Below are positions 1 through 64,000 of a stretch of DNA of 64,000 nt, piece after piece. Source of the stretch: Prosthecobacter sp. (GTDB lineage Bacteria; Verrucomicrobiota; Verrucomicrobiia; Verrucomicrobiales; Verrucomicrobiaceae); contig NZ_JAXMIH010000008.1 in the NCBI RefSeq assembly GCF_034366625.1, forward strand, positions 62,001 to 126,000, written 5' to 3'. Under the pieces are notes generated by a model. It saw only the letters and a program-made list of their open reading frames with translations, did not search any database and was not told the DNA's origin. Both the position numbers and the translations under genes were made by a program. How positions within the stretch are numbered: the stretch's first letter is position 1; each line of letters starts with the position of its first letter.

Positions 1-1
1 C

Positions 2-2566
2 ACCAAGAATCTCGAAGAACTCGCCGCCACCGCCGACCAGCAGTTCAAATCCTTGCAGAGCGGGCACAAGAAGCTCAGCGAGCAGCTTGCGCAGGCCAAA
101 ATCGATCTGGACCAGGCCACGGCGGCGGCCATCGAGAGAAAGAAGGAAGCGGCGACATCCGCGGCGGCGGCGGAGAAAAGCTCGCAGCAGCAGCTCACGC
201 TGGCGGAAAAGATCAGCGGCATGGAGGCGGTCATCTCCACGCTCACGACGACGCATGCCAGCACGCAGCAGAAGATTTCCGCCGCCGAGTCGGATCATCA
301 GAATTTGCAGGACCGCCTCGCCGAGCGGCAGAAGGAAATCGCCGCCGCCGAAACGCGTGTTGCCGAACTGACGCAGCAGACCGCCGGTCTTGACGACCGC
401 GTGAAGGAACTGGCCGCCGCGAACCAGCAGCACGCCGTGCTCAGCGGCACCATCACCACTGCCACGCAGGAACGCGACAAGCTGCTGGCCGAGACGCAGC
501 GTCTCACCAAGGAACGCGGCGAACTGGATGCCGTGCTGCCGGATCTGCGCGCCAGCGTGACGCAAACCCGCGCCGAGGCGGACAATCTGAAGGCCGAGCT
601 CGCCGGATTGATCAAGGATCGTGATGCCGCCGCCGCCGCGCTGAAGGAATCTCTCGCGCAGCGCAAAGAATCCGATGCCGCTGTCGAGGCGCTGCGCATC
701 GAGTCGGTCAATCTCGACAAGATTCTCGGCGACAAGCGCACCAACCTCGAAGCGGAGACCAAAGCGAAGCTGGCGGAGGCCAACGCCGCCGAAACACGGC
801 TCAAGGGTGTGCTGGAGCGCATTGCCGCCGCTGAAAAGCGCCTGGCTGAACTGGCGGATGTCGATGCGCGCCTCACCACGGCCACCAAAGCGCTCAAGGA
901 CACCGAAACGCAGCGTCAGGCCGAGGACAAGACGCTCGCAGAGCTGGCCCGCAACCAGGAGAAGCTGAAGAAGGAGATCGCCACGCTCGAAGTCAGCCTC
1001 AAAGCGGAGAACACGCAGCTTGCGGATCTCACGAAGGCGGTCAAAACCGCCGAGGCGAAGGCTGCGGATGCCGAGAAGCGTGCCGAGAAGGCCCTGGCCG
1101 CCCAACAAACCGCCGATCAGAAACGCACCGAAGCTGATGCCGCCGCCGAAAAAGCCCGTGCGGAAGAGAAGATCCTCCGCAAACAGATTCCCGCGTTGAA
1201 CACCGAACTGGCGGGCATCCAGGCGATGCTGACCGGATTGACGAAGGAACGCGAGGAAGCCTCGCAGTTCGTCACGCGCCTCAATGTCACCACCGACACC
1301 CAGAACAAGAAGCTCAGCGAGTTGCAGCAGCAGATCACGCAGCTCGAGCAGGCGCACAAACTGCGCGAAGAACGCGTGATGAAGGCGCAGGCGGACGTGG
1401 ACAAGGAATCCGCGCGTCTCAAAGCAGCGCAGGAACAGTCGCGCGCGGCGGAGGCCCAGCTCGCCGAACTCGAAAAAGAGGTCAAGGAAACGAAGGCGAA
1501 GGCCGACGCCGCCAAAAAAGAGACCAACACGATCGAGGGCGAGCTGCGCCAGCGACTCGACCGCGTGCAGAACCTGAAAGCCGACGAGGAGCGCCTCATC
1601 AAAACCCTCGACAGCCAGAAGCAAGACCTGCAGGGCGCTGACGCGGCTCTCAAGGAGTTGCAGTCAAAGATCAGCGCGCGGCAATTCGAGCTGGGTGAGT
1701 TCATCAACGTCGGCGGCAAAATTCTCGGTCTCGGCCAGGCGCTGGCGGGCTTGGAATCACGCCAGACGGAGATCAACAAATCCCTGCGCAAGGCTTCGGA
1801 GGAGGATCTGGCGATCCAAGTGAAGCTGAACGCGGCGCAGGAGACCCTCAACCGCGAGGCGGCCCGTGCCGAGCAGGCACGCAAGGATCGCGAGGCCGCC
1901 GACGCCGAGTTCAAGAAATTCAGCACCGACATCCAGAAGCAGGCCACCGCGCTGCAAAACTACGAGCTGGAGCAGAAGAAGCGCATCACCGAGCTGGAAA
2001 AGCGCATCGCCGACCTCGGCACCACGCAGCAGCGTGCCGTGGGCCAGATTGATGAGACCAAGGCCGAGCTGGCGCGTCTTGAAGGCCGGAAACACGAGTT
2101 CGCGCAGGCGGAGGCGCAGCTCAAGCAATGGCAGGACATCGAAAAACGTCTGCGCGGCCAGCTTGAGGAGCTGGAAGAAAAACATGAAATCATGCGCCGT
2201 GGCCTGCCGACGGAGGAAAGCACGGTGGTCATGTTTGCCAACGACATCATCAAGCGCATCGACCTCATCGACGCCCTGATCGCCCGCTATGCCGGGGCGA
2301 ACGGCAGTGATGTGCCGCAGCAACTCATCACGCTGCGCGCCTCATTCGAGGACATCCTGCACCAGCACGGCGTGACGGAATTCAGCGTGCCTTCTGGCAC
2401 GGAGGTTGATCTCGAGTTGCGCAAACGCATCGCCGTCGTGGATTCGCTTCCAGGCAAGGCCAAGCCGCGCGTGACGGAAAGCTGCCGTTCTGGTTTTATC
2501 TTCTCGCGTGGAGAGGGGCACGAGATTATCCTGCGCAAAGTGGAGGTTCGGACCTCCAGTCAGTAG
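2..2566 (+). CDS. Giant coiled-coil protein with C-terminal GrpE-like domain (5' end outside window)
   Basis: The reading frame is open from the first base, so the true start lies upstream; 854 residues are visible. Residues 1 to about 740 are almost unbroken Ala/Glu/Lys/Gln/Leu-rich coiled coil without membrane segments. The last ~110 residues (nt ~2236-2563) stop being coil and follow the C-terminal half of GrpE: a helical pair (DIIKRIDLID, LRASFEDIL), HGVTEF in the place of GrpE FGVEVI, EVDLELRKRIAVV in place of PLDPNVHQAIAMV, then a beta-wing ending IILRKVEVRT as in GrpE TIRAAMVTVA. GrpE is the DnaK nucleotide-exchange factor and itself has a long paired helix before a beta domain, but is only ~200 residues. 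An Hsp70 gene starts 37 nt downstream, which supports the assignment. I infer a nucleotide-exchange or scaffold role; the alignment is by eye. Confidence 0.72.
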   Translation, partial: TKNLEELAATADQQFKSLQSGHKKLSEQLAQAKIDLDQATAAAIERKKEAATSAAAAEKSSQQQLTLAEKISGMEAVISTLTTTHASTQQKISAAESDHQNLQDRLAERQKEIAAAETRVAELTQQTAGLDDRVKELAAANQQHAVLSGTITTATQERDKLLAETQRLTKERGELDAVLPDLRASVTQTRAEADNLKAELAGLIKDRDAAAAALKESLAQRKESDAAVEALRIESVNLDKILGDKRTNLEAETKAKLAEANAAETRLKGVLERIAAAEKRLAELADVDARLTTATKALKDTETQRQAEDKTLAELARNQEKLKKEIATLEVSLKAENTQLADLTKAVKTAEAKAADAEKRAEKALAAQQTADQKRTEADAAAEKARAEEKILRKQIPALNTELAGIQAMLTGLTKEREEASQFVTRLNVTTDTQNKKLSELQQQITQLEQAHKLREERVMKAQADVDKESARLKAAQEQSRAAEAQLAELEKEVKETKAKADAAKKETNTIEGELRQRLDRVQNLKADEERLIKTLDSQKQDLQGADAALKELQSKISARQFELGEFINVGGKILGLGQALAGLESRQTEINKSLRKASEEDLAIQVKLNAAQETLNREAARAEQARKDREAADAEFKKFSTDIQKQATALQNYELEQKKRITELEKRIADLGTTQQRAVGQIDETKAELARLEGRKHEFAQAEAQLKQWQDIEKRLRGQLEELEEKHEIMRRGLPTEESTVVMFANDIIKRIDLIDALIARYAGANGSDVPQQLITLRASFEDILHQHGVTEFSVPSGTEVDLELRKRIAVVDSLPGKAKPRVTESCRSGFIFSRGEGHEIILRKVEVRTSSQ

Positions 2567-2603
2567 CACCGCCTCCGGAGCATTTTTTTACCCACACATT
2601 GTT

Positions 2604-4094
2604 ATGGCTGAATACGTTGGAATCGACCTTGGCACCACCCTCTCCGGGCTGGCCTATCTGAAACCTGATGGCAATCCTGAGATCGTGCCAAATGCCGATG
2701 GTGAGCGTCTGACGCCTTCCGTGGTGTTCTTCGAATCGCACGAGGATGTGAAACTCGTCGGCAGCGCCGCCCGCGACGGCGGTGAACCCGACCGCACCAT
2801 CTTCCAGATCAAACGCTACATGGACGACCCGGAGCATCTGGTGGAGATCGACGGCAAGAAATGGACGCCGTCGGAGATTTCCGCGCTGATCCTGTCGAAA
2901 CTGAAGCGCGAATGCTCGAAAATCTGCGGAGACATCACCGAGGTGGTCATCACCGTGCCGGCGAACTTCAATGAACTCGCGCGCAAGAGCACCATCGCCG
3001 CCGCGGAGATGGCGGGCATGAAAGTGAAGCGTCTGGTGAACGAACCGACGGCGGCGGCGGTTTACTACGCGCATTCGCAAGGCGTGAAGGGCCGCATTCT
3101 GGTCTATGACCTTGGCGGCGGCACGCTGGACACAACGATCCTCGAAGTGGAGGGCGACAACATCAGAATTCTCACCTCCGAGGGTGCGCGCCATCTCGGC
3201 GGGAGCAACTTCGATGACATCCTGCTCGAAGCCTACGCCGAGCAATACAAGAAGCAGACCGGCGCGACGCTTTACAGCGACGAACGCCATCGCCGCCGCG
3301 TGCTGCATGCCACCGAGGACGCGAAAAAGATGCTCTCGAAACTCCAGCGCGTGAACGACACCGTGGCGAACGACCAGAACAGCGGCATCGCGCGCATCGA
3401 CCTGACCCGCGATGGTTTCGAGAAGCTGATCCGTCACATGCTCACCCGCACGGTCTTTCTCGTCGAGCAGGCGCTGGATTCCGCGAAGCTGAGGCCTTCC
3501 GACATCGACCATGTCGTGCTGGTGGGCGGCTCGACGCGCATTCCGAAGGTGAAAACCATGCTGGAAAAGATGTTTGGCAAGACGCCGAAGTCCTGCGGCA
3601 ACGTGGACGAGTGTGTTGCCCTCGGCGCGGCCTTGTTCGCGAAAAAGTCGGCGCGCATTCAGGAAGTCTGCAACGCGAGCTACGGCACACTGGCGATGAT
3701 CTACAACGCGAAGACGAACGAGGAGAAGCTGATGAACTCCATCGTGATCCCCAAGAACACGCCGATCCCGTGCTCGCGCACGCAGGTGTATCAAACATCC
3801 GAGGACAACGAGCGTGTCATCGAGGTGGACATCACGCAGGGCGAGGACGAGGACGCGAAGTTCGTCGATGTCATCGGTCGCATCACCCTGGATGTGCCGG
3901 CGAACCGCCCCAAGGGCTGCGAGGTGGCCGTGACGTTCAGTTACGACGAGAATCAGCGCGTGCGCGCGCTGGTGGTCGATAAACAATCCGGCCGTAGCAA
4001 GGAAGTCGCCGTGACCTACAAGGGCGCGGGCGTACTTTCAGACGAAGAATTGAAGCGTCGCAGCCACCATCTTCGCGCCATGCGCATCGAATAA
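2604..4094 (+). CDS. Lidless Hsp70 (DnaK-like) family ATPase
   Basis: Predicted cytoplasmic Hsp70-type chaperone ATPase, 496 aa against ~600-640 for DnaK. The ATG at 2604 is chosen because it puts the canonical MAEYVGIDLGTTLSG phosphate-1 motif at the N-terminus. Further nucleotide-binding signatures are NEPTAAAVYY, VYDLGGGTLDTTILEV (phosphate 2), VVLVGGSTRIPKV (adenosine motif) and ALGAALFA. A substrate-binding beta domain follows at about residues 385-470 (IPKNTPIP, EDNERVIEV, ITLDVP), then the chain ends soon after LSDEELKRR, where DnaK would begin its helical lid. The hydrophobic interdomain linker of DnaK is not recognisable here (IQEVCNASYGTLA instead). It sits between the GrpE-like coiled-coil gene and a small possible J-like gene, so it is probably the core of a dedicated chaperone module. 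No good Shine-Dalgarno site is visible. Confidence 0.88.
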   Translation: MAEYVGIDLGTTLSGLAYLKPDGNPEIVPNADGERLTPSVVFFESHEDVKLVGSAARDGGEPDRTIFQIKRYMDDPEHLVEIDGKKWTPSEISALILSKLKRECSKICGDITEVVITVPANFNELARKSTIAAAEMAGMKVKRLVNEPTAAAVYYAHSQGVKGRILVYDLGGGTLDTTILEVEGDNIRILTSEGARHLGGSNFDDILLEAYAEQYKKQTGATLYSDERHRRRVLHATEDAKKMLSKLQRVNDTVANDQNSGIARIDLTRDGFEKLIRHMLTRTVFLVEQALDSAKLRPSDIDHVVLVGGSTRIPKVKTMLEKMFGKTPKSCGNVDECVALGAALFAKKSARIQEVCNASYGTLAMIYNAKTNEEKLMNSIVIPKNTPIPCSRTQVYQTSEDNERVIEVDITQGEDEDAKFVDVIGRITLDVPANRPKGCEVAVTFSYDENQRVRALVVDKQSGRSKEVAVTYKGAGVLSDEELKRRSHHLRAMRIE

Positions 4095-4125
4095 ACCGCC
4101 ACAGCATCTGAAGGAACCAAACGCC

Positions 4126-4452
4126 ATGTTCAAGATCCTCAAAAACCTCTCCAAGTCCCTCGGTGGCGGCAAGTCTGCCGAACCGAAATCCACCGCCAAA
4201 CCGGGCAGCCTGCTCGACAAGGTCAACAAGGGAGCGCCCGTCTCCGCCAAGGTGGAGCCACCGAAGAGCGCCGAAGAACTCTGCGGCATCACGCCCAAGA
4301 TGGCCAAGGATGAAATCAAGGCGCAGTTGAAGCTGCTGTTCCGCCGCTACAACCGCAGCGCCTCCAGCCTGGATGCCAAAATGCGCGGCGAGGCCGACCA
4401 GATGCTCGATGCCATCGTGCAGGTGCGTGAAAAGAACTTTGGGGAGATTTGA
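4126..4452 (+). CDS. Small protein with possible degenerate J-domain
   Basis: A 108-aa cytoplasmic protein starting 31 nt after the Hsp70 gene, with a purine-rich site (AAGGAACC) before the ATG. Residues 1-50 are basic, Ser/Gly/Pro-rich and probably disordered. Residues 50-106 resemble a J-domain in spacing: an opening SAEELCGITPKM like DnaJ 'LLGVSPDAS', a helix DEIKAQLKLLFRRY like 'EEIKKAYRKLALKY', then a loop and a final helix GEADQMLDAIVQVRE like 'FKEINEAYEVL'. The catalytic HPD of true J-proteins is replaced by NRS after RRY. Known HPD-less J-like proteins such as mitochondrial Pam16 bind but do not stimulate Hsp70 partners. The context (GrpE-like, Hsp70) supports a partner role, but the similarity is by eye and no family was identified with certainty. 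Confidence 0.55.
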   Translation: MFKILKNLSKSLGGGKSAEPKSTAKPGSLLDKVNKGAPVSAKVEPPKSAEELCGITPKMAKDEIKAQLKLLFRRYNRSASSLDAKMRGEADQMLDAIVQVREKNFGEI

Positions 4453-4485
4453 TCCTTTCTGCGCCACGAGGAGCGGGCTGCTGGC

Positions 4486-5190
4486 ATGAAACTGGACCGG
4501 CTCATCGCCAGCCACAACGCCATGGGGCGGCAGGCGGCGCATCTTGCCATCGCGGCAAGGCGTGTGCGGGTGGACAGCGCGGTCGTGACCGACAGCCACC
4601 ATCCGGTGGATCGCTTCACCCTTGTCGAACTGGATGAAGCGGTCATCCAGCAGCCGGAACGTGCGCTTTACCTCATGCTGAACAAGCCGGCGGGCATTCT
4701 CAGCGCCACCAAGGATGCTCAACATCCCACTTTGATCGATTTAATCGACGATCCCGACAAACACACGCTGCACATCGCCGGACGCCTGGACCGCGGTACC
4801 TCGGGGCTGGTGCTGCTGACGAATGACGGCCGCTGGTCGAAACGCCTGATGGCGGCAGAGGAAAAAGTGCCGAAGGTCTATCTCGTGGAGACGCTTGATC
4901 CCATTGCTCCCGCTGCGGTGGAGGCTTTTGCACGCGGCTTTTATTTCCACACCGAGGACATCACCACGCTGCCCGCCGAACTGGTCATCTTAGGCGAACG
5001 TAGCGCCCGTCTCACGTTGCATGAGGGCCGCTATCATCAGGTGAAGCGCATGTTTCATCGCGTGAACAACCGCGTGGTGCGTCTGCACCGCGAGAGCATC
5101 GGTTTGATTGCCTTGCCGGACGATCTCGTGCCGGGACAATGGCGGCAGCTCAGCGCCCAGGAAATCAAGGCTGCCACTGAAAGCGCTTGA
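4486..5190 (+). CDS. rsuA: RsuA/RluB-family pseudouridine synthase
   Basis: Isomerises a specific uridine in rRNA (16S U516 for RsuA of E. coli). The 234-aa length fits RsuA. An N-terminal S4 RNA-binding segment (MKLDRLIASHNAMGRQAAH, about residues 1-55) precedes the synthase domain. Family motifs are LMLNKPAGILSA, the catalytic-aspartate loop AGRLDRGTSGLVLLTND, and the distal GRYHQVKRMFHRV. The ATG follows a GAGGAG-like site (CACGAGGAGCGGG). It lies 33 nt after the small J-like gene and probably shares its transcript. The exact target (U516 of 16S, or a 23S site as for RluB/E/F) cannot be decided from sequence alone; the S4 + RxHQ(V/I)KRM(F/L) form favours RsuA. Confidence 0.88.
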   Translation: MKLDRLIASHNAMGRQAAHLAIAARRVRVDSAVVTDSHHPVDRFTLVELDEAVIQQPERALYLMLNKPAGILSATKDAQHPTLIDLIDDPDKHTLHIAGRLDRGTSGLVLLTNDGRWSKRLMAAEEKVPKVYLVETLDPIAPAAVEAFARGFYFHTEDITTLPAELVILGERSARLTLHEGRYHQVKRMFHRVNNRVVRLHRESIGLIALPDDLVPGQWRQLSAQEIKAATESA

Positions 5191-5244
5191 GCCCGTCCCG
5201 CATCTGGTGATTCCCCGTTTTTTCAGCAATTCCGGCTTTCGCAG

Positions 5245-6174
5245 ATGAATTTCAGCCGCTATTCTCCGCGCCTTGTGACCCCCCCGCGCATGTATCTCAG
5301 CATTTGGTTAGGCATCATGTTGGCGGCCGACTCCGGCTGCACAACGCAAAAGGCCGCAAAGCCGGACAAACTCGCCACTGAGGAGGCGCGCAAGGCGCTG
5401 CCGTTCGATGACACGGAGAATCCGCTCGTGAAGCGGCTGAACAATCCCTCCTCCATGCCCGTCGTGCCACCTGCTGGTGCGCGCACCTCGTATTCCTCCG
5501 TCAAAATCACGCAACAGACCCTGGCGATGACCTTTGACGACGGCCCGCACCCGAGCCTCACGCCGAAGCTGCTCGACCTCCTCAAGGAGCGGAACATCAA
5601 ATGCACCTTTTTCCTCATCGGCAATCTGGTGAAGACCTATCCCGACATCGTGCGCCGCATCATCGCGGAAGGGCATGAGATCGGGAACCATACCTGGTCG
5701 CATTGCAGCCTTACCAGCCGTTCGGATGCGCAGATTCGTACCGAGCTCAAAAAATCCGAGGACGCCGTCTATGAAGTGGCCGGCGTGCGTCCGCACCTCG
5801 TGCGCCCGCCGTATGGCGCGATCAATTCACGCATCAAAGACCTCATGTTCACCGAGTTCGGCTACTCCACCATCATGTGGTCGGTCGATCCGCAGGACTG
5901 GCGTCGTCCGGGCGTCGCCGCCGTGACCAGCCGTCTCGTCAATGGCGCGCATCCGGGGGCCATCATGCTCTCGCATGACATCCATCCGCCCACCATCACC
6001 GCCATGCCCGCGATGTTCGACCAGCTCCTCGCGAAGGGTTATCAATTCGTCACCGTCAGCCAGCTTCTCAATATGGAGAAAGCCTCGATGCCCGTCGGTG
6101 TGATCATTCGTCCTGCCGCTCCGGTTGACGATAAAGATCCGCAGCCGCTGCCACAGATCAAGCCGAAGGCTTGA
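5245..6174 (+). CDS. Polysaccharide deacetylase (NodB/CE4), probable lipoprotein
   Basis: A 309-aa exported carbohydrate esterase removing N- or O-acetyl groups from a polysaccharide or peptidoglycan. The N-terminus has arginines, then a hydrophobic stretch from about residue 16 and a possible lipobox ending at Cys32 (AADSGC), unusual in having Asp at -3. The NodB domain spans about residues 88-270 with all five CE4 motifs: TFDDGPH (metal/catalytic Asp pair), NHTWSHCSLT (metal His pair), VRPPYGAINSR, MWSVDPQDW and IMLSHDIHP. A Pro-rich tail follows. The gene is 54 nt downstream of rsuA and followed by a hairpin at 6201-6230. Substrate unknown. Confidence 0.88.
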   Translation: MNFSRYSPRLVTPPRMYLSIWLGIMLAADSGCTTQKAAKPDKLATEEARKALPFDDTENPLVKRLNNPSSMPVVPPAGARTSYSSVKITQQTLAMTFDDGPHPSLTPKLLDLLKERNIKCTFFLIGNLVKTYPDIVRRIIAEGHEIGNHTWSHCSLTSRSDAQIRTELKKSEDAVYEVAGVRPHLVRPPYGAINSRIKDLMFTEFGYSTIMWSVDPQDWRRPGVAAVTSRLVNGAHPGAIMLSHDIHPPTITAMPAMFDQLLAKGYQFVTVSQLLNMEKASMPVGVIIRPAAPVDDKDPQPLPQIKPKA

Positions 6175-6200
6175 TCCCAGCGCTGTGCCTGAAAATAGAG

Positions 6201-6230
6201 AAAGCGCCCCGGGCGGAGCCGGGACGCTTT
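6201..6230. terminator. Hairpin terminator between convergent units
   Basis: A 12-bp stem with one mismatch (6201-6212 with 6219-6230; AAAGCG..CCGG) around a 6-nt loop. Read leftward it is followed by TCTCTATTTTC, a T-rich tail, so it fits best as the end of the leftward RNA at 6231-6475; read rightward it lies 27 nt after the deacetylase stop and could also end that transcript. Confidence 0.65.
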
Positions 6231-6475
6231 CAAACCCGCCTGTGCCGTCCGAATACAAAGGGCTCACGTATCCCATGAGACCAGGTGGGAACCCGCGTGA
6301 TGAAGCTCTGTCTTCCAGTGAAGGCATGACATGTCACTTCAGCGCGTAGCCCCCGCAGTTGATGAATCGGGCCGGGCCGCAAAGCTCGATGACGAACACC
6401 GCAGGAAGTTAAGAGGCCGCACGAGGCGGCGGAAATTTCAAAGAGCAGGCCAAAAAACACACTTCCGGCCGGAAT
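6201..6475 (-). ncRNA. Candidate structured RNA, possibly 6S RNA
   Basis: The 376-nt gap between the deacetylase and the kinase gene has no credible protein but strong structure. Outer segments pair (6236-6245 with 6419-6429, one bulge) to make a closing stem about 185 nt apart, the size of a 6S RNA. On the leftward strand the 3' half holds a GGTTCCCACC stretch and a small hairpin (CTCA with TGAG, about 6261-6282), and the apex has a hairpin around TGACATGTCA (6325-6334). 6S RNA is a rod with a central bubble that mimics an open promoter and binds RNA polymerase. A sigma70-like promoter (6482-6510) and the 6201-6230 hairpin frame it. The identity as 6S rests on architecture and memory of related sequences; RNase P and tmRNA signatures were looked for and not seen. 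Confidence 0.5.
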
Positions 6476-6481
6476 GAGGGG

Positions 6482-6510
6482 ATGCTAGGCCCTGTCCCGC
6501 GTTTGATCAA
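6482..6510 (-). promoter_or_regulatory. Sigma70-like promoter for the leftward RNA
   Basis: Reading leftward, TTGATC (6510-6505) and TAGCAT (6487-6482) are 17 nt apart, matching the housekeeping spacing with four of six consensus bases in each box. A start near 6475 would produce the structured RNA. It lies just after the kinase gene stop, so the RNA would have its own promoter. Confidence 0.45.
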
Positions 6511-6551
6511 CAGCGCAGACGTTTACCGCAGGGAGTTGCTGTCTGCCGATG

Positions 6552-8822
6552 CTACTCGCTCTTTTGCGCCTTCTCCAAGGTCTCCCCGGCCTTGATCAAC
6601 GACTGCGCCAGCGGCGGCAGGCTGCCATCGGCGCGTTTCAGCAGGTCAAGCCAGCGATCCAGTTCCGCCTTCGCCTCGGGCCATTGCCGGGCGATTGCCA
6701 AGTCTGCCACGAGTTCCGCCGCCTCGCGGACGGTGCCTGGGTGTTTGACGCCGTGAAGCTGCCGCAGCTTCTCCAGGAAATCACGGCGGACGGCCACCGC
6801 CTCGTCATGCCGCGCCAGCCCTTGCTTGGCCCGGATGAGCATGTCCTTGATCTGGATGCATCTCGCGCCAGTGGCACCCTGCAAACCCACGCAGAATTCC
6901 AAGGCTCGCTTCGAAGCATCGTGTGCTTCTTGGAATTCGTGGGCGCGCAGGCAACACCGCCCATGCCACTCCAGCGCCTCCACCACGCTGATGCCGCCCG
7001 GTCCTTCCGCCGTCTCGGCGATGCGGATGTTCTCGCGGCCTGCCGCGAGCGCCTTGTCCTTCTGTCCGGCATCCAGCAGCACTTCACCGTAATTGCGCCG
7101 CAGCCTCGCCACCTGTAGAGGACTGAGCGGCGGCTCGGCCAGGGGGATGCGGCGCAGCATCTCATCAAACACCTGCACCGCCTTGTCAGCCTTGCCTTCG
7201 CGCATCAGCGTCACGCCGATGGCCGGGTGCATGGTGATGGCGCGGAAGTGATGGGGTCCATGCCGCGCATCCATGTGCGCCAGGGACAATCTGAGCAGCG
7301 GCAGGGCTTCCTGGCCATCACCATAGTCGAAGAGGGCGATGGCCAGGCTGCGGGTGATGCCCTCTGCAAGCAGGTCGGGCAACTTCGTCTCATGAGAAGC
7401 CTCCATCGCCAGCCGGAAGTGCCGGCACGCCGGTTCGTCCTCGTTCAACCCGCGGTAGGCATGCCCCAGTGCGAGCTGTAGCCTCGCCCTCCGAAGGGCA
7501 TCGCCATGAAATGACGCTGCCTTCTGCGCCGCACGGTCGATGAGGTCCTTCGCCGCCAGAGGTTCATCTGCGCGCGGCGCTTTCGTTTCGGCCAGTGTGT
7601 CGAGCAGCACTTCCAACGCAGCGTCCGCGTCCCGGGCCTGACGTTGAGCCTCGCTGGCTTGGTGCCGCGCTTCGCGCGCCTGCCACAAGGCAAGGGCCGC
7701 GCCGATGACGAGAGCCGCCACGCTGAAGCTTCCCGCCACCATCAGCGCACGTCGTTGCCGTGCTTGACGTCGCGCGCGGTTCCCGCTCACGATGTCCTCG
7801 CAACGACGCAGGGTCGCGAGAGCCTCGTCCGTCGTTTGAAAACGGGCCGCTGGATCGCGGGCGGTCATTTTCAGCCACAAGGCCATGATTTCGCCCGGCA
7901 GCCCGGGTCGCAGCGCTGCAAGATCGGGCAATGCGGCGCTGGCATGCGCCGCGAGCTTTTCCGCACGCGTGGTGAACTCAAAGCACGGCTCATGTCCGGT
8001 CAGCAGGTAAAACAACGTGCAGCCCAGCGCATAGATGTCCGCGCGTGCATCTACCGCCTCCGGATTCGCCGCCTGCTCCGGCGCCATGAAGTCCGCCGTG
8101 CCCAGCAGGTGGTTGTTTCCTTGCGGCTCCTCCGTTCCTGGCTCCACCTCCTGCAACAGTCGCGAGATGCCGAAGTCCGCCACCTTCACCTCACCGCCAG
8201 TCGTGGCCAGAATGTTCGAGGGCTTCACATCACGGTGGATGATGCCGATCGCGTGCGCCGCCGCCAGCGCCTCGGCGGCGGGAATGAGCAGCCGCAGCGC
8301 CGCCACCGGCTCCAGCGGGCCGTGATCACGCACCTTGCGGGCCAGATCCTGTCCCGCCACGAACTCCATCACAAAGAACGGCACGCCCTCCGCCTCGTCC
8401 GCATGATGCACGGTGATGATGTGCGGATGCGTCAGCTTCGCGATGGCGCACATCTCCTGCTGGAACAGCTTTTGCGCCCGCTCCGAGGCGGCGGCGCGGC
8501 CGTGTAGCACCTTGATCGCCACGCGGCGGTCCAGACGCGGGTCATGCGCGTCAAACACGATGCCCATGCCGCCGCGTCCCACTACCTTGCGCAGTTCGTA
8601 GCCCGCCAGCAGCCGTGGCAGCGTCCACTCCGCCAGTGCCTCAAATCCCGGCAGCGGTTCCGGCACGATCAGCGTCACGTCATCGTGTCTCGCCTCAAAA
8701 TCATCCACTCCCACCAGCGCCAGTTCCAGCGCGCAACCGGCGCAGGTCTCCCCGGCGCGCAACGACGTTCCACACTGCGGGCAGCGCGTGGTGGGCAGGT
8801 CAGCGGCGGTCATGGCGTGCAT
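6552..8822 (-). CDS. Ser/Thr protein kinase with zinc-ribbon N-terminus and TPR-like tail
   Basis: A 756-aa Hanks-type kinase. Residues ~14-36 carry a zinc-ribbon-like CPQCGTSL...CAGCALE. The kinase domain (about 70-340) has the Gly-rich loop VGRGGMGIVF, VAIK lysine, catalytic loop IIHRDVKPSNIL, DFGISRL and GTADFMAPEQA, so it looks active. One transmembrane helix follows (about 360-385, GSFSVAALVIGAALALWQA), then helical repeats resembling TPRs (about 390-750, e.g. LGHAYRGLNEDEPACRHF). This puts the kinase in the cytoplasm and the repeats outside the membrane. An alternative ATG lies at 8813. The PEP-CTERM gene and an ECF sigma gene lie directly upstream on the same strand; sigma-kinase pairs are frequent in Planctomycetes and Verrucomicrobia and suggest that the kinase modulates the sigma factor. 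Confidence 0.9.
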   Translation of the reverse strand: MHAMTAADLPTTRCPQCGTSLRAGETCAGCALELALVGVDDFEARHDDVTLIVPEPLPGFEALAEWTLPRLLAGYELRKVVGRGGMGIVFDAHDPRLDRRVAIKVLHGRAAASERAQKLFQQEMCAIAKLTHPHIITVHHADEAEGVPFFVMEFVAGQDLARKVRDHGPLEPVAALRLLIPAAEALAAAHAIGIIHRDVKPSNILATTGGEVKVADFGISRLLQEVEPGTEEPQGNNHLLGTADFMAPEQAANPEAVDARADIYALGCTLFYLLTGHEPCFEFTTRAEKLAAHASAALPDLAALRPGLPGEIMALWLKMTARDPAARFQTTDEALATLRRCEDIVSGNRARRQARQRRALMVAGSFSVAALVIGAALALWQAREARHQASEAQRQARDADAALEVLLDTLAETKAPRADEPLAAKDLIDRAAQKAASFHGDALRRARLQLALGHAYRGLNEDEPACRHFRLAMEASHETKLPDLLAEGITRSLAIALFDYGDGQEALPLLRLSLAHMDARHGPHHFRAITMHPAIGVTLMREGKADKAVQVFDEMLRRIPLAEPPLSPLQVARLRRNYGEVLLDAGQKDKALAAGRENIRIAETAEGPGGISVVEALEWHGRCCLRAHEFQEAHDASKRALEFCVGLQGATGARCIQIKDMLIRAKQGLARHDEAVAVRRDFLEKLRQLHGVKHPGTVREAAELVADLAIARQWPEAKAELDRWLDLLKRADGSLPPLAQSLIKAGETLEKAQKSE

Positions 8823-8873
8823 TTTTCCACGGCATCCGCGCAGGTAGAAGAAAAAAATATCCCCCTTTCATCA

Positions 8874-9623
8874 TCAGAAGTCACGCCGCCTGCGCCGCCT
8901 GCGCCGCCTGCGCCGCCGCGCCACCCCCAGCAGCCCAGCCAGCAGCAGCAGTGCGCGTGACGGCTCCGGCGCGGAGGAGGTGAACTCGAACTGGAGCACC
9001 GGGAAGCTGGTTTGGAAGTTGCCGCTGGTCGCCCCAAACCCACTGCTGTTGAGGTTTCGTATGATTGAGCTGTCGGTTGTCTCCCCATCGACGGATGTGA
9101 AATCCGAGAATCCCCTTTTCCTGAACATGAAGATCAGATCCCCGCCTTGGTAGGTGTAGGGAGTGTCAAAGGAGATCAACTGGCCGAAGGCTCTCGGCAC
9201 GCCGCTTTCCGGCATCAGCGCGTCGTAAATAGTCAGCGGTCCGTCACGCACCAGCACGGGATCGATCATGTTGGTGGCGAAGGTGGTGGACATGTTGGCC
9301 AGATCAAAGGCCGCCTGAGCCAGGGTGATCTCGAAGTCGCTGCTGGTGCGGTCACCGATCATCGTGGTTATGCCGTTGAGGCGGGCGCGGACGCCGGTGA
9401 GGAGGTTCCCGGCCTGTAGGCCCTGTGCCACCAGATCGGAGGCTGCGATTTGCATCTGACCAGTATTGGTGTTGTTGGCCAAAAAGCTGGCGGTGAAACT
9501 CCCCTCCGTGGTGGCGAGGTGGTACACCGAATCGCCGAAGACCAGGGTGGCCGCGGAGGCAGGAGCGCAGGGCAGCAGCAGGCAGAGGCCACAGTGGAGG
9601 AGAAGGGACGGGTGCAGAGTCAT
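8874..9623 (-). CDS. PEP-CTERM secreted protein with 12-arginine tail
   Basis: A 249-aa exported protein. The ATG at 9623 is preferred over a GTG at 9641 because it starts a standard signal peptide (MTLHPSLLLHCGLCLLLPCA, cleavage near ASA-A). The body has no recognised enzymatic domain and is predicted beta-rich. The C-terminus is a PEP-CTERM sorting signal: APEPSRALLLLAGLLGVA followed by twelve arginines and Asp-Phe. PEP-CTERM proteins are processed by exosortase and tied to exopolysaccharide-producing bacteria. The arginine run comes from an in-frame 9-bp repeat (CGGCGCAGG three times), so its length may vary between strains. It lies between the ECF sigma gene and the kinase gene, all leftward, suggesting one regulatory unit. 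No exosortase is in the window. Confidence 0.75.
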   Translation of the reverse strand: MTLHPSLLLHCGLCLLLPCAPASAATLVFGDSVYHLATTEGSFTASFLANNTNTGQMQIAASDLVAQGLQAGNLLTGVRARLNGITTMIGDRTSSDFEITLAQAAFDLANMSTTFATNMIDPVLVRDGPLTIYDALMPESGVPRAFGQLISFDTPYTYQGGDLIFMFRKRGFSDFTSVDGETTDSSIIRNLNSSGFGATSGNFQTSFPVLQFEFTSSAPEPSRALLLLAGLLGVARRRRRRRRRRRRDF

Positions 9624-9673
9624 GGCTTCAGCGGGATTCACGCAAAGCGCCGCGAAACGTTCCCCGGAAAGTC

Positions 9674-9703
9674 AAAAAAATTCCAAAGGCGGGGTCACCG
9701 CCC
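9674..9703 (-). terminator. Possible terminator after the ECF sigma gene
   Basis: Leftward, a GGCGG-(5 nt)-CCGCC hairpin (9702-9688) is followed by TTTGGAATTTTTTTGAC. It starts 8 nt after the sigma gene stop and would partly separate it from the PEP-CTERM gene; the stem is short, so it may only attenuate. Confidence 0.4.
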
Positions 9704-9709
9704 ACTGGC

Positions 9710-10465
9710 TTACCGATCACCGCGCAGCAGCCGCAGCAAATACCGCAGCTCCTCATCCACCATGCCCGGCTCCGCCAGCGTGCGGGCCACCTCGGTGCGC
9801 AAAAACTCTGCGCAGGAGGCGCGTAGTTGATGTGCCGCCTTTCGCACCGCCGGCTCCTCCATGCCCAGGTCCGCCGCGATCTCGGCATACGGGCGCACCA
9901 CTGATCCACCGGGCAGGATGCCTTCCAGCGCCTCATACAGAGCCAGCCGTCCGCGCTTTTCATACGTGTCGCGCAGATTGCGCATCGCGCAGCGCACTAC
10001 GGCCCACGCCCATTCACGGTCATAGGCCTGGCAGGCGGCCTCGTCGCTGCCTTCCTCCACGATCTCCAAGCCGCTCATGGTGTCAGTGCTGATCGGCTGA
10101 TGTGGCAGTTCACCGCCGCGCTTTGCCGCCGTCCTGTGCCGGTGCTGATCGGTCAGCCAGCGTGTGAACACCGCCAGCAAAAACGAGCGGAAACGCGACT
10201 CCCGCCGCTCCACCTGCCGCAGGATACCGCGCGACACCGCGTGGCCGAAAAAATCCTGCACCAAGTCCTCCGCATCCTGCACGCTGCGGCCGCGCTGCAG
10301 CAGAAACACGCGCAGCGGTCCGGCATAAGCGCGGAACAGATGCGCCATCGCCTCCTCCTGCGCCTCCGTCCACGGCCCTGTCTCCTGCTGCTGCAACGCG
10401 CCCCAGTCCGTGGTGGGGAACAGGGCTGAATGAGTCGTTGTGGGTTCCGGGAGCATGACGGCCAT
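9710..10465 (-). CDS. ECF RNA polymerase sigma factor
   Basis: Predicted extracytoplasmic-function sigma factor, 251 aa from the ATG at 10465 (a second ATG lies at 10456; the frame is open further upstream but that part is not sigma-like). Region 2 is clear: HLFRAYAGPLRVFLLQRG, then AEDLVQDFFGHAV and SRFRSFLLAVFTRWLTDQHR, the core- and -10-binding helices. Region 4 is the helical C-terminus (YAEIAADLGMEEPAVRKAAHQLR), a helix-turn-helix. The acidic linker and overall length resemble sigma factors found next to kinases in Planctomycetes and Verrucomicrobia. Downstream on the same strand are a PEP-CTERM protein and a Ser/Thr kinase. No anti-sigma gene is adjacent. Confidence 0.85.
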   Translation of the reverse strand: MAVMLPEPTTTHSALFPTTDWGALQQQETGPWTEAQEEAMAHLFRAYAGPLRVFLLQRGRSVQDAEDLVQDFFGHAVSRGILRQVERRESRFRSFLLAVFTRWLTDQHRHRTAAKRGGELPHQPISTDTMSGLEIVEEGSDEAACQAYDREWAWAVVRCAMRNLRDTYEKRGRLALYEALEGILPGGSVVRPYAEIAADLGMEEPAVRKAAHQLRASCAEFLRTEVARTLAEPGMVDEELRYLLRLLRGDR

Positions 10466-10563
10466 GAATCTCTGCTGCGGGCGGGAAGAAGGCCGCAGGC
10501 AGTCCGACAGCAACCAAAAGTATGCCGCTTTTTCCACCGCCGCTGCCGCGACCCACGGATGGC

Positions 10564-10593
10564 TTGAGCTTGGAAAGCCGGTGTTGTTAACAT
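10564..10593 (+). promoter_or_regulatory. Possible promoter of the double sialidase-like gene
   Basis: TTGAGC (10564-10569) and TAACAT (10588-10593) are 18 nt apart. The -10 box lies inside the palindrome at 10585-10597, an arrangement expected for repression by a LacI-type protein. Confidence 0.35.
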
Positions 10594-10597
10594 AACA
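10585..10597. promoter_or_regulatory. Palindromic operator TGTTA-ACA-TAACA
   Basis: A perfect 5-bp inverted repeat with 3-bp spacer, 63 nt before the sialidase-like gene at 10660. The same motif with one spacer base changed (TGTTA-GCA-TAACA) lies at 45503-45515 next to the lacI-type gene, in front of a paralogous sialidase-like gene. It is probably the operator of that regulator. Confidence 0.6.
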
Positions 10598-10659
10598 CGA
10601 CGATTTGCCCCTCGAAGCCGCGAATCCTCGTTCATCGTCCGTTCTCTTCGCGCTCAACC

Positions 10660-13101
10660 ATGAAACACACGCTCCTGCTCCTCTCTCTGCTCGTTCTGGA
10701 TGCTGCCGCTCAGGACAAGGCGTTGCTCGACCTCGCGCTGGAGCCGCCAGTCATCAATACTGCGCCCGGCCCTGAATACGATGCGGACAAGCGCCCCGGA
10801 AACATGATCATCGGCATCGACCGCACACCGAAGGGCCGCCTGTGGGCTGCGTGGGTCGGCAATGGCGACTCGCCGAACGGCTTCTTCATGCTGGCGACGA
10901 GTGATGACGATGGGAAGTCGTGGTCAAAGCCGCGCGTCGTGATTGATCCGCAGGATGGAGAGCTGAATGGCGTGCGCTATGAGCGCCGTGCGCTCGTCGG
11001 CAACCTCTGGACTGATCCTTTGGGCCGCTTGTGGTGCTTTTTTGATCAAAGCCTCGGCTACTTCGACGGGCGCTGTGGTGACTGGTATATCCGCTGCGAT
11101 GATCCTGATGCCGCCGAGCCTAAATGGACCGCGCCAGTGCGTTTCGCCGATGGTTGCACACTGAACAAGCCCACCGTGCTCAGCAACGGCGACTGGCTGT
11201 TGCCAGTGGCGCTCTGGACTCGCGACCGCATGCACGGCCCCGGCGTGGACAAGGAGGCACACAAGGATCTCGATGTGATCCGCATGGCGAACGTCTTCGC
11301 CAGCACCGACCAAGGCAAAACGTGGGCGCGACGCAGTGGCGTGGCATTCCCGCGCACCGATTTCGACGAGCACATGATCGTCGAGCGCAAGGACGGCAGC
11401 CTCTGGATGCTCGCCCGCACGAAGGACGGCATCAGCGAGAGCACTTCCTCGGACAAGGGAATGACGTGGAGCGAGCCGCAGCCGAGCACGATTCAGAATC
11501 CCAGCGCACGCTTTTTCATCCGCCGTCTCGCCAGCGGAAAGCTCATTCTAGTTAAGAATGGGCCGATCAATGTGCGCCTGCCGAACCGCACGAACTTGAA
11601 GGCGTTCTTGTCGGATGACGATGGCAAGACTTGGGGCAAGGGGCTGCTCATTGATGATCGTGCCTCCGTCTCGTATCCCGATGGCTTCCAGGCACCGAAT
11701 GGCGACATCCACATCCTCTATGATTGGAACCGCCACACCGACGCCGAGATCCTGCACACGAAGTTTACCGAAGCAGACTTTGCTCCGCGCAAACCGGCCC
11801 CGGTGACTCCGCTGGATCATAACAAACCACGCGCCACCAACGCCGCACCCGTTTGGATCCCCAAGAAGACGGTCGTCAATAAAGCTCACGCGCCACATTT
11901 GCCGAAGGACATCAAGCCTGATCCCAAATGGGCCGCGCAGGCCGCCGAAGACGCGAAGCAGGACTTCAAGAGCATCCCGTATGACGGCATCACGCCGAAT
12001 AAGATGGTTTGTGATACCACCCTGCGTGAGCTGCCAGATGGATCATGGATTCTATTCATCCTGGCCGGTGGCGACACTGAGCCGTCGCCGCTGAACTACA
12101 CCGGCGTCACGCGCAGCACGGATCAGGGCAAAACCTGGACGCCGCTGGCACCCTTCGATGTCGGTTTCCCACGTGAGGGCAAGACCATCGGCCAGGGACC
12201 GACGGAACTCATGATCCTCGGCCAGCGCAGCACGCTGTTCTTCTCCACGCACTCGAAGCACTGGGCCAATGACTGGCGCTCGTGGTATCTCACCAGCGAC
12301 GACTCGTTCAAGACCTGGAGCAAGCCGATGGAAGTGCCCGGACGCCTCAAGGAGCGCACCTTCATCCGCAAGCACATCGTCTGCAAAGACGGGCGCATCA
12401 TGATCCCCTTCCAGCATTACATCGGTCCCGATGACGAACAGAAAAAGGCACCGCTCGACCGCTCCTTCACCAACCCGCGCAACGGCGTCCTCATCAGCAG
12501 TGATGGCGGCAAAACATGGAGCGAGCACGGCAACATCCGCCTCACGCCGAACAGCCGCTACTTCGGCTGGGCGGAGAACGATCTCTTCGAGCATCCTGAT
12601 GGCCGCATTACCATGGTCATCCGCGCGGATGGCCTCGGCGGACTGCTTTACAAAGCCGAATCAAAAGACGGAGGCAAAACCTGGCCTGAGTTCGCCAGCG
12701 TCACCAGCATCCCGAACCCCGGCAGCAAAACCACGCTCTACAACCTCGGCCCCAGAAAGCTTTCACAGAAGATAACGGAGCAAACGAAGGATTCAGAATC
12801 TCCGTTGCCTTCGTTATCTCCTGTTCAAAATCAGGAAACTCCGGTGCATGACGCCGTCGCCATCCTGCACAATCCCAACAGCAAGCACCGCAGCCCCATG
12901 GCCCTCTGGATCAGCTTTGACGGCATGAAGACCTGGCCCTACCAGCGTGTGCTCCAGCAAGAGTCCGTCGATGGCCCCAAAGGCCGCATGAACTACCCCG
13001 ACGGCTTCGTCAGCAAAGACGGTCAGTGGCTCCACTTCGCCTTCGACGACAATCGTCATCGCGCGGTGCATTACAGCGCGAAGCTGCCGCCGTTGAAGTG
13101 A
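10660..13101 (+). CDS. Secreted double beta-propeller sialidase-like protein
   Basis: An 813-aa exported protein (signal peptide MKHTLLLLSLLVLDAAAQ) with two sialidase-fold propellers, about residues 35-375 and 410-810. Asp-box repeats (S/T-x-D-x-G-x-T-W) are frequent: SDDDGKSW, TDQGKTW, SDKGMTW, DDDGKTW, SSDGGKTW, SKDGGKTW. Exo-sialidases and related glycosidases use this fold; I could not place the catalytic Arg triad, so substrate is open. The first propeller is closely related to the middle propeller of the 1407-aa protein at 45572 (shared MIIG-DRTPKGR, GCTLNKPTVL, NGDWLLPV), and both genes share a palindromic operator. Residues ~700-724 are encoded by an in-frame palindromic repeat (12760-12830) and look like a low-complexity insertion (QTKDSESPLPSLSP). 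Its stop is only 3 bp from the convergent gene. Confidence 0.85.
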   Translation: MKHTLLLLSLLVLDAAAQDKALLDLALEPPVINTAPGPEYDADKRPGNMIIGIDRTPKGRLWAAWVGNGDSPNGFFMLATSDDDGKSWSKPRVVIDPQDGELNGVRYERRALVGNLWTDPLGRLWCFFDQSLGYFDGRCGDWYIRCDDPDAAEPKWTAPVRFADGCTLNKPTVLSNGDWLLPVALWTRDRMHGPGVDKEAHKDLDVIRMANVFASTDQGKTWARRSGVAFPRTDFDEHMIVERKDGSLWMLARTKDGISESTSSDKGMTWSEPQPSTIQNPSARFFIRRLASGKLILVKNGPINVRLPNRTNLKAFLSDDDGKTWGKGLLIDDRASVSYPDGFQAPNGDIHILYDWNRHTDAEILHTKFTEADFAPRKPAPVTPLDHNKPRATNAAPVWIPKKTVVNKAHAPHLPKDIKPDPKWAAQAAEDAKQDFKSIPYDGITPNKMVCDTTLRELPDGSWILFILAGGDTEPSPLNYTGVTRSTDQGKTWTPLAPFDVGFPREGKTIGQGPTELMILGQRSTLFFSTHSKHWANDWRSWYLTSDDSFKTWSKPMEVPGRLKERTFIRKHIVCKDGRIMIPFQHYIGPDDEQKKAPLDRSFTNPRNGVLISSDGGKTWSEHGNIRLTPNSRYFGWAENDLFEHPDGRITMVIRADGLGGLLYKAESKDGGKTWPEFASVTSIPNPGSKTTLYNLGPRKLSQKITEQTKDSESPLPSLSPVQNQETPVHDAVAILHNPNSKHRSPMALWISFDGMKTWPYQRVLQQESVDGPKGRMNYPDGFVSKDGQWLHFAFDDNRHRAVHYSAKLPPLK
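12760..12830. repeat. In-frame palindromic repeat inside the sialidase-like gene
   Basis: Two imperfect inverted arms of about 33-35 nt face each other: the left arm runs ACAGAAGATAACGGAG-CAAACGAAGG and the right arm mirrors it as CTCCGTTGCCTTCGTTATCT-CCTGT. The element adds about 24 codons without breaking the frame. It resembles a miniature palindromic mobile repeat that has landed in a surface loop. No second copy was noticed in the window. Confidence 0.7.
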
Positions 13102-13104
13102 TCC

Positions 13105-13749
13105 TCAAAATCGCAGGCGCAGATAGGTTCCCAACACCGATTCCGCATCCCAACCCGAGCCTCTGGCGCGCTGCGAGACGATCATGTGAAACACATCCAG
13201 ATCCGTGTTTTCCGTGAGCTTGAAGGTGAGGCCGAGCGGCACGAGGCGGTTCTCCGTCCAGTTCTGGCGATGAAGGTCAATGAGCCACTCGTTGCTGGCA
13301 AAGATCCGCGTCAGCGGTCCAAGAGGCTGAGGCAGTGTCCAGCCGAGTTGCAGACGGTGACGTGAACGATGGGTGGTGAACGGTTCGCCCTCGTTCCAGC
13401 GCCATTCCATGCGATTGCGGTTTTCGAGGCGGAGCTGGCGCGTGAGGTCGAATTTGGGGTTCAATTCGAGTTCGGGCCGTTCCTGCCAGTAGCGGACGTG
13501 GGTCCTGGTGTTTTCAATGCTCAGCGTGGAGAGGCCGATGCCGGTCTCGAGCCAGGGCAGCAGTTGGTATTTCACGCGCGGACTGATGATCTGCACATAA
13601 GAACCGTCTTCCGTGTCGAGACGATTGCCCAGAAACACTCCGGCGCTCCACGGCGGGGCACGCCACAGGTCCAGCATCGTCCACGCCCACCATTCGTCGG
13701 CTTGCAGGCAGGCAGGCGCGAGGCAGACGAGCAAAAGTAAAATCCGCAT
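13105..13749 (-). CDS. Putative outer-membrane beta-barrel protein (DUF2490-like)
   Basis: A 214-aa exported protein; the ATG at 13749 is chosen because it begins a signal peptide (MRILLLLVCLAPACLQA). The mature part alternates short amphipathic strands rich in Trp, Arg and Leu (LEINPKFDL-type, RLENRNRMEWRW, HRLQLGWTLP) and ends in Leu-Arg-Phe, a terminal Phe as in outer-membrane barrels. The length and the pattern resemble DUF2490 proteins, whose function is not known. It starts 8 nt after the phosphofructokinase stop on the same strand, so the two are probably cotranscribed, but no functional link is evident. Confidence 0.6.
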   Translation of the reverse strand: MRILLLLVCLAPACLQADEWWAWTMLDLWRAPPWSAGVFLGNRLDTEDGSYVQIISPRVKYQLLPWLETGIGLSTLSIENTRTHVRYWQERPELELNPKFDLTRQLRLENRNRMEWRWNEGEPFTTHRSRHRLQLGWTLPQPLGPLTRIFASNEWLIDLHRQNWTENRLVPLGLTFKLTENTDLDVFHMIVSQRARGSGWDAESVLGTYLRLRF

Positions 13750-13757
13750 GACCTTGC

Positions 13758-15062
13758 CTAGCGCATCAGCGCCGGTTGTCCCGTGCATTCCAGCACGGAG
13801 CGCCACAACTCCTGCGTGGCATCGACCTTGCGGCGGCCGTGAATGACGAGTTCGAGCGGCAGATGCACGAAGGAGCCGTGCCAGCGACCCACCAGCATGC
13901 CGGTCTTGCCGGCCATCGCGGCATGCACGGCGGACTGGGCCAGGCGTGAGCAGTACACGTTGTCCGCGGCGTTCGCGGGCACGCTGCGCACGATGTAGCT
14001 GGGATCGATGTATTTGAGGTTCACCTCCGTTCGGCGTTCCTTGAAGAAAGTGTTGATGCGGTCCTTCAAGAACAAGCCGATGTCGCCATAGCGCTGATTG
14101 CCGCTGGCGTCGGTGGCACTGTTGGTTTGCATGAGGTGCTGTCCCGCTCCTTCGGCCACGACGACCACGGCGCTGCCGCGTTTGTTCAAACGGTAGCGCA
14201 GGCTCTCCAGCAGTCCGCCGTCGCCTTCCAGCTCAAACGCCACCTCGGGAATGAGCACGAAATCGACATTGCTGCCCGCCAGCGCCGCATAGCAGGCGAT
14301 GAAGCCGGAATCGCGCCCCATGAGCTTCACCAGTCCCACGCCATTCACCGTGCCGGTGGCCTCGACGTAGGCACATTTCACCGCCTGCACCGCCGCCGCA
14401 AAGGCCGTCTCGAAGCCGAAGCTCTTGTCGAGGTAGCGGATGTCGTTGTCGATCGTCTTCGGGATGCCGACCACGGCTTTTTTGAGTCCGCGCCGCTCGA
14501 TTTCCTTCACGATCTCCGCCGCGCCGCGCAGCGTGCCGTCACCGCCGATGACGAAGAGAATGTCCACCTTCATGTCCTCCAGCGTGTCCACCATCTCGCC
14601 GATGTCCTGCTGCCCGCGCGAGCTGCCGAGCAGCGTGCCGCCAAAGTGATGCGCTTGCTCAACGGAGGACGGCTTGAGCATCAGCGGCGTGTGCCCGTAG
14701 CGCTGCACCAGCCCCTCGTAACCGTAGCGGAAGCCATAGACACGGGATATTCCGTACTGCTGGTTGCACTGGTTCACGAGACCCCGGATGATGTCGTTCA
14801 GCCCAGGGCAAAGGCCGCCGCAGGTCACGATGCCCGCCGTGGTGCGTGCCGGATCGAAATAAATCCTCTCTCTCGCTCCTGCCTCTTCATAGCTCGGTGT
14901 TGATGCATCGCGTCCATCTTCGAGCAAATGGCTGTGGTAGAGAATGCGGTCCGCCGCATCTGTCTTGAACGGGGCATCCACCCCGCCAATGCGGTGCAAG
15001 GGCGAGGGAAACAGACAGGGGCCGAGCGTGGGAATGCTCGTGTCGGGCGGGGCGGGAGTCAT
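13758..15062 (-). CDS. pfkA: ATP-dependent 6-phosphofructokinase
   Basis: Phosphorylates fructose 6-phosphate to fructose 1,6-bisphosphate, the committing step of glycolysis. 434 aa from the ATG at 15062 (a TTG lies at 15089), longer than the 320-aa E. coli enzyme and typical of the long group that includes plant and trypanosome enzymes. Motifs: TCGGLCPGLNDIIRG, GSSRG, the ATP/PPi-discriminating GGDGTLRGA (GGDG rather than GGDD, which favours ATP over pyrophosphate), catalytic PKTIDNDI, and the sugar-phosphate motif KLMGRDSGFIA. It lies divergently from the sulfatase gene and upstream of a barrel-like protein gene. Confidence 0.9.
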   Translation of the reverse strand: MTPAPPDTSIPTLGPCLFPSPLHRIGGVDAPFKTDAADRILYHSHLLEDGRDASTPSYEEAGARERIYFDPARTTAGIVTCGGLCPGLNDIIRGLVNQCNQQYGISRVYGFRYGYEGLVQRYGHTPLMLKPSSVEQAHHFGGTLLGSSRGQQDIGEMVDTLEDMKVDILFVIGGDGTLRGAAEIVKEIERRGLKKAVVGIPKTIDNDIRYLDKSFGFETAFAAAVQAVKCAYVEATGTVNGVGLVKLMGRDSGFIACYAALAGSNVDFVLIPEVAFELEGDGGLLESLRYRLNKRGSAVVVVAEGAGQHLMQTNSATDASGNQRYGDIGLFLKDRINTFFKERRTEVNLKYIDPSYIVRSVPANAADNVYCSRLAQSAVHAAMAGKTGMLVGRWHGSFVHLPLELVIHGRRKVDATQELWRSVLECTGQPALMR

Positions 15063-15176
15063 GGCGGCTGGCGGGACGCCTTCCTGCAAAGCAGGAGCAA
15101 TGCCATTACGGTGTCCCAGACGTGTTGAGGTGACACAAAGCTCGTTTTACCACGTTCCAAGACACCTCAGCCAGCC

Positions 15177-17069
15177 ATGAAGCCCCTGCTCCTCATCCTT
15201 TCGTCATTTCTCATTCTGAATGCGTCATTTTCGGCCCCGCCGAACGTCGTCATCATCTTCATCGATGATCTCGGCTACGCCGACATCGGCCCCTTCGGCG
15301 CGACGAAGCAGAAGACGCCGAATCTCGACAAGATGGCGAAGGAGGGCATGAAGCTCACCTCATTCTATGCCGCGCCTGTTTGCAGCGTGTCACGGGCGCA
15401 AATGATGAGCGGCTGCTATGGTGCGCGCATCTCCGTGCCTGGTGTTTATTTCCCCGGTCACGCCAATGGCCTGAATCCCGCCGAAACGACCATCGCCGAG
15501 CATTTGAAGCAGCAGGGTTATGCCACGCAATGCGTCGGCAAGTGGCATCTGGGTGATCAACCAGAGTTCCTGCCCACGAAACAGGGCTTCGACCACTACT
15601 TCGGCATCCCTTACTCGAACGACATGCAGAAGACCGCGAAGGAAACGGGCGCGAAGGTCGTGCCACTACTGCGTGATGACAAAGTCGCCGAACTCCTCAC
15701 CGACGAGGCCCAGAGCCGCATCGTCGAGCGCTATACCGAGGAGGCGGTCGGTTTCATCCGTGCCAGCAAAGACCAGCCCTTCTTCCTCTACTTCCCACAC
15801 AGCGCTGTCCACACACCCATTTGGCCCGGCGAGAAATTTCGCGGCAAATCACAAAACGGCCGCTTCGGTGACTGGGTGGAGGAGGTGGACTGGAGCGTCG
15901 GTCGTGTGCTCGACACGCTGCGCGAACTGAAGCTCGATGAAAACACGCTCGTCATCTTCACCAGCGACAACGGCCCCTGGCTCATCAAAGGCGCAGACGG
16001 TGGCAGCGCCCTCCCGCTGCGCGGCGGCAAAGGCAGCACCTGGGAAGGCGGCGTGCGCGTGCCCACCATCGCCCGCTGGCCCGGCAAGATCGCGCCCGGC
16101 AGCGTGTGCGATGCCGTCGCTGGCACCATCGACCTCCTGCCCACCTGCGTCAGCATCGCCGGAGGAAAAGTGCCCGCAGAGCCCGTCATCGATGGTCGCG
16201 ACCTCTCGCCGCTGCTGCTTGGCAAAACGACCGAGTCACAACGCGAGGCGCACTACTACTTCGCCGGTTACAACCTCCAAGCCGTGCGCCAAGGCCCGTG
16301 GAAGCTTGCCATCGCCACGCAGCCCGAGACCATGGGCAAAGGCGCTGCCAATGATGCCAGCAAGAACCCGCGCCTCTACAATCTCGACACTGAAATCGGC
16401 GAGCAAACCAACCTCGCCGATCAACATCCCGACATCGTCGCCAAGCTCCAGACACTCGCCGACAAGATGAACGCCGAACTGGGCGGCAAGCAGCCGACAG
16501 CCCGCCGTTCCGCCGGTGAAGTCGCCCATCCGCAGACGCTTTATCCCACCAGCGACGCCCCACGCGGCAAGAAGAAGGACACGCCGGAAAAAGCCGCAGG
16601 AAAACCCGTGTCACTCGAAGCCCTGAAGCCCGGCGATGTCCTCAAAGCCAACGCCGCCCCGCAAGTCGCTCAAACTGGGTTCACTCTGAGTTGTACCGTC
16701 GAAACCACGCAACCCGACGCCATCCTCATCGCCCACGGTGGTCTCTCCGCCGGTTACGCGCTGCATCTGCGCGGCGGTCATCTTGTCTTCATGGTCCGCA
16801 CCGGCGGCGCTGATGCCTTTGATGAAATCCAGTCACCGAGCACCATCAGCGGCTCGACTCGCATCCTCGCCACTCTTGCCCAAGACCGCACCATGACCCT
16901 CACCGTGAACGATCAAATCATCGCCACCGGCAAAGCCAGGAACTTCATCAACCGCCAGCCGCAGGAGGATTTCTGCGTCGGGCATGACAACGTGAAGCCC
17001 GTGGCGGCTTACACAGCGAAGGGGAAGTTTGAGGGGAGCATCACCATCTTGAAAATCACCACGCCATGA
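15177..17069 (+). CDS. Secreted sulfatase with C-terminal LamG-like domain
   Basis: A 630-aa exported arylsulfatase-family enzyme (signal peptide MKPLLLILSSFLILNASFSA) that would cleave sulfate esters from a glycan. Metal-binding FIDDLGY is at residues ~28-34. The active-site motif is CSVSRAQ in PVCSVSRAQMMSG, where the usual CxPSR or CxASR has Val at the third position; the Cys would need conversion to formylglycine. Further motifs are GKWHLG and FTSDNGPW. After about residue 475 a beta-rich LamG/concanavalin-like domain begins (HGGLSAGYALHLRGGHLVF). The stop overlaps the next start by 4 nt (ATGA), so it is cotranscribed with the SGNH-like gene and probably with KDPG aldolase and KDG kinase. 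No maturase is in the window. Confidence 0.88.
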   Translation: MKPLLLILSSFLILNASFSAPPNVVIIFIDDLGYADIGPFGATKQKTPNLDKMAKEGMKLTSFYAAPVCSVSRAQMMSGCYGARISVPGVYFPGHANGLNPAETTIAEHLKQQGYATQCVGKWHLGDQPEFLPTKQGFDHYFGIPYSNDMQKTAKETGAKVVPLLRDDKVAELLTDEAQSRIVERYTEEAVGFIRASKDQPFFLYFPHSAVHTPIWPGEKFRGKSQNGRFGDWVEEVDWSVGRVLDTLRELKLDENTLVIFTSDNGPWLIKGADGGSALPLRGGKGSTWEGGVRVPTIARWPGKIAPGSVCDAVAGTIDLLPTCVSIAGGKVPAEPVIDGRDLSPLLLGKTTESQREAHYYFAGYNLQAVRQGPWKLAIATQPETMGKGAANDASKNPRLYNLDTEIGEQTNLADQHPDIVAKLQTLADKMNAELGGKQPTARRSAGEVAHPQTLYPTSDAPRGKKKDTPEKAAGKPVSLEALKPGDVLKANAAPQVAQTGFTLSCTVETTQPDAILIAHGGLSAGYALHLRGGHLVFMVRTGGADAFDEIQSPSTISGSTRILATLAQDRTMTLTVNDQIIATGKARNFINRQPQEDFCVGHDNVKPVAAYTAKGKFEGSITILKITTP

Positions 17070-18448
17070 AACACCTCCTTCTCACTCTGCTCCTCCCCTT
17101 CATCCTGTTCGCGCAGGAGAAGCGCAACCTCACCACTGACGAGCCACGCGCTCCGAAGGGCAAGCCGGACGGCGCTGCTGACTACATTGCCAAGGCGGAG
17201 CCGCATGACGGCCAGCATCTGGCGCTGACGATACACAAGCTCGAAAACGGCCTCACACCCGTGCGCCCCTTCCTCATCTGGGCCATCGGCTCCAGCTACA
17301 CAAACATGCTTGGCAACGGCGAAGCGTGGAAGGTGGAGATTCCGCAACGGTTCCCGAAAGCTCCGCCCATCGAATACAAGAAGATGGTCGGCAACTCCTG
17401 CCCCTGGCAGTATGCGCGTGGCTGGCTGCGGCATCTCGTCATCCCGGAGCAGCCGGACCTCGTCATCACCTACACGAATGGCAATCCGGCGGATCTGGAG
17501 AAACTCATCGTCGAAGTCCGCCAGCACACCACCGCCGACATCATCGTGCCGAGCCTGCACTGGCGCGAGCGTGATCAGGAGCTCTGGGGCAAGTCCGAGA
17601 ACGCCATGGATCAGGACGTGGCAGCCGTGCGCGAGGTTTGCCGCAAACACGCTGTCGAATTCATCGAAAGCCGCCGCGATTGGGCCGCCTATCTCACCGC
17701 GAACAAGCTGCCCGTCTCCTCGCTGCTCAAGGATGCCGTGCATCAGAGCGACTACGGCGCGAAGATCATCAACTCGAACATCCTCGCCCACCTGCGCCGC
17801 CCGGAGGCCTTCAGCTACAAGCCTGAATCCCGCGAGCGTCGCATCACCGCGCCTGCCGCGAAGGATGGCATCATCAAACTCAGCTTCACCGGCAACCGCA
17901 TTGATCTCATCGGCCAAAAGTCACCCACCGGCGGCAGCGCCCGCGTTTGGATCGACGGCAAGCCCGCCGACCAGCTCGACGCCTTCCTCATGAGCTACGT
18001 CCAGCCTAACACGAAGAACCACAAGGAAGGCAAAGGTGCGACACCACGCGACCAGTCTCCGCACGCCGTCACGCTCGGGAAAAACGTGGTCCCGCAGTCC
18101 TGGACGCTCATCATGACCAGCGACACGGGTGACTACGATCTCACCGGCAGCGTCACCGGCCCGGATGGCAAAGGCAACGCCTTCAAACCCTTCACCAGCA
18201 CCAGCGGCCAGATCCTCGTCGAGCCCGAACTCTGGCGTCGCGCCGAGCGGAACCGCACCGGCGACCGTTTCATTTGGGACGTGCGCCGCGCATGCGTGGG
18301 CGAGATTTCCTTCAAAGGCGCGGCGAGCGAGACTTTCGTGGTGCGGCTGGCGCAATCTCTGCCGAACACCAAGCACACACTGAAACTCGTGCCGACCGGA
18401 GAGGGCAGCATCGCGGGCTTCGACGTCTTCGAGCCGCCGATGAAGTGA
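17066..18448 (+). CDS. Secreted SGNH/GDSL-like hydrolase
   Basis: A 460-aa exported protein (signal peptide MKHLLLTLLLPFILFAQ). Residues ~70-250 look like an SGNH esterase core: AIGSSYTN in the position of the GDS(L) block, then GNSCPWQYARGW, LVITYTNGNP and a later SDYGAKI near where the catalytic Asp-x-x-His block is expected. I cannot confirm the full triad. Residues ~260-455 are a beta-rich accessory part (DLIGQKSPTGGSARVWIDG). Translationally coupled to the sulfatase by an ATGA overlap, so a role in deacylating the same glycan is plausible but inferred. Confidence 0.65.
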   Translation: MKHLLLTLLLPFILFAQEKRNLTTDEPRAPKGKPDGAADYIAKAEPHDGQHLALTIHKLENGLTPVRPFLIWAIGSSYTNMLGNGEAWKVEIPQRFPKAPPIEYKKMVGNSCPWQYARGWLRHLVIPEQPDLVITYTNGNPADLEKLIVEVRQHTTADIIVPSLHWRERDQELWGKSENAMDQDVAAVREVCRKHAVEFIESRRDWAAYLTANKLPVSSLLKDAVHQSDYGAKIINSNILAHLRRPEAFSYKPESRERRITAPAAKDGIIKLSFTGNRIDLIGQKSPTGGSARVWIDGKPADQLDAFLMSYVQPNTKNHKEGKGATPRDQSPHAVTLGKNVVPQSWTLIMTSDTGDYDLTGSVTGPDGKGNAFKPFTSTSGQILVEPELWRRAERNRTGDRFIWDVRRACVGEISFKGAASETFVVRLAQSLPNTKHTLKLVPTGEGSIAGFDVFEPPMK

Positions 18449-18501
18449 GCGTATCGTCACATGCCGGTTGCAAAAGCAGCCGTCCCGTCCTGCTTTCGCC
18501 G

Positions 18502-19161
18502 ATGAACAACGCCTTTCCCGAAGATCTCCGCCTCCAACTCAACCGCACCGGCGTCATTGCCGTTTTGATGATCGACCGTGTCGAGGACGCCGTGCCGCTG
18601 GCGCGGGCTTTGCTCGCGGGCGGTGTGGATTGCATCGAACTCACGCTGCGCACCGATGCCGCACTCGAATCGCTGCGGCGCATCCGTGCCGAGGTGCCGG
18701 AGATGACCGTCGGCGTGGGCACGATTTTGACGCCAAAGCAGGCGAACGATGCCAAGGAGGCTGGTGCGAGCTTCGGCGTCGCTCCGGGGATGAATCCGCG
18801 CGTCGTCGCCGAGGCGCAGCGCATTGGGCTTCCCTTCGCGCCGGGCGTTTGCACGCCGACGGACATCGAACTTGCTCTCGAAGCGGGCTGCAAGGTGCTG
18901 AAGTTTTTCCCCTCGGAGCCGAGCGGCGGCCTGATCTACCTGCGCAGCATCGTGGCACCCTTCGCTCATCTCGGCGTGCAATTCATTCCGCTCGGCGGTG
19001 TAAGCGCGGCGAATGCGGCGAATTATTTGAAGGAGCCGTCCGTGCTCGCGCTCGGTGGCTCATGGCTCGCGCCGAAGGACTTGATCATCAGAAGCGGCTG
19101 GCAGGCCATCACCACTCTCGCGCGTGAGGCCAGCGACATCGTGAAACAGGTCCGTCCATGA
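18502..19161 (+). CDS. eda: KDPG aldolase
   Basis: Cleaves 2-dehydro-3-deoxy-6-phosphogluconate to pyruvate and glyceraldehyde 3-phosphate in the cytoplasm. 219 aa from the ATG at 18502, a normal length. Motifs: GVIAVLMID, the Glu-containing IELTLRTDAAL, VGVGTIL, APGMNPRVV, the Schiff-base lysine in KVLKFFPSE, and the phosphate-binding IPLGGVSAANAANYL. The kinase that makes its substrate (19158) overlaps by ATGA. Upstream lie the sulfatase and SGNH-like genes, suggesting that uronate-derived KDG is the fate of the glycan. No convincing Shine-Dalgarno site precedes the start. Confidence 0.92.
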   Translation: MNNAFPEDLRLQLNRTGVIAVLMIDRVEDAVPLARALLAGGVDCIELTLRTDAALESLRRIRAEVPEMTVGVGTILTPKQANDAKEAGASFGVAPGMNPRVVAEAQRIGLPFAPGVCTPTDIELALEAGCKVLKFFPSEPSGGLIYLRSIVAPFAHLGVQFIPLGGVSAANAANYLKEPSVLALGGSWLAPKDLIIRSGWQAITTLAREASDIVKQVRP

Positions 19162-20189
19162 GCCGCGTCGTCACGTTGGGCGAAATCATGGCCCGCATCG
19201 CCACGCCGGGCTTTGCGCGGTTTCAGCAGGCGATGCCGGGCGGCGTGAATGTCACCTTTGCAGGAGCGGAGGCCAGCATCGCGGCCTCGCTGGCCTATCT
19301 CGGCATCGACGCGGCCTTTGTGACCGCCTTGCCTCAGCACGCCATCGCCGATGCCTGCATCGCCGATCTGCGCAGCCTCGGTGTGGAGACGAAACACATC
19401 CTGCGCACGCCTGAGGGCCGCCTAGGTATCTACTTCCTCGAACACGGCGCGAACCAGCGCGGCGGCAATGTCATTTACGACCGCGACGGCTCCTCCGTGG
19501 CGATCACGCCCGCGTCCGCTTACGATTGGGACGCGATCTTCACCGGTTGCGAATGGTTTGTCATCTCCGGCATCACGCCCGCCATCTCACGCAATGCCGC
19601 CGAGGTCTCGTTCATCGCCGTGCAGGAGGCGGCACGTCGCCAGATCAAAGTTGTGTGCGACATGAACTACCGCACCAAGCTCTGGCGCTGGGAGCCGCCG
19701 CTCTCTGCCCGCGAACTCGCCACGCGCACGATGAAAACGCTCCTGCCGCACGTCACCGTCTTCGTCGGCGGCATCAGCGATGCCACGGCGATGCTCGGCA
19801 TCGAGCACAATGACGATTTGCATGAATTGGCGCGGCAAATCGTCTCCCAATTCCCAAACCTCACCCACACCGCCTTCACCCTGCGCGATGGCAGCACCTC
19901 TGCCGCGCAATGCTTCAGCGGCGCGCTTTACGAAGCCGCCACCGGCACGCTCCACACCGCGCCGAGTTACACCATCACTCAAATCATCGACCGCCTCGGC
20001 GCAGGCGATGCGTTCACGGCGGGCTTGGTGTTTTCATTCCTCCAAAACTCCACCACTCCAACCGCCATCTCCTTCGCCACCGCCGCAGGTTGCCTCGCGC
20101 ATTCCATCGAAGGTGATTACAATTACAGCACGCGTGAGGAGATCGAATCACTCATGCAAGGGGATGGCGGCGGAAGAGTGAGCCGGTAA
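19158..20189 (+). CDS. kdgK: 2-keto-3-deoxygluconate kinase (PfkB family)
   Basis: Phosphorylates 2-keto-3-deoxygluconate to KDPG, the substrate of the overlapping upstream aldolase gene. 343 aa. PfkB-family features: N-terminal VVTLGEIMARIATP, substrate-binding PGGVNVTFAGAEASIAASLAYLG, and the C-terminal ATP/anion-hole signature DRLGAGDAFTAGLVFSFL with the catalytic Asp. It starts within the aldolase stop (ATGA), so the pair is translationally coupled. Together they form the final two steps of uronate and alginate/pectin catabolism. Confidence 0.9.
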   Translation: MSRVVTLGEIMARIATPGFARFQQAMPGGVNVTFAGAEASIAASLAYLGIDAAFVTALPQHAIADACIADLRSLGVETKHILRTPEGRLGIYFLEHGANQRGGNVIYDRDGSSVAITPASAYDWDAIFTGCEWFVISGITPAISRNAAEVSFIAVQEAARRQIKVVCDMNYRTKLWRWEPPLSARELATRTMKTLLPHVTVFVGGISDATAMLGIEHNDDLHELARQIVSQFPNLTHTAFTLRDGSTSAAQCFSGALYEAATGTLHTAPSYTITQIIDRLGAGDAFTAGLVFSFLQNSTTPTAISFATAAGCLAHSIEGDYNYSTREEIESLMQGDGGGRVSR

Positions 20190-20238
20190 GTCGCAGACAG
20201 CCCCCTGGCGGCCCCAAAAGCGCCGGTTTGCTGCGTCG

Positions 20239-21606
20239 GTGGCAGCGTGTCCCGGCGTATTCAAGGATGTGAGCGCGCGGCAATCCATCAAGCCTCGGGA
20301 GGTGCTGGCCGAACTCGGCAGGCATGTCCTTGTCGATGGTTTCAAGCTGGTGCTCGATTTGAAAAAGAGCCATGGCAGCCGACTGGTGGATGCGTCCACC
20401 GGACGAACGCTGCTGGATCTTTACGGCTGCTTTGCGTCGATGCCGGTGGGGTATAATCATCCGCGCTTCGGCGAGCCGGAGGTTCAGCGTGATCTGCTGG
20501 CCGCGTCACGCTCAAAGGTGGCAAACTCGGATGTCTATTGCACGCTCTACGCGGACTTTGTGCGGACGTTTCATCAACTGGCCGGACTGGCGCCGCTGGA
20601 GCGCTTCTTTTTCATCGAGGGCGGCTCGATGGGGGTGGAGAACGCGTTGAAGGCGGCGATGGACTGGAAGGTGCGTAAAAACCTGGCCGCGGGCCGTGGC
20701 GAGTGGGGCACGGCCATCATGCACTTCGAGGGAGCGTTTCATGGCCGCAGCGGTTACACGCTGAGCCTGACGAACACGGACCCGCTCAAGATCGCGCACT
20801 ACGCGAAGTTTCCCTGGCCGCGCCTTCCGGCTCCGTATCTCGATTTCTCGTTGCCGCCAGAAGAGCGTGAGCTTGATGCGATGGAGAAAGAACGGCTGTG
20901 CGAGGAGCTGCTGATGAGTTTCATCGACCGGCAGAAGGACGACATCGCCGCGATCATCATCGAGCCCATTCAAGGCGAGGGTGGCGACCGCCATTTCCGT
21001 GGCGAGTGGCTGCGGACGCTGCGGCGCGTCTGTGATGAGCATGATGTGCTGCTAATCTTTGATGAAGTGCAGTGCGGCGGCGGCACGACGGGAAAGATGT
21101 GGTGCTGCGAACATTTTGATGTGCAGCCGGATCTGCTCGCGTTCGGCAAAAAGATCCAGGCATGCGGTGTCATGGCCGGACCACGGCTCGACGAAGTGAA
21201 AGACAATGTCTTCCGCCTGCCGGGCCGCATCAACTCCACCTGGGGTGGCAATCTCGTGGACATGGTGCGCGCCACGCATTGCCTGCGGCTGATCCATGAG
21301 GAGCGGCTGCTGGAACATGCGGCCCGCGTCGGGGCGCTGCTGGTGGAGGAACTGGAGCATATCGCCGATGAAAGCCATTTTTTGAGCGCCGTACGTGGTC
21401 GTGGTTTCATGATCGCCTTCGATCTGCCGACAACGGAACTGCGAGAGAAGTTCCTCTGCGGACTGTTCGACCTGGGACTGCTGGCCCTGCGTGCGGGTAC
21501 GCGCTCCATCCGTTTCAGGCCAGCGCTCGACCTGCCTGAGGAGGCGGTGGGGCAGGCCGTCGAGATTCTGAAAAAACAATGCCAGCGGATGGCATCGCAT
21601 GGTTGA
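20239..21606 (+). CDS. lat: L-lysine 6-aminotransferase
   Basis: Class III PLP aminotransferase that moves the epsilon-amino group of lysine to 2-oxoglutarate, giving aminoadipate semialdehyde. 455 aa from a GTG at 20239. The sequence follows lysine epsilon-aminotransferases: DLKKSHGSRLVDASTGR, LDLYGCFASMPVGYNHP, FFIEGGSMGVENALKAAMDW, FEGAFHGRSGYTLSLTNTDP, IIEPIQGEGGDRHF, LIFDEVQCGGGTTG and the PLP lysine in LLAFGKKIQACG. The next gene, 12 nt on, is the dehydrogenase acting on the product, which strongly supports substrate choice over other class III enzymes. No better start was found. Confidence 0.88.
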   Translation: MAACPGVFKDVSARQSIKPREVLAELGRHVLVDGFKLVLDLKKSHGSRLVDASTGRTLLDLYGCFASMPVGYNHPRFGEPEVQRDLLAASRSKVANSDVYCTLYADFVRTFHQLAGLAPLERFFFIEGGSMGVENALKAAMDWKVRKNLAAGRGEWGTAIMHFEGAFHGRSGYTLSLTNTDPLKIAHYAKFPWPRLPAPYLDFSLPPEERELDAMEKERLCEELLMSFIDRQKDDIAAIIIEPIQGEGGDRHFRGEWLRTLRRVCDEHDVLLIFDEVQCGGGTTGKMWCCEHFDVQPDLLAFGKKIQACGVMAGPRLDEVKDNVFRLPGRINSTWGGNLVDMVRATHCLRLIHEERLLEHAARVGALLVEELEHIADESHFLSAVRGRGFMIAFDLPTTELREKFLCGLFDLGLLALRAGTRSIRFRPALDLPEEAVGQAVEILKKQCQRMASHG

Positions 21607-21618
21607 TCTATTCTCATC

Positions 21619-23226
21619 ATGCAAGACTGGCTCCAACAACTTGGCATCACCGATGAAAATCCCGGTGTCTTCGATGGCGGGTGGTGGGGAGGTGGGCCGC
21701 TTGTCGATTCGATCTCACCCATTGATGAAACCGTGATCGCCCGGGTGCGTCAGGCGACGGCGGCGGAATGTGAGGCGGCCATCGGACGCGCGCATGTGGC
21801 TTTCTTGAAATGGCGAACCGTGCCGGCACCAGTTCGAGGCGAAACGATCAGACGTTTTGGTGATGCGTTGCGCCAGGCGAAGCCCGATCTAGCGAAACTG
21901 GTCACGCTGGAGATGGGCAAGATCATCGCCGAGGCGGAAGGCGAGGTGCAGGAGATGATCGACATCTGTGATTACGCGCTCGGCTTGTCGCGCCAGTTTC
22001 ATGGCCTGACGCTGCCCTCGGAGCGGCCGCATCACCGGCTGATGGAGCAATGGCATCCGGTTGGCGTCGTCGGCGTGATCTCCGCCTTCAATTTTCCCGT
22101 CGCCGTCTGGGCCTGGAACAGCGCCATCGCCGCCGTGTGCGGTGACAGTGTGGTGTGGAAGCCCTCGCACAAAACACAACTGTGTGCGATCGCGGCCACA
22201 CGCATCGCCGAACGGGTCTGCCAGGACACAGGCGCCGATCCGGCGATCTTCACTCTCGTGTGCGGCGATTCAACATCCGTCGGCGAGCAGCTTGTGTCAG
22301 ATCGCCGTGTGCCCTTGATCTCCGCCACCGGCTCCTGCGCGATGGGCCGTGTGATTGCACAAAAGGTTCATGCCAGACTGGGCCGCACATTGCTCGAACT
22401 CGGTGGCAACAACGCCGTGATCGTCGCTCCCAGCGCGAACCTCGATCTAGCCACTCGGGCGATTGTGTTTGGTGCCATCGGCACCGCCGGGCAACGTTGT
22501 ACTTCGACACGGAGGGTGATTGTGCATGAGTCCGTGGCGGAAAATCTCAAAGAGCGTCTCATCGCCGCCTTTCACACGGTGCGTATCGGCAATCCGCTGG
22601 AGCGCACCACGCTGATGGGGCCGCTCGTCAGCCGTGATGCGGTCACCGCGATGATGAAAGCCATCGAACGGCTGAAACACGAGGGCGGACGGATTCTCCA
22701 CGGTGGCGGACGTCTGCCCGGTGAATTGGACACGGTGCTGGCGATTGAACATGAGCAAGAGGAAGGCGGCCTCGTGCTGCCGGATGACGAAGAGAAACTG
22801 CAAACGGACCTTTTTCCAAACGACTGCTATGTCGCGCCCTGTCTCGCCGAAGTCCGCGCCGACATGCCCATCGTGCAGGAGGAGACTTTCGCGCCGTTGC
22901 TCTACCTCATGACATATCGTGATTTCGACGACGCCATCGCGATGCACAATGCCGTGCCGCAGGGCCTCAGCTCCGGCATCTTCACCAATGACTTCCGTGA
23001 GGCGGAACAATTCCTCAGCGTGTGCGGCAGTGACTGCGGCATCGCGAACGTGAACGCAGGCACCAGCGGGGCTGAAATTGGTGGTGCGTTCGGCGGAGAA
23101 AAAGACACCGGCGGCGGCCGAGAAAGCGGCTCGGATTCCTGGAAGAACTACATGCGCAGGCAGACCAACACGATCAACTATGGCAACGATCTGCCGCTCG
23201 CGCAGGGAATCGAATTTGGAGGTTAA
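21619..23226 (+). CDS. amaB: Alpha-aminoadipate-semialdehyde dehydrogenase (ALDH7 type)
   Basis: Oxidises L-2-aminoadipate 6-semialdehyde to 2-aminoadipate with NAD(P)+. 535 aa, slightly longer than usual ALDH. Motifs: cofactor-binding VISAFNFPVAVWAWN and WKPSHKT, the general base in LLELGGNNAVIV, catalytic Cys in GTAGQRCTSTRRV, and QEETFAPLLY. The antiquitin-like N-terminus and the substrate-loop sequence NVNAGTSGAEIGGAFGGEK favour ALDH7. An acidic insertion of about 30 residues (around 370-395) lengthens it. It lies 12 nt after the lysine aminotransferase gene and 6 nt before the DUF1338-like gene. Confidence 0.88.
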   Translation: MQDWLQQLGITDENPGVFDGGWWGGGPLVDSISPIDETVIARVRQATAAECEAAIGRAHVAFLKWRTVPAPVRGETIRRFGDALRQAKPDLAKLVTLEMGKIIAEAEGEVQEMIDICDYALGLSRQFHGLTLPSERPHHRLMEQWHPVGVVGVISAFNFPVAVWAWNSAIAAVCGDSVVWKPSHKTQLCAIAATRIAERVCQDTGADPAIFTLVCGDSTSVGEQLVSDRRVPLISATGSCAMGRVIAQKVHARLGRTLLELGGNNAVIVAPSANLDLATRAIVFGAIGTAGQRCTSTRRVIVHESVAENLKERLIAAFHTVRIGNPLERTTLMGPLVSRDAVTAMMKAIERLKHEGGRILHGGGRLPGELDTVLAIEHEQEEGGLVLPDDEEKLQTDLFPNDCYVAPCLAEVRADMPIVQEETFAPLLYLMTYRDFDDAIAMHNAVPQGLSSGIFTNDFREAEQFLSVCGSDCGIANVNAGTSGAEIGGAFGGEKDTGGGRESGSDSWKNYMRRQTNTINYGNDLPLAQGIEFGG

Positions 23227-23232
23227 AAGATC

Positions 23233-24606
23233 ATGGAAACAGCTCCTTCCCACGAACAACGCTTCGACTGGCCGTTGTGCCAGTTGGCGGAGGAACTCGT
23301 GCTGCAGCGGCTGGAGTCCTTCGTCGAACGCAATGCCTTCGCGCGTTCGCTGTTCCATCGGATGCGCGATGAAACGGGCACGCTGCTGATCGACTGGGTC
23401 GATCATCTGGTGCTGCCTGCGTCGGATGAGAAGCCGTTTCGAGCCGCGGGCTACACCGACGATCTGCTGGCCGATGCGCCGGCCGGACAGCACGCGCTCT
23501 GGCACCCGGAGGCGATGCTGCCGCGCATCCTGTTGGCTCAAGATGCCGGTCCCATGGTGTTGGCACTGCGTGTGGAGAGCGTTTCCGTGTTTCTATTCGC
23601 GCATGGCCTGAGCCTGGCCATCAAAGGCGTGCCGCTCTCGCGTTATCGTTGGGCGTGCATCACCGAGGAGAAAGGGGCGCGTCTTGATGTGGTGGAGCGT
23701 CGAGGCTATCGCGGCTTTGTGCATGCAGGTCATGCCGCGAACGCGCTGGAAGCACAGCTTGATGCCCAGGAATGGTGGCGGCATCGACAGCGCCAGTTTG
23801 CGGATGATGCCGAGGGCTGGCGGCACACGCACGAACTGCTCGACCGGTTGATTGCGCTCACCGGTCGCGATCTTGCCTGTCACATCGTCTTCGCTGAGGA
23901 ACGGACGTTCTGGCAGAGCCGCAATCGCGCCGCATGCGTTCAAAAGGCCCGGCAGGACCGGCTCGGGCTCGGCTGGGCGAACCATGATCATCACACGTTT
24001 CGCTCCTCACGAAGGCATTTCGTGGATCTGATGCGTGCGCTGGAAAAACTCGGCTTTGAACGCCGCGAACGCTACTACACCGGCAAGGAGGCAGGATGGG
24101 GCGCACAGATTTTGGAACAGGCCCATGAAGGCATCGTGGCGTTTTGCGATGTGGACCTGCTGCCGGAGGAAACGGAGCTGGATTTTTCACGCGAGCAGTT
24201 ACCACCGTCATCGAAGCTCGGAACCATCGGCCTGTGGGTCGGCCTGCACGGCGAAAGCTTCGTCCAGGCGGGCATGCATCATCTGGAGTGCCGCTTTGAT
24301 CATGAGCTGCTGCAGGAACAACTGGAACGCGAGGGCGTCAAGACGATGAAACCCTTCTCCGATCTGCCGTTTCTCTGGCAGGCCTTCACCGAAGGCGAAC
24401 GCTGGCCGGTGAAACACGAACGTGCGCAACGCCTGCACGAGGCGGGCCTGATTGATGATGCGCAGCTCCGCCAGTTCATGCAGGAAGGCGCGATCGGCAG
24501 CCATTTGGAGAATCTGCAACGCAAGGGCGGCTTCAAAGGCTTCAATCAAAAATCCGTCAGCGCCATCATCTCTGCGACAGACCCGCGGAAGCAGATGGCG
24601 CACTGA
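23233..24606 (+). CDS. DUF1338/VOC-like protein, possible 2-oxoadipate dioxygenase/decarboxylase
   Basis: A 457-aa cytoplasmic protein, 6 nt after the aminoadipate-semialdehyde dehydrogenase gene. Two similar segments suggest a duplicated VOC-type metal-binding fold: DWVDHLVLPASD (about residue 55) and ANHDHHTFRSS (about 252), the second like the DHIAFRTF of DUF1338 proteins. The following region (ALEKLGFERRERYYTGKEAG, WGAQILEQ) also fits that family. DUF1338 member HglS (YdcJ) turns 2-oxoadipate into 2-hydroxyglutarate in lysine catabolism, which is the step needed after the two upstream enzymes plus a transaminase. The catalytic residues do not align exactly with HglS by eye, so function rests mainly on gene order. 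Confidence 0.5.
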   Translation: METAPSHEQRFDWPLCQLAEELVLQRLESFVERNAFARSLFHRMRDETGTLLIDWVDHLVLPASDEKPFRAAGYTDDLLADAPAGQHALWHPEAMLPRILLAQDAGPMVLALRVESVSVFLFAHGLSLAIKGVPLSRYRWACITEEKGARLDVVERRGYRGFVHAGHAANALEAQLDAQEWWRHRQRQFADDAEGWRHTHELLDRLIALTGRDLACHIVFAEERTFWQSRNRAACVQKARQDRLGLGWANHDHHTFRSSRRHFVDLMRALEKLGFERRERYYTGKEAGWGAQILEQAHEGIVAFCDVDLLPEETELDFSREQLPPSSKLGTIGLWVGLHGESFVQAGMHHLECRFDHELLQEQLEREGVKTMKPFSDLPFLWQAFTEGERWPVKHERAQRLHEAGLIDDAQLRQFMQEGAIGSHLENLQRKGGFKGFNQKSVSAIISATDPRKQMAH

Positions 24607-24627
24607 AGGAAATGGAGATGGCGAGGG

Positions 24628-25089
24628 TCAGGTGGTGAAACTGGCCACACGCGGGTTGACCAGACGCTCGAAGTCGTGCCAGCCCATGCTAATGATCTCC
24701 GTGTGCGTGCCGGCGTTGAAGGCGATCTCCGCCTCCTCGGCCAGGTCGGTGGAGACATAGACGGACATGTCGTAGAGATTTCCGAAGGGTGGCATCGCTC
24801 CGGCCTCGCAGTCGGGGAACAGATCTTTGAATTCTTCTTCACGGGCCAGCCGCACATCTTCCGTGCCGGTCAGTTCGCAAAGATCGTCCAGCAGCACACG
24901 ATGGTTGGATGGCAGCACGGCCATCGCCATCGCGCCATCGACGATCACCATCACCGTTTTCGCCAGCACACGACCGGAGATATGCGCTGCGGCGGCGACT
25001 TCTGCGGCGGTGTAGGCGGGTGAGTGGACGAGAGTGTAGTATTTGACCCTCCGTTCATCGAGGAAGGTTTTCAGTTTTCTGGCAATCAT
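24628..25089 (-). CDS. YbaK/EbsC-type aminoacyl-tRNA deacylase
   Basis: A 153-aa protein with a YbaK domain, which hydrolyses mischarged aminoacyl-tRNAs (for example Cys- or Ala-tRNAPro) in trans. The ATG at 25089 is preferred because GAGG lies 6 nt before it. Features: HSPAYTAAEVAAAAHISGRVLAK, the conserved lysine in KTVMVIVDG, VLPSNHRV, and MPPFGNLYDM near the usual GxxPP/GG loop. Convergent with the lysine-degradation operon (21-bp gap). It shares strand with the amidinotransferase-fold gene 105 nt upstream. The exact tRNA substrate cannot be told. Confidence 0.8.
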   Translation of the reverse strand: MIARKLKTFLDERRVKYYTLVHSPAYTAAEVAAAAHISGRVLAKTVMVIVDGAMAMAVLPSNHRVLLDDLCELTGTEDVRLAREEEFKDLFPDCEAGAMPPFGNLYDMSVYVSTDLAEEAEIAFNAGTHTEIISMGWHDFERLVNPRVASFTT

Positions 25090-25194
25090 TGGAACCTCGC
25101 TTTCTTGGATGAGGGAAGCCGGTCTTGGAAGGCCGGCCTCCATGGGTTGATTGATTCAGATCGCCCCGGGGCAATCCAGTTCTCAAAAGATACG

Positions 25195-26016
25195 TCACCC
25201 AGACCCGTGGTGATGCCATGGATCTGCGGACAAACGCAGCACGAGGCACTTGCACGCGCCGCCCGACTTGATGAACTCGCTCATGGGCAGTGGATGGCAC
25301 TCGTAACCGCGATCCACCAGCATCCGGGAGGTTTCCGGGCAGCCAGCGGGGATCAGCACATGACGGTCGAGCACGACGGCATTGCAGGCGAAGCGCAGCG
25401 CCTCCTCCGGTGGAACGGTGATGAGATCCAGCACATGATCCCGCATCATGCGCCGGCTTGCTTCGCTGAAGGCGGGCGGATGCCAGAGCGCTTCCCCGCC
25501 GCGCAGAGGACAGAAGCAGGTGTCCAGATGGTAGAAATGGGGATCATTCAGCGCAAAGTCCACCACCGCACAGCGAAGCTCCTCCGCGAGCCAGCCGGCG
25601 ATCTCGCGATCCGTGCGGAAACCGTGACCGCAGAACAGCGTGTCGCCAAACCACAGAGCATCACCCTCGCCCTCGAAGACATGGATCTTGGGCAAAGGTA
25701 CGATTTCAAAGCCGTGATCCGCGAACCATCGCTCGTAGGCGGGAGTTTCGCCCTGGCGTTTCGGATGGCGGAAATTCCCCAGGAGGAACCGCGATCCCGC
25801 CACCAGCCCCGCGTTCGCAGTGAAGACCATGTCCGGCCAGTCGGGTTCGGGTGGCAGCACCTCCACCTCGCAATCGAGCGATCGCAGTGTTTCGTGCAAT
25901 TGTCGCCACTGTGCCGCCGCAGTCTCGGGATTCACATCCCGCGACAGGCTCATCCACGGATTGATCTCGTAGCGGATCGAGAAAAAATCCGGCGGGCATA
26001 GCAGCACCCGGTTCAT
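25195..26016 (-). CDS. Amidinotransferase-fold hydrolase (DDAH/arginine deiminase superfamily)
   Basis: A 273-aa enzyme of the guanidino-group-modifying superfamily (arginine deiminase, DDAH, amidinotransferase, CtlX). Typical positions: MVFTANAGLVAG (substrate Asp/Asn loop), FEGEGDALWFG, the catalytic His in DPHFYHLDTCFCPL, and the nucleophile Cys near the C-terminus in KSGGACKCLVLRLSA. The substrate is probably arginine, a methylated arginine or citrulline. It is 70 nt from the divergent peptidase gene and upstream of the YbaK-like gene. Amino-acid catabolism around it (lysine operon) fits a nitrogen-recovery role, which is inference. Confidence 0.75.
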   Translation of the reverse strand: MNRVLLCPPDFFSIRYEINPWMSLSRDVNPETAAAQWRQLHETLRSLDCEVEVLPPEPDWPDMVFTANAGLVAGSRFLLGNFRHPKRQGETPAYERWFADHGFEIVPLPKIHVFEGEGDALWFGDTLFCGHGFRTDREIAGWLAEELRCAVVDFALNDPHFYHLDTCFCPLRGGEALWHPPAFSEASRRMMRDHVLDLITVPPEEALRFACNAVVLDRHVLIPAGCPETSRMLVDRGYECHPLPMSEFIKSGGACKCLVLRLSADPWHHHGSG

Positions 26017-26051
26017 GCTTCAAACTCTACCACAACCTGGACAGCATGCAC

Positions 26052-26066
26052 TTTGCAGCTTGCAAA
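26052..26066. promoter_or_regulatory. Palindrome in divergent promoter region
   Basis: TTTGCA-GCT-TGCAAA, a perfect inverted repeat with 3-bp spacer in the 70-bp gap between the divergent amidinotransferase-fold and M3 peptidase genes. It may bind a regulator serving both; no second copy was noticed. Confidence 0.35.
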
Positions 26067-26086
26067 AAAATGCGCTAACAGGCGGC

Positions 26087-27883
26087 ATGACTTCCGCTTC
26101 ACCTCAGACCCCCGACCGCTGGTCCCTCGAATCCTGGTTCACCGGCTTCGGCAAACCCGACTACACTGACTTCAAAGCCGTGCTCGTGCGCGATGTCGAG
26201 TCTCTGAAGACCCAAGCCGCCGCTTTGGGCAGTGACACGACTGAGATCATTCGCGTCATCAATGCCCTGGAGTCTCTCGGCGACCGTCTCGGCCATCTCT
26301 CCGCCTATCTCGGCTGCTTGTCGGCGGACGACGCCAATGATGAGGCGGTGAAGGCCGATGAGGCGTGGATTTCGACACTGGAAGCCGAGAGCACAAAGCT
26401 CCAGGCATCCCTGCGCTCAGCGCTGGCCGCTTTGAGCGATGCAGCATTCGCGACGATGCTCACCGATGCCTCGTTGAAAAATGCCGAACACGCTGTGCAG
26501 CGGATGCGCTACGAAGGCCAGCATCAGATGAAGTCGGAGATGGAAGCGCTGGCAGCCGATCTGAATGTGAACGGCCTCCATGCCTGGGGGCGGCTGTATG
26601 ACACCCTCACGGGCAAGATGGAGTTTGAGATGACCTTCCCGGACGGGCACAAGGAAACCGTGCCGATGTCACGCCGCCGTGCCTTGATGTCTGAACCGGA
26701 CCGCAAGCTGCGTGAAGCAGCATTTCATGACGGGCAGAAGCCATGGAATGATCACGCTGTCACCCTCGCTGCCGGTTTGAACGGCATCGCTGGCACGCGG
26801 CTGAGTTTGTACGGCCATCGTGGCATCCCGCACTTCCTTGACACGCCGCTCTTTGACGGTGCGATGAGCCGCAAGTCGCTCGATGCGATGCTGGAGGCCA
26901 TTCACACGCACATCGAGCTGCCGCGTCGTGCGTTGCGCAAAGCGGCGAAGCTGCAAGGCACGCCCGCGCTGCACTACTTCGACCTCGAAGCGCCTCAAAT
27001 CGCAGCGCCGGAGGAAAAACCGCTCTCATGGGACGAAGCCTGCAAGACGGTTGATCAAGCCTTCAGCGCCGCGTATCCGAAGCTCGGCTCGTACTTCCGC
27101 GAGATGCTTGCACAGCGCTGGATCGAGGCTCAACCGCGTGCGGGGAAGCGTCCAGGCGCGTTTTGCACCGGATCGCAGCTCAAGCACGAGGAGCGTGTGT
27201 ACATGACCTTCCACAGCACCGTGCATGACATGGTCACGCTCGCCCATGAGGTTGGTCATGCGTGGCATTCGTGTGTGCTCCGCCCTGCGCGTTCCTTTGC
27301 GGCGAGCTATCCGATGACGCTTGCCGAGACGGCGTCGAATTTCGGCGAGATGATCCTGCTCAGCGGCCTCATGAACGATCCCGGCATCACCGAGGCCACC
27401 AAAGCCTACCTGCTCGACCAGGAGATGCTCCGCGCACACGCCTACCTCATCAACATCCCCATGCGCTACGAGTTCGAGAAGGCCTTCTATGCCGAACGTG
27501 CGTCCGGCGAAGTCTCCGTGTCTCGGCTCAGCGAACTCATGAGCGAGGCACAACGCAAGCTCTACGGCGACACGCTGCTCGACGACGGCACCGACCCGAT
27601 GTTCTGGGCCTATAAGATGCATTTCTTCATCACCGGCGTCTCCTTCTACAACTTCCCCTACGTCTTCGGCTATCTGCTCAGCCAGGCGCTGTTCGCACGC
27701 TTCAAAGCCGAAGGCGCGGCTTTCCTGCCACGCTACGAGGCCTTCCTCTCCATGACTGGCAGTGCCACCTGCGAGGAAGTCGTGAAACAAACGCTCGGCG
27801 AAGACCTCACCAATCCCGAGTTCTGGGCCACGGCGCTGCGAGCCATCGAACCGACGTTAACGGCTTATGAGAAGCTGCAGTGA
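26087..27883 (+). CDS. M3-family oligoendopeptidase (PepF type)
   Basis: A cytoplasmic zinc oligopeptidase, 598 aa from the ATG at 26087 (the frame is open a little upstream, but that part is not family-like). The HExxH site is MVTLAHEVGHAWHS, and the third zinc ligand Glu lies downstream in MTLAETASNFGEMI, as in M3B enzymes. The helical N-terminal part and the C-terminal FYNFPYVFGYLLSQALFARF are family features. Such enzymes degrade short peptides. It is divergent from the amidinotransferase-fold gene with a palindrome between them. Confidence 0.9.
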   Translation: MTSASPQTPDRWSLESWFTGFGKPDYTDFKAVLVRDVESLKTQAAALGSDTTEIIRVINALESLGDRLGHLSAYLGCLSADDANDEAVKADEAWISTLEAESTKLQASLRSALAALSDAAFATMLTDASLKNAEHAVQRMRYEGQHQMKSEMEALAADLNVNGLHAWGRLYDTLTGKMEFEMTFPDGHKETVPMSRRRALMSEPDRKLREAAFHDGQKPWNDHAVTLAAGLNGIAGTRLSLYGHRGIPHFLDTPLFDGAMSRKSLDAMLEAIHTHIELPRRALRKAAKLQGTPALHYFDLEAPQIAAPEEKPLSWDEACKTVDQAFSAAYPKLGSYFREMLAQRWIEAQPRAGKRPGAFCTGSQLKHEERVYMTFHSTVHDMVTLAHEVGHAWHSCVLRPARSFAASYPMTLAETASNFGEMILLSGLMNDPGITEATKAYLLDQEMLRAHAYLINIPMRYEFEKAFYAERASGEVSVSRLSELMSEAQRKLYGDTLLDDGTDPMFWAYKMHFFITGVSFYNFPYVFGYLLSQALFARFKAEGAAFLPRYEAFLSMTGSATCEEVVKQTLGEDLTNPEFWATALRAIEPTLTAYEKLQ

Positions 27884-27936
27884 AACCGCGGTGGAGGACA
27901 TGCACGAACACAGACCGCGAATGCAGGGTGTGAGGA

Positions 27937-29331
27937 TCAAGCCGCGGGCAACCGCACGGTGAAGGTGCTACCGTGTCCTACCTCGCTCATCACGCTCACG
28001 CCGCCACCGTGAGCTTCGACGAGCGCCTTCACAATCGACAAACCGAGGCCGCTGCCGCCGTTGGCGCGTGAGCGTGCCTTGTCCACACGGTAGAAGCGCT
28101 CGAACAGATGCGGCAGATGCTCGGGTGCGATGCCGCCGCCGGTATCGATGACCTGAATCTCGATGCATGGCGGTGATTTGCAGATCCGCACAGTGACGCT
28201 TTCGCCCCCAGGCGAGTAACGCACGGCATTTTCGACGAGGTTCGTCATCACACGCTCCAAAGCAATGCGATCACCGTTCACACTGAGCGGTTCATCCGTG
28301 GTGTCTTCGTGGTGGAGCGTGATCTGACGCTCAGTTGCCAAGTTTTGCAATCTGGCGGTCACGCCGGCGCAGAGTTCGCTCACGTTCACCAGTTCGCGCT
28401 GTGTGATGGCGTCGCCGACATCGACATGGGCCAGCGCGAGCATGTTTTCGGTGAGACGGGAGAGGCGTTCGATCTCCTCCTTGTTGCTGACGAGCACCTC
28501 ACGGTATTCTTCGGCGCTACGGGGCCTGCGCAGCGCCACCTCGATCTCGCCGCGCAGCACGGTGAGCGGCGTGCGCAGTTCGTGGGAAGCATCGGCGGTG
28601 AAACGCTGCTGTGTTTTGTACGCGGCTTCGAGGCGGTCGAGCAGGTGATTGAATGAATTGGCCAGCGCGGCGAGTTCAGCGTCATCAGAGGGTGCAAACA
28701 GACGACGCAGGCCGAGTTCGGAGCTGCTGAGCCCGCGCGCGGCCTCCTCCAGACTGGAAACAGAGCGCAGCCATTGCCGGCTTAAATACCACGAAGCGGC
28801 CGCGCCTGCGGCGAGCATGGCTGTGCCGCAGCTCACCAGCCAGGCAAGCAACCGGGCCTGCCGGGCCTGCAGCGCATCAAATGAGATCACGGCCTGCGCA
28901 TACATCACGACTGGCTCGCCCCAGCGGTCACGCCGTGGATGCGTGGCGACACGGTAATTTTTTCCGCCGATCACAAGGGTTTCCAAAATCACGCCACCGG
29001 CGGGATGCTCGGAGCGGCGCACTTTGTCCGTCAGCGGCACTTCGATGGCCAAAGTGCTCGATTTGCCTCCCGGTGTGCCATTCACATCGAAAACCTGCAC
29101 GCCAAACTGCCGCTCCTGCACCTGCAAGTCCTGCTCCATCCATGGCTCCACACGCAGGCGCTCCGCCGGCATGAGGCGCGAGAGCAGCATCGCCTTGCCG
29201 CGCAGAAAATCGTCCATGTCATTCGTCATCGCCTCCCGCGCCACGAGCCACACGATGACGCCGAACATCATCAACGCCGCCGCAAGCAGCGCGGTGAAGC
29301 TGATGAAAAGACGGGCACGGAGGGATTTCAT
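27937..29331 (-). CDS. Sensor histidine kinase
   Basis: Inner-membrane sensor of a two-component system, 464 aa. One transmembrane helix at about 8-30 and another at about 163-185 flank a periplasmic domain of ~130 residues; a HAMP-like segment follows (WLRSVSSLEEAARGLSS). H-box ASHELRTPLTVLRGE, N-box NLVENAVRYSPGG, G1 DTGGGIAPEH, F-box ERFYRVDKA and G2 GGSGLGLSIVKAL are all intact. The layout is that of CusS/OmpR-type kinases. It overlaps the response regulator stop by 4 nt. The stimulus is unknown. Confidence 0.92.
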   Translation of the reverse strand: MKSLRARLFISFTALLAAALMMFGVIVWLVAREAMTNDMDDFLRGKAMLLSRLMPAERLRVEPWMEQDLQVQERQFGVQVFDVNGTPGGKSSTLAIEVPLTDKVRRSEHPAGGVILETLVIGGKNYRVATHPRRDRWGEPVVMYAQAVISFDALQARQARLLAWLVSCGTAMLAAGAAASWYLSRQWLRSVSSLEEAARGLSSSELGLRRLFAPSDDAELAALANSFNHLLDRLEAAYKTQQRFTADASHELRTPLTVLRGEIEVALRRPRSAEEYREVLVSNKEEIERLSRLTENMLALAHVDVGDAITQRELVNVSELCAGVTARLQNLATERQITLHHEDTTDEPLSVNGDRIALERVMTNLVENAVRYSPGGESVTVRICKSPPCIEIQVIDTGGGIAPEHLPHLFERFYRVDKARSRANGGSGLGLSIVKALVEAHGGGVSVMSEVGHGSTFTVRLPAA

Positions 29332-29999
29332 GACTCTTGCAGCAGGTAGCCCGCGCCACGCACGGTTTGAATCAGCGCTGGCGAGAAACCACGATCAACC
29401 TTCTCACGCAGATGGTAAACCGTGACCTCGATCACATTGCTCGGTGTGTTTGGCAGGTCTTCCCATACCTGCTCCGCCAGCTCAGCGCGTGTCACCACGT
29501 TTCCAGCGCGGCGGAGCAGATGCGCCAGCACGCCGAACTCCTTGGCCGAGAGCACCACGAGCTGGCCGCCGCGTGTGACACGACGCGCCCGCAAATCCAC
29601 CTGCAAATCCGCCGCGCGAAGCAGCGCCGGCTCCTCCGAAACTCCACGGCGCAGCAACGCGCGCACGCGGGCAAGCAATTCGGCGAAAGCGAAGGGCTTC
29701 ACGAGATAATCATCCGCGCCGAGATCCAGCCCGTGCACGCGGTCACCCACGCCATCGCGTGCGGTGAGCATCAGCACGCGGGCGGGCATGCCGGAGGCAC
29801 GCAGCTCGCGCAGCACGGAGAAGCCATCGCGTTCCGGCAGCATCACATCGAGAATGACCAGATCAAAACTGCCGCCTCGGGCCTTCTGAAGGCCTGATTC
29901 ACCATCTGAGGCCGTTTCAACGACAAAACCCTCCTCCCGCAGTCCGCGCTCAATGAAGCGGGCCACCTTGATTTCATCTTCGACGACAAGGAGACGCAT
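29328..29999 (-). CDS. OmpR-family response regulator
   Basis: A 223-aa DNA-binding response regulator. The receiver (1-115) has the acidic pair VVEDE, the phosphoacceptor Asp in DLVILDVMLPERDGF, the Thr in MLTARD and Lys in YLVKPFAFAELLARV. The C-terminal winged helix (about 125-220) has VVLSAKEFGVLAHLLRRAGNVV and SNVIEVTVYHLREKVD, typical of OmpR/PhoB. Overlaps the sensor kinase gene by 4 nt and follows the SHD1 protein gene by 17 nt, so all may be one operon. Confidence 0.93.
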   Translation of the reverse strand: MRLLVVEDEIKVARFIERGLREEGFVVETASDGESGLQKARGGSFDLVILDVMLPERDGFSVLRELRASGMPARVLMLTARDGVGDRVHGLDLGADDYLVKPFAFAELLARVRALLRRGVSEEPALLRAADLQVDLRARRVTRGGQLVVLSAKEFGVLAHLLRRAGNVVTRAELAEQVWEDLPNTPSNVIEVTVYHLREKVDRGFSPALIQTVRGAGYLLQES

Positions 30000-30016
30000 G
30001 GAGGCAATGGAATGCG

Positions 30017-30646
30017 CTATTTCTTCTCCAGCACCATGAGAAACTGGCCGGCCTGCGTGTTGGTTTGCAGTTTGCTGGGGCGGTTGGAGTTCGGATTGTC
30101 ATTCGCTGAGCACCATTTCAAGGTCTTGCTGTCGAGATCGAAGATGCCCTCATATTTCTTGCCAGCGAACTGACCTTCCGTGCCGGTGGCGTCGATTCGC
30201 TTGCCCGAAATCCGGTACGTGCCCGCGCCCATGACGGAATTACCGCGTGGATTGGAGGCGGTGATCTTTTCCTCGGTGATCTCCAGGCGGATGTCGCCAT
30301 GCCGTGAGCCATCGCTGTCGGCCATGTAGCCGTCCCAAGTGCCGAGCAGTTGCTTCTTCACGTCGTCCTTGCCCGCGCTCTTTTCGTCCGCTTTCGCGGC
30401 GGTGGCCTTCGGGGCGGCTTCCGCCTGCTCTTTGACGAAAGTCTGATCAGCCTCGCTCAAGCGTGCCAACGGTAGCTGGACGGTGGAACCGTTGGCACTG
30501 CGGATCACCACGGCGTTGTCGAGAACCTTCACAAACTCACCTTCCATGGTACGGCCCGTCTGGGCCTCGGTCCAGGTTCGGGCCTGAAGGGTGGATATGA
30601 CGCAGAAGACGAGGCAGACGTGCAGGAGGTTGGTTTTCGTTTTCAT
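30017..30646 (-). CDS. Secreted SHD1 + TIGR03067-like protein
   Basis: A 209-aa exported protein (signal peptide about 1-22, ISTLQA). Residues ~23-75 form an SHD1-like module, common in Planctomycetes and Verrucomicrobia (RTWTEAQTGRTMEGEFVKV, then VQLPLARLSEADQTFVKE). An Ala/Lys linker leads to a C-terminal lipocalin-like beta domain (LLGTWDGYMADSDG, GTYRISGKRIDATG, GIFDLDSKTLKW) that resembles TIGR03067. No enzyme activity is predicted. It sits in the leftward unit between the sugar dehydrogenase-like gene and the two-component genes. Confidence 0.65.
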   Translation of the reverse strand: MKTKTNLLHVCLVFCVISTLQARTWTEAQTGRTMEGEFVKVLDNAVVIRSANGSTVQLPLARLSEADQTFVKEQAEAAPKATAAKADEKSAGKDDVKKQLLGTWDGYMADSDGSRHGDIRLEITEEKITASNPRGNSVMGAGTYRISGKRIDATGTEGQFAGKKYEGIFDLDSKTLKWCSANDNPNSNRPSKLQTNTQAGQFLMVLEKK

Positions 30647-30682
30647 AGAGATGATGAAACCGCATTGCGGAGGATCAGTCGT

Positions 30683-33409
30683 TCACAGTTCTTCAAAACG
30701 CACGCGGAAGAAGCGGTCCGGGCTGCCGAGCGAGGCGGTGATGGTACGGGTGGTGTCAGCGGCGGGATAGAAGGGCAGATTGCCCGGCGCATCCCAGGTG
30801 CGCCAGGTGATCAAATCGCTGCTCACCTCAATGATGGCGGCGCGGTTCGCCGGATGCGTGAACTGAAACTGCGCCACACCGCCGCCGGACTGCATCACGC
30901 CGTAACTCCAGCCGCTGGAGGAGGCATGCGGATTCGTGCCAGTGAGGAATTCCAGCAGATTGCTGCGGCCGTCGTGATCGGGATCATCGCCGACATCTCC
31001 CACGGGCGGGCTTTGTGCCGTCTGCCATTGAGTGAAGTTCTGCCGTGTGCTCAGAGCGGCGATCCAGTCGCTCACGAGCTGTTCGTTCACTAGATCACGC
31101 TCAAACGTGCCTAGCGGCGGCATGCGTGTGATGCCATTGCCCTGCTGACGGCGCAGAAGTATCGAATGCGTCGTGTCACCCGGTACGATGAAGCGATTCG
31201 CGGTGTCACCATCGTTGTTGACGAGCAGGCCATTGATCAGGTTGGCCGCGTCGGTCTTGGTGGTGATGCGCGCGTCCCAGCTTCCCTGCGAGGCACCGCC
31301 TGGCTGATGACACTGCACGCAGTTCACCGCGAGATACGAGCGCACACGCCATTCGAGCGACTGCGATGTGTCATTAGCCGCCGCGAAGGCGGCAAGATTG
31401 TTCACACCTGTCACGGCGGCGCTGAAATAGCCCGCGTCGCTCAGGGCCTGGAGTTGGTTTTGCAAGCCGGTGCCGTAGTCGCGGGCACGGTTGAGCTGCG
31501 GCGTGTTGAAGCTCAGTGCGTGGCCGCCAACAGGAGTGTGGCAGGTCACGCACTCTCCACGGCTCGGATAACGCCATGTTTGGGAAGGCAAACTGCTCGA
31601 AATTTCCTCCGTAAGTCCGGCCTCGGCCACCAGATCGGCGTCGCTTTGATCCGCGCGCCATTTGTAGCTCAGGCCATAGACATCCGTCGCTGTTTTGACG
31701 AGGAAACGCGTCTCCAGCTTTCGCCGTGTTGCCGGGACACCGCGTGTCGTCTCGAAGTCGAAGTGCTTGATCCAAACCGTGCCAGTTGGAAAGGTCCAGT
31801 TGCCCGTGGCACTGAAGGTGATCGTGTCCGTGGTGTTTGGAATGCTGAACCAGCGGCTCTTGATCGCGTAGTCGCTCCAGAAGTTCACATTTGGATCGTA
31901 GGCCACGATGCCCGCGCCCGGCGTGAGCGTGGCGAGGTTTGAAAACGCGCCCGTGGCCGAGAGCGTGGCCGGTGGCTCCGTGCCCGTGATGCCATTGCGC
32001 ACGAGCCTGTAAATCGTGCCTTGCAGGCTGCACAGCAGCGGCTCGCCATTGCGTGGATCGGTGCCGAAATCGACGATCTGCTGCCGGGTGGTGAGCTGCT
32101 GAGCGGTCCAGACGCCCGGACTCGTCTCCGTGAGCGCCGCGATGATGCCGCCGCCACCGTAAACATCACCGAAGATGTATTTGCCCTGCAGCTCGGTGAG
32201 CTGATTGCCGCGATACACGATGCCGCCGCACACGGAGGGGCCGTAGATGGTGCCGCCGGCGGAAAGGTCGCTCACATACTCGAAAATGGGGTCGATAGGC
32301 GTGAAGCCGTTGACGGGTGGCGCGTTCGTGTTGCCTCCGGAGTTGTCCGGAAAGCGCGGTGGCACGGTGGCGGACTGGAAGAACTCATGAAAGCCCTCGC
32401 GCCAGCTCCAGCCGTAGTCACCGCCCTTTACCACGATGTCCACCTCCTCCCAGTTGAGTTGGCCGACATCGCCAAGAAAGATGCGCCCCGTCGGCGGATC
32501 GATGGTGAAGCGGAACGGATTGCGGAAGCCTGTGGCGAAAATCTCCGTGCGCACCGTCGCGGGAACAATCGTCTGTCCGTGCCAGCTCGTGAAAGCGATG
32601 AACGGGTTGTCCGCCGGTACTTTGTAGGTGCCCGCATGAATGGCGGAGGACACGGGGCCTGGCTGTGCATGTGCGTTGGGCGTTAGATTTTCCGGCCGGT
32701 TGTCCACGTCGAGGCGGATCATCTGGCCCCAGAAGTCCTTGTTGATGAAACGTGCGTTGTTGTAGAAATCGCCGCCGCCGCCCTCGTCACCGAGCGAGAG
32801 GTAAAGATAGCCATCGGCACCGAAGGCGAGATCGCCGCCGTTATGGTTGATCGCCTGATCATAGATCGTCAGCAGCGGCGTCATCGTGGCCGGATCAGCG
32901 CTCGCGGCGGCATTGTAGCTGCCCGGTGTCCCTGTGGCCTGGAAACGCGCCAGCCGCTGATGAAGCTGGCCGCTGAGGGTGATGCTGAAATAGAGGTAGA
33001 AGCAGCCGTTGTCGTTGTAGTCCGGATGGAAAACCATGCTGAGCAGGCCGTTCTCGTCCGCAAACGGGAGCGACTGACCGATGCTGGTCAAATAACTGGC
33101 CAGATCCATGAAGATGGCCTGGGAGGGTGTTGCCGCGCTCAAATTGTTCACCACCCGCACCACGCCCGCACGTTGGGCCACATAGAGGCGGTTCGTCTCG
33201 CCATTCGGGAAGGCCGTGCACATTGGATTCGTGAAAGTCATCCCGCCGCCACCGGCAAAGGTGATCGCGTTCGTCGTCGTGTAGCCCGTCGCCGCAGGCA
33301 GCGTGGCAGGCAGATTGAGCGTGGTGTTTGGCTGCCGCACGAGCTGCGCGTGCAAACACTCACCCGTCATGCCGAGGACGGCCAGGCAGAGTATTGAGGC
33401 AGCTTTCAT
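30683..33409 (-). CDS. Secreted sugar dehydrogenase-like propeller fused to a cytochrome c-like region
   Basis: A 908-aa exported protein from the ATG at 33409 (MKAASILCLAVLGMTGE...HA signal). Residues ~40-450 are a glucose/sorbosone dehydrogenase-type propeller (ENGLLSMVFHPDYNDNG, NHNGGDLAFGADGYLYLSLGD, TGFRNPFRFTIDPPTG, YGWSWREG), a family using PQQ. Residues ~600-790 hold two heme-binding motifs, CVTCHT and CVQCHQ, indicating c-type cytochrome. The end has an EF-hand/dockerin-like calcium loop (DDPDHDGRSNLLEFLTG) and a beta-rich tail ending RFFRVRFEEL, common in Verrucomicrobial exported proteins. It would oxidise a sugar or polyol and pass electrons to the hemes. It heads the leftward unit with the SHD1 protein and the two-component system. 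Confidence 0.8.
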   Translation of the reverse strand: MKAASILCLAVLGMTGECLHAQLVRQPNTTLNLPATLPAATGYTTTNAITFAGGGGMTFTNPMCTAFPNGETNRLYVAQRAGVVRVVNNLSAATPSQAIFMDLASYLTSIGQSLPFADENGLLSMVFHPDYNDNGCFYLYFSITLSGQLHQRLARFQATGTPGSYNAAASADPATMTPLLTIYDQAINHNGGDLAFGADGYLYLSLGDEGGGGDFYNNARFINKDFWGQMIRLDVDNRPENLTPNAHAQPGPVSSAIHAGTYKVPADNPFIAFTSWHGQTIVPATVRTEIFATGFRNPFRFTIDPPTGRIFLGDVGQLNWEEVDIVVKGGDYGWSWREGFHEFFQSATVPPRFPDNSGGNTNAPPVNGFTPIDPIFEYVSDLSAGGTIYGPSVCGGIVYRGNQLTELQGKYIFGDVYGGGGIIAALTETSPGVWTAQQLTTRQQIVDFGTDPRNGEPLLCSLQGTIYRLVRNGITGTEPPATLSATGAFSNLATLTPGAGIVAYDPNVNFWSDYAIKSRWFSIPNTTDTITFSATGNWTFPTGTVWIKHFDFETTRGVPATRRKLETRFLVKTATDVYGLSYKWRADQSDADLVAEAGLTEEISSSLPSQTWRYPSRGECVTCHTPVGGHALSFNTPQLNRARDYGTGLQNQLQALSDAGYFSAAVTGVNNLAAFAAANDTSQSLEWRVRSYLAVNCVQCHQPGGASQGSWDARITTKTDAANLINGLLVNNDGDTANRFIVPGDTTHSILLRRQQGNGITRMPPLGTFERDLVNEQLVSDWIAALSTRQNFTQWQTAQSPPVGDVGDDPDHDGRSNLLEFLTGTNPHASSSGWSYGVMQSGGGVAQFQFTHPANRAAIIEVSSDLITWRTWDAPGNLPFYPAADTTRTITASLGSPDRFFRVRFEEL

Positions 33410-33529
33410 GGGTTGGAACCTGCCCAATGCTGGCTCCCTTGGTCAGAAAACAAAAATGAAAATCAGTTCATCTTTAGACCTGCTTCGCCTGCTAGAATAC
33501 CCAGGGCCTTCCCGTTTGCCTGCCCAGCC

Positions 33530-35698
33530 ATGAAGTTCACGCGCACACTTCTCATCATGCTCTGCACTGCCGCCACGGCGGATGCGGGCGAGACATCCCA
33601 ACAGATCGACACCCTGCTCGCTAAAGACTGGCAGCAGCACCAGCTCACGCCGAATCCACCCGCCAGCGATGAAACCTTCGTCCGCCGCGTCCATCTCGAC
33701 ATCATCGGTCGCATCCCGACCGCGCAGGAAACACTGTCGTTTCTGCACAGCCCCGACAAGGGCAAGCGTGCGAAGCTGATCGACCAGCTCCTCGCCAGCG
33801 AGGGATACAACCAGCACATGTTTCATTTCTGGGCCGATCTGCTCCGTGTGCAGTCGCGGGCGAACGGCGGGCAGGGGGAGATGACCTCGAAGCCCTACCT
33901 GGAGCATGTGAAGCAGCGCATTCGCGAAAACAAGCCGTATGACGCCTTCGTTCGCGAGCTGCTCACCGCGCAGGGCAAGGTGTGGGACAACCCCGCCATC
34001 GGCTACTACATGCGCGATCTCGGCATGCCGCTCGACAATTTGTCGAACACCACACGCATCTTCCTCGGCACACGCATCGAGTGTGCGCAATGCCACAATC
34101 ATCCGTTCGACAAATGGACGCAGATGCAGTTCTACCAGATGGCCGCGTTCACCTATCCGCTGGAGACGAATTTCACCGGCGTGGCTGAAAAAGGACCGTT
34201 GATGGATTTGAAGCGTGCCGCTGACAAAAAGCCCGAACTGGCTGTGCAAACCCGCCACATCGGCCGCGTGTTTGAGAACCTCGGCGACTTCGTGCGCTAC
34301 AGCAAAGTTCAGACACTGCCCACGCGTGTGCTGAGGCTGCCCCACGATTACCAATACACCGACGCGAAGCCGAAGGATGCCGTCAATTCCGCCACGATGC
34401 TCGGAAAGCCGCTCACGGGCGATTTGCAAACTTTCGCAGACTGGATGACCTCGCCGGAGAATCCGCGCTTTACCAAAGTGATAGCGAACCGCTTATGGAA
34501 GAAGGTCTTCGGCCTCGGATTGATCGAACCGGTCGATGAACTCATGGACAACACCGTGGCGATGAATCCGGCGCTCATGAAGCACCTGGAGCAGTTCATG
34601 ATCGCCAGCCACTACGATGTGAAAGCCTTCCTCCGCGTGCTCTACAACACGCAGGCCTATCAAAACGAAGCGACAAAGACCGAGCTGTTTGCTGGCGAGG
34701 TTTATCACTTCACCGGTCCGCTGTTGCGCCGCATGACAGCGGAACAGATCTACGACAGCTTTGTCACGCTCATCCATCCCACACCCGATCTGCCGCGTCG
34801 CAAGGGTATCGACTCTGACATGGCGCAGAAGCTCGTCTATCGCGGGAAGCTCAGCGACGCGCTCGATTTGATGACGCCGCAGGAAGTTTTCGATGGCGCC
34901 ATGAAGGCCTCCGAGGTTTACGAAACCGTCTCCGCACGATCGAAACCTCTGCGCGAGGCCTACACCGCCGCGCAGAAGGCCAAGGACAAGGAACGGATCG
35001 AAAAACTGAACCTCGAAATCCGCTCCGTCGAGTTCATCGCGCGCACCGGCATCCACGATCACGTCGTCGTTCCCGCCGTGGCGCGGCTTTACACGAAGAA
35101 GACCGGCAAAGCCGCGCCGTCGCCGATTCCCGTCGTCAAACCAGATCTCGAAGAACTCAAGAAGGCCGGGCAAAACCGCGCTTACATTGAGGTGCCCGGC
35201 TACGACATCGACCAAGCCATCCCGCACGAGGAAAAAACCGCCGCAGACGCCCGCGACATCGTCTTCCGCGATGAAGCCAAACAACTAGGCGTCACCGAAA
35301 TCGACTCCTATCTCAAATCACGCCAAGCCCAAGCCCGGGACTGGCCCCGCGCCGCCGACCTCGAATCCCCAGCCCCGCGCGGCCACTACCTCCGTGAGTT
35401 CGGTCAGAGCGACCGCGATCTTATCGAAAACGCCAACGCCGACGCCTCCATGCCCCAGGCGCTCGTCTTGATGAACAGCGAGCTGTTTGAAGCCATCCTC
35501 AAACCGCACACTCAGCTTCGCGTGAATCTCGCCGCCGCGAAATATCCCGATGATCAGCTTGCCGCAGTTTATCTGACCGTGCTTTCCCGCCACCCGACTG
35601 AGGCCGAAAAAGCCGCTTGGGCCAAATCCGGCCTCAACAGCATCGAAGACCTCGTCTTCGCCCTCATCAACACGCAGCAGTTTATCTTCGTGCGCTGA
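33530..35698 (+). CDS. Secreted DUF1549/DUF1553 protein
   Basis: A 722-aa exported protein of the DUF1549-DUF1553 family abundant in Planctomycetes and Verrucomicrobia. The ATG at 33530 starts a signal peptide (MKFTRTLLIMLCTAATADAG). The N-terminal DUF1549 (about 25-215) has FVRRVHLDIIGRIPT and a CxxCH motif in CAQCHNHPFDKW. The DUF1553 part (about 290-720) has WMTSPENPRFTKVIANRLWKK-type sequence, LLRRMTAEQIYD and the end QALVLMNSELFEA. Function of this family is not established; it is often paired with a DUF1501 gene, which is not present next to it here. It diverges from the dehydrogenase-cytochrome gene. Confidence 0.9.
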   Translation: MKFTRTLLIMLCTAATADAGETSQQIDTLLAKDWQQHQLTPNPPASDETFVRRVHLDIIGRIPTAQETLSFLHSPDKGKRAKLIDQLLASEGYNQHMFHFWADLLRVQSRANGGQGEMTSKPYLEHVKQRIRENKPYDAFVRELLTAQGKVWDNPAIGYYMRDLGMPLDNLSNTTRIFLGTRIECAQCHNHPFDKWTQMQFYQMAAFTYPLETNFTGVAEKGPLMDLKRAADKKPELAVQTRHIGRVFENLGDFVRYSKVQTLPTRVLRLPHDYQYTDAKPKDAVNSATMLGKPLTGDLQTFADWMTSPENPRFTKVIANRLWKKVFGLGLIEPVDELMDNTVAMNPALMKHLEQFMIASHYDVKAFLRVLYNTQAYQNEATKTELFAGEVYHFTGPLLRRMTAEQIYDSFVTLIHPTPDLPRRKGIDSDMAQKLVYRGKLSDALDLMTPQEVFDGAMKASEVYETVSARSKPLREAYTAAQKAKDKERIEKLNLEIRSVEFIARTGIHDHVVVPAVARLYTKKTGKAAPSPIPVVKPDLEELKKAGQNRAYIEVPGYDIDQAIPHEEKTAADARDIVFRDEAKQLGVTEIDSYLKSRQAQARDWPRAADLESPAPRGHYLREFGQSDRDLIENANADASMPQALVLMNSELFEAILKPHTQLRVNLAAAKYPDDQLAAVYLTVLSRHPTEAEKAAWAKSGLNSIEDLVFALINTQQFIFVR

Positions 35699-35715
35699 AA
35701 CCGGCTGTTTGTTTC

Positions 35716-36624
35716 ATGAACCTGTTTCGCCGTTCCTTACGTTTCTTTCTCCGGCTCGTTCTCGCCCTCATTCTGCTCGTTCTGCTGTTGTTCGGCGGAG
35801 GTTGGTGGTATTTTCATCCGGAGTTCACCGAAACACGCGGCATTGTTTACACGCAGCGGCATGGACATGCCCTGACACTTGATGTGATACGCCCGGCGAA
35901 TCCCAATGGCATCGGCATCCTGGTCATGATCAGCGGAAGGTGGAAGTCGGACCCGAATAAGTTTCAGCCTTGGGCGGCTTCATCCTTTTTACGCCAGGGG
36001 CATACCCTCGTCGCCGTCTCGCATCTGTCGCAGCCAGAAGCCAACATCATGGAGATCGTCGATGATGTGGAACGTGCTGCCCGGTTTGTGCGGCATCATG
36101 CGCATGAATACGGCATCGATCCGAACCGCCTCGGCGTCTTCGGCGGCAGTTCTGGCGGGCATTTGAGCCTGATGCTCGCCACGCGCGGTGGGCCGGGTGA
36201 TCCGAACGCCTCAGATCCGGTGGACCGTGAAAACAGCGCGGTGCAGGCCGTGACGGTGTTTTATCCGGTGACGGACCTGCTGAATCTCGGCCCATCCACC
36301 GAAAATCTCGGTGATGGCGGTCCGCCCAAGAGCTTCCGCAACTCCTTCGGTCCGAAAGCCACCGATCTGAACGAATGGAAGGTCATCGGTCGCGATCTCT
36401 CGCCGATCTTTCACATCACCAAGAGCCTGCCGCCCGTTTTAATCGCCCACGGTGATGCCGACACGCTGGTGCCGCTGGAGCAGTCCACGCGCTTCAAGCA
36501 ACGCGCCGCCGAACTCGGCCGCGAGGTCGCACTGACGATCCGGCCCGGCCAGAAACATGGCTGGTCCACAATGATCTGGGATGCGCATCTGTTCGCGGGG
36601 TGGCTGACGGAGAAGTTGAGGTGA
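35716..36624 (+). CDS. Membrane-anchored alpha/beta hydrolase
   Basis: A 302-aa hydrolase, 17 nt after the DUF1553 gene. The ATG at 35716 gives an arginine-rich start and one strong hydrophobic helix (about 10-33) that anchors it or acts as signal. The catalytic domain has the nucleophile elbow GVFGGSSGGHLSL (Ser), HGDADTLVPLEQS with the catalytic Asp, and a C-terminal His in GQKHGWST. The oxyanion region is ISGRWKSD, not a canonical HGGG. It resembles short-chain or feruloyl-type esterases of the BD-FAE/carboxylesterase group. Substrate unknown, presumably an acylated glycan. Confidence 0.8.
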   Translation: MNLFRRSLRFFLRLVLALILLVLLLFGGGWWYFHPEFTETRGIVYTQRHGHALTLDVIRPANPNGIGILVMISGRWKSDPNKFQPWAASSFLRQGHTLVAVSHLSQPEANIMEIVDDVERAARFVRHHAHEYGIDPNRLGVFGGSSGGHLSLMLATRGGPGDPNASDPVDRENSAVQAVTVFYPVTDLLNLGPSTENLGDGGPPKSFRNSFGPKATDLNEWKVIGRDLSPIFHITKSLPPVLIAHGDADTLVPLEQSTRFKQRAAELGREVALTIRPGQKHGWSTMIWDAHLFAGWLTEKLR

Positions 36625-36659
36625 GAAACAGCGGCCTGCCGCCCCGTTGATGGCTGGTT

Positions 36660-37505
36660 ATGTCCACGCGCGCGATCCTGTTCCTCTGCAGCCTTTGCGT
36701 ATTGTCGTCGGCTTCGTCGGCGGAGCCGCAGAATCCATCGCCGATGGTCGAGCACACGCGCGAGCATCCGCGCTTGAAGGAGGAGCATCCGGCGGGCAGG
36801 CGCGTGAAGCTGGAGGCGGACACGCTTTTCATTCCGCAAGACATCGCAGCCCAAAAAGAAGCGCCGCTGCTCATCTTCATGCACGGCGGCACCTGGATTC
36901 CCGAAGTCGCCGCAGCAAAGCACGGCATGGCTGCGCTCGTGATTCAGCGCGGCGACGGCTACAAGGTGCTGTTTGAGAAGGAAGATGCGTTCGAGTCCTT
37001 GCTGGCCACTGCGGCGGACAAATCGGGCATGCGCTGGACGCAGATCACCGTTGGTGGCTGGAGCGCGGGTTGTCAGGGAATCCGTGCGATGCTGAAATCT
37101 GCTTCTGCCGCGAAGATGCTCGATCGCGTGTTGATGATTGATGGCATGCACACGAGCTACGTTGACGGCAAGCCTGGGCCGCTGGAGTCGGAGATCGACA
37201 CCGAAGCTCTGAAACCCATCGCTGACTATGCGCGTGAGGCCATGTCGGGGAAAAAACGGCTGCTCATCACCCACAGCGAGATTTTTCCCGGCACCTTCGC
37301 CAGCACGACGGAGACCGCGGACTGGCTGCTGCGTGAACTCGGTGTGAAACGCCGCCCCATCCTCGAATGGGGGCCGATGAAGACACAGCAACTCAGCGAG
37401 GCGAAGCAAGGCTCATTTCACCTCGTGGGCCTGGCAGGGAACTCCGCGCCGGACCATGTGGACCAACTCCATGCCCTGCCAGTGTGGCTTGAATGGTTGA
37501 AGTAA
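36660..37505 (+). CDS. Secreted alpha/beta-hydrolase-like protein
   Basis: A 281-aa exported protein (signal peptide MSTRAILFLCSLCVLSSASS). An HGG turn (IFMHGGTWIP) and a nucleophile elbow GGWSAGCQG (GxSxG) indicate an alpha/beta hydrolase; the catalytic His is probably near the C-terminal GNSAPDHVDQLHALP. Substrate not known. It is 35 nt after the membrane-anchored hydrolase and followed by the beta-helix protein gene, suggesting one glycan-use operon. Confidence 0.65.
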   Translation: MSTRAILFLCSLCVLSSASSAEPQNPSPMVEHTREHPRLKEEHPAGRRVKLEADTLFIPQDIAAQKEAPLLIFMHGGTWIPEVAAAKHGMAALVIQRGDGYKVLFEKEDAFESLLATAADKSGMRWTQITVGGWSAGCQGIRAMLKSASAAKMLDRVLMIDGMHTSYVDGKPGPLESEIDTEALKPIADYAREAMSGKKRLLITHSEIFPGTFASTTETADWLLRELGVKRRPILEWGPMKTQQLSEAKQGSFHLVGLAGNSAPDHVDQLHALPVWLEWLK

Positions 37506-37521
37506 ATCAGTGAGTTGCGCT

Positions 37522-38928
37522 ATGAAATTCACGCCGGGCTTCCCTCGTCATTTCCTCCGCCATGCGCTTGTGGCTCTGAGTCAGTTCATGTGCCGTGGCT
37601 TCGTGTTCCTGCTGCTCGTCAGTGGCTCGGCAGCCGCTACAGTGAAGCACGCGCAGCCCGAAAATTACCGTCGCTTGCTGACCACGCTGAAGCCTGGAGA
37701 CACGCTCGTGCTCGCAGCCGGTGTGTATGAGCGGGGATTGCCGGTCAGCGACAGCCATGGCACGCCCGAGGCGTGGATCACGATTCAAGGACCGGAGGAA
37801 GGTGTGGCGGAGATTCGACAGACTCAGGTGGCGAATTGTGTCGAGTTGAAACAGTGCAGCCATGTGGCCTTGAAGAAGCTCTCCATCCTCGGTGGCGGTC
37901 CGCAGGGCATTTCCGGCCTGTTTGGCATCAGCGCCCAGGGCGGGCTGAAAAACTCGGTGCACCACATCCTCATCGAAGACTGCATCATCAGCGATTGGAA
38001 TACCTCGCAGCAGGCCGTCGGCATTTCCACGAAGACACCGACGTGGGATTGGACCATCCGGCGAAACATCATCCGCAATTGCGGCACGGGCCTCTACCTC
38101 GGCAACTCGAACGGCGCTGATCCCTTCATTCGAGGTGTCATCGAGCACAACCTCGTTCAAGACCCGATCGGCTACTGCATGGAGATCAAGTTTCAGAAAA
38201 CGCGGCCTGTGATCGACGGGATGCCGACCACCGCCAGCCGCACGATCATCCGGCACAATGTCTTCATCAAAAACGACGCGCCCAGCCCCGATGGCGACCG
38301 TGCAAATTTGCTCGTCGGCGGCTTTCCTGACAGCGGCCCCGGCTCCGACGACCTGTATGAGATCTACGGCAACTTTCTCTGGCACAATCCGCGTGAATCG
38401 CTGCTGCAAGCTTCGGGTCGCGTCTCGATCCATGACAATGTCTTTGCCGACTGCCCAGCCAACGCCGCCATCACCGTGCGCAATCACGATCTGCCGGTGA
38501 AGCTCGCCCATATCTACAACAACACCATCTACGCCGCCGCTCGTGGCATCCGCATCGCCAGCGCCGCGACGGACGGTGCTGCTATCATCGGCAATGTGGT
38601 GTTCGCTGGAGAGCCGTTGTCTTTGCACAACACCATTACTAATGTGCGCGAAAACGTCACCGGGCCTGTTGCCGATGCCGCGCTGCATCTGGCGAACCCT
38701 CAAATGACATTGGGCTCCTTGGACCTCCATCCGAAGCTTGGGAGCTGTGAAGGCACGCCACTCGACCTTTCCTCTTTTGCTGATCAGACAGCGTTCGACC
38801 TGGATTTCAGCGGAGCTGCCAAGGGTGAGCGGCGCATTCGAGGAGCGTATGCCAGTCCGGCGACAAAGACGGGCTGGATGCTTCAAGGCAGCATCAAGCC
38901 GCCATCGGCCTCGAAGCCGAAGTTCTGA
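37522..38928 (+). CDS. Secreted right-handed beta-helix protein
   Basis: A 468-aa exported protein from the ATG at 37522; hydrophobic signal about residues 23-40 (FVFLLLVSGSAAA). The start LTTLKPGDTLVLAAGVYE is the entry of pectate-lyase-like beta-helix proteins, followed by rungs such as VSDSHGTPEAWITIQG, ILIEDCIISDWNTS, TIRRNIIRNCGTGLYLGN and IYNNTIYAAARGIRI. It could be a polysaccharide lyase or a binding protein; no catalytic residues can be assigned. It follows two hydrolase genes and precedes the FAD-dependent oxidoreductase gene. Confidence 0.75.
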   Translation: MKFTPGFPRHFLRHALVALSQFMCRGFVFLLLVSGSAAATVKHAQPENYRRLLTTLKPGDTLVLAAGVYERGLPVSDSHGTPEAWITIQGPEEGVAEIRQTQVANCVELKQCSHVALKKLSILGGGPQGISGLFGISAQGGLKNSVHHILIEDCIISDWNTSQQAVGISTKTPTWDWTIRRNIIRNCGTGLYLGNSNGADPFIRGVIEHNLVQDPIGYCMEIKFQKTRPVIDGMPTTASRTIIRHNVFIKNDAPSPDGDRANLLVGGFPDSGPGSDDLYEIYGNFLWHNPRESLLQASGRVSIHDNVFADCPANAAITVRNHDLPVKLAHIYNNTIYAAARGIRIASAATDGAAIIGNVVFAGEPLSLHNTITNVRENVTGPVADAALHLANPQMTLGSLDLHPKLGSCEGTPLDLSSFADQTAFDLDFSGAAKGERRIRGAYASPATKTGWMLQGSIKPPSASKPKF

Positions 38929-38964
38929 TAGTTTTTATCCACGCCTGCCGTGATGATTGGCCCC

Positions 38965-40377
38965 ATGAAACCCGCTCCCGTCTCTCGTCGCCATTTCATC
39001 TCCGCCGCACTCGCTGGTGGCGCTGTTAGTCAGGCCTCGATTTCCGCTGCTGAGGTCAAAGAAGGCCAGTTCAACGAGCCTGCGCATGATATACCGCTCG
39101 CCGAGGATGCGGACGTGATCGTGTGTGGTGCCGGGCCAGCCGGTGTGACTGCGGCAATCACGGCCGCGCGTGCCGGTGCCAAGGTTCGTCTCTTTGAATG
39201 GCGCGGGTGCCTCGGTGGCATCTGGACGGCTGGGTTGCTGGGTTACTTCCTCGACTTCAACAAGCCCGGCTTCGCCAAAGAACTGCGCGACAAGCTGGAT
39301 GCACGCGGTGCGCGTGCGAACTCGACCAGCACGAGCCGTTTTTGCTACGATCCTGAAGCACTCAAGCTGCTGCTCGAAGAACTGTGCGTGGAGGCTGGCG
39401 TGAAGTTTCAGTATCACACCAAAGTCTCCGCCGCTTTCAAGGAAGGCAACAAGCTCACCACCATCGTGACGGAGTCCAAATCGGGGCGACAGGCATGGCG
39501 CGCACCCGTTTTCATCGACACGACCGGCGATGGTGATCTCGGCGTGCAAGCAGGCTGCGCGTTTGAAATTGGGATGGCGGAGGACTGCCCCTGCCAGCCG
39601 ATGTCGCTCAATGCGCTGCTCGTCGTGAAGGATGTCGAGGCGCTGCGGGAGTTTGTGCGTTTCGGCCAGTCGAAGCCCGGTGAGAACACCGACAGCGAGA
39701 AGAAGAAGCGCATCAAAGATGTGCTCGTCAGCACCGGCCACTTTCCGTCTTATGCCGGGCCAACCATGTGGCACGTCAGCGGCAATCTGATCTTTGCCAT
39801 GATGAACCACGAATACGGCATCAAGCCCTGGGATGCCGCTGAAGTCACCGCCGCCACGGTACGTGCGCGCGCCGAGATGAACAAGATGGTCAACGGCCTG
39901 CGCGCGCTCGGCGGACCGTGGGAAGGCATCCAGATCGTCGCCACCGCCGAGCAGATCGGCGTGCGCGATGGACGGCGCATCAAGGGGCGCTATGTCGTCG
40001 TGCAGGACGATCTCGCCAAAGGCGTGCGTCATGACGACGCCGTCGTGCGCGTGACCTTCGGCATCGACGTGCATGCCCTCAGCTCCGACCACAACAAGAA
40101 CCACGCCATCATGCCGAAGCCCATCGACATGAAACCCTACGACATCCCGCTGCGCGCCTTGATCGCCAAAGATGTCGATGGACTCATGATGGCTGGACGC
40201 TGCATCAGTGGCGACTTCATCGCCCACTCCAGCTACCGCGTCACCGGTAATGCAGTCGGCATGGGTGAGGCAGCCGGTGTCACTGCTGCTCTGGCTGCTT
40301 TGTCGAAACGCATGCCGCACGAGGTCGCGTGGAGCGAGAGCGAGGCGAAGCTGAAGGCGATGGGACAGCGCGTGTGA
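38965..40377 (+). CDS. Secreted FAD-dependent oxidoreductase (Tat signal)
   Basis: A 470-aa flavoprotein. The ATG at 38965 gives a twin-arginine signal (PVSRRHFISAALAGGAVS), pointing to folded, cofactor-loaded export; GTG/ATG options lie at 38950 and 38953. The FAD dinucleotide fold is VIVCGAGPAGVTAAITAARAG, followed by a Cys-containing RGCLGGIWTAGLLGY and the C-terminal FAD segment MMAGRCISGDFIAHSS. It belongs to the PF12831-type flavoproteins common near Verrucomicrobial glycan genes. Substrate unknown. A paralogue with an extra C-terminal domain is at 53958. Confidence 0.82.
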   Translation: MKPAPVSRRHFISAALAGGAVSQASISAAEVKEGQFNEPAHDIPLAEDADVIVCGAGPAGVTAAITAARAGAKVRLFEWRGCLGGIWTAGLLGYFLDFNKPGFAKELRDKLDARGARANSTSTSRFCYDPEALKLLLEELCVEAGVKFQYHTKVSAAFKEGNKLTTIVTESKSGRQAWRAPVFIDTTGDGDLGVQAGCAFEIGMAEDCPCQPMSLNALLVVKDVEALREFVRFGQSKPGENTDSEKKKRIKDVLVSTGHFPSYAGPTMWHVSGNLIFAMMNHEYGIKPWDAAEVTAATVRARAEMNKMVNGLRALGGPWEGIQIVATAEQIGVRDGRRIKGRYVVVQDDLAKGVRHDDAVVRVTFGIDVHALSSDHNKNHAIMPKPIDMKPYDIPLRALIAKDVDGLMMAGRCISGDFIAHSSYRVTGNAVGMGEAAGVTAALAALSKRMPHEVAWSESEAKLKAMGQRV

Positions 40378-40388
40378 TGCATTGTCTC

Positions 40389-42122
40389 ATGAAAGCCCTG
40401 CTCTCTCTGTTCCTCATCGCCACGTTAGCCTCCGCAGAAAACTGGCCGCTGGATGCCGTGGATGCTTCCCTCTCGCTTCATGGTCACGCACGCTCGCTCA
40501 CGGGCAGTCTTGTGCTTGATGGCAGCTCCGTCATCGAATTGAAGGACACCGCGAAGCTCAACGGAAGCTTCACCGTCTCCGTGTGGTTCAATCCGTATGT
40601 GCTTGAAGGCTCGCAGCAGATGATCATTGGCAAAAATCGTTACTCGCTCAACGAACGCCAGTGGGGCGTCACCATCGAGCCGGATGGCAAGATGAAGGCG
40701 CACTTGCGTCAGGACGGCTGGAGTGAAATCACCTGTGCGGAGCCACTGAAGGCCGGTCATTGGCATCTGGCGACACTGACGGTCGATTCCGGCAAAGCAG
40801 CGCTGTTTTTGAATGGGAAGCCCGTGGGCGAGGTGAAGCTCAATAAGCCGATTCCGGCCACGAAGGCACCGATCACACTCGGGGGCATCTTGGATGATGA
40901 AAAGAAGCGGCAACAGTTCCATGGCGCGCTCGATGAAGCACGCTTCGAGCCTCGCGTGATGAGCGCGGAAGAGATCGCCGCGAGTTATCGCCCCATCACG
41001 GCAACGCATGAGCTTCCAAAATCCAAGACCGCCGATTTCCCGCTCTGGGACGACTCGCAGAAGCTCGGCGAGACCAAGGATTTGCCTCTGCTCGACGGCG
41101 TGGAGTTTCACGTCATCAAAAAGTGGGACAAGGCAGCGGATGGTTACACCTTCCTCCACGGCGTCGGCCTCGCTTGGCACAAGGGCAGGTTCTATGCCTC
41201 CATCGGCCACAACAAAGGCGCGGAGAACACCGTCAGTGAAGAAGCGCAGTATCGCGTGAGCGAGGACGGCGGCAAAACGTGGAGCGAACTTGGTGTCATC
41301 GACGCAGGCGAGGAGAAAGACCTCGCGATCAGCCATGGCGTGTTCCTTTCACATGACGGAAAGCTCTGGGCCTTCCACGGAGCCTACTACAACAAGATGG
41401 AGCGCATCCATACCCGCGCTTACTCGCTCGATGAAACGACCGGCCAATGGACCAAGCATGGCGTCGTGCTTGAAAACGGCTTCTGGGCGTTGAATCAGCC
41501 GGTGAAGATGAGCGATGGCAAATGGATCATGCCCGGCATCAGCGCCGGGCCTTACTCCAACAAAGGCACCTTCCCCGCTGCGGTGGCGATCAGTCATGGC
41601 GATGACTTTACCAAGTGGGATTTCGTCAGCATCCCCGTTCACGAAGGCCTGAAGATGTGGGGCGAGTCGAGCATCATCGTGGACGGCTCCAACGTGCTCA
41701 ACATCGCCCGCTACGCAGCCAAACCGCTCGCCTTGATTTCAAAGAGCACCGACTACGGCCGCACCTGGAGCACGATGGGCGAAAGCAACCTGCCCATGAC
41801 CACCTCCAAGCCCGCCGCAGGCATGCTCAGCACCGGCCAGCGCTACCTCGTCTGCACCACCGCCGCGAACAACGGCGGCAAACGCTTCCCGCTCACCATC
41901 GCCGTCAGCAAACCTGGATCATCGCTGCTCAGCCAAGTCTTCGTCATCCGACACGCCGAGCACAGCGGCCCTGGTGAGTCGAATCCGAAGGCCGCTTTGA
42001 GCTATCCCTGCGCCACCGAGCACGAAGGCAAGCTCTACGTCGGCTTCTCCAACAACGGCGGCCGAGGCGGCAATCATAACAGCGCCGAGATGGCCGTGAT
42101 TCCGATTGAGCGGCTGAAGTAG
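40389..42122 (+). CDS. Secreted LamG + sialidase-like protein
   Basis: A 577-aa exported protein; the ATG at 40389 starts a signal peptide (MKALLSLFLIATLASA). Residues ~20-210 form a LamG/concanavalin-like domain (LVLDGSSVIELKD, FTVSVWFNPYVLEGSQQMI, GALDEARFEPRVMSAEEIA). Residues ~235-575 are a sialidase-type propeller with an Asp-box (SEDGGKTWSE) and a degenerate one (STDYGRTWST). Catalytic residues not assigned. Its stop TAG is the first three bases of a palindromic repeat (42120). Confidence 0.78.
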   Translation: MKALLSLFLIATLASAENWPLDAVDASLSLHGHARSLTGSLVLDGSSVIELKDTAKLNGSFTVSVWFNPYVLEGSQQMIIGKNRYSLNERQWGVTIEPDGKMKAHLRQDGWSEITCAEPLKAGHWHLATLTVDSGKAALFLNGKPVGEVKLNKPIPATKAPITLGGILDDEKKRQQFHGALDEARFEPRVMSAEEIAASYRPITATHELPKSKTADFPLWDDSQKLGETKDLPLLDGVEFHVIKKWDKAADGYTFLHGVGLAWHKGRFYASIGHNKGAENTVSEEAQYRVSEDGGKTWSELGVIDAGEEKDLAISHGVFLSHDGKLWAFHGAYYNKMERIHTRAYSLDETTGQWTKHGVVLENGFWALNQPVKMSDGKWIMPGISAGPYSNKGTFPAAVAISHGDDFTKWDFVSIPVHEGLKMWGESSIIVDGSNVLNIARYAAKPLALISKSTDYGRTWSTMGESNLPMTTSKPAAGMLSTGQRYLVCTTAANNGGKRFPLTIAVSKPGSSLLSQVFVIRHAEHSGPGESNPKAALSYPCATEHEGKLYVGFSNNGGRGGNHNSAEMAVIPIERLK

Positions 42123-42170
42123 CATGGGCTTTCTAGCCCGTGCTCAATGAATCGCGGAAGACACAGGCTA
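42120..42170. repeat. Palindromic repeat, right-truncated copy 1
   Basis: Starts TAGCATGGGCTTTCTAGCC and supplies the stop codon of the preceding gene. Positions 42129-42170 recur at 42879-42920 with one mismatch in 42. The right inverted arm stops at GGCTA, lacking the 14 bp that complete copy 2, and continues into CATCACCGCC, which resembles the pepD end beside copy 2. Confidence 0.85.
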
Positions 42171-42920
42171 CATCACCGCCCAAAAGATTCAGGCCAAGCC
42201 ACATTTCTCTCGACGAACTGAGCAGGAGTCTGAAAATGTCGCCTATCAACCAGCTCCGTGTCACACCCGACTTTGTTTCAAAGCGTATCGGTTGTTTAAT
42301 TCCGAACGGCCATGTCCGATAACATCATCAAGCAGCTTCTTCAAGATAGCTCGTATCGTCGGCAGCAACTTCTTGCTCCACCACCTCCGAAGCCGACTTT
42401 GCGCGAACAGGTGAATGGGTGGGTTCGAGTGATGCTAGCGATTGGTGTTATTGGTGGACTCATGTGGTTTGGGCATCGAACCGGTGGCATCTTGTTCTTT
42501 CTTCCCGCTGTCGTTTTGTTGTTCACCTTCGAGTATTCCGATATTGCCACAGTTAGTTGGTCGCGACGTCGCAAGGTCGTTTCGACTTTGGGTTTGTTTT
42601 TGCTTATGTCCCTGTTGGTGGCGCTGGAGTTCCACTTTTCTACTATCGTGTTAACCGCAATTCGTGATCATGGTGCCATTTGGATTTTCGCCTCACGGCT
42701 CGGATTGGTGCTAGGGTTTATCTTGGCAATGGCTCCGTTGTGGATTGCTTTTCATATTTACGAGCGTCTGACCAAGCCGTGTTGGACTTCACATCCTGTT
42801 TGCGGGTGGCGTATCTATGATGGCATATATGATCCCAAGAACGATGCTCATCCGCATTGATCTAGTTCGGCGCTGCCCCTTTCTAGCCCGTGCTCAATGG
42901 ATCGCGGAAGACACAGGCTA
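42129..42920. other. Repeat-bounded low-G+C cassette
   Basis: A segment between the two direct copies of a 42-bp palindrome core. Inside, 117 of 240 bases are G or C (42421-42660), about 49%, against roughly 60% or more nearby. It contains the membrane-protein gene at 42312 and no recombinase. The left half of copy 1 plus the right half of copy 2 rebuild one complete palindrome, as expected if the segment arrived inside an existing element. Confidence 0.55.
42312..42860 (+). CDS. Small multi-pass membrane protein of unknown function
   Basis: A 182-aa protein I do not recognise. After a polar, proline-rich N-terminus (APPPPKPT) there are about four transmembrane helices: WVRVMLAIGVIGGLMWFG, GILFFLPAVVLLFTFEY, TLGLFLLMSLLVALEF and LGLVLGFILAMAPLWIAF. 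The C-terminus (PVCGWRIYDGIYDPKND) is polar. Base composition is clearly lower in G+C than its neighbours and codons are less biased. It lies between near-identical repeats at 42129-42170 and 42879-42920, which suggests recent arrival. Confidence 0.7.
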   Translation: MSDNIIKQLLQDSSYRRQQLLAPPPPKPTLREQVNGWVRVMLAIGVIGGLMWFGHRTGGILFFLPAVVLLFTFEYSDIATVSWSRRRKVVSTLGLFLLMSLLVALEFHFSTIVLTAIRDHGAIWIFASRLGLVLGFILAMAPLWIAFHIYERLTKPCWTSHPVCGWRIYDGIYDPKNDAHPH

Positions 42921-42934
42921 GAAAGCCTATGCTA
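42879..42934. repeat. Palindromic repeat, left-truncated copy 2
   Basis: Contains TTTCTAGCC (42880-42888) and its inverse GGCTAGAAA (42916-42924), then GCCTATGCTA. On the minus strand the end reads TAGCATAGGC and its TAG is the stop codon of pepD. It shares 42129-42170 with copy 1. Confidence 0.85.
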
Positions 42935-44398
42935 CATCGCCGCCAGCGTCGCGGTGAGCAGCTTCCAGAACTTCTGCACAGAGGAGATACTGCAGCATTC
43001 TTTCTCGGAGTGCGCTTCGTGGATGTTTGGGCCGAAGGAGATCATGTCGAGATCGGGATAGGCGATGGCGATGACGCCGCATTCGAGACCGGCGTGGCAG
43101 GCGCTGACCTTCGCGTCGTGGCCGAAGAGGTCGCGATACAGCGTCTTCATCTTCTCCAAGATGGGCGATTCGGCGCTGGGACTCCAGCCGGGATAGCCTG
43201 CGTCATGGCAGACCTCAGGGCGGTTCATCTCATCCGCTCCCATGATCTGAAACGGCGCGGCGAAGGCCCGGGCGACATCTGCCTTGCTCGAATCGACCGA
43301 ACTACGCTGAAGACCGCTCCATTCGGCGTGGCCCTCACCAAGCGAGATGAGCGAGAGATTCGATGAAGCCTCAACCAAATCGGGAACGACTGGGCTCATG
43401 CGATAAACGCCGTTCACCACGGCCTGGAGAGCGAGAACGAAGGGCCTTTGCACATGATCGGCCATCGTCGGGATGTAGCCGTGCTCGGGCTTCACCGGCT
43501 GCGTCGTGATGCTCAGATGTGGCTCAATGAGACGGAACTCCTCGCGGATGCCTTCGACCTCGTTGGCGAAGATTTCATCAAAACGCGGCTGATCGAGAAT
43601 GACGACCTGCGCGGTGCATTGAGCCGGAATCGCGTTCCGGGCACTGCCGCCGCGCATAGTGGCGAGCGCGACGACTTCCACGCCGCAGGCGCAGAGGATG
43701 CGGGCCATGAGCTTGATGGCATTCGCACGGCCTTCGTGGATTTGCAGGCCGGAGTGACCGCCACGCAGGCCGGTGATGTGGACGGCGAGGTAAGGCTCGT
43801 CGGGGCCGTGCGCCGCTTCGGTGTAGTCGAGGCTCGCTAGCGTATCGACACCGCCCGCGCAGCCGATGGTGAAGGTGTCGTCCTCTTCGGAGTCGAGATT
43901 GAGCATCGTTTTGCCCGTGAGCAGCCCGGGTTGCAGCCCCAGCGCGCCACCCATGCCCTGCTCCTCATCCAGCGTGAACAACGCCTCGATGGGCGGATGC
44001 GAAAGGTCTTTGGAAGCCAGCACCGCGAGGATCGCGGCCACGCCGAGGCCGTTGTCCGCGCCGAGCGTGGTGCCGCGTGCCCGCACCCAATCGTCATCGA
44101 CCCACATGTCGATGCCTTGCTTATCAAACTCGAAGTTCAGTCCGTCAGCGGCCTTGTGAACCATGTCGAGATGCGCCTGCATGATGACCGCAGGCCTGCC
44201 CTGACGATCCGGCGTCGCAGGCTTCTTCACGATGACATTGCCAGCGCTGTCGAGCATCGATGTGAGGCCGTGGCGCTCCGCAAACTCACGCACAAAGGCC
44301 ACCACGCGTTCCTCGCGCTTCGAAGGCCGCGGCACGGCATTGAGATCGGCGAAGCAGTTCCAGAGAGTGTTGGGTTCGAGGGCGCGGATGTCGGACAT
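42932..44398 (-). CDS. pepD: Aminoacyl-histidine dipeptidase (M20)
   Basis: A 488-aa cytoplasmic zinc dipeptidase (beta-Ala-His/Xaa-His dipeptidase). Metal-binding motifs: MQAHLDMVH (first zinc His/Asp), GTTLGADNGLGVA (bridging Asp), LFTLDEEQGMGGA (catalytic Glu pair), LNLDSEED, and the C-terminal FGPNIHEAHSEKE. Dimerisation-domain HITGLRGGHSG is present. The ATG at 44398 is used. Its stop comes from a palindromic repeat and another full repeat (44405-44470) lies just upstream. Confidence 0.93.
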   Translation of the reverse strand: MSDIRALEPNTLWNCFADLNAVPRPSKREERVVAFVREFAERHGLTSMLDSAGNVIVKKPATPDRQGRPAVIMQAHLDMVHKAADGLNFEFDKQGIDMWVDDDWVRARGTTLGADNGLGVAAILAVLASKDLSHPPIEALFTLDEEQGMGGALGLQPGLLTGKTMLNLDSEEDDTFTIGCAGGVDTLASLDYTEAAHGPDEPYLAVHITGLRGGHSGLQIHEGRANAIKLMARILCACGVEVVALATMRGGSARNAIPAQCTAQVVILDQPRFDEIFANEVEGIREEFRLIEPHLSITTQPVKPEHGYIPTMADHVQRPFVLALQAVVNGVYRMSPVVPDLVEASSNLSLISLGEGHAEWSGLQRSSVDSSKADVARAFAAPFQIMGADEMNRPEVCHDAGYPGWSPSAESPILEKMKTLYRDLFGHDAKVSACHAGLECGVIAIAYPDLDMISFGPNIHEAHSEKECCSISSVQKFWKLLTATLAAM

Positions 44399-44404
44399 GG
44401 CTTG

Positions 44405-44470
44405 TAGCATAGGCTTTCTAGCCTGTGATGATCAACACGAACATCGACACAGCCTAGAAAGGCTATGCTA
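44405..44470. repeat. Full-length palindromic repeat copy 3
   Basis: Left arm starts TAGCATAGGCTTTCTAGCC and the right arm mirrors it over 23 bp with two mismatches (44405-44427 with 44448-44470), 20-nt centre. It fills the gap between pepD and the lacI-type gene and supplies the TAG stop of the latter. Confidence 0.85.
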
Positions 44471-45500
44471 CGACACTCGGCCCATCCACCCACTGCGGCG
44501 GGATCATGATCTGGCGTGGCACCTCGGGCACGCCGTGCTCATGCTGCGAGAGCTGCGTGACGATCAAATCGACCGCTGCAGCGGCGAGATGATCGCGTTG
44601 CTGATAAATCCCCGCGAAGTCCGTCATCTTGGGCGTCCAGTCATGCACTACGAAGCCGATGTCCTGTGGAATGCGCAGGCCGAGGCGCTTCAGCCAGCCT
44701 GGAATATGAGTGTCGAACGTGATCAGCGCGTCCGGCTGGTGCTCGCGCATCCATTTCGCAAAAGCCTCGAAGCCCTTGCTGATGTCGTTGCTCGGGAACA
44801 GCAGCAGCGGCACGCGATCTTCCGCTGACAAACCGTGCTGCCAGTGAAACAAGCCGCCGCTGTAGCCGAACTGCGAGCGGTTCACGATCCACTTCGTCAC
44901 CGCCACGCCGATGCGCCGGTAGCCACGCGCATGGAGTTGCTCCGCCGCCGTGTGGATGCCCAGCGTCATGTTTCCTGCGCACATGTGCAGCGCGGGCGTG
45001 CTCATCGCATTCCCAAACGTCACCGCCGCGAAGGGCGAGTAGTCCAGCTTGCTGCATGGAAGCTGCATGCTCTGCGGCGAAACGATCACGCCCTCAATGC
45101 CTCGCGCGTGCAGGATCTTTTGCAGCCGCTTCGGCGTCAGGCCGTCCTTGCCCAGATAAAACTCCGCCACCGCATAACCATGCCCGTGCGCACGTCGGCG
45201 GATGTCCTCGATGGGCACATATTGATACGACGGGCTCAGCAACCCGTCCTGCGGCACATGCTCACGGATCACCGCGATCACCGCCCGCACCCGCGTCTCC
45301 TTCTTGCCCCGCACCACCTGCATCATCCGCGCCAGATGCGGGTCCGGCTGGTAATCGAGCCGCTTTGCCTCACGCAGCACCAGCTCCCGCTTCTCCGCCG
45401 AAACCTTTGGCGCTCCACGCAGCACCCGCGACACCGTCATCATCGACACGCCAGCGGCGCGGGCGATGTCTTTGAGCGTGGCGGAGGTGGTTTCGGGCAT
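44463..45500 (-). CDS. LacI-family transcriptional regulator
   Basis: A 345-aa regulator. The N-terminal helix-turn-helix is classic LacI (TLKDIARAAGVSMMTVSRVLRG, quoted in part: KDIARAAGVSMMTVSRVL), followed by a hinge and a periplasmic-binding-type sugar-sensing domain (residues ~65-340: ARGIEGVIVSP, ARGYRRIGVAVTKWIVNR, FDTHIPGWLKRLGLRIP). It diverges from the 1407-aa triple-propeller gene; the palindrome TGTTA-GCA-TAACA lies 2 bp before its own ATG, so it probably represses itself and the operon. The same palindrome occurs before the paralogous sialidase-like gene at 10660. The effector is presumably a sugar. Stop codon lies within palindromic repeat copy 3. Confidence 0.93.
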   Translation of the reverse strand: MPETTSATLKDIARAAGVSMMTVSRVLRGAPKVSAEKRELVLREAKRLDYQPDPHLARMMQVVRGKKETRVRAVIAVIREHVPQDGLLSPSYQYVPIEDIRRRAHGHGYAVAEFYLGKDGLTPKRLQKILHARGIEGVIVSPQSMQLPCSKLDYSPFAAVTFGNAMSTPALHMCAGNMTLGIHTAAEQLHARGYRRIGVAVTKWIVNRSQFGYSGGLFHWQHGLSAEDRVPLLLFPSNDISKGFEAFAKWMREHQPDALITFDTHIPGWLKRLGLRIPQDIGFVVHDWTPKMTDFAGIYQQRDHLAAAAVDLIVTQLSQHEHGVPEVPRQIMIPPQWVDGPSVVA

Positions 45501-45502
45501 GG

Positions 45503-45515
45503 TGTTAGCATAACA
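45503..45515. promoter_or_regulatory. Palindromic operator TGTTA-GCA-TAACA
   Basis: A perfect 5+3+5 palindrome in the 71-bp gap between the lacI-type gene and the triple-propeller gene. It overlaps a possible leftward -10 box (TATGCT). The same motif is found at 10585-10597. Confidence 0.65.
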
Positions 45516-45571
45516 TGCGAAGACGCCTGTCCATCTGTGAAATGCATTCGCTGAGCGCGTTTTAACCCATC

Positions 45572-48500
45572 ATGACCTTCCGACCTCTTTTCTGCCTCCT
45601 TGCGATCTCGGCACTTCTTTGCGTCCAAAGCCTGGCTCAGAGTCTCGTTCCCGCGAACTGGGACCCGGCGCTCGCTGGAGACATCGTGATGCAGCGCCTC
45701 GTGAACACCTCCGCGCCTCGCGTGAAAGGCACGCACGATGCGGAGTTTATCTGCATCGGCGACCGCGGTTATCTCGTGACCGAGGCGAATGATCGGCGCG
45801 CGGGGGAAAGCTCGGGCTGGCCTTTCATCTACGTCACGATGTCCATCGTGAATCTGAAGACGCTCGCGCTGGAAAGGGTCATCGACTTCGCCCGCAGCGA
45901 GCAGGTCTTTGAAAACGAGACGCTGCCGTTCGGGCAGTGCTTCGTGCCGCGGATTCTTCAGAAGGATGCGAAGACGCTGCGTTGTTATTTCACCAGTCAG
46001 GATCCCGGCAAGCGGCAGTCGCAGATGTGGTATATCGACTTCGATCTGGAACGCGCGGCGTTCGAGAACCGCATTTTTCGTGCGAAGCTCAAAACGGCGG
46101 CTGGCACCTTCGACATGCAGCCGCAGTATTTTCATGCGGATGCGGCGGCGCAGGGCTTCAAGCGGCCGGCCAGGGACGCGGGCTTGTTCATTTTCGATTC
46201 GTTCAAGCAATTCGACGGCAAGACCTACGTCGCGCTGAACAACTTCCCCGTCGGGCAGAACGCGCTCGCGCTAGTCCACGACGACCTCGTCACCTTTGAA
46301 GTCGTCGGCCATTACAACGAGCCGCAATCGCAGCAGCTCAGCGAATCCGCCGTGAACAAACTGCCCGACGGCACCTGGATGGCGATCTGCCGCAACGACA
46401 AGGGCAACTACCACTTCACCACGAGTGCCGATGGCAAAACCTGGAGCGTCGGCACGGAGATGCCTTTCGTGAATGGCTCAAACTCGAAACCCACTTTCGA
46501 CAAGTTTGGCGGCATCTACTATCTCGGCTGGCAGGATGCCGAACTGATCAACCGCGACCGCCGCACCATCTTCAACATCGACATCTCCCGCGATGGCAAA
46601 ACCTGGGAGCGCAAATACCGCTTCGTGACACCGTATTCATTCCAGTATCCCACGCTGCATGAGCATCAGGGCGTGATCTGGCTCAGCGTCACCCAAGGAA
46701 CGTTGAAGGACCGCATCATGTTCGGCAAGCTGGAGGATGTGGGCCAGTTCGAATCCCTTGCTGGCAAAAAGCGCATTTCCTGGCCTGCGCCACTGCGCGC
46801 GGATCAGGGCACCATGAAGCGCGGCGAGAAGCTGTTCACAGATCGCGAGTATGTGATCGACCAATTGCCTGATCAGGTGCGCGACATGCCCTTCCTGCGC
46901 ACCAGCATCGAGAAGACCGATGTGAGAGTCAGCAAGGCGGGCACGCTCTACGCCCTGACACCGACGAACCGCCCGAAAGCGGCCTGTCAGCATGACGCGC
47001 TGATCAAGGCAGGCTTCAGCAAAGTCGAAGTGCCCGAGGTGCAGCTTTTTCCCGGTGAGATCAATCGCGTGAGCCTTTACCGCAAGGAGGTGAAGACCGG
47101 CGAGCGGCTGCAATTCAAGAAGATGGTGCTGCTCATCATGGGCCAGGGCGTGAAGCTCGGGGCGCTGAATCCCGATGAGCCGCTGATCCTCATGAATCCG
47201 GGGGCGGAGTTTCAGGATGAGGCGCGGCCGGGCGCGATGATCATCGGCATGGATCGCACGCCGAAGGGTAGGATCTGGGGCTGCTGGACGGGCACGGGCG
47301 ACAAGAAGGACGGCTACTTCCTGCTGGCGACGAGCGATGACGATGGCACGACGTGGTCGAAGCCGCGTCTGGCGGTCGGCGCACGCACCGAGTTCACGCA
47401 GAAGCTCAGCGGGGCGCTGGTGGGCAATCTGTGGACCGATCCAAAGGGCCGCTTGTGGTTGTTTTTCGATCAGCAGCTCGGCGATGCCGCAGGACGCATC
47501 AGCAACTGGTTCATCCGCTGCGACAACCCGGATGCCGACGCGCCCGAGTGGTCAGAGCCGGTGAAGTTTGCGGAAGGCTGCACACTGAACAAACCGACGG
47601 TGCTCAAAAACGGCGACTGGCTGCTGCCGGTGTCGGATTGGCAGAAGAAAACAGCGCGTGTGTTTGCCTCAACCGATGAAGGCGCAACGTGGAAGGAGCG
47701 CGGCAGCTTGCAGTTTCCTGACTGGCAGTTCGACGAGCACATGACCGTCGAGCTGCGCGACGGCCGTCTGTGGATGCTCGCTCGCACAAGTGGTCAGCCG
47801 CACGAGAGTTTTTCCACCGATGGCGGCGCGACATGGAGCGCACCGAAGCAAGCCGCGACGGTGCAGAATGTCAGCTCACGCTTCTTTCTGCGTCGGCTCA
47901 AATCCGGCCGCATCCTCCTCGTGAAAAACGGCTCGCCTGCCGAGCGCCTGCCAAAGCGCACGCACATGTCCGCCTATCTCTCTGACGACGAAGGCCAGAC
48001 ATGGAAAGGCGGCCTGTTGCTCGATGAACGCAACGCAGTGTCCTACCCCGATGGCTTTGAGTCGCCCGATGGCCTCATCCACATCCTCTATGATTGGAAC
48101 CGCCACAGCGATGCCGAGATCCTCATGGCGAAGTTCCGCGAGGACGATGTGCTCGCGGGCAAGGTCGTGTCGAAAGACGCGAAGCTGCTCATGCTCGTGA
48201 ACAAAGCCACCGGCCCGAAGCCCGAGAAGCTCTACAACGGCATCGAGCTGTCGCTGCCATGGCCGCCGCCCTTTCGCGATCCGAACTCTGCCGAGCCGAT
48301 GGAAGTGCCGTATTTGAAGCGTCCACTCAAGTCGATCCCGATTGATGTGGGTCGCCAGCTTTTCGTGGACGACTTCCTCATCGAGAAAACCACGCTCAAA
48401 CGCACCTTTCATCAGGCGAAAAAGTTCGAGGGCAATCCCGTCTTCAAAGCCGAGACCGAGCGCGAACTCGGTAAGTCCACAGAGGGTGAGAAGGGCGAGG

Positions 48501-49795
48501 AAGCCACCACCTTCACCGGACAAGGCGGCGTGTTTTACGATCCGGCGGAAAAGCTCTTCAAGATGTTCTACGTCGCCGGTTGGCGCGGACCCCTCTCGCT
48601 CGCCACGAGTCCTGACATGAAGACTTGGACACGTCACGGCCAGCTTTTGCCCGAAGGCTTGCGCTGGACCGGCCCGAAGCTCGCCACCGGTGGCTCCGAC
48701 AACTGCGTGTGGCTCGATTTGAACGCAAAAAGCCCCGCCGAGCGCATCAAGTATCTGACCTGCTGGCTGCATGTGCCGAAGGAGCAGCGGCCCGATGGCT
48801 TCATGCACTCGCTGCATGTCTCCGATGGCAAAACGTGGTCCGACGCCGCGCCCACCACAATTGCGGCAGATGATTACTGCTCCTTCTTCTACAATCCATT
48901 CCGTGAGAAGTGGTGCTTTAGCATCAAGCGCGGCACGTCGCGTGGCCGCAGCCGTTACTACCATGAGAGTGACGAGTTCCTCAAAGGCGCTGACTGGGGC
49001 AAAGGCGTGTATTGGACCTGTGCCGACAAACTCGATCTTCCCGAGCCGAAAGACCGCTATACTGGCGCAGGTGAGCAGGCGCAGCTCTACAGCCTGAATG
49101 CCGTGGCGTATGAGAGCCTCATGGTCGGCATGCACTACATCCATCGCGGCCCAAAGAATGACATCTGTGAGAAGGGCAAGTTCCCGAAGCTGCTCGATCT
49201 CGAACTCGGCTTCAGCCGCGATGGCTTCCACTGGGATCGACCGGATCGCCGAGGCTTCATCGTTGGTTCACGCACCGAAGGCTCGTGGGATCGCGCTTAT
49301 CTGCATGGCGCGGCGGGCGTCTTCGTGGTGCTCGACGACCAGCTCGTCTTCCCCTATATGGGCACCAGCGGCATCGCACCGAGCGGTCATCGCGGCATGT
49401 ATACCGGCGGCAGCATCGGCCTCGCCACGCTGCGACGCGATGGCTTTGCGAGCATGGATGGCTCTGGTGAGCTGACGACGCGTCCGGTGAAGTTCAAAGG
49501 CAAGCATCTCTTCGTGAACGTGAATGGAGAAGTGCGTGTGGAAGTGCTCGATGAGGCTGGAAAGGTGCTGCGAAGCTCCAAACCGGCGGTGGGTGACCAA
49601 ACCAAGCTCAAGATCGAATGGACCGACGGCGCGGACTTGTCGGACATGGCCGGGCGAAATGTGAAATTGCGCTTCCATCAGACGAAGGGCTCGTTGTATG
49701 CCTTTTGGGTCACGCCGGACGAAAAAGGCAACAGCAACGGCTACGTCGGCGCAGGCGGGCCGGACTTTGGCGGCGTGAGAGACATCTCCCAATAA
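45572..49795 (+). CDS. Secreted 1407-aa triple-propeller glycosidase-like protein
   Basis: An exported protein (signal peptide MTFRPLFCLLAISALLCVQSLA) that joins three propeller units. Unit 1 (about 25-450) is a divergent sialidase-like domain (SADGKTW, SRDGKTWERK). Unit 2 (about 530-900) is a sialidase-like domain paralogous to the first propeller of the protein at 10660 (MIIGMDRTPKGR, SDDDGTTWSK, GCTLNKPTVL). Unit 3 (about 920-1407) resembles five-bladed glycosidase propellers (VGRQLFVDDFLIE, FYDPAEKLFKMFYVAGWRG, SRDGFHWDRPDRR) with a C-terminal beta domain. The fusion suggests successive cleavage of one glycan. It lies under the LacI-type operator and 4 nt before the BASS transporter gene. 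Catalytic residues are not assigned. Confidence 0.85.
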   Translation: MTFRPLFCLLAISALLCVQSLAQSLVPANWDPALAGDIVMQRLVNTSAPRVKGTHDAEFICIGDRGYLVTEANDRRAGESSGWPFIYVTMSIVNLKTLALERVIDFARSEQVFENETLPFGQCFVPRILQKDAKTLRCYFTSQDPGKRQSQMWYIDFDLERAAFENRIFRAKLKTAAGTFDMQPQYFHADAAAQGFKRPARDAGLFIFDSFKQFDGKTYVALNNFPVGQNALALVHDDLVTFEVVGHYNEPQSQQLSESAVNKLPDGTWMAICRNDKGNYHFTTSADGKTWSVGTEMPFVNGSNSKPTFDKFGGIYYLGWQDAELINRDRRTIFNIDISRDGKTWERKYRFVTPYSFQYPTLHEHQGVIWLSVTQGTLKDRIMFGKLEDVGQFESLAGKKRISWPAPLRADQGTMKRGEKLFTDREYVIDQLPDQVRDMPFLRTSIEKTDVRVSKAGTLYALTPTNRPKAACQHDALIKAGFSKVEVPEVQLFPGEINRVSLYRKEVKTGERLQFKKMVLLIMGQGVKLGALNPDEPLILMNPGAEFQDEARPGAMIIGMDRTPKGRIWGCWTGTGDKKDGYFLLATSDDDGTTWSKPRLAVGARTEFTQKLSGALVGNLWTDPKGRLWLFFDQQLGDAAGRISNWFIRCDNPDADAPEWSEPVKFAEGCTLNKPTVLKNGDWLLPVSDWQKKTARVFASTDEGATWKERGSLQFPDWQFDEHMTVELRDGRLWMLARTSGQPHESFSTDGGATWSAPKQAATVQNVSSRFFLRRLKSGRILLVKNGSPAERLPKRTHMSAYLSDDEGQTWKGGLLLDERNAVSYPDGFESPDGLIHILYDWNRHSDAEILMAKFREDDVLAGKVVSKDAKLLMLVNKATGPKPEKLYNGIELSLPWPPPFRDPNSAEPMEVPYLKRPLKSIPIDVGRQLFVDDFLIEKTTLKRTFHQAKKFEGNPVFKAETERELGKSTEGEKGEEATTFTGQGGVFYDPAEKLFKMFYVAGWRGPLSLATSPDMKTWTRHGQLLPEGLRWTGPKLATGGSDNCVWLDLNAKSPAERIKYLTCWLHVPKEQRPDGFMHSLHVSDGKTWSDAAPTTIAADDYCSFFYNPFREKWCFSIKRGTSRGRSRYYHESDEFLKGADWGKGVYWTCADKLDLPEPKDRYTGAGEQAQLYSLNAVAYESLMVGMHYIHRGPKNDICEKGKFPKLLDLELGFSRDGFHWDRPDRRGFIVGSRTEGSWDRAYLHGAAGVFVVLDDQLVFPYMGTSGIAPSGHRGMYTGGSIGLATLRRDGFASMDGSGELTTRPVKFKGKHLFVNVNGEVRVEVLDEAGKVLRSSKPAVGDQTKLKIEWTDGADLSDMAGRNVKLRFHQTKGSLYAFWVTPDEKGNSNGYVGAGGPDFGGVRDISQ

Positions 49796-49799
49796 CTTC

Positions 49800-50732
49800 A
49801 TGAAACGCTTCTTCGACTGGTTCAACAATCTCTACCCCGTGTGGCTCGTCACGCTGGCGGTCATCGCGTTTTTCAAGCCACAGACGATGCTGTGGTTCGA
49901 CAAGCCGTGGATCTTCTGGTCGCTGGCGGCGTCGATGCTCGGCATGGGGCTCACCTTGAGTCTGGACGACTTCAAAGCCATCGGCCGCATGCCGGGGAGT
50001 GTCGCGCTGGGATTCATCGCGCAATACACGATCATGCCGCTGTCAGGCTGGATGGTGGCGACGGCGCTGAAGCTGGAGCCGGGCCTCGCCGTGGGCATCA
50101 TTCTGGTGGCGAGCTGCCCCGGCGGCATGGCGTCGAACATGATCAGCTACCTCGCCAAAGCGAACGTGGCGCTGTCCGTGGTGCTCACGATGGCCTCGAC
50201 GATGCTCGCGTTCTTCTTCACACCAATGTGGACGAGTCTGCTGGCGGGCAAGTATGTGCCGGTGGACGCGTGGGGGCTCTGTGTGTCCGCTTTTCAGCTC
50301 ACCATCGCGCCCGTGGTGCTCGGCGTGCTCATCCGATGGAAATTGCCGCGCACGGCGGATCAAATCGGGGCCTGCGGGCCGACGGTGGCCGTGCTGGCCT
50401 TCACGCTCGTGAGCGGCGGCATCGTGGCCGCAAGCGCGGACGCCATCGAGGCGAATTTTGGCAAGCTGGCGCTCGCAGCCTTCGTGCTGCATGTGCTGGG
50501 TTTTGGTGTGGGCTATGCCATATCAAAGGTGCTGCGTTATCCTGAGTCCGTGGCCCGCACGGTCAGCATCGAGGTCGGCATGCAAAACGGCGGCATGGCA
50601 GCGTCACTCGCCCGTGAGCACTTTGCTGCGATGCCGCTCGCGGCTGCGGCAGGTGTCTTCAGCGGTGTGCTGCAAAACATCATCGGCGGCCTGCTGGCGT
50701 CATGGTGGAAACGACGCACACCTGACGCATGA
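49800..50732 (+). CDS. BASS-family sodium-dependent transporter
   Basis: A 310-aa inner-membrane protein of the bile acid:sodium symporter (SBF) family with about nine to ten hydrophobic helices. Family traits: LGMGLTLSLDDF, IAQYTIMPLSGW, ILVASCPGGMASNMISYLAKANVALSV (the sodium-site crossover; quoted in part: SCPGGMASNMISYLA), and EVGMQNGGMAASLA. BASS proteins move organic acids with sodium. It follows the triple-propeller gene by 4 nt and overlaps the kinase-like gene by ATGA, so it probably imports a product of the secreted enzyme, perhaps an acid sugar. Confidence 0.9.
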   Translation: MKRFFDWFNNLYPVWLVTLAVIAFFKPQTMLWFDKPWIFWSLAASMLGMGLTLSLDDFKAIGRMPGSVALGFIAQYTIMPLSGWMVATALKLEPGLAVGIILVASCPGGMASNMISYLAKANVALSVVLTMASTMLAFFFTPMWTSLLAGKYVPVDAWGLCVSAFQLTIAPVVLGVLIRWKLPRTADQIGACGPTVAVLAFTLVSGGIVAASADAIEANFGKLALAAFVLHVLGFGVGYAISKVLRYPESVARTVSIEVGMQNGGMAASLAREHFAAMPLAAAAGVFSGVLQNIIGGLLASWWKRRTPDA

Positions 50733-51847
50733 GCCGCCGCGACATCTATTATTGGAAATGCGACCGTCCGGCAGCCTTTCACGGCACGCAGTCGCGTGGC
50801 GAGGTGGATGCGAATCTAGCATCCCAACTCGAAACAGAGCTTCAAAGGCACTTCGACACGCAAAACGTCATTTTGAGCCCCGGAGCCGGTCAGGGCAATC
50901 ATCTCACCTGGAATGCCGACGTGGATGGAAAGCCGCTTTTCATCCGCGTGGAGAATGGGCCCGAAAAAGACGCGCATCTGGCCGTGGAGTCGGCTTTGCT
51001 CGATCGGGTGCGTGTGGCGGGTGTGGTTACGCCGCGAGTTTTCGGCTGCGATGCTTCACGAAGCCGCGTTTCATTCGCGTGGCAGGCTTTGGAGCGGATC
51101 GAGGCACCGGATTTGAATCAGTGGTTCAAGCAAGGGACGCTGGAGGTGCCGAAGATCGCGTTCGAGATCGGCGTGGCGGTGGCGAAGTGGCAAGCGATCA
51201 CGCTGGAGGGGTTTGGTGTTCTAGAGTGGTCCGGACAGTCCTCTGTGCGGAACGAAGGCCAAGCGACGCTCGAACCGCACAGAGGACTGTGCGGACCACA
51301 TTGGGCTTACGCCGACTACTTCCATTTGCGGCTGGAGGAGCATTTGAGCTTTCTCGTTTCGCGCGACTTTCTGACCAGTGCGGAGGAGATCATGACCGAG
51401 ATCGAAAACCACCGAGCCTTGCTCGATCTGCCGCAAGGCTGCCTTGTCCACAAAGACCTCGCGCTCTGGAACATCCTCGGCACACGCGATCAAATCGCCG
51501 CCTTCATCGACTTCGACGACGCGATCAGTGGCGATCCGATGGATGATCTCTCACTGCTCGCCTGCTTCCACGATGCCGCGTTTCTTCAGAGAGCCTTCGA
51601 GGGCTATCAAAGCATCCACGTCTTGCCAGAGCATCACATGCGTCGCTTCTGGCTGCATCTGCTGCGGAACATGATCGTGAAGGCCGTTATCCGCGTCGGC
51701 GCGGGCTATTTTGATCGTGACGACGGCTTTTTCCTCATCAGCAGTGGCTCATCCGGTTCAAGTCTGCGCGAAATGACGCAATCACGGCTCGCATTAGCCT
51801 TGCGCGGCTTGCGCGAGGGCAGCGGCCTCGACATTCTATCACCATGA
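50729..51847 (+). CDS. APH-fold small-molecule kinase
   Basis: A 372-aa protein with the aminoglycoside phosphotransferase/choline kinase fold. Catalytic loop LVHKDLALWNILG (HxDxxxxN) and metal-binding FIDFDDAISGDPMDDLS are intact; N-terminal lobe has GAGQGNHLTW and a lysine/valine strand. Located between transporter and aldolase genes (4-nt overlaps on both sides), it is likely to phosphorylate a small imported metabolite rather than an antibiotic. Residues ~166-191 come from an in-frame palindromic repeat (51226-51299) and read as an insertion. Confidence 0.78.
   Translation: MSRRDIYYWKCDRPAAFHGTQSRGEVDANLASQLETELQRHFDTQNVILSPGAGQGNHLTWNADVDGKPLFIRVENGPEKDAHLAVESALLDRVRVAGVVTPRVFGCDASRSRVSFAWQALERIEAPDLNQWFKQGTLEVPKIAFEIGVAVAKWQAITLEGFGVLEWSGQSSVRNEGQATLEPHRGLCGPHWAYADYFHLRLEEHLSFLVSRDFLTSAEEIMTEIENHRALLDLPQGCLVHKDLALWNILGTRDQIAAFIDFDDAISGDPMDDLSLLACFHDAAFLQRAFEGYQSIHVLPEHHMRRFWLHLLRNMIVKAVIRVGAGYFDRDDGFFLISSGSSGSSLREMTQSRLALALRGLREGSGLDILSP
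51226..51299. repeat. In-frame double-hairpin repeat in the kinase-like gene
   Basis: Two arms of 25 nt (51226-51250 and 51275-51299) are inverted copies with one mismatch. Each arm is itself a small hairpin, CCGCACAG-AGGA-CTGTGCGG in the right arm. The centre is 24 nt. The structure resembles paired REP sequences (BIME-like) but lies within a coding region without breaking the frame. Confidence 0.8.
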
Positions 51848-52554
51848 AAACTCACATCGGCACCTTTCTCTCCATCGGATCACCTGCGGTTACGGAACTC
51901 GCAGCGGAATGCGGCTTTGACTGGGTTCTCATCGACTTGGAGCACGGCTGTGAATCCGAAGCAGCATTACCAAACCAACTGCGCGCCCTGCGTGGCAGCC
52001 AGACGCTGGCGATTGTGCGCGTGAGTGCTCCGCATCCTGATTTGATCAGCCGAGTGCTCGACTGGGGCGCGGACGGCATCATGGTGCCGCATGTGAACAC
52101 CGTCGCGGAAGCGCAGCATTGCGTTGATGCCGCCTACTATCCGCCGAAAGGCCATCGTGGCGTCTCACGCACCGTTCGAGCTTATGGCTACGGCATGAGA
52201 CTTCCGGCGGGTGCGATGCCGAAGCCGATCATCCTCGCTCAAATCGAAACAGCCGATGCGGTGGCAAATGCGGATCAAATCGCTGCGGTGGAGGGCATTG
52301 ATGCTCTGTTCATTGGCCCGGCAGATTTGAGCTACGACTTGAAGGCCCGGAACTCACCGCTGCCTTATGATGACTGCGTGAACACCATCGTGAAAGCCAC
52401 GAAGGTTCACGGCAAAGGCTGCGGCATCCTCGTGCGGCATGCGGATGATCAGGCGAAGCTGCTCGAAATGGGCTTTACTTGGCTGGCGATGGATTCTGAT
52501 CTGTCGCTCGTGCGAGAGGGCTTCAAACGGAATCTGGCAGCGGCGCGGAAATAG
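51844..52554 (+). CDS. HpcH/HpaI-family aldolase
   Basis: A 236-aa metal-dependent class II aldolase. Motifs: FDWVLIDLEHGCES (active-site Glu/His region), GADGIMVPHVNTVAEA, the metal ligand Glu in LAQIETADAVAN, and FIGPADLSYDL with the ligand Asp. Family members (RhmA, HpcH, GarL) cleave 2-keto-3-deoxy acids to pyruvate and an aldehyde. It overlaps the kinase-like gene by 4 nt (ATGA) and ends the operon that starts with the triple-propeller gene. Confidence 0.88.
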   Translation: MKTHIGTFLSIGSPAVTELAAECGFDWVLIDLEHGCESEAALPNQLRALRGSQTLAIVRVSAPHPDLISRVLDWGADGIMVPHVNTVAEAQHCVDAAYYPPKGHRGVSRTVRAYGYGMRLPAGAMPKPIILAQIETADAVANADQIAAVEGIDALFIGPADLSYDLKARNSPLPYDDCVNTIVKATKVHGKGCGILVRHADDQAKLLEMGFTWLAMDSDLSLVREGFKRNLAAARK

Positions 52555-52603
52555 TCGGACTTTTTTCTGCACGGCAGGCTTTTTTGCCTACCCTCGCGGC
52601 CCC

Positions 52604-53005
52604 ATGACCGCATCCCCCCAAATCAAATCCAAGATCGTCGAACTGTGCGAAACCCTCGTGGCCGACAGCGACGTGCAAAGCGCCCGCGAGAAGGCCGAGG
52701 CCTTCCTCGCCAATGAAGAGGCCGTGTCGCTCTACCGCGAGATGGCGACGATGGGCCGTGCCCTGCACCAGAAGCAGCACAATGGCGAAGAACCCACCGG
52801 CGAGGAAATCAGCCGCTTCACCGATCTGCAGGACAGTTGCGATGCGAATCCGGCCATCCTGAGCTTCATCGAGGCACAGGACGTGCTGCGCGGCATCGCC
52901 GAGGTGGTGACGAGTTTTGTCGGCAAGAGCCTGGAGCGCGGACAGGTGCCGACTGAGGCGGAAATCTTCTCCAAGGGCTGTGGCGAAGGCTGCGGTTGCC
53001 ACTAA
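52604..53005 (+). CDS. YlbF/YmcA-family protein with Cys-rich tail
   Basis: A 133-aa cytoplasmic, mostly helical protein. The core (about residues 8-118) fits the Com_YlbF family: VDDS-type helix KIVELCETLVAD, EKAEAFLANEEAVSLYREM, and LSFIEAQDVLRGIAEVV. It ends in a cysteine-rich FSKGCGEGCGCH. In Bacillus, YlbF, YmcA and YaaT form a complex that binds iron-sulfur clusters and tunes RNase Y and development. The Cys tail suggests metal or Fe-S binding here too. The ATG at 52604 is the only reasonable start, 49 nt after the aldolase gene. Confidence 0.75.
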   Translation: MTASPQIKSKIVELCETLVADSDVQSAREKAEAFLANEEAVSLYREMATMGRALHQKQHNGEEPTGEEISRFTDLQDSCDANPAILSFIEAQDVLRGIAEVVTSFVGKSLERGQVPTEAEIFSKGCGEGCGCH

Positions 53006-53018
53006 ACCATCGCGTGTG

Positions 53019-53921
53019 ATGAAAGCGCTCGCCCTGCTCGCCTCGCTGCTGTTTTGCGCCTCAGCCTTCGCGGGCGAGGCGAAGACGGTCCGCATCCTCA
53101 CCATCGGGAACAGTTTCTCCCGCAACGCGACCAATCATCTCGATGATCTCGCGTTGGCGGGCGGACACACGTTGATTCACACGCCGCTGGTGATCGGTGG
53201 CGCGTCGTTCCAGGTGCATGCGGACAAAGCGAAGGCGGAGGGCAAGGCGCGGCTGTACACGAATGGGCGTGATTTGGTCGCGAATCTCACGGCAGAGAAG
53301 TGGGACTACGTCACGATCCAGCAGGCGAGCATCAAGAGCCACGATTTTGCCACCTACCAGCCGTATGCGGGCATCCTGCGCGATTACATCACCAAGCGTG
53401 CGCCGCAGGCGAAGCTGCTGATTCATCAAACGTGGGTGTATCGGAAAGATGATCCGCGTTTTACGAAGCCATCGGACAAAGCGGGTGAGCCGAAGACGCA
53501 GGAGGAGATGTATCGTGGTTTGACCGCCGCCTACGACAAGATCGCCGCTGAACTCGGCGGGAAGGTGATTCCGGTGGGCGATGCGCTTTTCATGGCCGAT
53601 ACGGATGCGACCTGGGGCTATCAAACCGACACGTCCTTTGATCCCAAGACCGCGAAACAGCCCGCGTTGCCGAATCAGACGCATTCGCTACACGTCGGCT
53701 GGCGCTGGGCGAAGTCGAAGGATGGCAAGAAGATCACGCTCGGCATGGACGGGCATCACGCGAACACGGCGGGCGAATATCTCGGCGCCTGTGTCTGGTA
53801 TGAGGTGCTGTTTGGAGAGAGCGCTGTCGGCAACAGCTACATCCCGAAAGGCTTCGATGCCACCTACGCCCGTTTTTTGCAGGAAACGGCACACAAGGCC
53901 GTGCAGGCGCGGGCGAAATGA
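53019..53921 (+). CDS. Secreted DUF4886/SGNH-like protein
   Basis: A 300-aa exported protein; ATG at 53019 starts the signal peptide MKALALLASLLFCASAFAG. RILTIGNSFSRNATNHL is the DUF4886 opening with the SGNH-type Ser, followed by VTIQQAS, HQTWVYRKDDPRF and the C-terminal GMDGHHANTAGEYLGA, where a Asp-x-x-His pair is likely. DUF4886 belongs to the SGNH hydrolases, but substrate is not known. It starts 13 nt after the YlbF-like gene. Confidence 0.78.
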   Translation: MKALALLASLLFCASAFAGEAKTVRILTIGNSFSRNATNHLDDLALAGGHTLIHTPLVIGGASFQVHADKAKAEGKARLYTNGRDLVANLTAEKWDYVTIQQASIKSHDFATYQPYAGILRDYITKRAPQAKLLIHQTWVYRKDDPRFTKPSDKAGEPKTQEEMYRGLTAAYDKIAAELGGKVIPVGDALFMADTDATWGYQTDTSFDPKTAKQPALPNQTHSLHVGWRWAKSKDGKKITLGMDGHHANTAGEYLGACVWYEVLFGESAVGNSYIPKGFDATYARFLQETAHKAVQARAK

Positions 53922-53947
53922 TGTCCAAAACAGCGCGGCGGTGTCCT
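53921..53947 (+). promoter_or_regulatory. TGTCCAAA-N15-CCT element, copy 1
   Basis: ATGTCCAAA (53921-53929) and CCT (53945-53947) with 15 nt between, 10 nt before the FAD oxidoreductase ATG. The same arrangement occurs at 57045-57071 and 58177-58203. It may be a shared promoter or regulator site. Confidence 0.35.
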
Positions 53948-53957
53948 ATTGAAAGCC

Positions 53958-56003
53958 ATGACACGTTTTGCCATCCTGTTCTTCGCCCTCAGTCTCTGCG
54001 CGCATGCCGCCACGGAGGCGGATGTGATTGTTTATGGAGCCACGCCGGGCGGGTTTTGTGCCGCCATTGCCGCGGCGCGTGAGGGAGCGTCCGTGATCCT
54101 GCTGGAGCCGACGGCTCATGTCGGGGGCGTGAATACAGGAGGGCTTTGCTTCAGCGACTCGAATCAAACGGTGCGCAGCACGGTGCTGGGTTTGTTTGAT
54201 GAATGGCACTCTCGTGTCGAAAAGGACTACCAGCGGCGAGGCGTCGAACTGCCTTACAAGGTAAGCGAGAAGGATCACAAGCACTGGACCTATGAGCCTC
54301 ACGTCGCGGCAAAGATCACGAAGGAGATGCTTGATGAAGCTGGCGTGAAGGTGCTGACGAAGCGCGTGCTCAAGTCAGTGATCAAAGACGGCGCACACAT
54401 CACGAAGCTCACGACGAGTGAGGGCGACTTCGCGGCCAAAGTCTTCATCGACGGCACCTACGAGGGCGATTTTATGGCCGCAGCCGGCGTGAACTGGACG
54501 ATTGGCCGCGAGGGGCGAAAAGAGTTCGGTGAGTCGCTGGCCGGGAAGCAGTACCCGAAGGCGAAGATGGCGATTTCGGGCCTCGGAACCGATGGCAAGC
54601 CGCTGCCGCTCGTCACCACGACGGATGCCGGCCCCGACGAGGCAGGCGACAAAAACGTGATGGTCTATAGCTTCCGTCTCTGTGTGACGAAAGACCCGGC
54701 GAACCGCGTGCCGTTTCCGAAGCCCGCGAACTACGATCCGGCACGATTTGAGGTCGTGAGGCATTACTTTGCGCAGGAAAAGCGACCGCATCAGCTGTGG
54801 GACCTGTATCCGCTGCCGGGGAACAAGTTCGACGCGAACAACGGCATCGGGAAACAGTTCTCCATGGGGCTCGTTGGTGCCTGCAATGGCTGGAGCGAGG
54901 CGGATGAGGCGGGTCGCGCGAAGATCTGGGAGGCGCACAAGCAATACACGTTGGAGATGCATCACTTCCTCAGCACCGATCCCGCCGTGCCGGTCGCGAT
55001 TCGCGAGGAATACGCGCAGATCGGCCTCTGCCGCGATGAATTTCCCGAATACGGCCACTGGTCCCCGCAGCTCTACGTCCGCGAAGGCCGCCGCATGATC
55101 GGCGAATACGTCGTCTCGCAGAAAGACATCATGGATGAGCCGAAAAAGGACGATGCCATCGTTGTGTCATCCTTCCCTATCGACTCGCACGACTGCCAGC
55201 GCGTCGGAACGGGAGAAATGGTCGTCAATGAAGGCACCATCATGCCAGTGCGCATTCCAGGCCGCAGACACGGTTATGCGTATCACATCCCGTATCGCGC
55301 CATCACGCCGAAGGCGGCCGAATGCTCGAACTTGCTCGTGCCTGTGGCGCTCTCCTGCACCCACGTTGGCATCTCCTCGATCCGTGTGGAGCCGACGTGG
55401 ATGATCCTCGGCCAGAGCGCCGGCATTGCGGCGGCGATGAGCGCCAAACAAAACCTCGCGGTCCAAAAGCTGCCGTATCCGGCTTTGCGTGAGCGACTGC
55501 TCGCACAAAAGCAGGTGCTCGACTTACCTGTCCTCGCCGATCTGCCACCCGAACCGAAAGGCGCGGTGAACATCGACCCCAAGACGCTTCCCGGCATCGT
55601 GCTCGACGACAAGCAGGCCGAGCTGAAAGGCGAATGGAGCCACTCCTCCGGCTTCAAGCCGCACATCGGCACAGGCTACCTGCATGACGACAAGCGCGGT
55701 GACGGCCAGTCCATCGCCATCTTCCGCTTCAAAGCCCCGAAGCGAGGAAAATACGACCTCCGCATGGCCTACTCTGCCCATGAAACCCGCGCCACGAAAG
55801 TGCCGGTGACGATTGAAAGCGGGGGCCGCAAAACCGAGATCAAAGTCGATCAAACACAGCCGCTCCCCGCTGGCGAAGCCTTCCGAAGCATCGGCACTGT
55901 CGAACTCGATGCTGGTTCTGAAACGAAGATCACCGTCAGCAACACGGGAACGGACGGCTTTGTGATTTTGGATGCGCTGCAACTCAATCCCGCCAAGGAT
56001 TGA
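53958..56003 (+). CDS. Secreted FAD-dependent oxidoreductase with golvesin-like C-terminal domain
   Basis: A 681-aa exported flavoprotein (ATG 53958; signal MTRFAILFFALSLCAHA). The FAD fold begins ADVIVYGATPGGFCAAIAAAREG, then HVGGVNTGGLCFSD; the C-terminal flavin segment is GRRHGYAYHIPYRAI and MILGQSAGIAAAMS. This is the PF12831-type flavoprotein group common in Verrucomicrobial glycan clusters. Residues ~540-680 are a beta-sandwich resembling the golvesin/Xly C-terminal domain (KGEWSHSSGFKPHIGTGYLHD, DGFVILDALQLNP), probably carbohydrate-binding. A degraded copy of the end of this domain lies at 57076. Confidence 0.85.
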   Translation: MTRFAILFFALSLCAHAATEADVIVYGATPGGFCAAIAAAREGASVILLEPTAHVGGVNTGGLCFSDSNQTVRSTVLGLFDEWHSRVEKDYQRRGVELPYKVSEKDHKHWTYEPHVAAKITKEMLDEAGVKVLTKRVLKSVIKDGAHITKLTTSEGDFAAKVFIDGTYEGDFMAAAGVNWTIGREGRKEFGESLAGKQYPKAKMAISGLGTDGKPLPLVTTTDAGPDEAGDKNVMVYSFRLCVTKDPANRVPFPKPANYDPARFEVVRHYFAQEKRPHQLWDLYPLPGNKFDANNGIGKQFSMGLVGACNGWSEADEAGRAKIWEAHKQYTLEMHHFLSTDPAVPVAIREEYAQIGLCRDEFPEYGHWSPQLYVREGRRMIGEYVVSQKDIMDEPKKDDAIVVSSFPIDSHDCQRVGTGEMVVNEGTIMPVRIPGRRHGYAYHIPYRAITPKAAECSNLLVPVALSCTHVGISSIRVEPTWMILGQSAGIAAAMSAKQNLAVQKLPYPALRERLLAQKQVLDLPVLADLPPEPKGAVNIDPKTLPGIVLDDKQAELKGEWSHSSGFKPHIGTGYLHDDKRGDGQSIAIFRFKAPKRGKYDLRMAYSAHETRATKVPVTIESGGRKTEIKVDQTQPLPAGEAFRSIGTVELDAGSETKITVSNTGTDGFVILDALQLNPAKD

Positions 56004-56010
56004 GCGCCGC

Positions 56011-57036
56011 ATGACTCGTTTCGTTTTCGCTCTCGTCCTGTTTTGCACCGCCGTTCGTGCCCAGCCCTTCGCGTGGGGCGTCAACGGTCATCCCGTGTCG
56101 CAGGAAGGCTACTGGCAGGTGCCGCTGACGACGCAGTTGGATTGGGTGAAGGAACTGGGTGCCGGATGGTATCGCTGCGACATCAGTGCGGCCTCGTTTC
56201 AGGCGAACACGGCGCGGATCGACGAACTGCTGGCCGAGGCGGAGAAGCGCGGGATCAGGCTGCTGCCGGTGCTCGTGCCCGGTGCGGAGTTGATGTCTGA
56301 AAAGACATCGCTGCCACAGCTCCAGGCCGCTGCATCTGAGTTTGCCCGTGCCATCGTCAGCCGCTACCGAGGTCGCATCACCCATTGGGAGCTGGGGAAC
56401 GAGCTCGATCTCTTCGCCCTCATCAGGAAGGGCGAGACCACACGCGGCGGGAAGCTGTGGGAATGGGACGGCGCTCCGGATGGCAGCAGCGCGGATGATT
56501 ATCATCATGGCCGCTATGAACGCGCCCGCGCCTTCATCCAAGGTTTGCAGGGAGGTGTGAAGAACGCTGATCCTGCCGCGCTCACGCTCGTGGACACGGC
56601 GGGCTGGCTGCACCACGGCTTCATCGAGCGGCTGGTGAATGAGAATCGCGTGCCCTTCGACATCCTGGCCTGGCACTGGTATTCCGAAATGGGTGACATG
56701 ACAAAAGTGCGCGGCACGCTCGATCTCATCGCGCTGCTGAAAGGCTACGGCAAACCGCTCTGGATCACCGAGATCAACCGTCGTGATGGCAGCAAAGGCG
56801 GGCAGGAGCAGGAAGCGGCGGATTATCTGGCAGCGACAGCGAAACAGCTTCGCGAGCATCCCGCTGTCGAGGCATTCTTCGTCTATGAACTGCTCGATGA
56901 GCCGTATTTCGGCGCGGATGGCGAGTCCGACTACGGACTCGTTAAAATCTCGCGCGAAGGCGGCTCCGGCTGGAAAGACAGCGGGAAGAAACTGGCCTTT
57001 GAGAAGCTGCGTGAGGTCATTCAGTCGCAAAAATAA
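56011..57036 (+). CDS. Secreted clan GH-A glycoside hydrolase
   Basis: A 341-aa exported (beta/alpha)8 glycosidase from the ATG at 56011 (signal MTRFVFALVLFCTAVRAQ). Acid/base in THWELGNELDLF (Asn-Glu) and nucleophile in LWITEINRRDG, the paired Glu of clan GH-A; AWHWYSEMG lies on the barrel between them. It is closest in layout to GH39/GH5-like enzymes, but the exact family cannot be fixed. It begins 8 nt after the flavoprotein gene, so the two are cotranscribed. Confidence 0.75.
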   Translation: MTRFVFALVLFCTAVRAQPFAWGVNGHPVSQEGYWQVPLTTQLDWVKELGAGWYRCDISAASFQANTARIDELLAEAEKRGIRLLPVLVPGAELMSEKTSLPQLQAAASEFARAIVSRYRGRITHWELGNELDLFALIRKGETTRGGKLWEWDGAPDGSSADDYHHGRYERARAFIQGLQGGVKNADPAALTLVDTAGWLHHGFIERLVNENRVPFDILAWHWYSEMGDMTKVRGTLDLIALLKGYGKPLWITEINRRDGSKGGQEQEAADYLAATAKQLREHPAVEAFFVYELLDEPYFGADGESDYGLVKISREGGSGWKDSGKKLAFEKLREVIQSQK

Positions 57037-57044
57037 GGCCGATC

Positions 57045-57071
57045 ATGTCCAAACGCTCGTTTGAGCGTCCT
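57045..57071 (+). promoter_or_regulatory. TGTCCAAA-N15-CCT element, copy 2
   Basis: ATGTCCAAA (57045-57053) and CCT (57069-57071). Within it is a perfect palindrome CAAACG-CT-CGTTTG (57050-57063), which could be an operator. The next gene starts at 57228. Confidence 0.35.
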
Positions 57072-57075
57072 GAGG

Positions 57076-57151
57076 AAGATCATCGTTCACGAACAAAGAG
57101 ACAGATGGCTTCATCATCCTGGATGCGCTGCAACTGCTGCCCGCGCCTTGA
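57076..57151 (+). pseudogene. Remnant of a golvesin-like domain 3' end
   Basis: From 57101 a frame reads TDGFIILDALQLLPAP and stops, almost the same as TDGFVILDALQLNPAKD at the end of the flavoprotein gene at 53958. Upstream similarity (AAGATCATCGTTCAC versus AAGATCACCGTCAGC) is in another frame, so about one base has been gained. The nucleotides GGATGCGCTGCAACT are identical in both. It is a degraded 3' piece of a gene in the gap between the glycosidase and esterase genes. Confidence 0.65.
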
Positions 57152-57227
57152 TGGCAAAATGGGCAAGATTTTGTGTAACCGATGCCTCTGGTCGGCATTT
57201 CATGAGGCGACGCGCTCCCTCGCCCAA

Positions 57228-58133
57228 ATGAAACACCCCATGCTCAAAACGCTCACCCTTCTCGTCGCCATCACCTGCCTGACGAGTTCCACCTTCGGCC
57301 AAGGACCGCTGATCGAACGGCTGCGTGAACGCATGGCGGCACGAAAAGGCTCGGTTGACTCGGTCGAACTGAGCTACGGCAAAGACCCGCTGCAAAAGCT
57401 CGATTATTGGAAGCCGATGAAGGCCGGATCGCCACTGGTGATCTTTGTGCATGGCGGCGGCTGGAAGAGGGGTGACAAAAGGAACGCCACAGGCGAGGAA
57501 AAGCCGGGGCATTATCTCCAGCAGGGCTATGCCTTTGCCTCGATCAACTATCGCCTCGTGCCCGCCGCCACGGTGGAGCAGCAGGCGCAGGATGTGGCGG
57601 ATGCCATCGCGCATCTCATCGGTCGTGCGGAGTCACTTGGCTTTGACGCTACTCGGGTCGTGCTGATGGGACACAGCGCCGGGGCGCACCTGTCAGCGCT
57701 CGTCGGCACGGACATGCAGTATCTGAAAAAGGCCGGGCTGCGGCCTCAGTCGTTGCGCGGCGTGATCCCGCTCGATGGCGCGTGCTACGATGTGCCACGC
57801 CAGATCGCGCAGGGCGGTGATTTCATGCATGACACCTACATTCAGGCATTTGGCAGCGAAAAGGAACGGCAGCTTGCGCTATCACCCACGGCGCAGGCCG
57901 CCGCTCCAAACGCTCCCGCGTTTCTGATCCTGCATGTGCAGCGGGTCGATGGCACGGCGCAATCGCGGGCGCTTGGCGAGGCCTTGCAAAAGGCAGGAAC
58001 GCCCGCCGAGGTGCGCGGCTTTGACGGTGTGGGTCTCAGAGGTCACGCCGAGATTAATCGCCGCCTCGGCGACCCTGCCTATGCCGCGACTCCGGTCGTG
58101 GACGAGTGGCTGGAACGCGTGTTTGCGAAGTGA
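57228..58133 (+). CDS. Secreted alpha/beta-hydrolase (esterase/lipase family)
   Basis: A 301-aa exported esterase from the ATG at 57228 (another at 57240); signal MLKTLTLLVAITCLTSSTFG. Oxyanion motif VIFVHGGGWKRGDK, nucleophile elbow VLMGHSAGAHLSAL, and the C-terminal His in GLRGHAEINRRLG give a complete carboxylesterase/BD-FAE-type layout (GxSxG with HGGG). It is preceded by 190 nt with a pseudogene remnant and an operator-like element. Confidence 0.82.
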   Translation: MKHPMLKTLTLLVAITCLTSSTFGQGPLIERLRERMAARKGSVDSVELSYGKDPLQKLDYWKPMKAGSPLVIFVHGGGWKRGDKRNATGEEKPGHYLQQGYAFASINYRLVPAATVEQQAQDVADAIAHLIGRAESLGFDATRVVLMGHSAGAHLSALVGTDMQYLKKAGLRPQSLRGVIPLDGACYDVPRQIAQGGDFMHDTYIQAFGSEKERQLALSPTAQAAAPNAPAFLILHVQRVDGTAQSRALGEALQKAGTPAEVRGFDGVGLRGHAEINRRLGDPAYAATPVVDEWLERVFAK

Positions 58134-58176
58134 AAGCGGACGCGAATCATGTAATAGAAGGAAAAGCGGCCAGATC

Positions 58177-58203
58177 GTGTCCAAATGGTCGTTGCAGCAA
58201 CCT
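58177..58203 (+). promoter_or_regulatory. TGTCCAAA-N15-CCT element, copy 3
   Basis: GTGTCCAAA (58177-58185) and CCT (58201-58203), followed by GAAGAAG and the ATG at 58222. Both this copy and copy 2 are preceded by GATC. Confidence 0.35.
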
Positions 58204-58221
58204 GAAGAAGCTTTCCCAACC

Positions 58222-59490
58222 ATGCACACCCGCCGCCACTTCATCTCCGCCATCACCGCCGCGCTTGGCGGTTCCGTTTTTGCCGCGAATGGCAAGCCCA
58301 AGACCATCGTGCTGCAATCCGCGTGGGATACGGTGAACATCGGCGACATCGGCCACACGCCGGGCACGCTGCGAGTGATCGAGCAGCATCTGCCCGAGGT
58401 GAAGATCGTGCTGTGGGCGATGAAGCTCGATGATCGTGTCACCGCGATGCTGAAGGCGCGCTTCCCCAAAGTGACCATCCTCCAAGGCAGCCTCCTCAAA
58501 GATGGCGAGAAAGACGAAGTGCTGAAGCAAGCTGTCAAAGATTGCGACTTCTTCATCCGCAACTCCGGCATGGGCCAGGACATCACCCACATGCAGTTTT
58601 GCCAAAAGCACGGCAAGCCCTACGGCCTGTTTGGTCAGTCCTTCTTCCCCAGCATGGTCGAAGGCAAGGGCGCGGAGGAGCGCATCGCGCTGCTGAATGG
58701 CGCGTCCTTCATCTACACCCGCGAGACGAAGACACTGAAAATTCTCCAGGGCGCGGGCATCAAGGCCGCCGCGTTGCAGTTCGGCCCCGATGGCTGCTTC
58801 GGTATCGACGTGCGTGATGACGAACGCGGACTCGCGACGATGAAGAAGCTCGGTCTGGAAGACCGGAAGTTCATTACCATCCAACTGCGCACCAACACCG
58901 CCAAACTCCCCGGCGTGGATGACACACGCACGCCGAAGCTCAACCCGCTGCACCCCACGCCCGAGCAGATCGCCGATGACGAGCGTCGCGCCGCGAAGTA
59001 TCGCGAGCTGATCACACTGTGGGTGAAAAAAACCGGCCACAAGGTGCTCATCGCGCCGGAAGTGAAGAAGGAGATGGAGCACAACAAGCGTCTTATCCAC
59101 GATCTGCTGCCGCCGGAGATTCAAAAGCACGTCGTGAACCTGGAGTATTTCTGGAACGCCGACGAGGCCGCTTCCATCTTCGCGCGAGCGCACACCATCG
59201 TCTGCCACGAGCCGCATTCACCGATCATCGCGCTGGCGAACGGCACGCCGATCATCCACACCTACTCCGAGTTCCACTCGCCGAAGTGCTGGATGTTCCA
59301 GGACATCGGCCTGCCCGAATGGCTGCTCGAAATGGACGAAACTCCTGTCGAGAAGATGGCTGAGACGCTGTTAGCCATTGATGCCGACTATCCCGCTGCT
59401 CAGGCGAAAGTGAAAAGGGCCATGGCCTATGTGCATGAGTGCTTCGCTGGCTCGATGAAGCATGTGAAGAGCGTGCTGGCAGAGCAGTAA
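58222..59490 (+). CDS. Polysaccharide pyruvyl transferase-like protein with Tat signal
   Basis: A 422-aa protein from the ATG at 58222. The start MHTRRHFISAITAALGGSVF is a twin-arginine signal. The body resembles the polysaccharide pyruvyl transferase (CsaB-like) family: AWDTVNIGDIGHTPG, a FFIRNSGMGQDI segment, and the C-terminal VCHEPHSPIIALANGTP that corresponds to the conserved donor-site region. Such enzymes add pyruvyl ketals to glycans in the cytoplasm, so the export signal is odd and the reaction uncertain. A TGTCCAAA element lies just upstream. Confidence 0.68.
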   Translation: MHTRRHFISAITAALGGSVFAANGKPKTIVLQSAWDTVNIGDIGHTPGTLRVIEQHLPEVKIVLWAMKLDDRVTAMLKARFPKVTILQGSLLKDGEKDEVLKQAVKDCDFFIRNSGMGQDITHMQFCQKHGKPYGLFGQSFFPSMVEGKGAEERIALLNGASFIYTRETKTLKILQGAGIKAAALQFGPDGCFGIDVRDDERGLATMKKLGLEDRKFITIQLRTNTAKLPGVDDTRTPKLNPLHPTPEQIADDERRAAKYRELITLWVKKTGHKVLIAPEVKKEMEHNKRLIHDLLPPEIQKHVVNLEYFWNADEAASIFARAHTIVCHEPHSPIIALANGTPIIHTYSEFHSPKCWMFQDIGLPEWLLEMDETPVEKMAETLLAIDADYPAAQAKVKRAMAYVHECFAGSMKHVKSVLAEQ

Positions 59491-59525
59491 GCCTGCGAAG
59501 GCCACGAAAAAAGCTCGGGAGGACT

Positions 59526-59550
59526 GGCTCCGCACACGTTTTACGGAGCC
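59526..59550. terminator. Hairpin at the end of the Ser/Thr-rich protein gene
   Basis: GGCTCCG (59526-59532) and CGGAGCC (59544-59550) form a perfect 7-bp stem around an 11-nt loop that holds the stop codon of the leftward gene. A T-rich run follows at a distance. It may end transcription of both converging genes; weak evidence. Confidence 0.3.
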
Positions 59551-61010
59551 GGTGTTACTTTCAACCGCATGAAGCGATGACCGCTGCTGCCGGCGGGCAC
59601 GAGGGCTTTGACGATCTGGGTGGTGCCGTCATCGCTCTGCACCTCCTCGGTCACGCCTGTGTTGCTCCAGCCGGTCGCTCCTAGGGTGTCGTTCCATTCC
59701 ACTGTGAAAATGTCTCCGGCGCTCACAGCCGCGACACTTCGGGTGTAGGTGTACTCCAGACTGGAGCCTTTGACCGCCGTGGTGACGGGCAGGGCATTGC
59801 CTTTGGTCGGGTCCAGATTGCAGGCTTTTTCAATGAGATTGGGGATGCCGTCGCCATCGAAGTCGGCATCATCCGCAGTGGTGCCCGTGTTGGCGGTGGT
59901 GCCAAAGTGGCGGTGCCGCCATGCCTGCGCACGGGACAGGGTGGTGAGGGTGATGTCATTGCCGTCCCCTCCGGTGTAACTGATGACAAAATCATTGTTG
60001 TTGACGATGACGACGCTGCCCTGGGGTCTTCCTGCGAACGTGCCGCTGATGGGACCGGCGCTGGTCTTGTTCAGGATGGTGAAAGAGGCTCCCGCAGAGA
60101 GACTGGGGGCGGCGGTGATGGCCAAGTCTCCATGGAGGGCGACGTCACCGGAGACATTGAGCTGGTCATATCCGTCTCCCGGGGTCGTGTTGTTGAGGCG
60201 CATCCTTAGAAGGGCGCTGCTTTGCAGGCTGAGGTTGTTGTTGATCGTCGTCACCCCCTGGACAGCAAATGTTCCGCTGCTGATGGTGACGGGTGCGGTC
60301 TGAGTGTTGAGCTGTCCGGCAACCGTGTTAACGGTGTTAACCGTGCTGCCAAGCACAAGGTTCTGGGAGACGGAGGTTGAGAAGTTGAGCGAGGTGGCGT
60401 GAAGGCCAAGGACAGATGATCCGCTCAGGCTGACGGGATTGCTCCCTGGTGTGTTGATGGCTATACTGCCTAGGGTGGCAAGCGTGATATTCGACAATGT
60501 TAAAGACGAGGTGTCAGCGGTAGATAGGGTGAGCGGGGCCGTGCCGAGTGTGGGAGCGGTTGTTTCGCCCAAGACAATAGAATTACCGCCGATGGTGTTG
60601 ATGGTCCCCAAGCTGGTTTGGTTGGCAAGAGTGGCTCCCGCCAAGGAGCCTGTGAGCACATCTGAGTTGAATGTATTGTTCAGGCTGATCGGATTTGTGA
60701 CTGACGCTGAATTCTGCACAATAGTTGTGGCACCACTGGACGCATTAGTGAGCGGCGGCGTCGAGCCGATGATAAGAGAGCCGGTGTTGAGGCTAAGGTT
60801 CGACGTGATAATCGACACACTTAAACTGCTAGTCGTGGCTCCGGTGAGGGTGAGCGTGGCACCGGAACTGCTGCTGACGGAATTCTCAGTGGTCGAAGGG
60901 GGGCTTCCTGTGGCCCCGTTGTCAGGGCTGCTGGTCTGCGCTGCCACAGGGAGCACGAAGAACACAGCAACGAGCGCGGCCATGCGGTGTAGGTGGCGGA
61001 AAGACGGCAT
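59541..61010 (-). CDS. Secreted Ser/Thr/Asn-rich repeat protein
   Basis: A 489-aa exported protein (signal MPSFRHLHRMAALVAVFFVLPVAAQ). Residues ~25-300 are rich in Ser, Thr, Asn, Leu with short beta-solenoid-like repeats (LTLTGATTSSLSVS, GSSVLGLHATSLN), similar in style to autotransporter passenger domains. Then come a PATR-like piece (YDQLNVSGDVALHGDLAI), a calcium/dockerin-like loop (DADFDGDGIPNLIEKACN) and a beta tail ending HRFMRLKVTPAP. It may be an adhesin or surface-layer protein. A 15-bp palindrome at 61061 lies upstream. Its repeat region has lower G+C than the flanks. Confidence 0.7.
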   Translation of the reverse strand: MPSFRHLHRMAALVAVFFVLPVAAQTSSPDNGATGSPPSTTENSVSSSSGATLTLTGATTSSLSVSIITSNLSLNTGSLIIGSTPPLTNASSGATTIVQNSASVTNPISLNNTFNSDVLTGSLAGATLANQTSLGTINTIGGNSIVLGETTAPTLGTAPLTLSTADTSSLTLSNITLATLGSIAINTPGSNPVSLSGSSVLGLHATSLNFSTSVSQNLVLGSTVNTVNTVAGQLNTQTAPVTISSGTFAVQGVTTINNNLSLQSSALLRMRLNNTTPGDGYDQLNVSGDVALHGDLAITAAPSLSAGASFTILNKTSAGPISGTFAGRPQGSVVIVNNNDFVISYTGGDGNDITLTTLSRAQAWRHRHFGTTANTGTTADDADFDGDGIPNLIEKACNLDPTKGNALPVTTAVKGSSLEYTYTRSVAAVSAGDIFTVEWNDTLGATGWSNTGVTEEVQSDDGTTQIVKALVPAGSSGHRFMRLKVTPAP

Positions 61011-61060
61011 TTCAATTTTTTACCCAATGCGCGCCTGGCTGGCAATCTTTTTTCTCGGGC

Positions 61061-61075
61061 GGTTTAGCCTAAACC
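61061..61075. promoter_or_regulatory. 15-bp perfect palindrome
   Basis: GGTTTAG-C-CTAAACC in the 283-bp gap between the divergent Ser/Thr-rich and DUF4838 genes, 51 nt from the start of the former. Likely a regulator site. The remainder of the gap contains no credible gene. Confidence 0.4.
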
Positions 61076-61293
61076 GATGCCGCAGATGCATCGTCAGGGA
61101 TGGATCATGAGACTGCACGCCGATCATCCTCGCCTGTCTGAGTTCCGCTCACGGGAGAGCTGGGTGCTCAAAATTTCGGGCGAGAGTGTAAATGCCCCAA
61201 AAGAGCCAAGGCTTTGCGGACTCGGTGCGGCCGGAGACGGGCATTTTCACCGCAGTTTGAAGCATTTTCGGGCGGAATGCGTTATGAGCGCCC

Positions 61294-63225
61294 ATGTCTT
61301 TCCGCAGCCTCTTTGCCTGTCTGTTTCTGATGGGAGATCTTCCAACGCGAGGAGATGTCACGCTCGTCAGTGAAGGCAGGCCGCTGACGGTGATCGTCAC
61401 ACCGGACCGTCCCACACGCGTTGTGGTTTACGCGGCGAAAGAACTCAGGGACCATGTTGAGAAAGCCTGTGGTGCGCGGCTGGAGGTGATCGCAGAAAGC
61501 GCGGTCAAAGCGGATTCACGCCCGCGCATTTATCTGGGTGCCTGCCGTGAGATGGGTGCCGATGTCGGCAGGTTGGCTGCCGAGGCGTTCGCGCTGCGGG
61601 TCACTGATTTGGCGGTTTTCATCGCTGGAAACGACGGCGGTGGTGATCCGCTCGATGCCAGCACCAGCGCAGGAACACTTTGGGGCGTTTATGAATGGCT
61701 CGACCGTGATTTGAATGTGCGCTGGCTTTGGCCGGGCGAACTCGGGACGCATGTGCCGAAAACAAAGACCGTTACCGCCAAGTCATGCGACGAGACCATC
61801 GCGCCGCGTTTCTTCCAGCGCCGCATCCGTCCAGGACTTGGTTTTGAAAGCACCCATCCCGCGCTGGGCTTCACCACGGCGGCGGCGAAGCAGTTCAGTG
61901 ACGAACAAGCCGTGTTTCTGCGGCGGCATCGCATGGGACGGAGTTATCCGGTGAGTTACGGCCATGCTTTTGTTGATTGGTGGCAGAAGGACGGCAAGGC
62001 ACACCCGGAGTGGTTTCAGCTTCTGGAGGGCGGCAAGCGCGGTCCGAAGAAGAAAGACGGACGCTTTTCCATGTGTGTCTCGAATCCCGATCTCCAGCGC
62101 GAGATCGTGAATCGCTGGACCACAAAACGGCCGCCGGATGCGAAAACACCCGGATTTATCAACGCCTGTGAGAATGACATCCTCGGCCTCTGCATCTGCG
62201 AAAACTGCCGCGCGCTCGATGGTCCCGCGCCTGCGGATTATCTCACATTTTATCCGCCGGACTCGAAGGTAGCGGGCTCGCGCTTTGTCTCGGATCGTTA
62301 TGCGAAATTTTGGCTGGGCGTGCAACGGCAGGCTCCCGCAGGCACCACGGTGGTCGGTTATGCCTACTTCAATTACTTCTCGGCCCCCACGAGTGGTATC
62401 AAACTCAATCCGAACATCCTCATCGGCTACTGCCCGTCCGCGGGATGGTTCCCTCGCTCCGAGGAGGAGCATGTGTGGATGAAGCGGCAATGGACCGGCT
62501 GGCGCGAGACAGGCGCGCGGCTCTTCATGCGCACGAATCACCTGCTCGACGGCTACTGCATGCCCTTCATCTTCGCGCATCAGTTCGCCGACGAGTTTCA
62601 TCATGCGGTGAAGCACGGCATGGTCGCCACGGATTACGACTCATTGACCGGTCACTGGGCCACGCAGGGGCCGAATTTGTACGTCGCCTCCCGTCTGCAT
62701 GTGCGACATGAGGCTTCGGCGAATGAATTGCTCGCCGAATACTTTTCCGCGTTCGCTGCCGCTTCCGAGCAGGTGAAACGCTACTTCGACCACTGGGAAA
62801 ATTTCACCACGAACAGCCGTGAGAAGATCAACCAGACGATGGAGGCACTGCAAACCTCCCGCTGGCGGAACTGGGCCAAAGCCGCACATGTGTTGTATCC
62901 GCCTGAATGCTTCACGCCCGCTGAAACGATTCTCGAAGAGGCAGCGAAGGCTGCACGTTCCGATTCGGAAGCCGCCGCGAGAGTGAAATTCCTCCAGCTC
63001 GGTCTTCAGCATGCGAAACTCTGCGCCCGCGTGTCCGCGCAGCTCTCACTCGCCAGCTCCACAGCATCGAAAGGTGAAATTAAGATCGCTGTCGATGAAC
63101 TGCTCGTCTTCCGCCGGGCGAACGAGCGCTCTGGCATCGGCAACTTCAACCACCTCGCTTGGGTGGAGGAGCTGAGCTGGAAATTGTCCGAAGAATCCCG
63201 CCAGACCCCCGATTTGTATCCGTGA
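61294..63225 (+). CDS. Secreted DUF4838 protein
   Basis: A 643-aa exported protein (signal MSFRSLFACLFLMG...). Residues ~25-150 resemble the N-terminal domain of alpha-glucuronidase-type enzymes (YAAKELRDHVEKACGARLEV, GVYEWLDRDLNVRWLWPGE). The central part (about 180-450) is the DUF4838 core with GRSYPVSYGHAFVDWW, FINACENDILGLCICENC and MRTNHLLDGYCM. Such proteins are linked to glycan use, but activity is not established. It overlaps the metallophosphoesterase start by one base (TGATG). Confidence 0.82.
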   Translation: MSFRSLFACLFLMGDLPTRGDVTLVSEGRPLTVIVTPDRPTRVVVYAAKELRDHVEKACGARLEVIAESAVKADSRPRIYLGACREMGADVGRLAAEAFALRVTDLAVFIAGNDGGGDPLDASTSAGTLWGVYEWLDRDLNVRWLWPGELGTHVPKTKTVTAKSCDETIAPRFFQRRIRPGLGFESTHPALGFTTAAAKQFSDEQAVFLRRHRMGRSYPVSYGHAFVDWWQKDGKAHPEWFQLLEGGKRGPKKKDGRFSMCVSNPDLQREIVNRWTTKRPPDAKTPGFINACENDILGLCICENCRALDGPAPADYLTFYPPDSKVAGSRFVSDRYAKFWLGVQRQAPAGTTVVGYAYFNYFSAPTSGIKLNPNILIGYCPSAGWFPRSEEEHVWMKRQWTGWRETGARLFMRTNHLLDGYCMPFIFAHQFADEFHHAVKHGMVATDYDSLTGHWATQGPNLYVASRLHVRHEASANELLAEYFSAFAAASEQVKRYFDHWENFTTNSREKINQTMEALQTSRWRNWAKAAHVLYPPECFTPAETILEEAAKAARSDSEAAARVKFLQLGLQHAKLCARVSAQLSLASSTASKGEIKIAVDELLVFRRANERSGIGNFNHLAWVEELSWKLSEESRQTPDLYP

Positions 63226-64000
63226 TGCCCACACGCCGCGCTTTTCTCCAACACAGCACGCTTTGCCTCGCCGGATTCGGCGCGGGGAAGGTGCTAGCCG
63301 CCGAAAACGATGCCAAGCCGCTGCTGCGGGTCGGTTTGATGACGGATCTGCATTACGCGGACAAAAATCCGACCAAGACGCGCTTTTACCGCGAGGCGCT
63401 GGCGAAGCTCGACGAGGCTGTTGAGGTCATGAACCGCGAAAAACCTGCGCTGGTGATCGAGCTTGGCGACTTCATCGATCAGGCGGATTCGGTGGAGCGG
63501 GAGATCGAGTGGCTGAAAGTCATGGAGTCGCACTTCGCCAAGCTGGAGATGCCGAGGCACTACGTTATGGGCAATCACTGCGTCGGCACGCTCACGAAGC
63601 ATGAGTTCGCGCAGCACACGAAGGCGGCGGGAGGTCATGCGGCCTTTGAGAGCAGTGGTGTGACCTTCTTGATCCTGGACGCCTGTTTTCGCGAGGACGG
63701 GACTCCGTATGAACGGAAGAACTTCAACTGGCAGGATGCGAACCTTCCCAAAGCCGAGCTGGCATGGCTGGAAGCTGAATTGAGCAAGGCCAGCGGCCCG
63801 GTGATCGTGCTGGCTCATCAGCGGCTCGATCTGGACAAGGCTCATGCCGTGCGCAATGCCGCCGAGGTGAGGTCGTTGCTCGAAAAGTCCGGCAAGGTGC
63901 TCGCCGTCTTCCAGGGACACTCGCACAAGAACGACTATCAACAGATCAGCGGCATCCACTACACCACGCTGGTGGCGATGGTGGAGGGCAGCGGCGTGGA
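63225..64000 (+). CDS. Secreted metallophosphoesterase (3' end outside window)
   Basis: The first 258 residues of a calcineurin-like phosphoesterase, cut by the window end. The N-terminus MPTRRAFLQHSTLCLAGFGA is a twin-arginine-like signal. Metal-binding motifs: MTDLHYAD (DxH), IELGDFIDQ (GDxxD), MGNHCVG (GNH, with Cys where Asp or Glu usually follows), VLAHQRLD and FQGHSHKND (GHxH). The fold is therefore probably functional. It is coupled to the DUF4838 gene; the substrate is a phosphate ester of unknown type. Confidence 0.85.
   Translation, partial: MPTRRAFLQHSTLCLAGFGAGKVLAAENDAKPLLRVGLMTDLHYADKNPTKTRFYREALAKLDEAVEVMNREKPALVIELGDFIDQADSVEREIEWLKVMESHFAKLEMPRHYVMGNHCVGTLTKHEFAQHTKAAGGHAAFESSGVTFLILDACFREDGTPYERKNFNWQDANLPKAELAWLEAELSKASGPVIVLAHQRLDLDKAHAVRNAAEVRSLLEKSGKVLAVFQGHSHKNDYQQISGIHYTTLVAMVEGSGV

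Follow-up and report, generated by a model that had tools for sequence, protein, structure and literature searches.

A LacI-linked operon in Prosthecobacter coupling a secreted propeller protein, a transporter, a kinase and an aldolase that might serve a 2-keto-3-deoxy sugar acid

The 6.65-Mb genome of this Prosthecobacter species is assembled in 30 contigs, and the 64,000-nt stretch analysed here, which we call the window, corresponds to C8:62001-126000. Four genes follow one another on its forward strand, encoding a secreted multi-propeller enzyme of 1407 aa (45572..49795), a BASS-family symporter (49800..50732), an APH-fold kinase with an N-terminal Y-W-K-C-D motif (50729..51847) and an HpcH/HpaI-type class II pyruvate aldolase (51844..52554). 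According to the ORF listing, the propeller and BASS genes are separated by a gap of 4 nt, and the BASS and APH genes, like the APH and HpcH genes, overlap by 4 nt. The reading frames, families and tight coupling given by the initial annotation therefore stand, and all four products have Pfam matches (BNR_2, 2.6e-38; SBF, 4.1e-39; APH, 3.1e-15; HpcH_HpaI, 4.9e-36). The closest solved BASS protein is ASBT_Nm (PDB chain 8oyf, 7.7e-59), and the aldolase matches aldolase 1dxe (9.7e-38). Divergent from the operon, on the reverse strand, lies a lacI gene for a LacI-family repressor (44463..45500; Pfam LacI, 6.5e-17), and its start abuts a predicted operator, TGTTAGCATAACA, at 45503..45515 on the forward strand.

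This operator had been proposed from the window alone, and its distribution supports the proposal. Across all 6.65 Mb of the genome the pattern TGTTANCATAACN has just two occurrences, each inside the window, and the reversed-pattern control has none. One site precedes the operon, and the other, TGTTAACATAACA (10585..10597, forward strand), ends 62 nt upstream of the start codon of the forward-strand gene at 10660..13101. The secreted 813-aa double BNR protein encoded there (BNR_2, 6.9e-59) combines one module-B-type propeller with one other BNR propeller of the BNR2 type, and because its kin stand behind the operator in many relatives we presume that it belongs to the regulon. In the fetched loci (L numbers below), 22 rows with a lacI homologue were compared: 8 carry an exact TGTTANCATAACA next to the gene, down to 57% LacI identity (L145), and 2 carry it with one base changed. 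The operator is absent from the other 12, a point against the explanation proposed below; five of the 12 have lacI next to a peptidase gene and seven a LacI of at most 59% identity.

Within the genus, 57 operator sites were found in 37 of 48 genomes, versus 11 for the reversed pattern, and 11 genomes had no site. A further count, coincidentally also of 57, concerns distinct site contexts from the window, L139-L158 and L164-L231; three of these (L145, L154 and L156) belong to kinase loci from beyond the genus, which leaves no more than 54 of the 57 sites of the genus scan represented. A propeller module, BASS or Eda is encoded within 500 nt downstream in 46 contexts, a divergent lacI is present in 21, and 54 have one or the other. 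In the three contexts with neither, the site lies before genes for other secreted proteins, which by eye resemble BNR propellers. In L177, L200 and L223 the operator stands directly before BASS, with 73 nt from the start of the site to the match. A conserved palindromic operator at both the repressor gene and its targets is what a LacI regulon should display, and we predict that LacI binds these sites.

The secreted protein has a hydrophobic start (MTFRPLFCLLAISALLCVQSLAQ) and comprises three modules that are found shuffled in other loci, namely A (residues 24-534; 45641..47173), B (residues 537-884; 47180..48223) and C (residues 885-1407; 48224..49792), all on the forward strand. The notion of a triple propeller holds for modules B and C by predicted fold, which is of the GH33 type in B and GH43/GH62/GH130-like in C, whereas module A is assigned as BNR-like by its alignment with module B and sialidases. 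AF2 models of modules B and C (pLDDT 91.6 and 90.0) were searched against the PDB only. The best match of module B is sialidase 1eus (Z 32.8, rmsd 2.4, 299 residues aligned), and 49 of the 50 matches listed are sialidases or neuraminidases, the remaining one being a designed protein, in keeping with a six-bladed sialidase propeller in the model. Module C, which also has a beta-rich C-terminal part, is closest among the matches listed to the GalNAc deacetylase 6n1a (Z 23.4, rmsd 3.6, 306 aligned). GH43, GH62 and GH130-type propellers and the glycosidase BT_0996 (for the latter Z 20.7, rmsd 4.0, 285 aligned) score Z 19.5-22.9 among the matches listed, over about residues 46-412 of the model. This likeness of module C is one of predicted fold and not of function.

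Residue conservation adds a further qualification to the kinship of module B with sialidases. Alignments were made of the window with 37 of 41 non-redundant module-B matches (A1; four at 28-31% identity were omitted) and with 30 of 31 module-C matches (A2; one at 24% was omitted). All 38 module-B rows have E193, R209, R267 and Y296 (numbered as in the folded stretch), and alignment with sialidases of the same genome equates Y296 and E193 with the GH33 catalytic Tyr and Glu. GH33 catalysis proceeds through a Tyr nucleophile (PMC10017367). The GH33 arginine triad, of which R209 and R267 are retained, is incomplete in these 38 rows, where the Arg1 column holds Met in 28, a gap in 7, Cys in 2 and Gly in 1, and never Arg. 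Once extended upstream, the seven gapped rows have Gly there, and one row, that of L103, has an Arg two columns beyond. The putative acid/base position D48 reads Asp in 28 rows, Pro in 7 and Glu in 3. The Arg1 column was set by aligning module B with two of the genome's own BNR proteins in which the GH33 start motif is retained; the first of these matches sialidase 1eur at 9.5e-30, and the second reads His where the first has Arg. Sialidases that retain the Arg1 motif are present elsewhere in this genome (L159). Module B thus appears to combine the predicted GH33 fold and the nucleophile pair with an incomplete triad, and since Arg1 is absent, a sialidase-like recognition of a carboxylate is not assured.

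The three remaining proteins keep the positions that their families should need. The residue counts below cover sequences that lacked a stop and spanned 85% or more of the query: 97 from kinases, 90 from aldolases and 67 from BASS proteins, repeats included. In addition to its family similarity, BASS has the cross-over residues E258, Q262 and N263 in 67 of 67; N263 corresponds to Asn265 of ASBT_Nm and Met110 to its Thr112. In the kinase H241, D243 and N248, of the APH catalytic motif HxDxxxxN, and the metal Asp D261 are invariant in 97 of 97, as is Y8-W9-K10-C11-D12. The aldolase retains E33, H34, E135 and D161, its Glu-His loop pair and Glu/Asp metal ligands, in 90 of 90. Judged from the shift between the aligned stretches of the two proteins, these should correspond to Glu46, His47, Glu151 and Asp177 of AbHpaI, an enzyme reported to cleave 2-keto-3-deoxygalactonate and, weakly, 2-keto-3-deoxygluconate (PMC8560999). 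Pairwise identities correlate between kinase and HpcH (0.85, 85 sequences), kinase and BASS (0.82, 66) and BASS and HpcH (0.63, 66), although repeats from the same genome are included and the shared tree is uncorrected, so that we do not take these values as proof.

Among 189 genomes from the order, 70 encode a relative of the kinase (E<=1e-15), and when the distant kinase of L116, a locus from a Phycisphaerae MAG, served as query, 19 out of 387 genomes in the phylum matched. The best 80 of 84 named stretches encoding a kinase relative were fetched; the named relatives belong mostly to Verrucomicrobiaceae (Prosthecobacter, Brevifollis) and mainly to MAGs, but the locus is also present in the cultured Brevifollis gellanilyticus NBRC 108608 (L060). 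After removal of repeats there are 95 distinct kinase loci, 70 of which have at least 2.5 kb upstream and at least 1.5 kb downstream. BASS and HpcH both lie within 1.5 kb of the kinase in 51 of these 70, so the order of transporter, kinase and aldolase is conserved, and the loss of gene order that the initial annotation had named as one refuting outcome is not seen. HpcH alone accompanies the kinase in 11 loci, BASS alone in none, and neither in 8 (L064, L082, L083, L087, L095, L109, L118 and L139); both the 8 of 70 and the 11 of 70 that lack BASS count against the pathway proposed below. An earlier count with repeats included gave HpcH in 79 of 90 loci, BASS in 60 of 81 and a match to module A, B or C in 48 of 63; the 15 of 63 well-flanked loci with no such module match within 8 kb also count against it.

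Other loci show the parts in different arrangements. In L116, at 33% (kinase), 39% (BASS) and 41% (HpcH) identity, BASS and kinase share one 728-aa frame. Fifteen kinase ORFs are at least 480 aa long, and blastp finds an in-frame BASS only in that of L116, the other 14 being over-long starts. L140, L142 and L144, from other genomes of the phylum, bring together a GntR-like regulator (by eye), a module-B-type protein, the kinase and HpcH without BASS, the aldolase of L140 being split across two frames. These operons tie module B to the kinase and aldolase. Their module-B-type proteins are 44-46% identical and have no hydrophobic start: the leader test, which simply takes the highest hydropathy value within the first 40 residues, gives 0.3-1.0 for six module-B-type proteins (two of them trimmed to an inner Met), compared with 2.5-2.9 for two secreted proteins and 1.4 for the cytosolic HpcH. 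A gene of about 290 aa between BASS and kinase (L044, L047, L051, L153) encodes a secreted protein with no evident catabolic role by eye, and inserts of 246-248 aa between kinase and HpcH (L069, L076) look like non-coding frames by eye. The conserved order, the shared operator and the in-frame fusion of transporter and kinase in L116 together support the view that the operon genes form one functional unit.

The class of substrate is best approached through loci in which other families take the place of these parts. In L206, a locus from the same genus, the operator is accompanied by a LacI paralogue (63%), Eda, a PfkB kinase, an MFS transporter, a propeller protein and a FAD oxidoreductase. 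Its Eda scores above the NCBIfam cut-off, whereas the PfkB kinase (nearest to KDG/KDGal kinase models) and the MFS of the galactonate subfamily (TIGR00893) fall below theirs; L206 is a single case, which weakens the argument. In L145, which has no BASS, a TIGR00893 MFS lies between the propeller gene and the kinase, where BASS sits elsewhere. Given these replacements, BASS, APH and HpcH are most simply read as transporter, kinase and aldolase for a 2-keto-3-deoxy acid. The replacements also bear on the initial suggestion that BASS and APH, being unusual here, point to a new substrate: that argument is weak on its own, as L206 and L145 indicate that non-homologous parts can replace each other for seemingly the same job, and what endures of the original reading is a functional unit with 2-keto-3-deoxy acids as its likely class of substrate. 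This class is likely given the invariant catalytic residues of HpcH, the Eda, PfkB and galactonate-type MFS of L206 and the finding that no dehydratase is among the core genes.

The window has an Eda/PfkB pair of its own (18466..20189, forward strand), which counts against the proposed pathway. It consists of a KDPG/KHG aldolase (eda, 2.6e-67, above the cut-off) and a KDG-type kinase (KDG/KDGal kinase, 5.7e-58, below the cut-off). A PFK gene on the opposite strand (13758-15089) lies between the second operator and this pair, and we regard Eda and PfkB as neighbours and candidate members of the regulon at most. In five relatives (L209, L210, L211, L216 and L230) Eda and PfkB do lie behind the BNR gene of the second regulon site, on the same strand. 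The window Eda is the only match in the source genome, and UxuA has one match elsewhere in it, so KDG from glucuronate is a possible source for the pair. KDG from unsaturated uronates was set aside, because KduI gave no match in the source genome (6 of 14 control genomes were positive).

Considering the gene set, its coupling and conservation, the operator and its targets, the catalytic residues and the predicted fold of two propeller modules, we think it reasonably probable that the operon is catabolic, stands under LacI control and serves a 2-keto-3-deoxy sugar acid, that is, a 3-deoxy-2-ulosonic or KDG-like acid. The secreted sialidase-fold and GH43-like modules would release the acid from a glycan, BASS would import it, probably with Na+, the APH-fold kinase would phosphorylate it and so trap it in the cell, and the HpcH aldolase would split it to pyruvate and an aldehyde (phosphate), which might join central metabolism without further dedicated enzymes. 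Repression by LacI would be lifted by the acid or a product. The acid may be Kdo, Kdn, Dha, KDG/KDGal or another; no enzyme specific to one substrate was recognised among the parts, which counts against the proposal.

The order of the two soluble steps could be reversed, as in nan systems, with HpcH splitting the free acid to pyruvate and an aldose and the APH-fold kinase then phosphorylating the aldose. The solved enzymes nearest to the aldolase are of the GarL and HpaI types, which act on non-phosphorylated acids, and cleavage of KDGal by AbHpaI (PMC8560999) agrees with such an order. However, the BASS-kinase fusion of L116 favours a kinase that acts first, as does the L206 set, in which Eda belongs to an aldolase family acting on a phosphorylated acid, and we regard the reversed order as rather doubtful. 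An organic anion of another kind, either a hydroxy acid resembling pantoate or a 2-keto-aldonate that is split to hydroxypyruvate, is an unlikely substrate; the propellers would then act on some other sugar in the glycan. HpcH aldolases can use more than one donor, and the Asn that is invariant here is the one through which the closest solved BASS, ASBT_Nm, binds pantoate, ketopantoate binding not having been found (PMC10645422). Against this reading, L206 and L145 feature a KDG-type kinase, a KDPG aldolase and galactonate-type MFS proteins, and L140, L142 and L144 join module B directly to the kinase and aldolase.

Ordinary scavenging of Neu5Ac with replaced parts would account for the predicted GH33 fold of module B and for a set of parts that parallels sialidase, transporter, aldolase and kinase. 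Yet Arg1 is replaced by Met in 28 of 38 rows, retained in 0 of 38 and Gly in sister modules, the Arg1-motif sialidases are located elsewhere in the genome (L159), and NanE gave no match in the source genome, compared with 8 of 14 control genomes. The absence of Arg1 and the failure to find NanE make ordinary sialic-acid use very improbable. Freshwater Verrucomicrobia MAGs are reported to encode GH33 sialidases and a sialic acid transporter (PMC5673642).

A more specific version of the preferred pathway, in which the kinase acts before the aldolase, can be offered only tentatively. It would be a dedicated route whose substrate is a 3-deoxy-2-ulosonic acid in bound form, Kdo for instance, and whose enzymes are Arg1-less GH33-fold hydrolases, an APH-fold kinase and an HpcH enzyme cleaving the phosphorylated acid; the route would extend across Verrucomicrobiota and to at least one Phycisphaerae MAG. 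A Tyr nucleophile suits ulosonic acids, and Kdo or Kdn would reach central metabolism by way of a kinase and an aldolase alone; in the Kdo case the phosphorylated acid would yield pyruvate and arabinose 5-phosphate. We know of no gene assigned to Kdo aldolase (EC 4.1.2.23), and if this route is real it would supply genes for Kdo catabolism. More generally, this genome and its relatives encode many 'sialidase'-like propellers, and through a single operator a particular group of these is linked to a short, testable pathway with a single transporter, kinase and aldolase. Two soluble enzymes, the kinase and the aldolase, could reveal the sugar acid and hence the role of the propeller family, and also whether the APH fold gives rise to sugar-acid kinases. 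We recognised no description of this gene set in titles and abstract openings of open-licence papers, including those found for Kdo breakdown, which is weak evidence of absence.

Compared with known proteins, the aldolase resembles the class II enzymes HpcH, HpaI, GarL and YfaU in sequence family and catalytic positions, but it is paired with a kinase and its best NCBIfam match reaches 164.6 bits against a cut-off of 393. The transporter shares the cross-over residues with ASBT_Nm and PanS, and its N263 matches Asn265 of ASBT_Nm, but it belongs to a glycan operon, has Met110 for Thr112 of ASBT_Nm and scores 216.3 bits against a PanS cut-off of 400. The nan operon, which consists of sialidase, sialic-acid transporter, NanA, NanK and NanE, has a similar outline of secreted GH33-fold enzyme, acid transporter, pyruvate aldolase and kinase; here, however, an Arg1-less propeller and BASS are found, an HpcH class II aldolase and an APH-fold kinase stand in place of the NanA-type aldolase and ROK kinase, and the genome gave no NanE match. 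The kdg or Entner-Doudoroff-type route of KdgT, KdgK and Eda likewise imports an acid and applies a kinase and a pyruvate aldolase, and a PfkB and Eda version lies under the same operator in the related L206 operon, but within the window operon APH and HpcH replace PfkB (KdgK-type) and Eda, and BASS replaces KdgT or MFS. The plan of release, import, kinase and aldolase is thus an ordinary one, built from unusual parts that are well bound by the operator, in a combination of enzyme families not normally seen together for the uptake and cleavage of an acid.

The pairing of an HpcH-type aldolase with an APH-like kinase recurs within this one genome, as judged from gene labels assigned by eye. At locus L160 (G000:C7:45000-58000, at 6586-9642 of that stretch), a second HpcH aldolase adjoins an APH-like kinase that differs from the kinase of the operon, together with an enolase-like gene, and aldo/keto-reductase-like and PhyH-like genes, also labelled by eye, accompany the pair. 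A third HpcH gene, at L159 (G000:C8:925000-940000), has as its neighbours sialidase-like proteins that retain the GH33 start motif, with sulfatase-like genes and one RraA-like gene alongside (all labels by eye); one of these sialidase-like proteins was confirmed as a sialidase. A further HpcH paralogue, with 50% identity to that of the operon, lies close to a contig end (257-1027 of L119, G000:C11:1-8000) and is followed by large secreted proteins that by eye are of the Planctomycete type.

Immediately 3' of the operon's HpcH gene lies a YlbF/YmcA-like gene (PF06133; window 52607-53005). Among the 63 well-flanked kinase loci, repeats included, 14 have a relative of this gene in the 4 kb 3' of the kinase gene. 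The window also encodes two FAD_oxidored (PF12831) proteins, one with a Golvesin_C domain (53949-56003) and another at 38950-40377, whose relatives are found repeatedly 3' of the operon and also inside the L206 operon of a genus relative.

Kinases 54-75% identical to that of the operon are present in six MAG records (L067, L052, L081, L082, L087 and L095), the titles of which name Klebsiella, Akkermansia, Burkholderiales, Hyphomicrobiaceae or Betaproteobacteria; these records may carry wrong labels or represent contaminated bins.

Elsewhere in the window, adjoining genes for L-lysine 6-transaminase and L-piperidine-6-carboxylate dehydrogenase (20239-23226), both scoring above NCBIfam cut-offs, constitute a lysine degradation pair.
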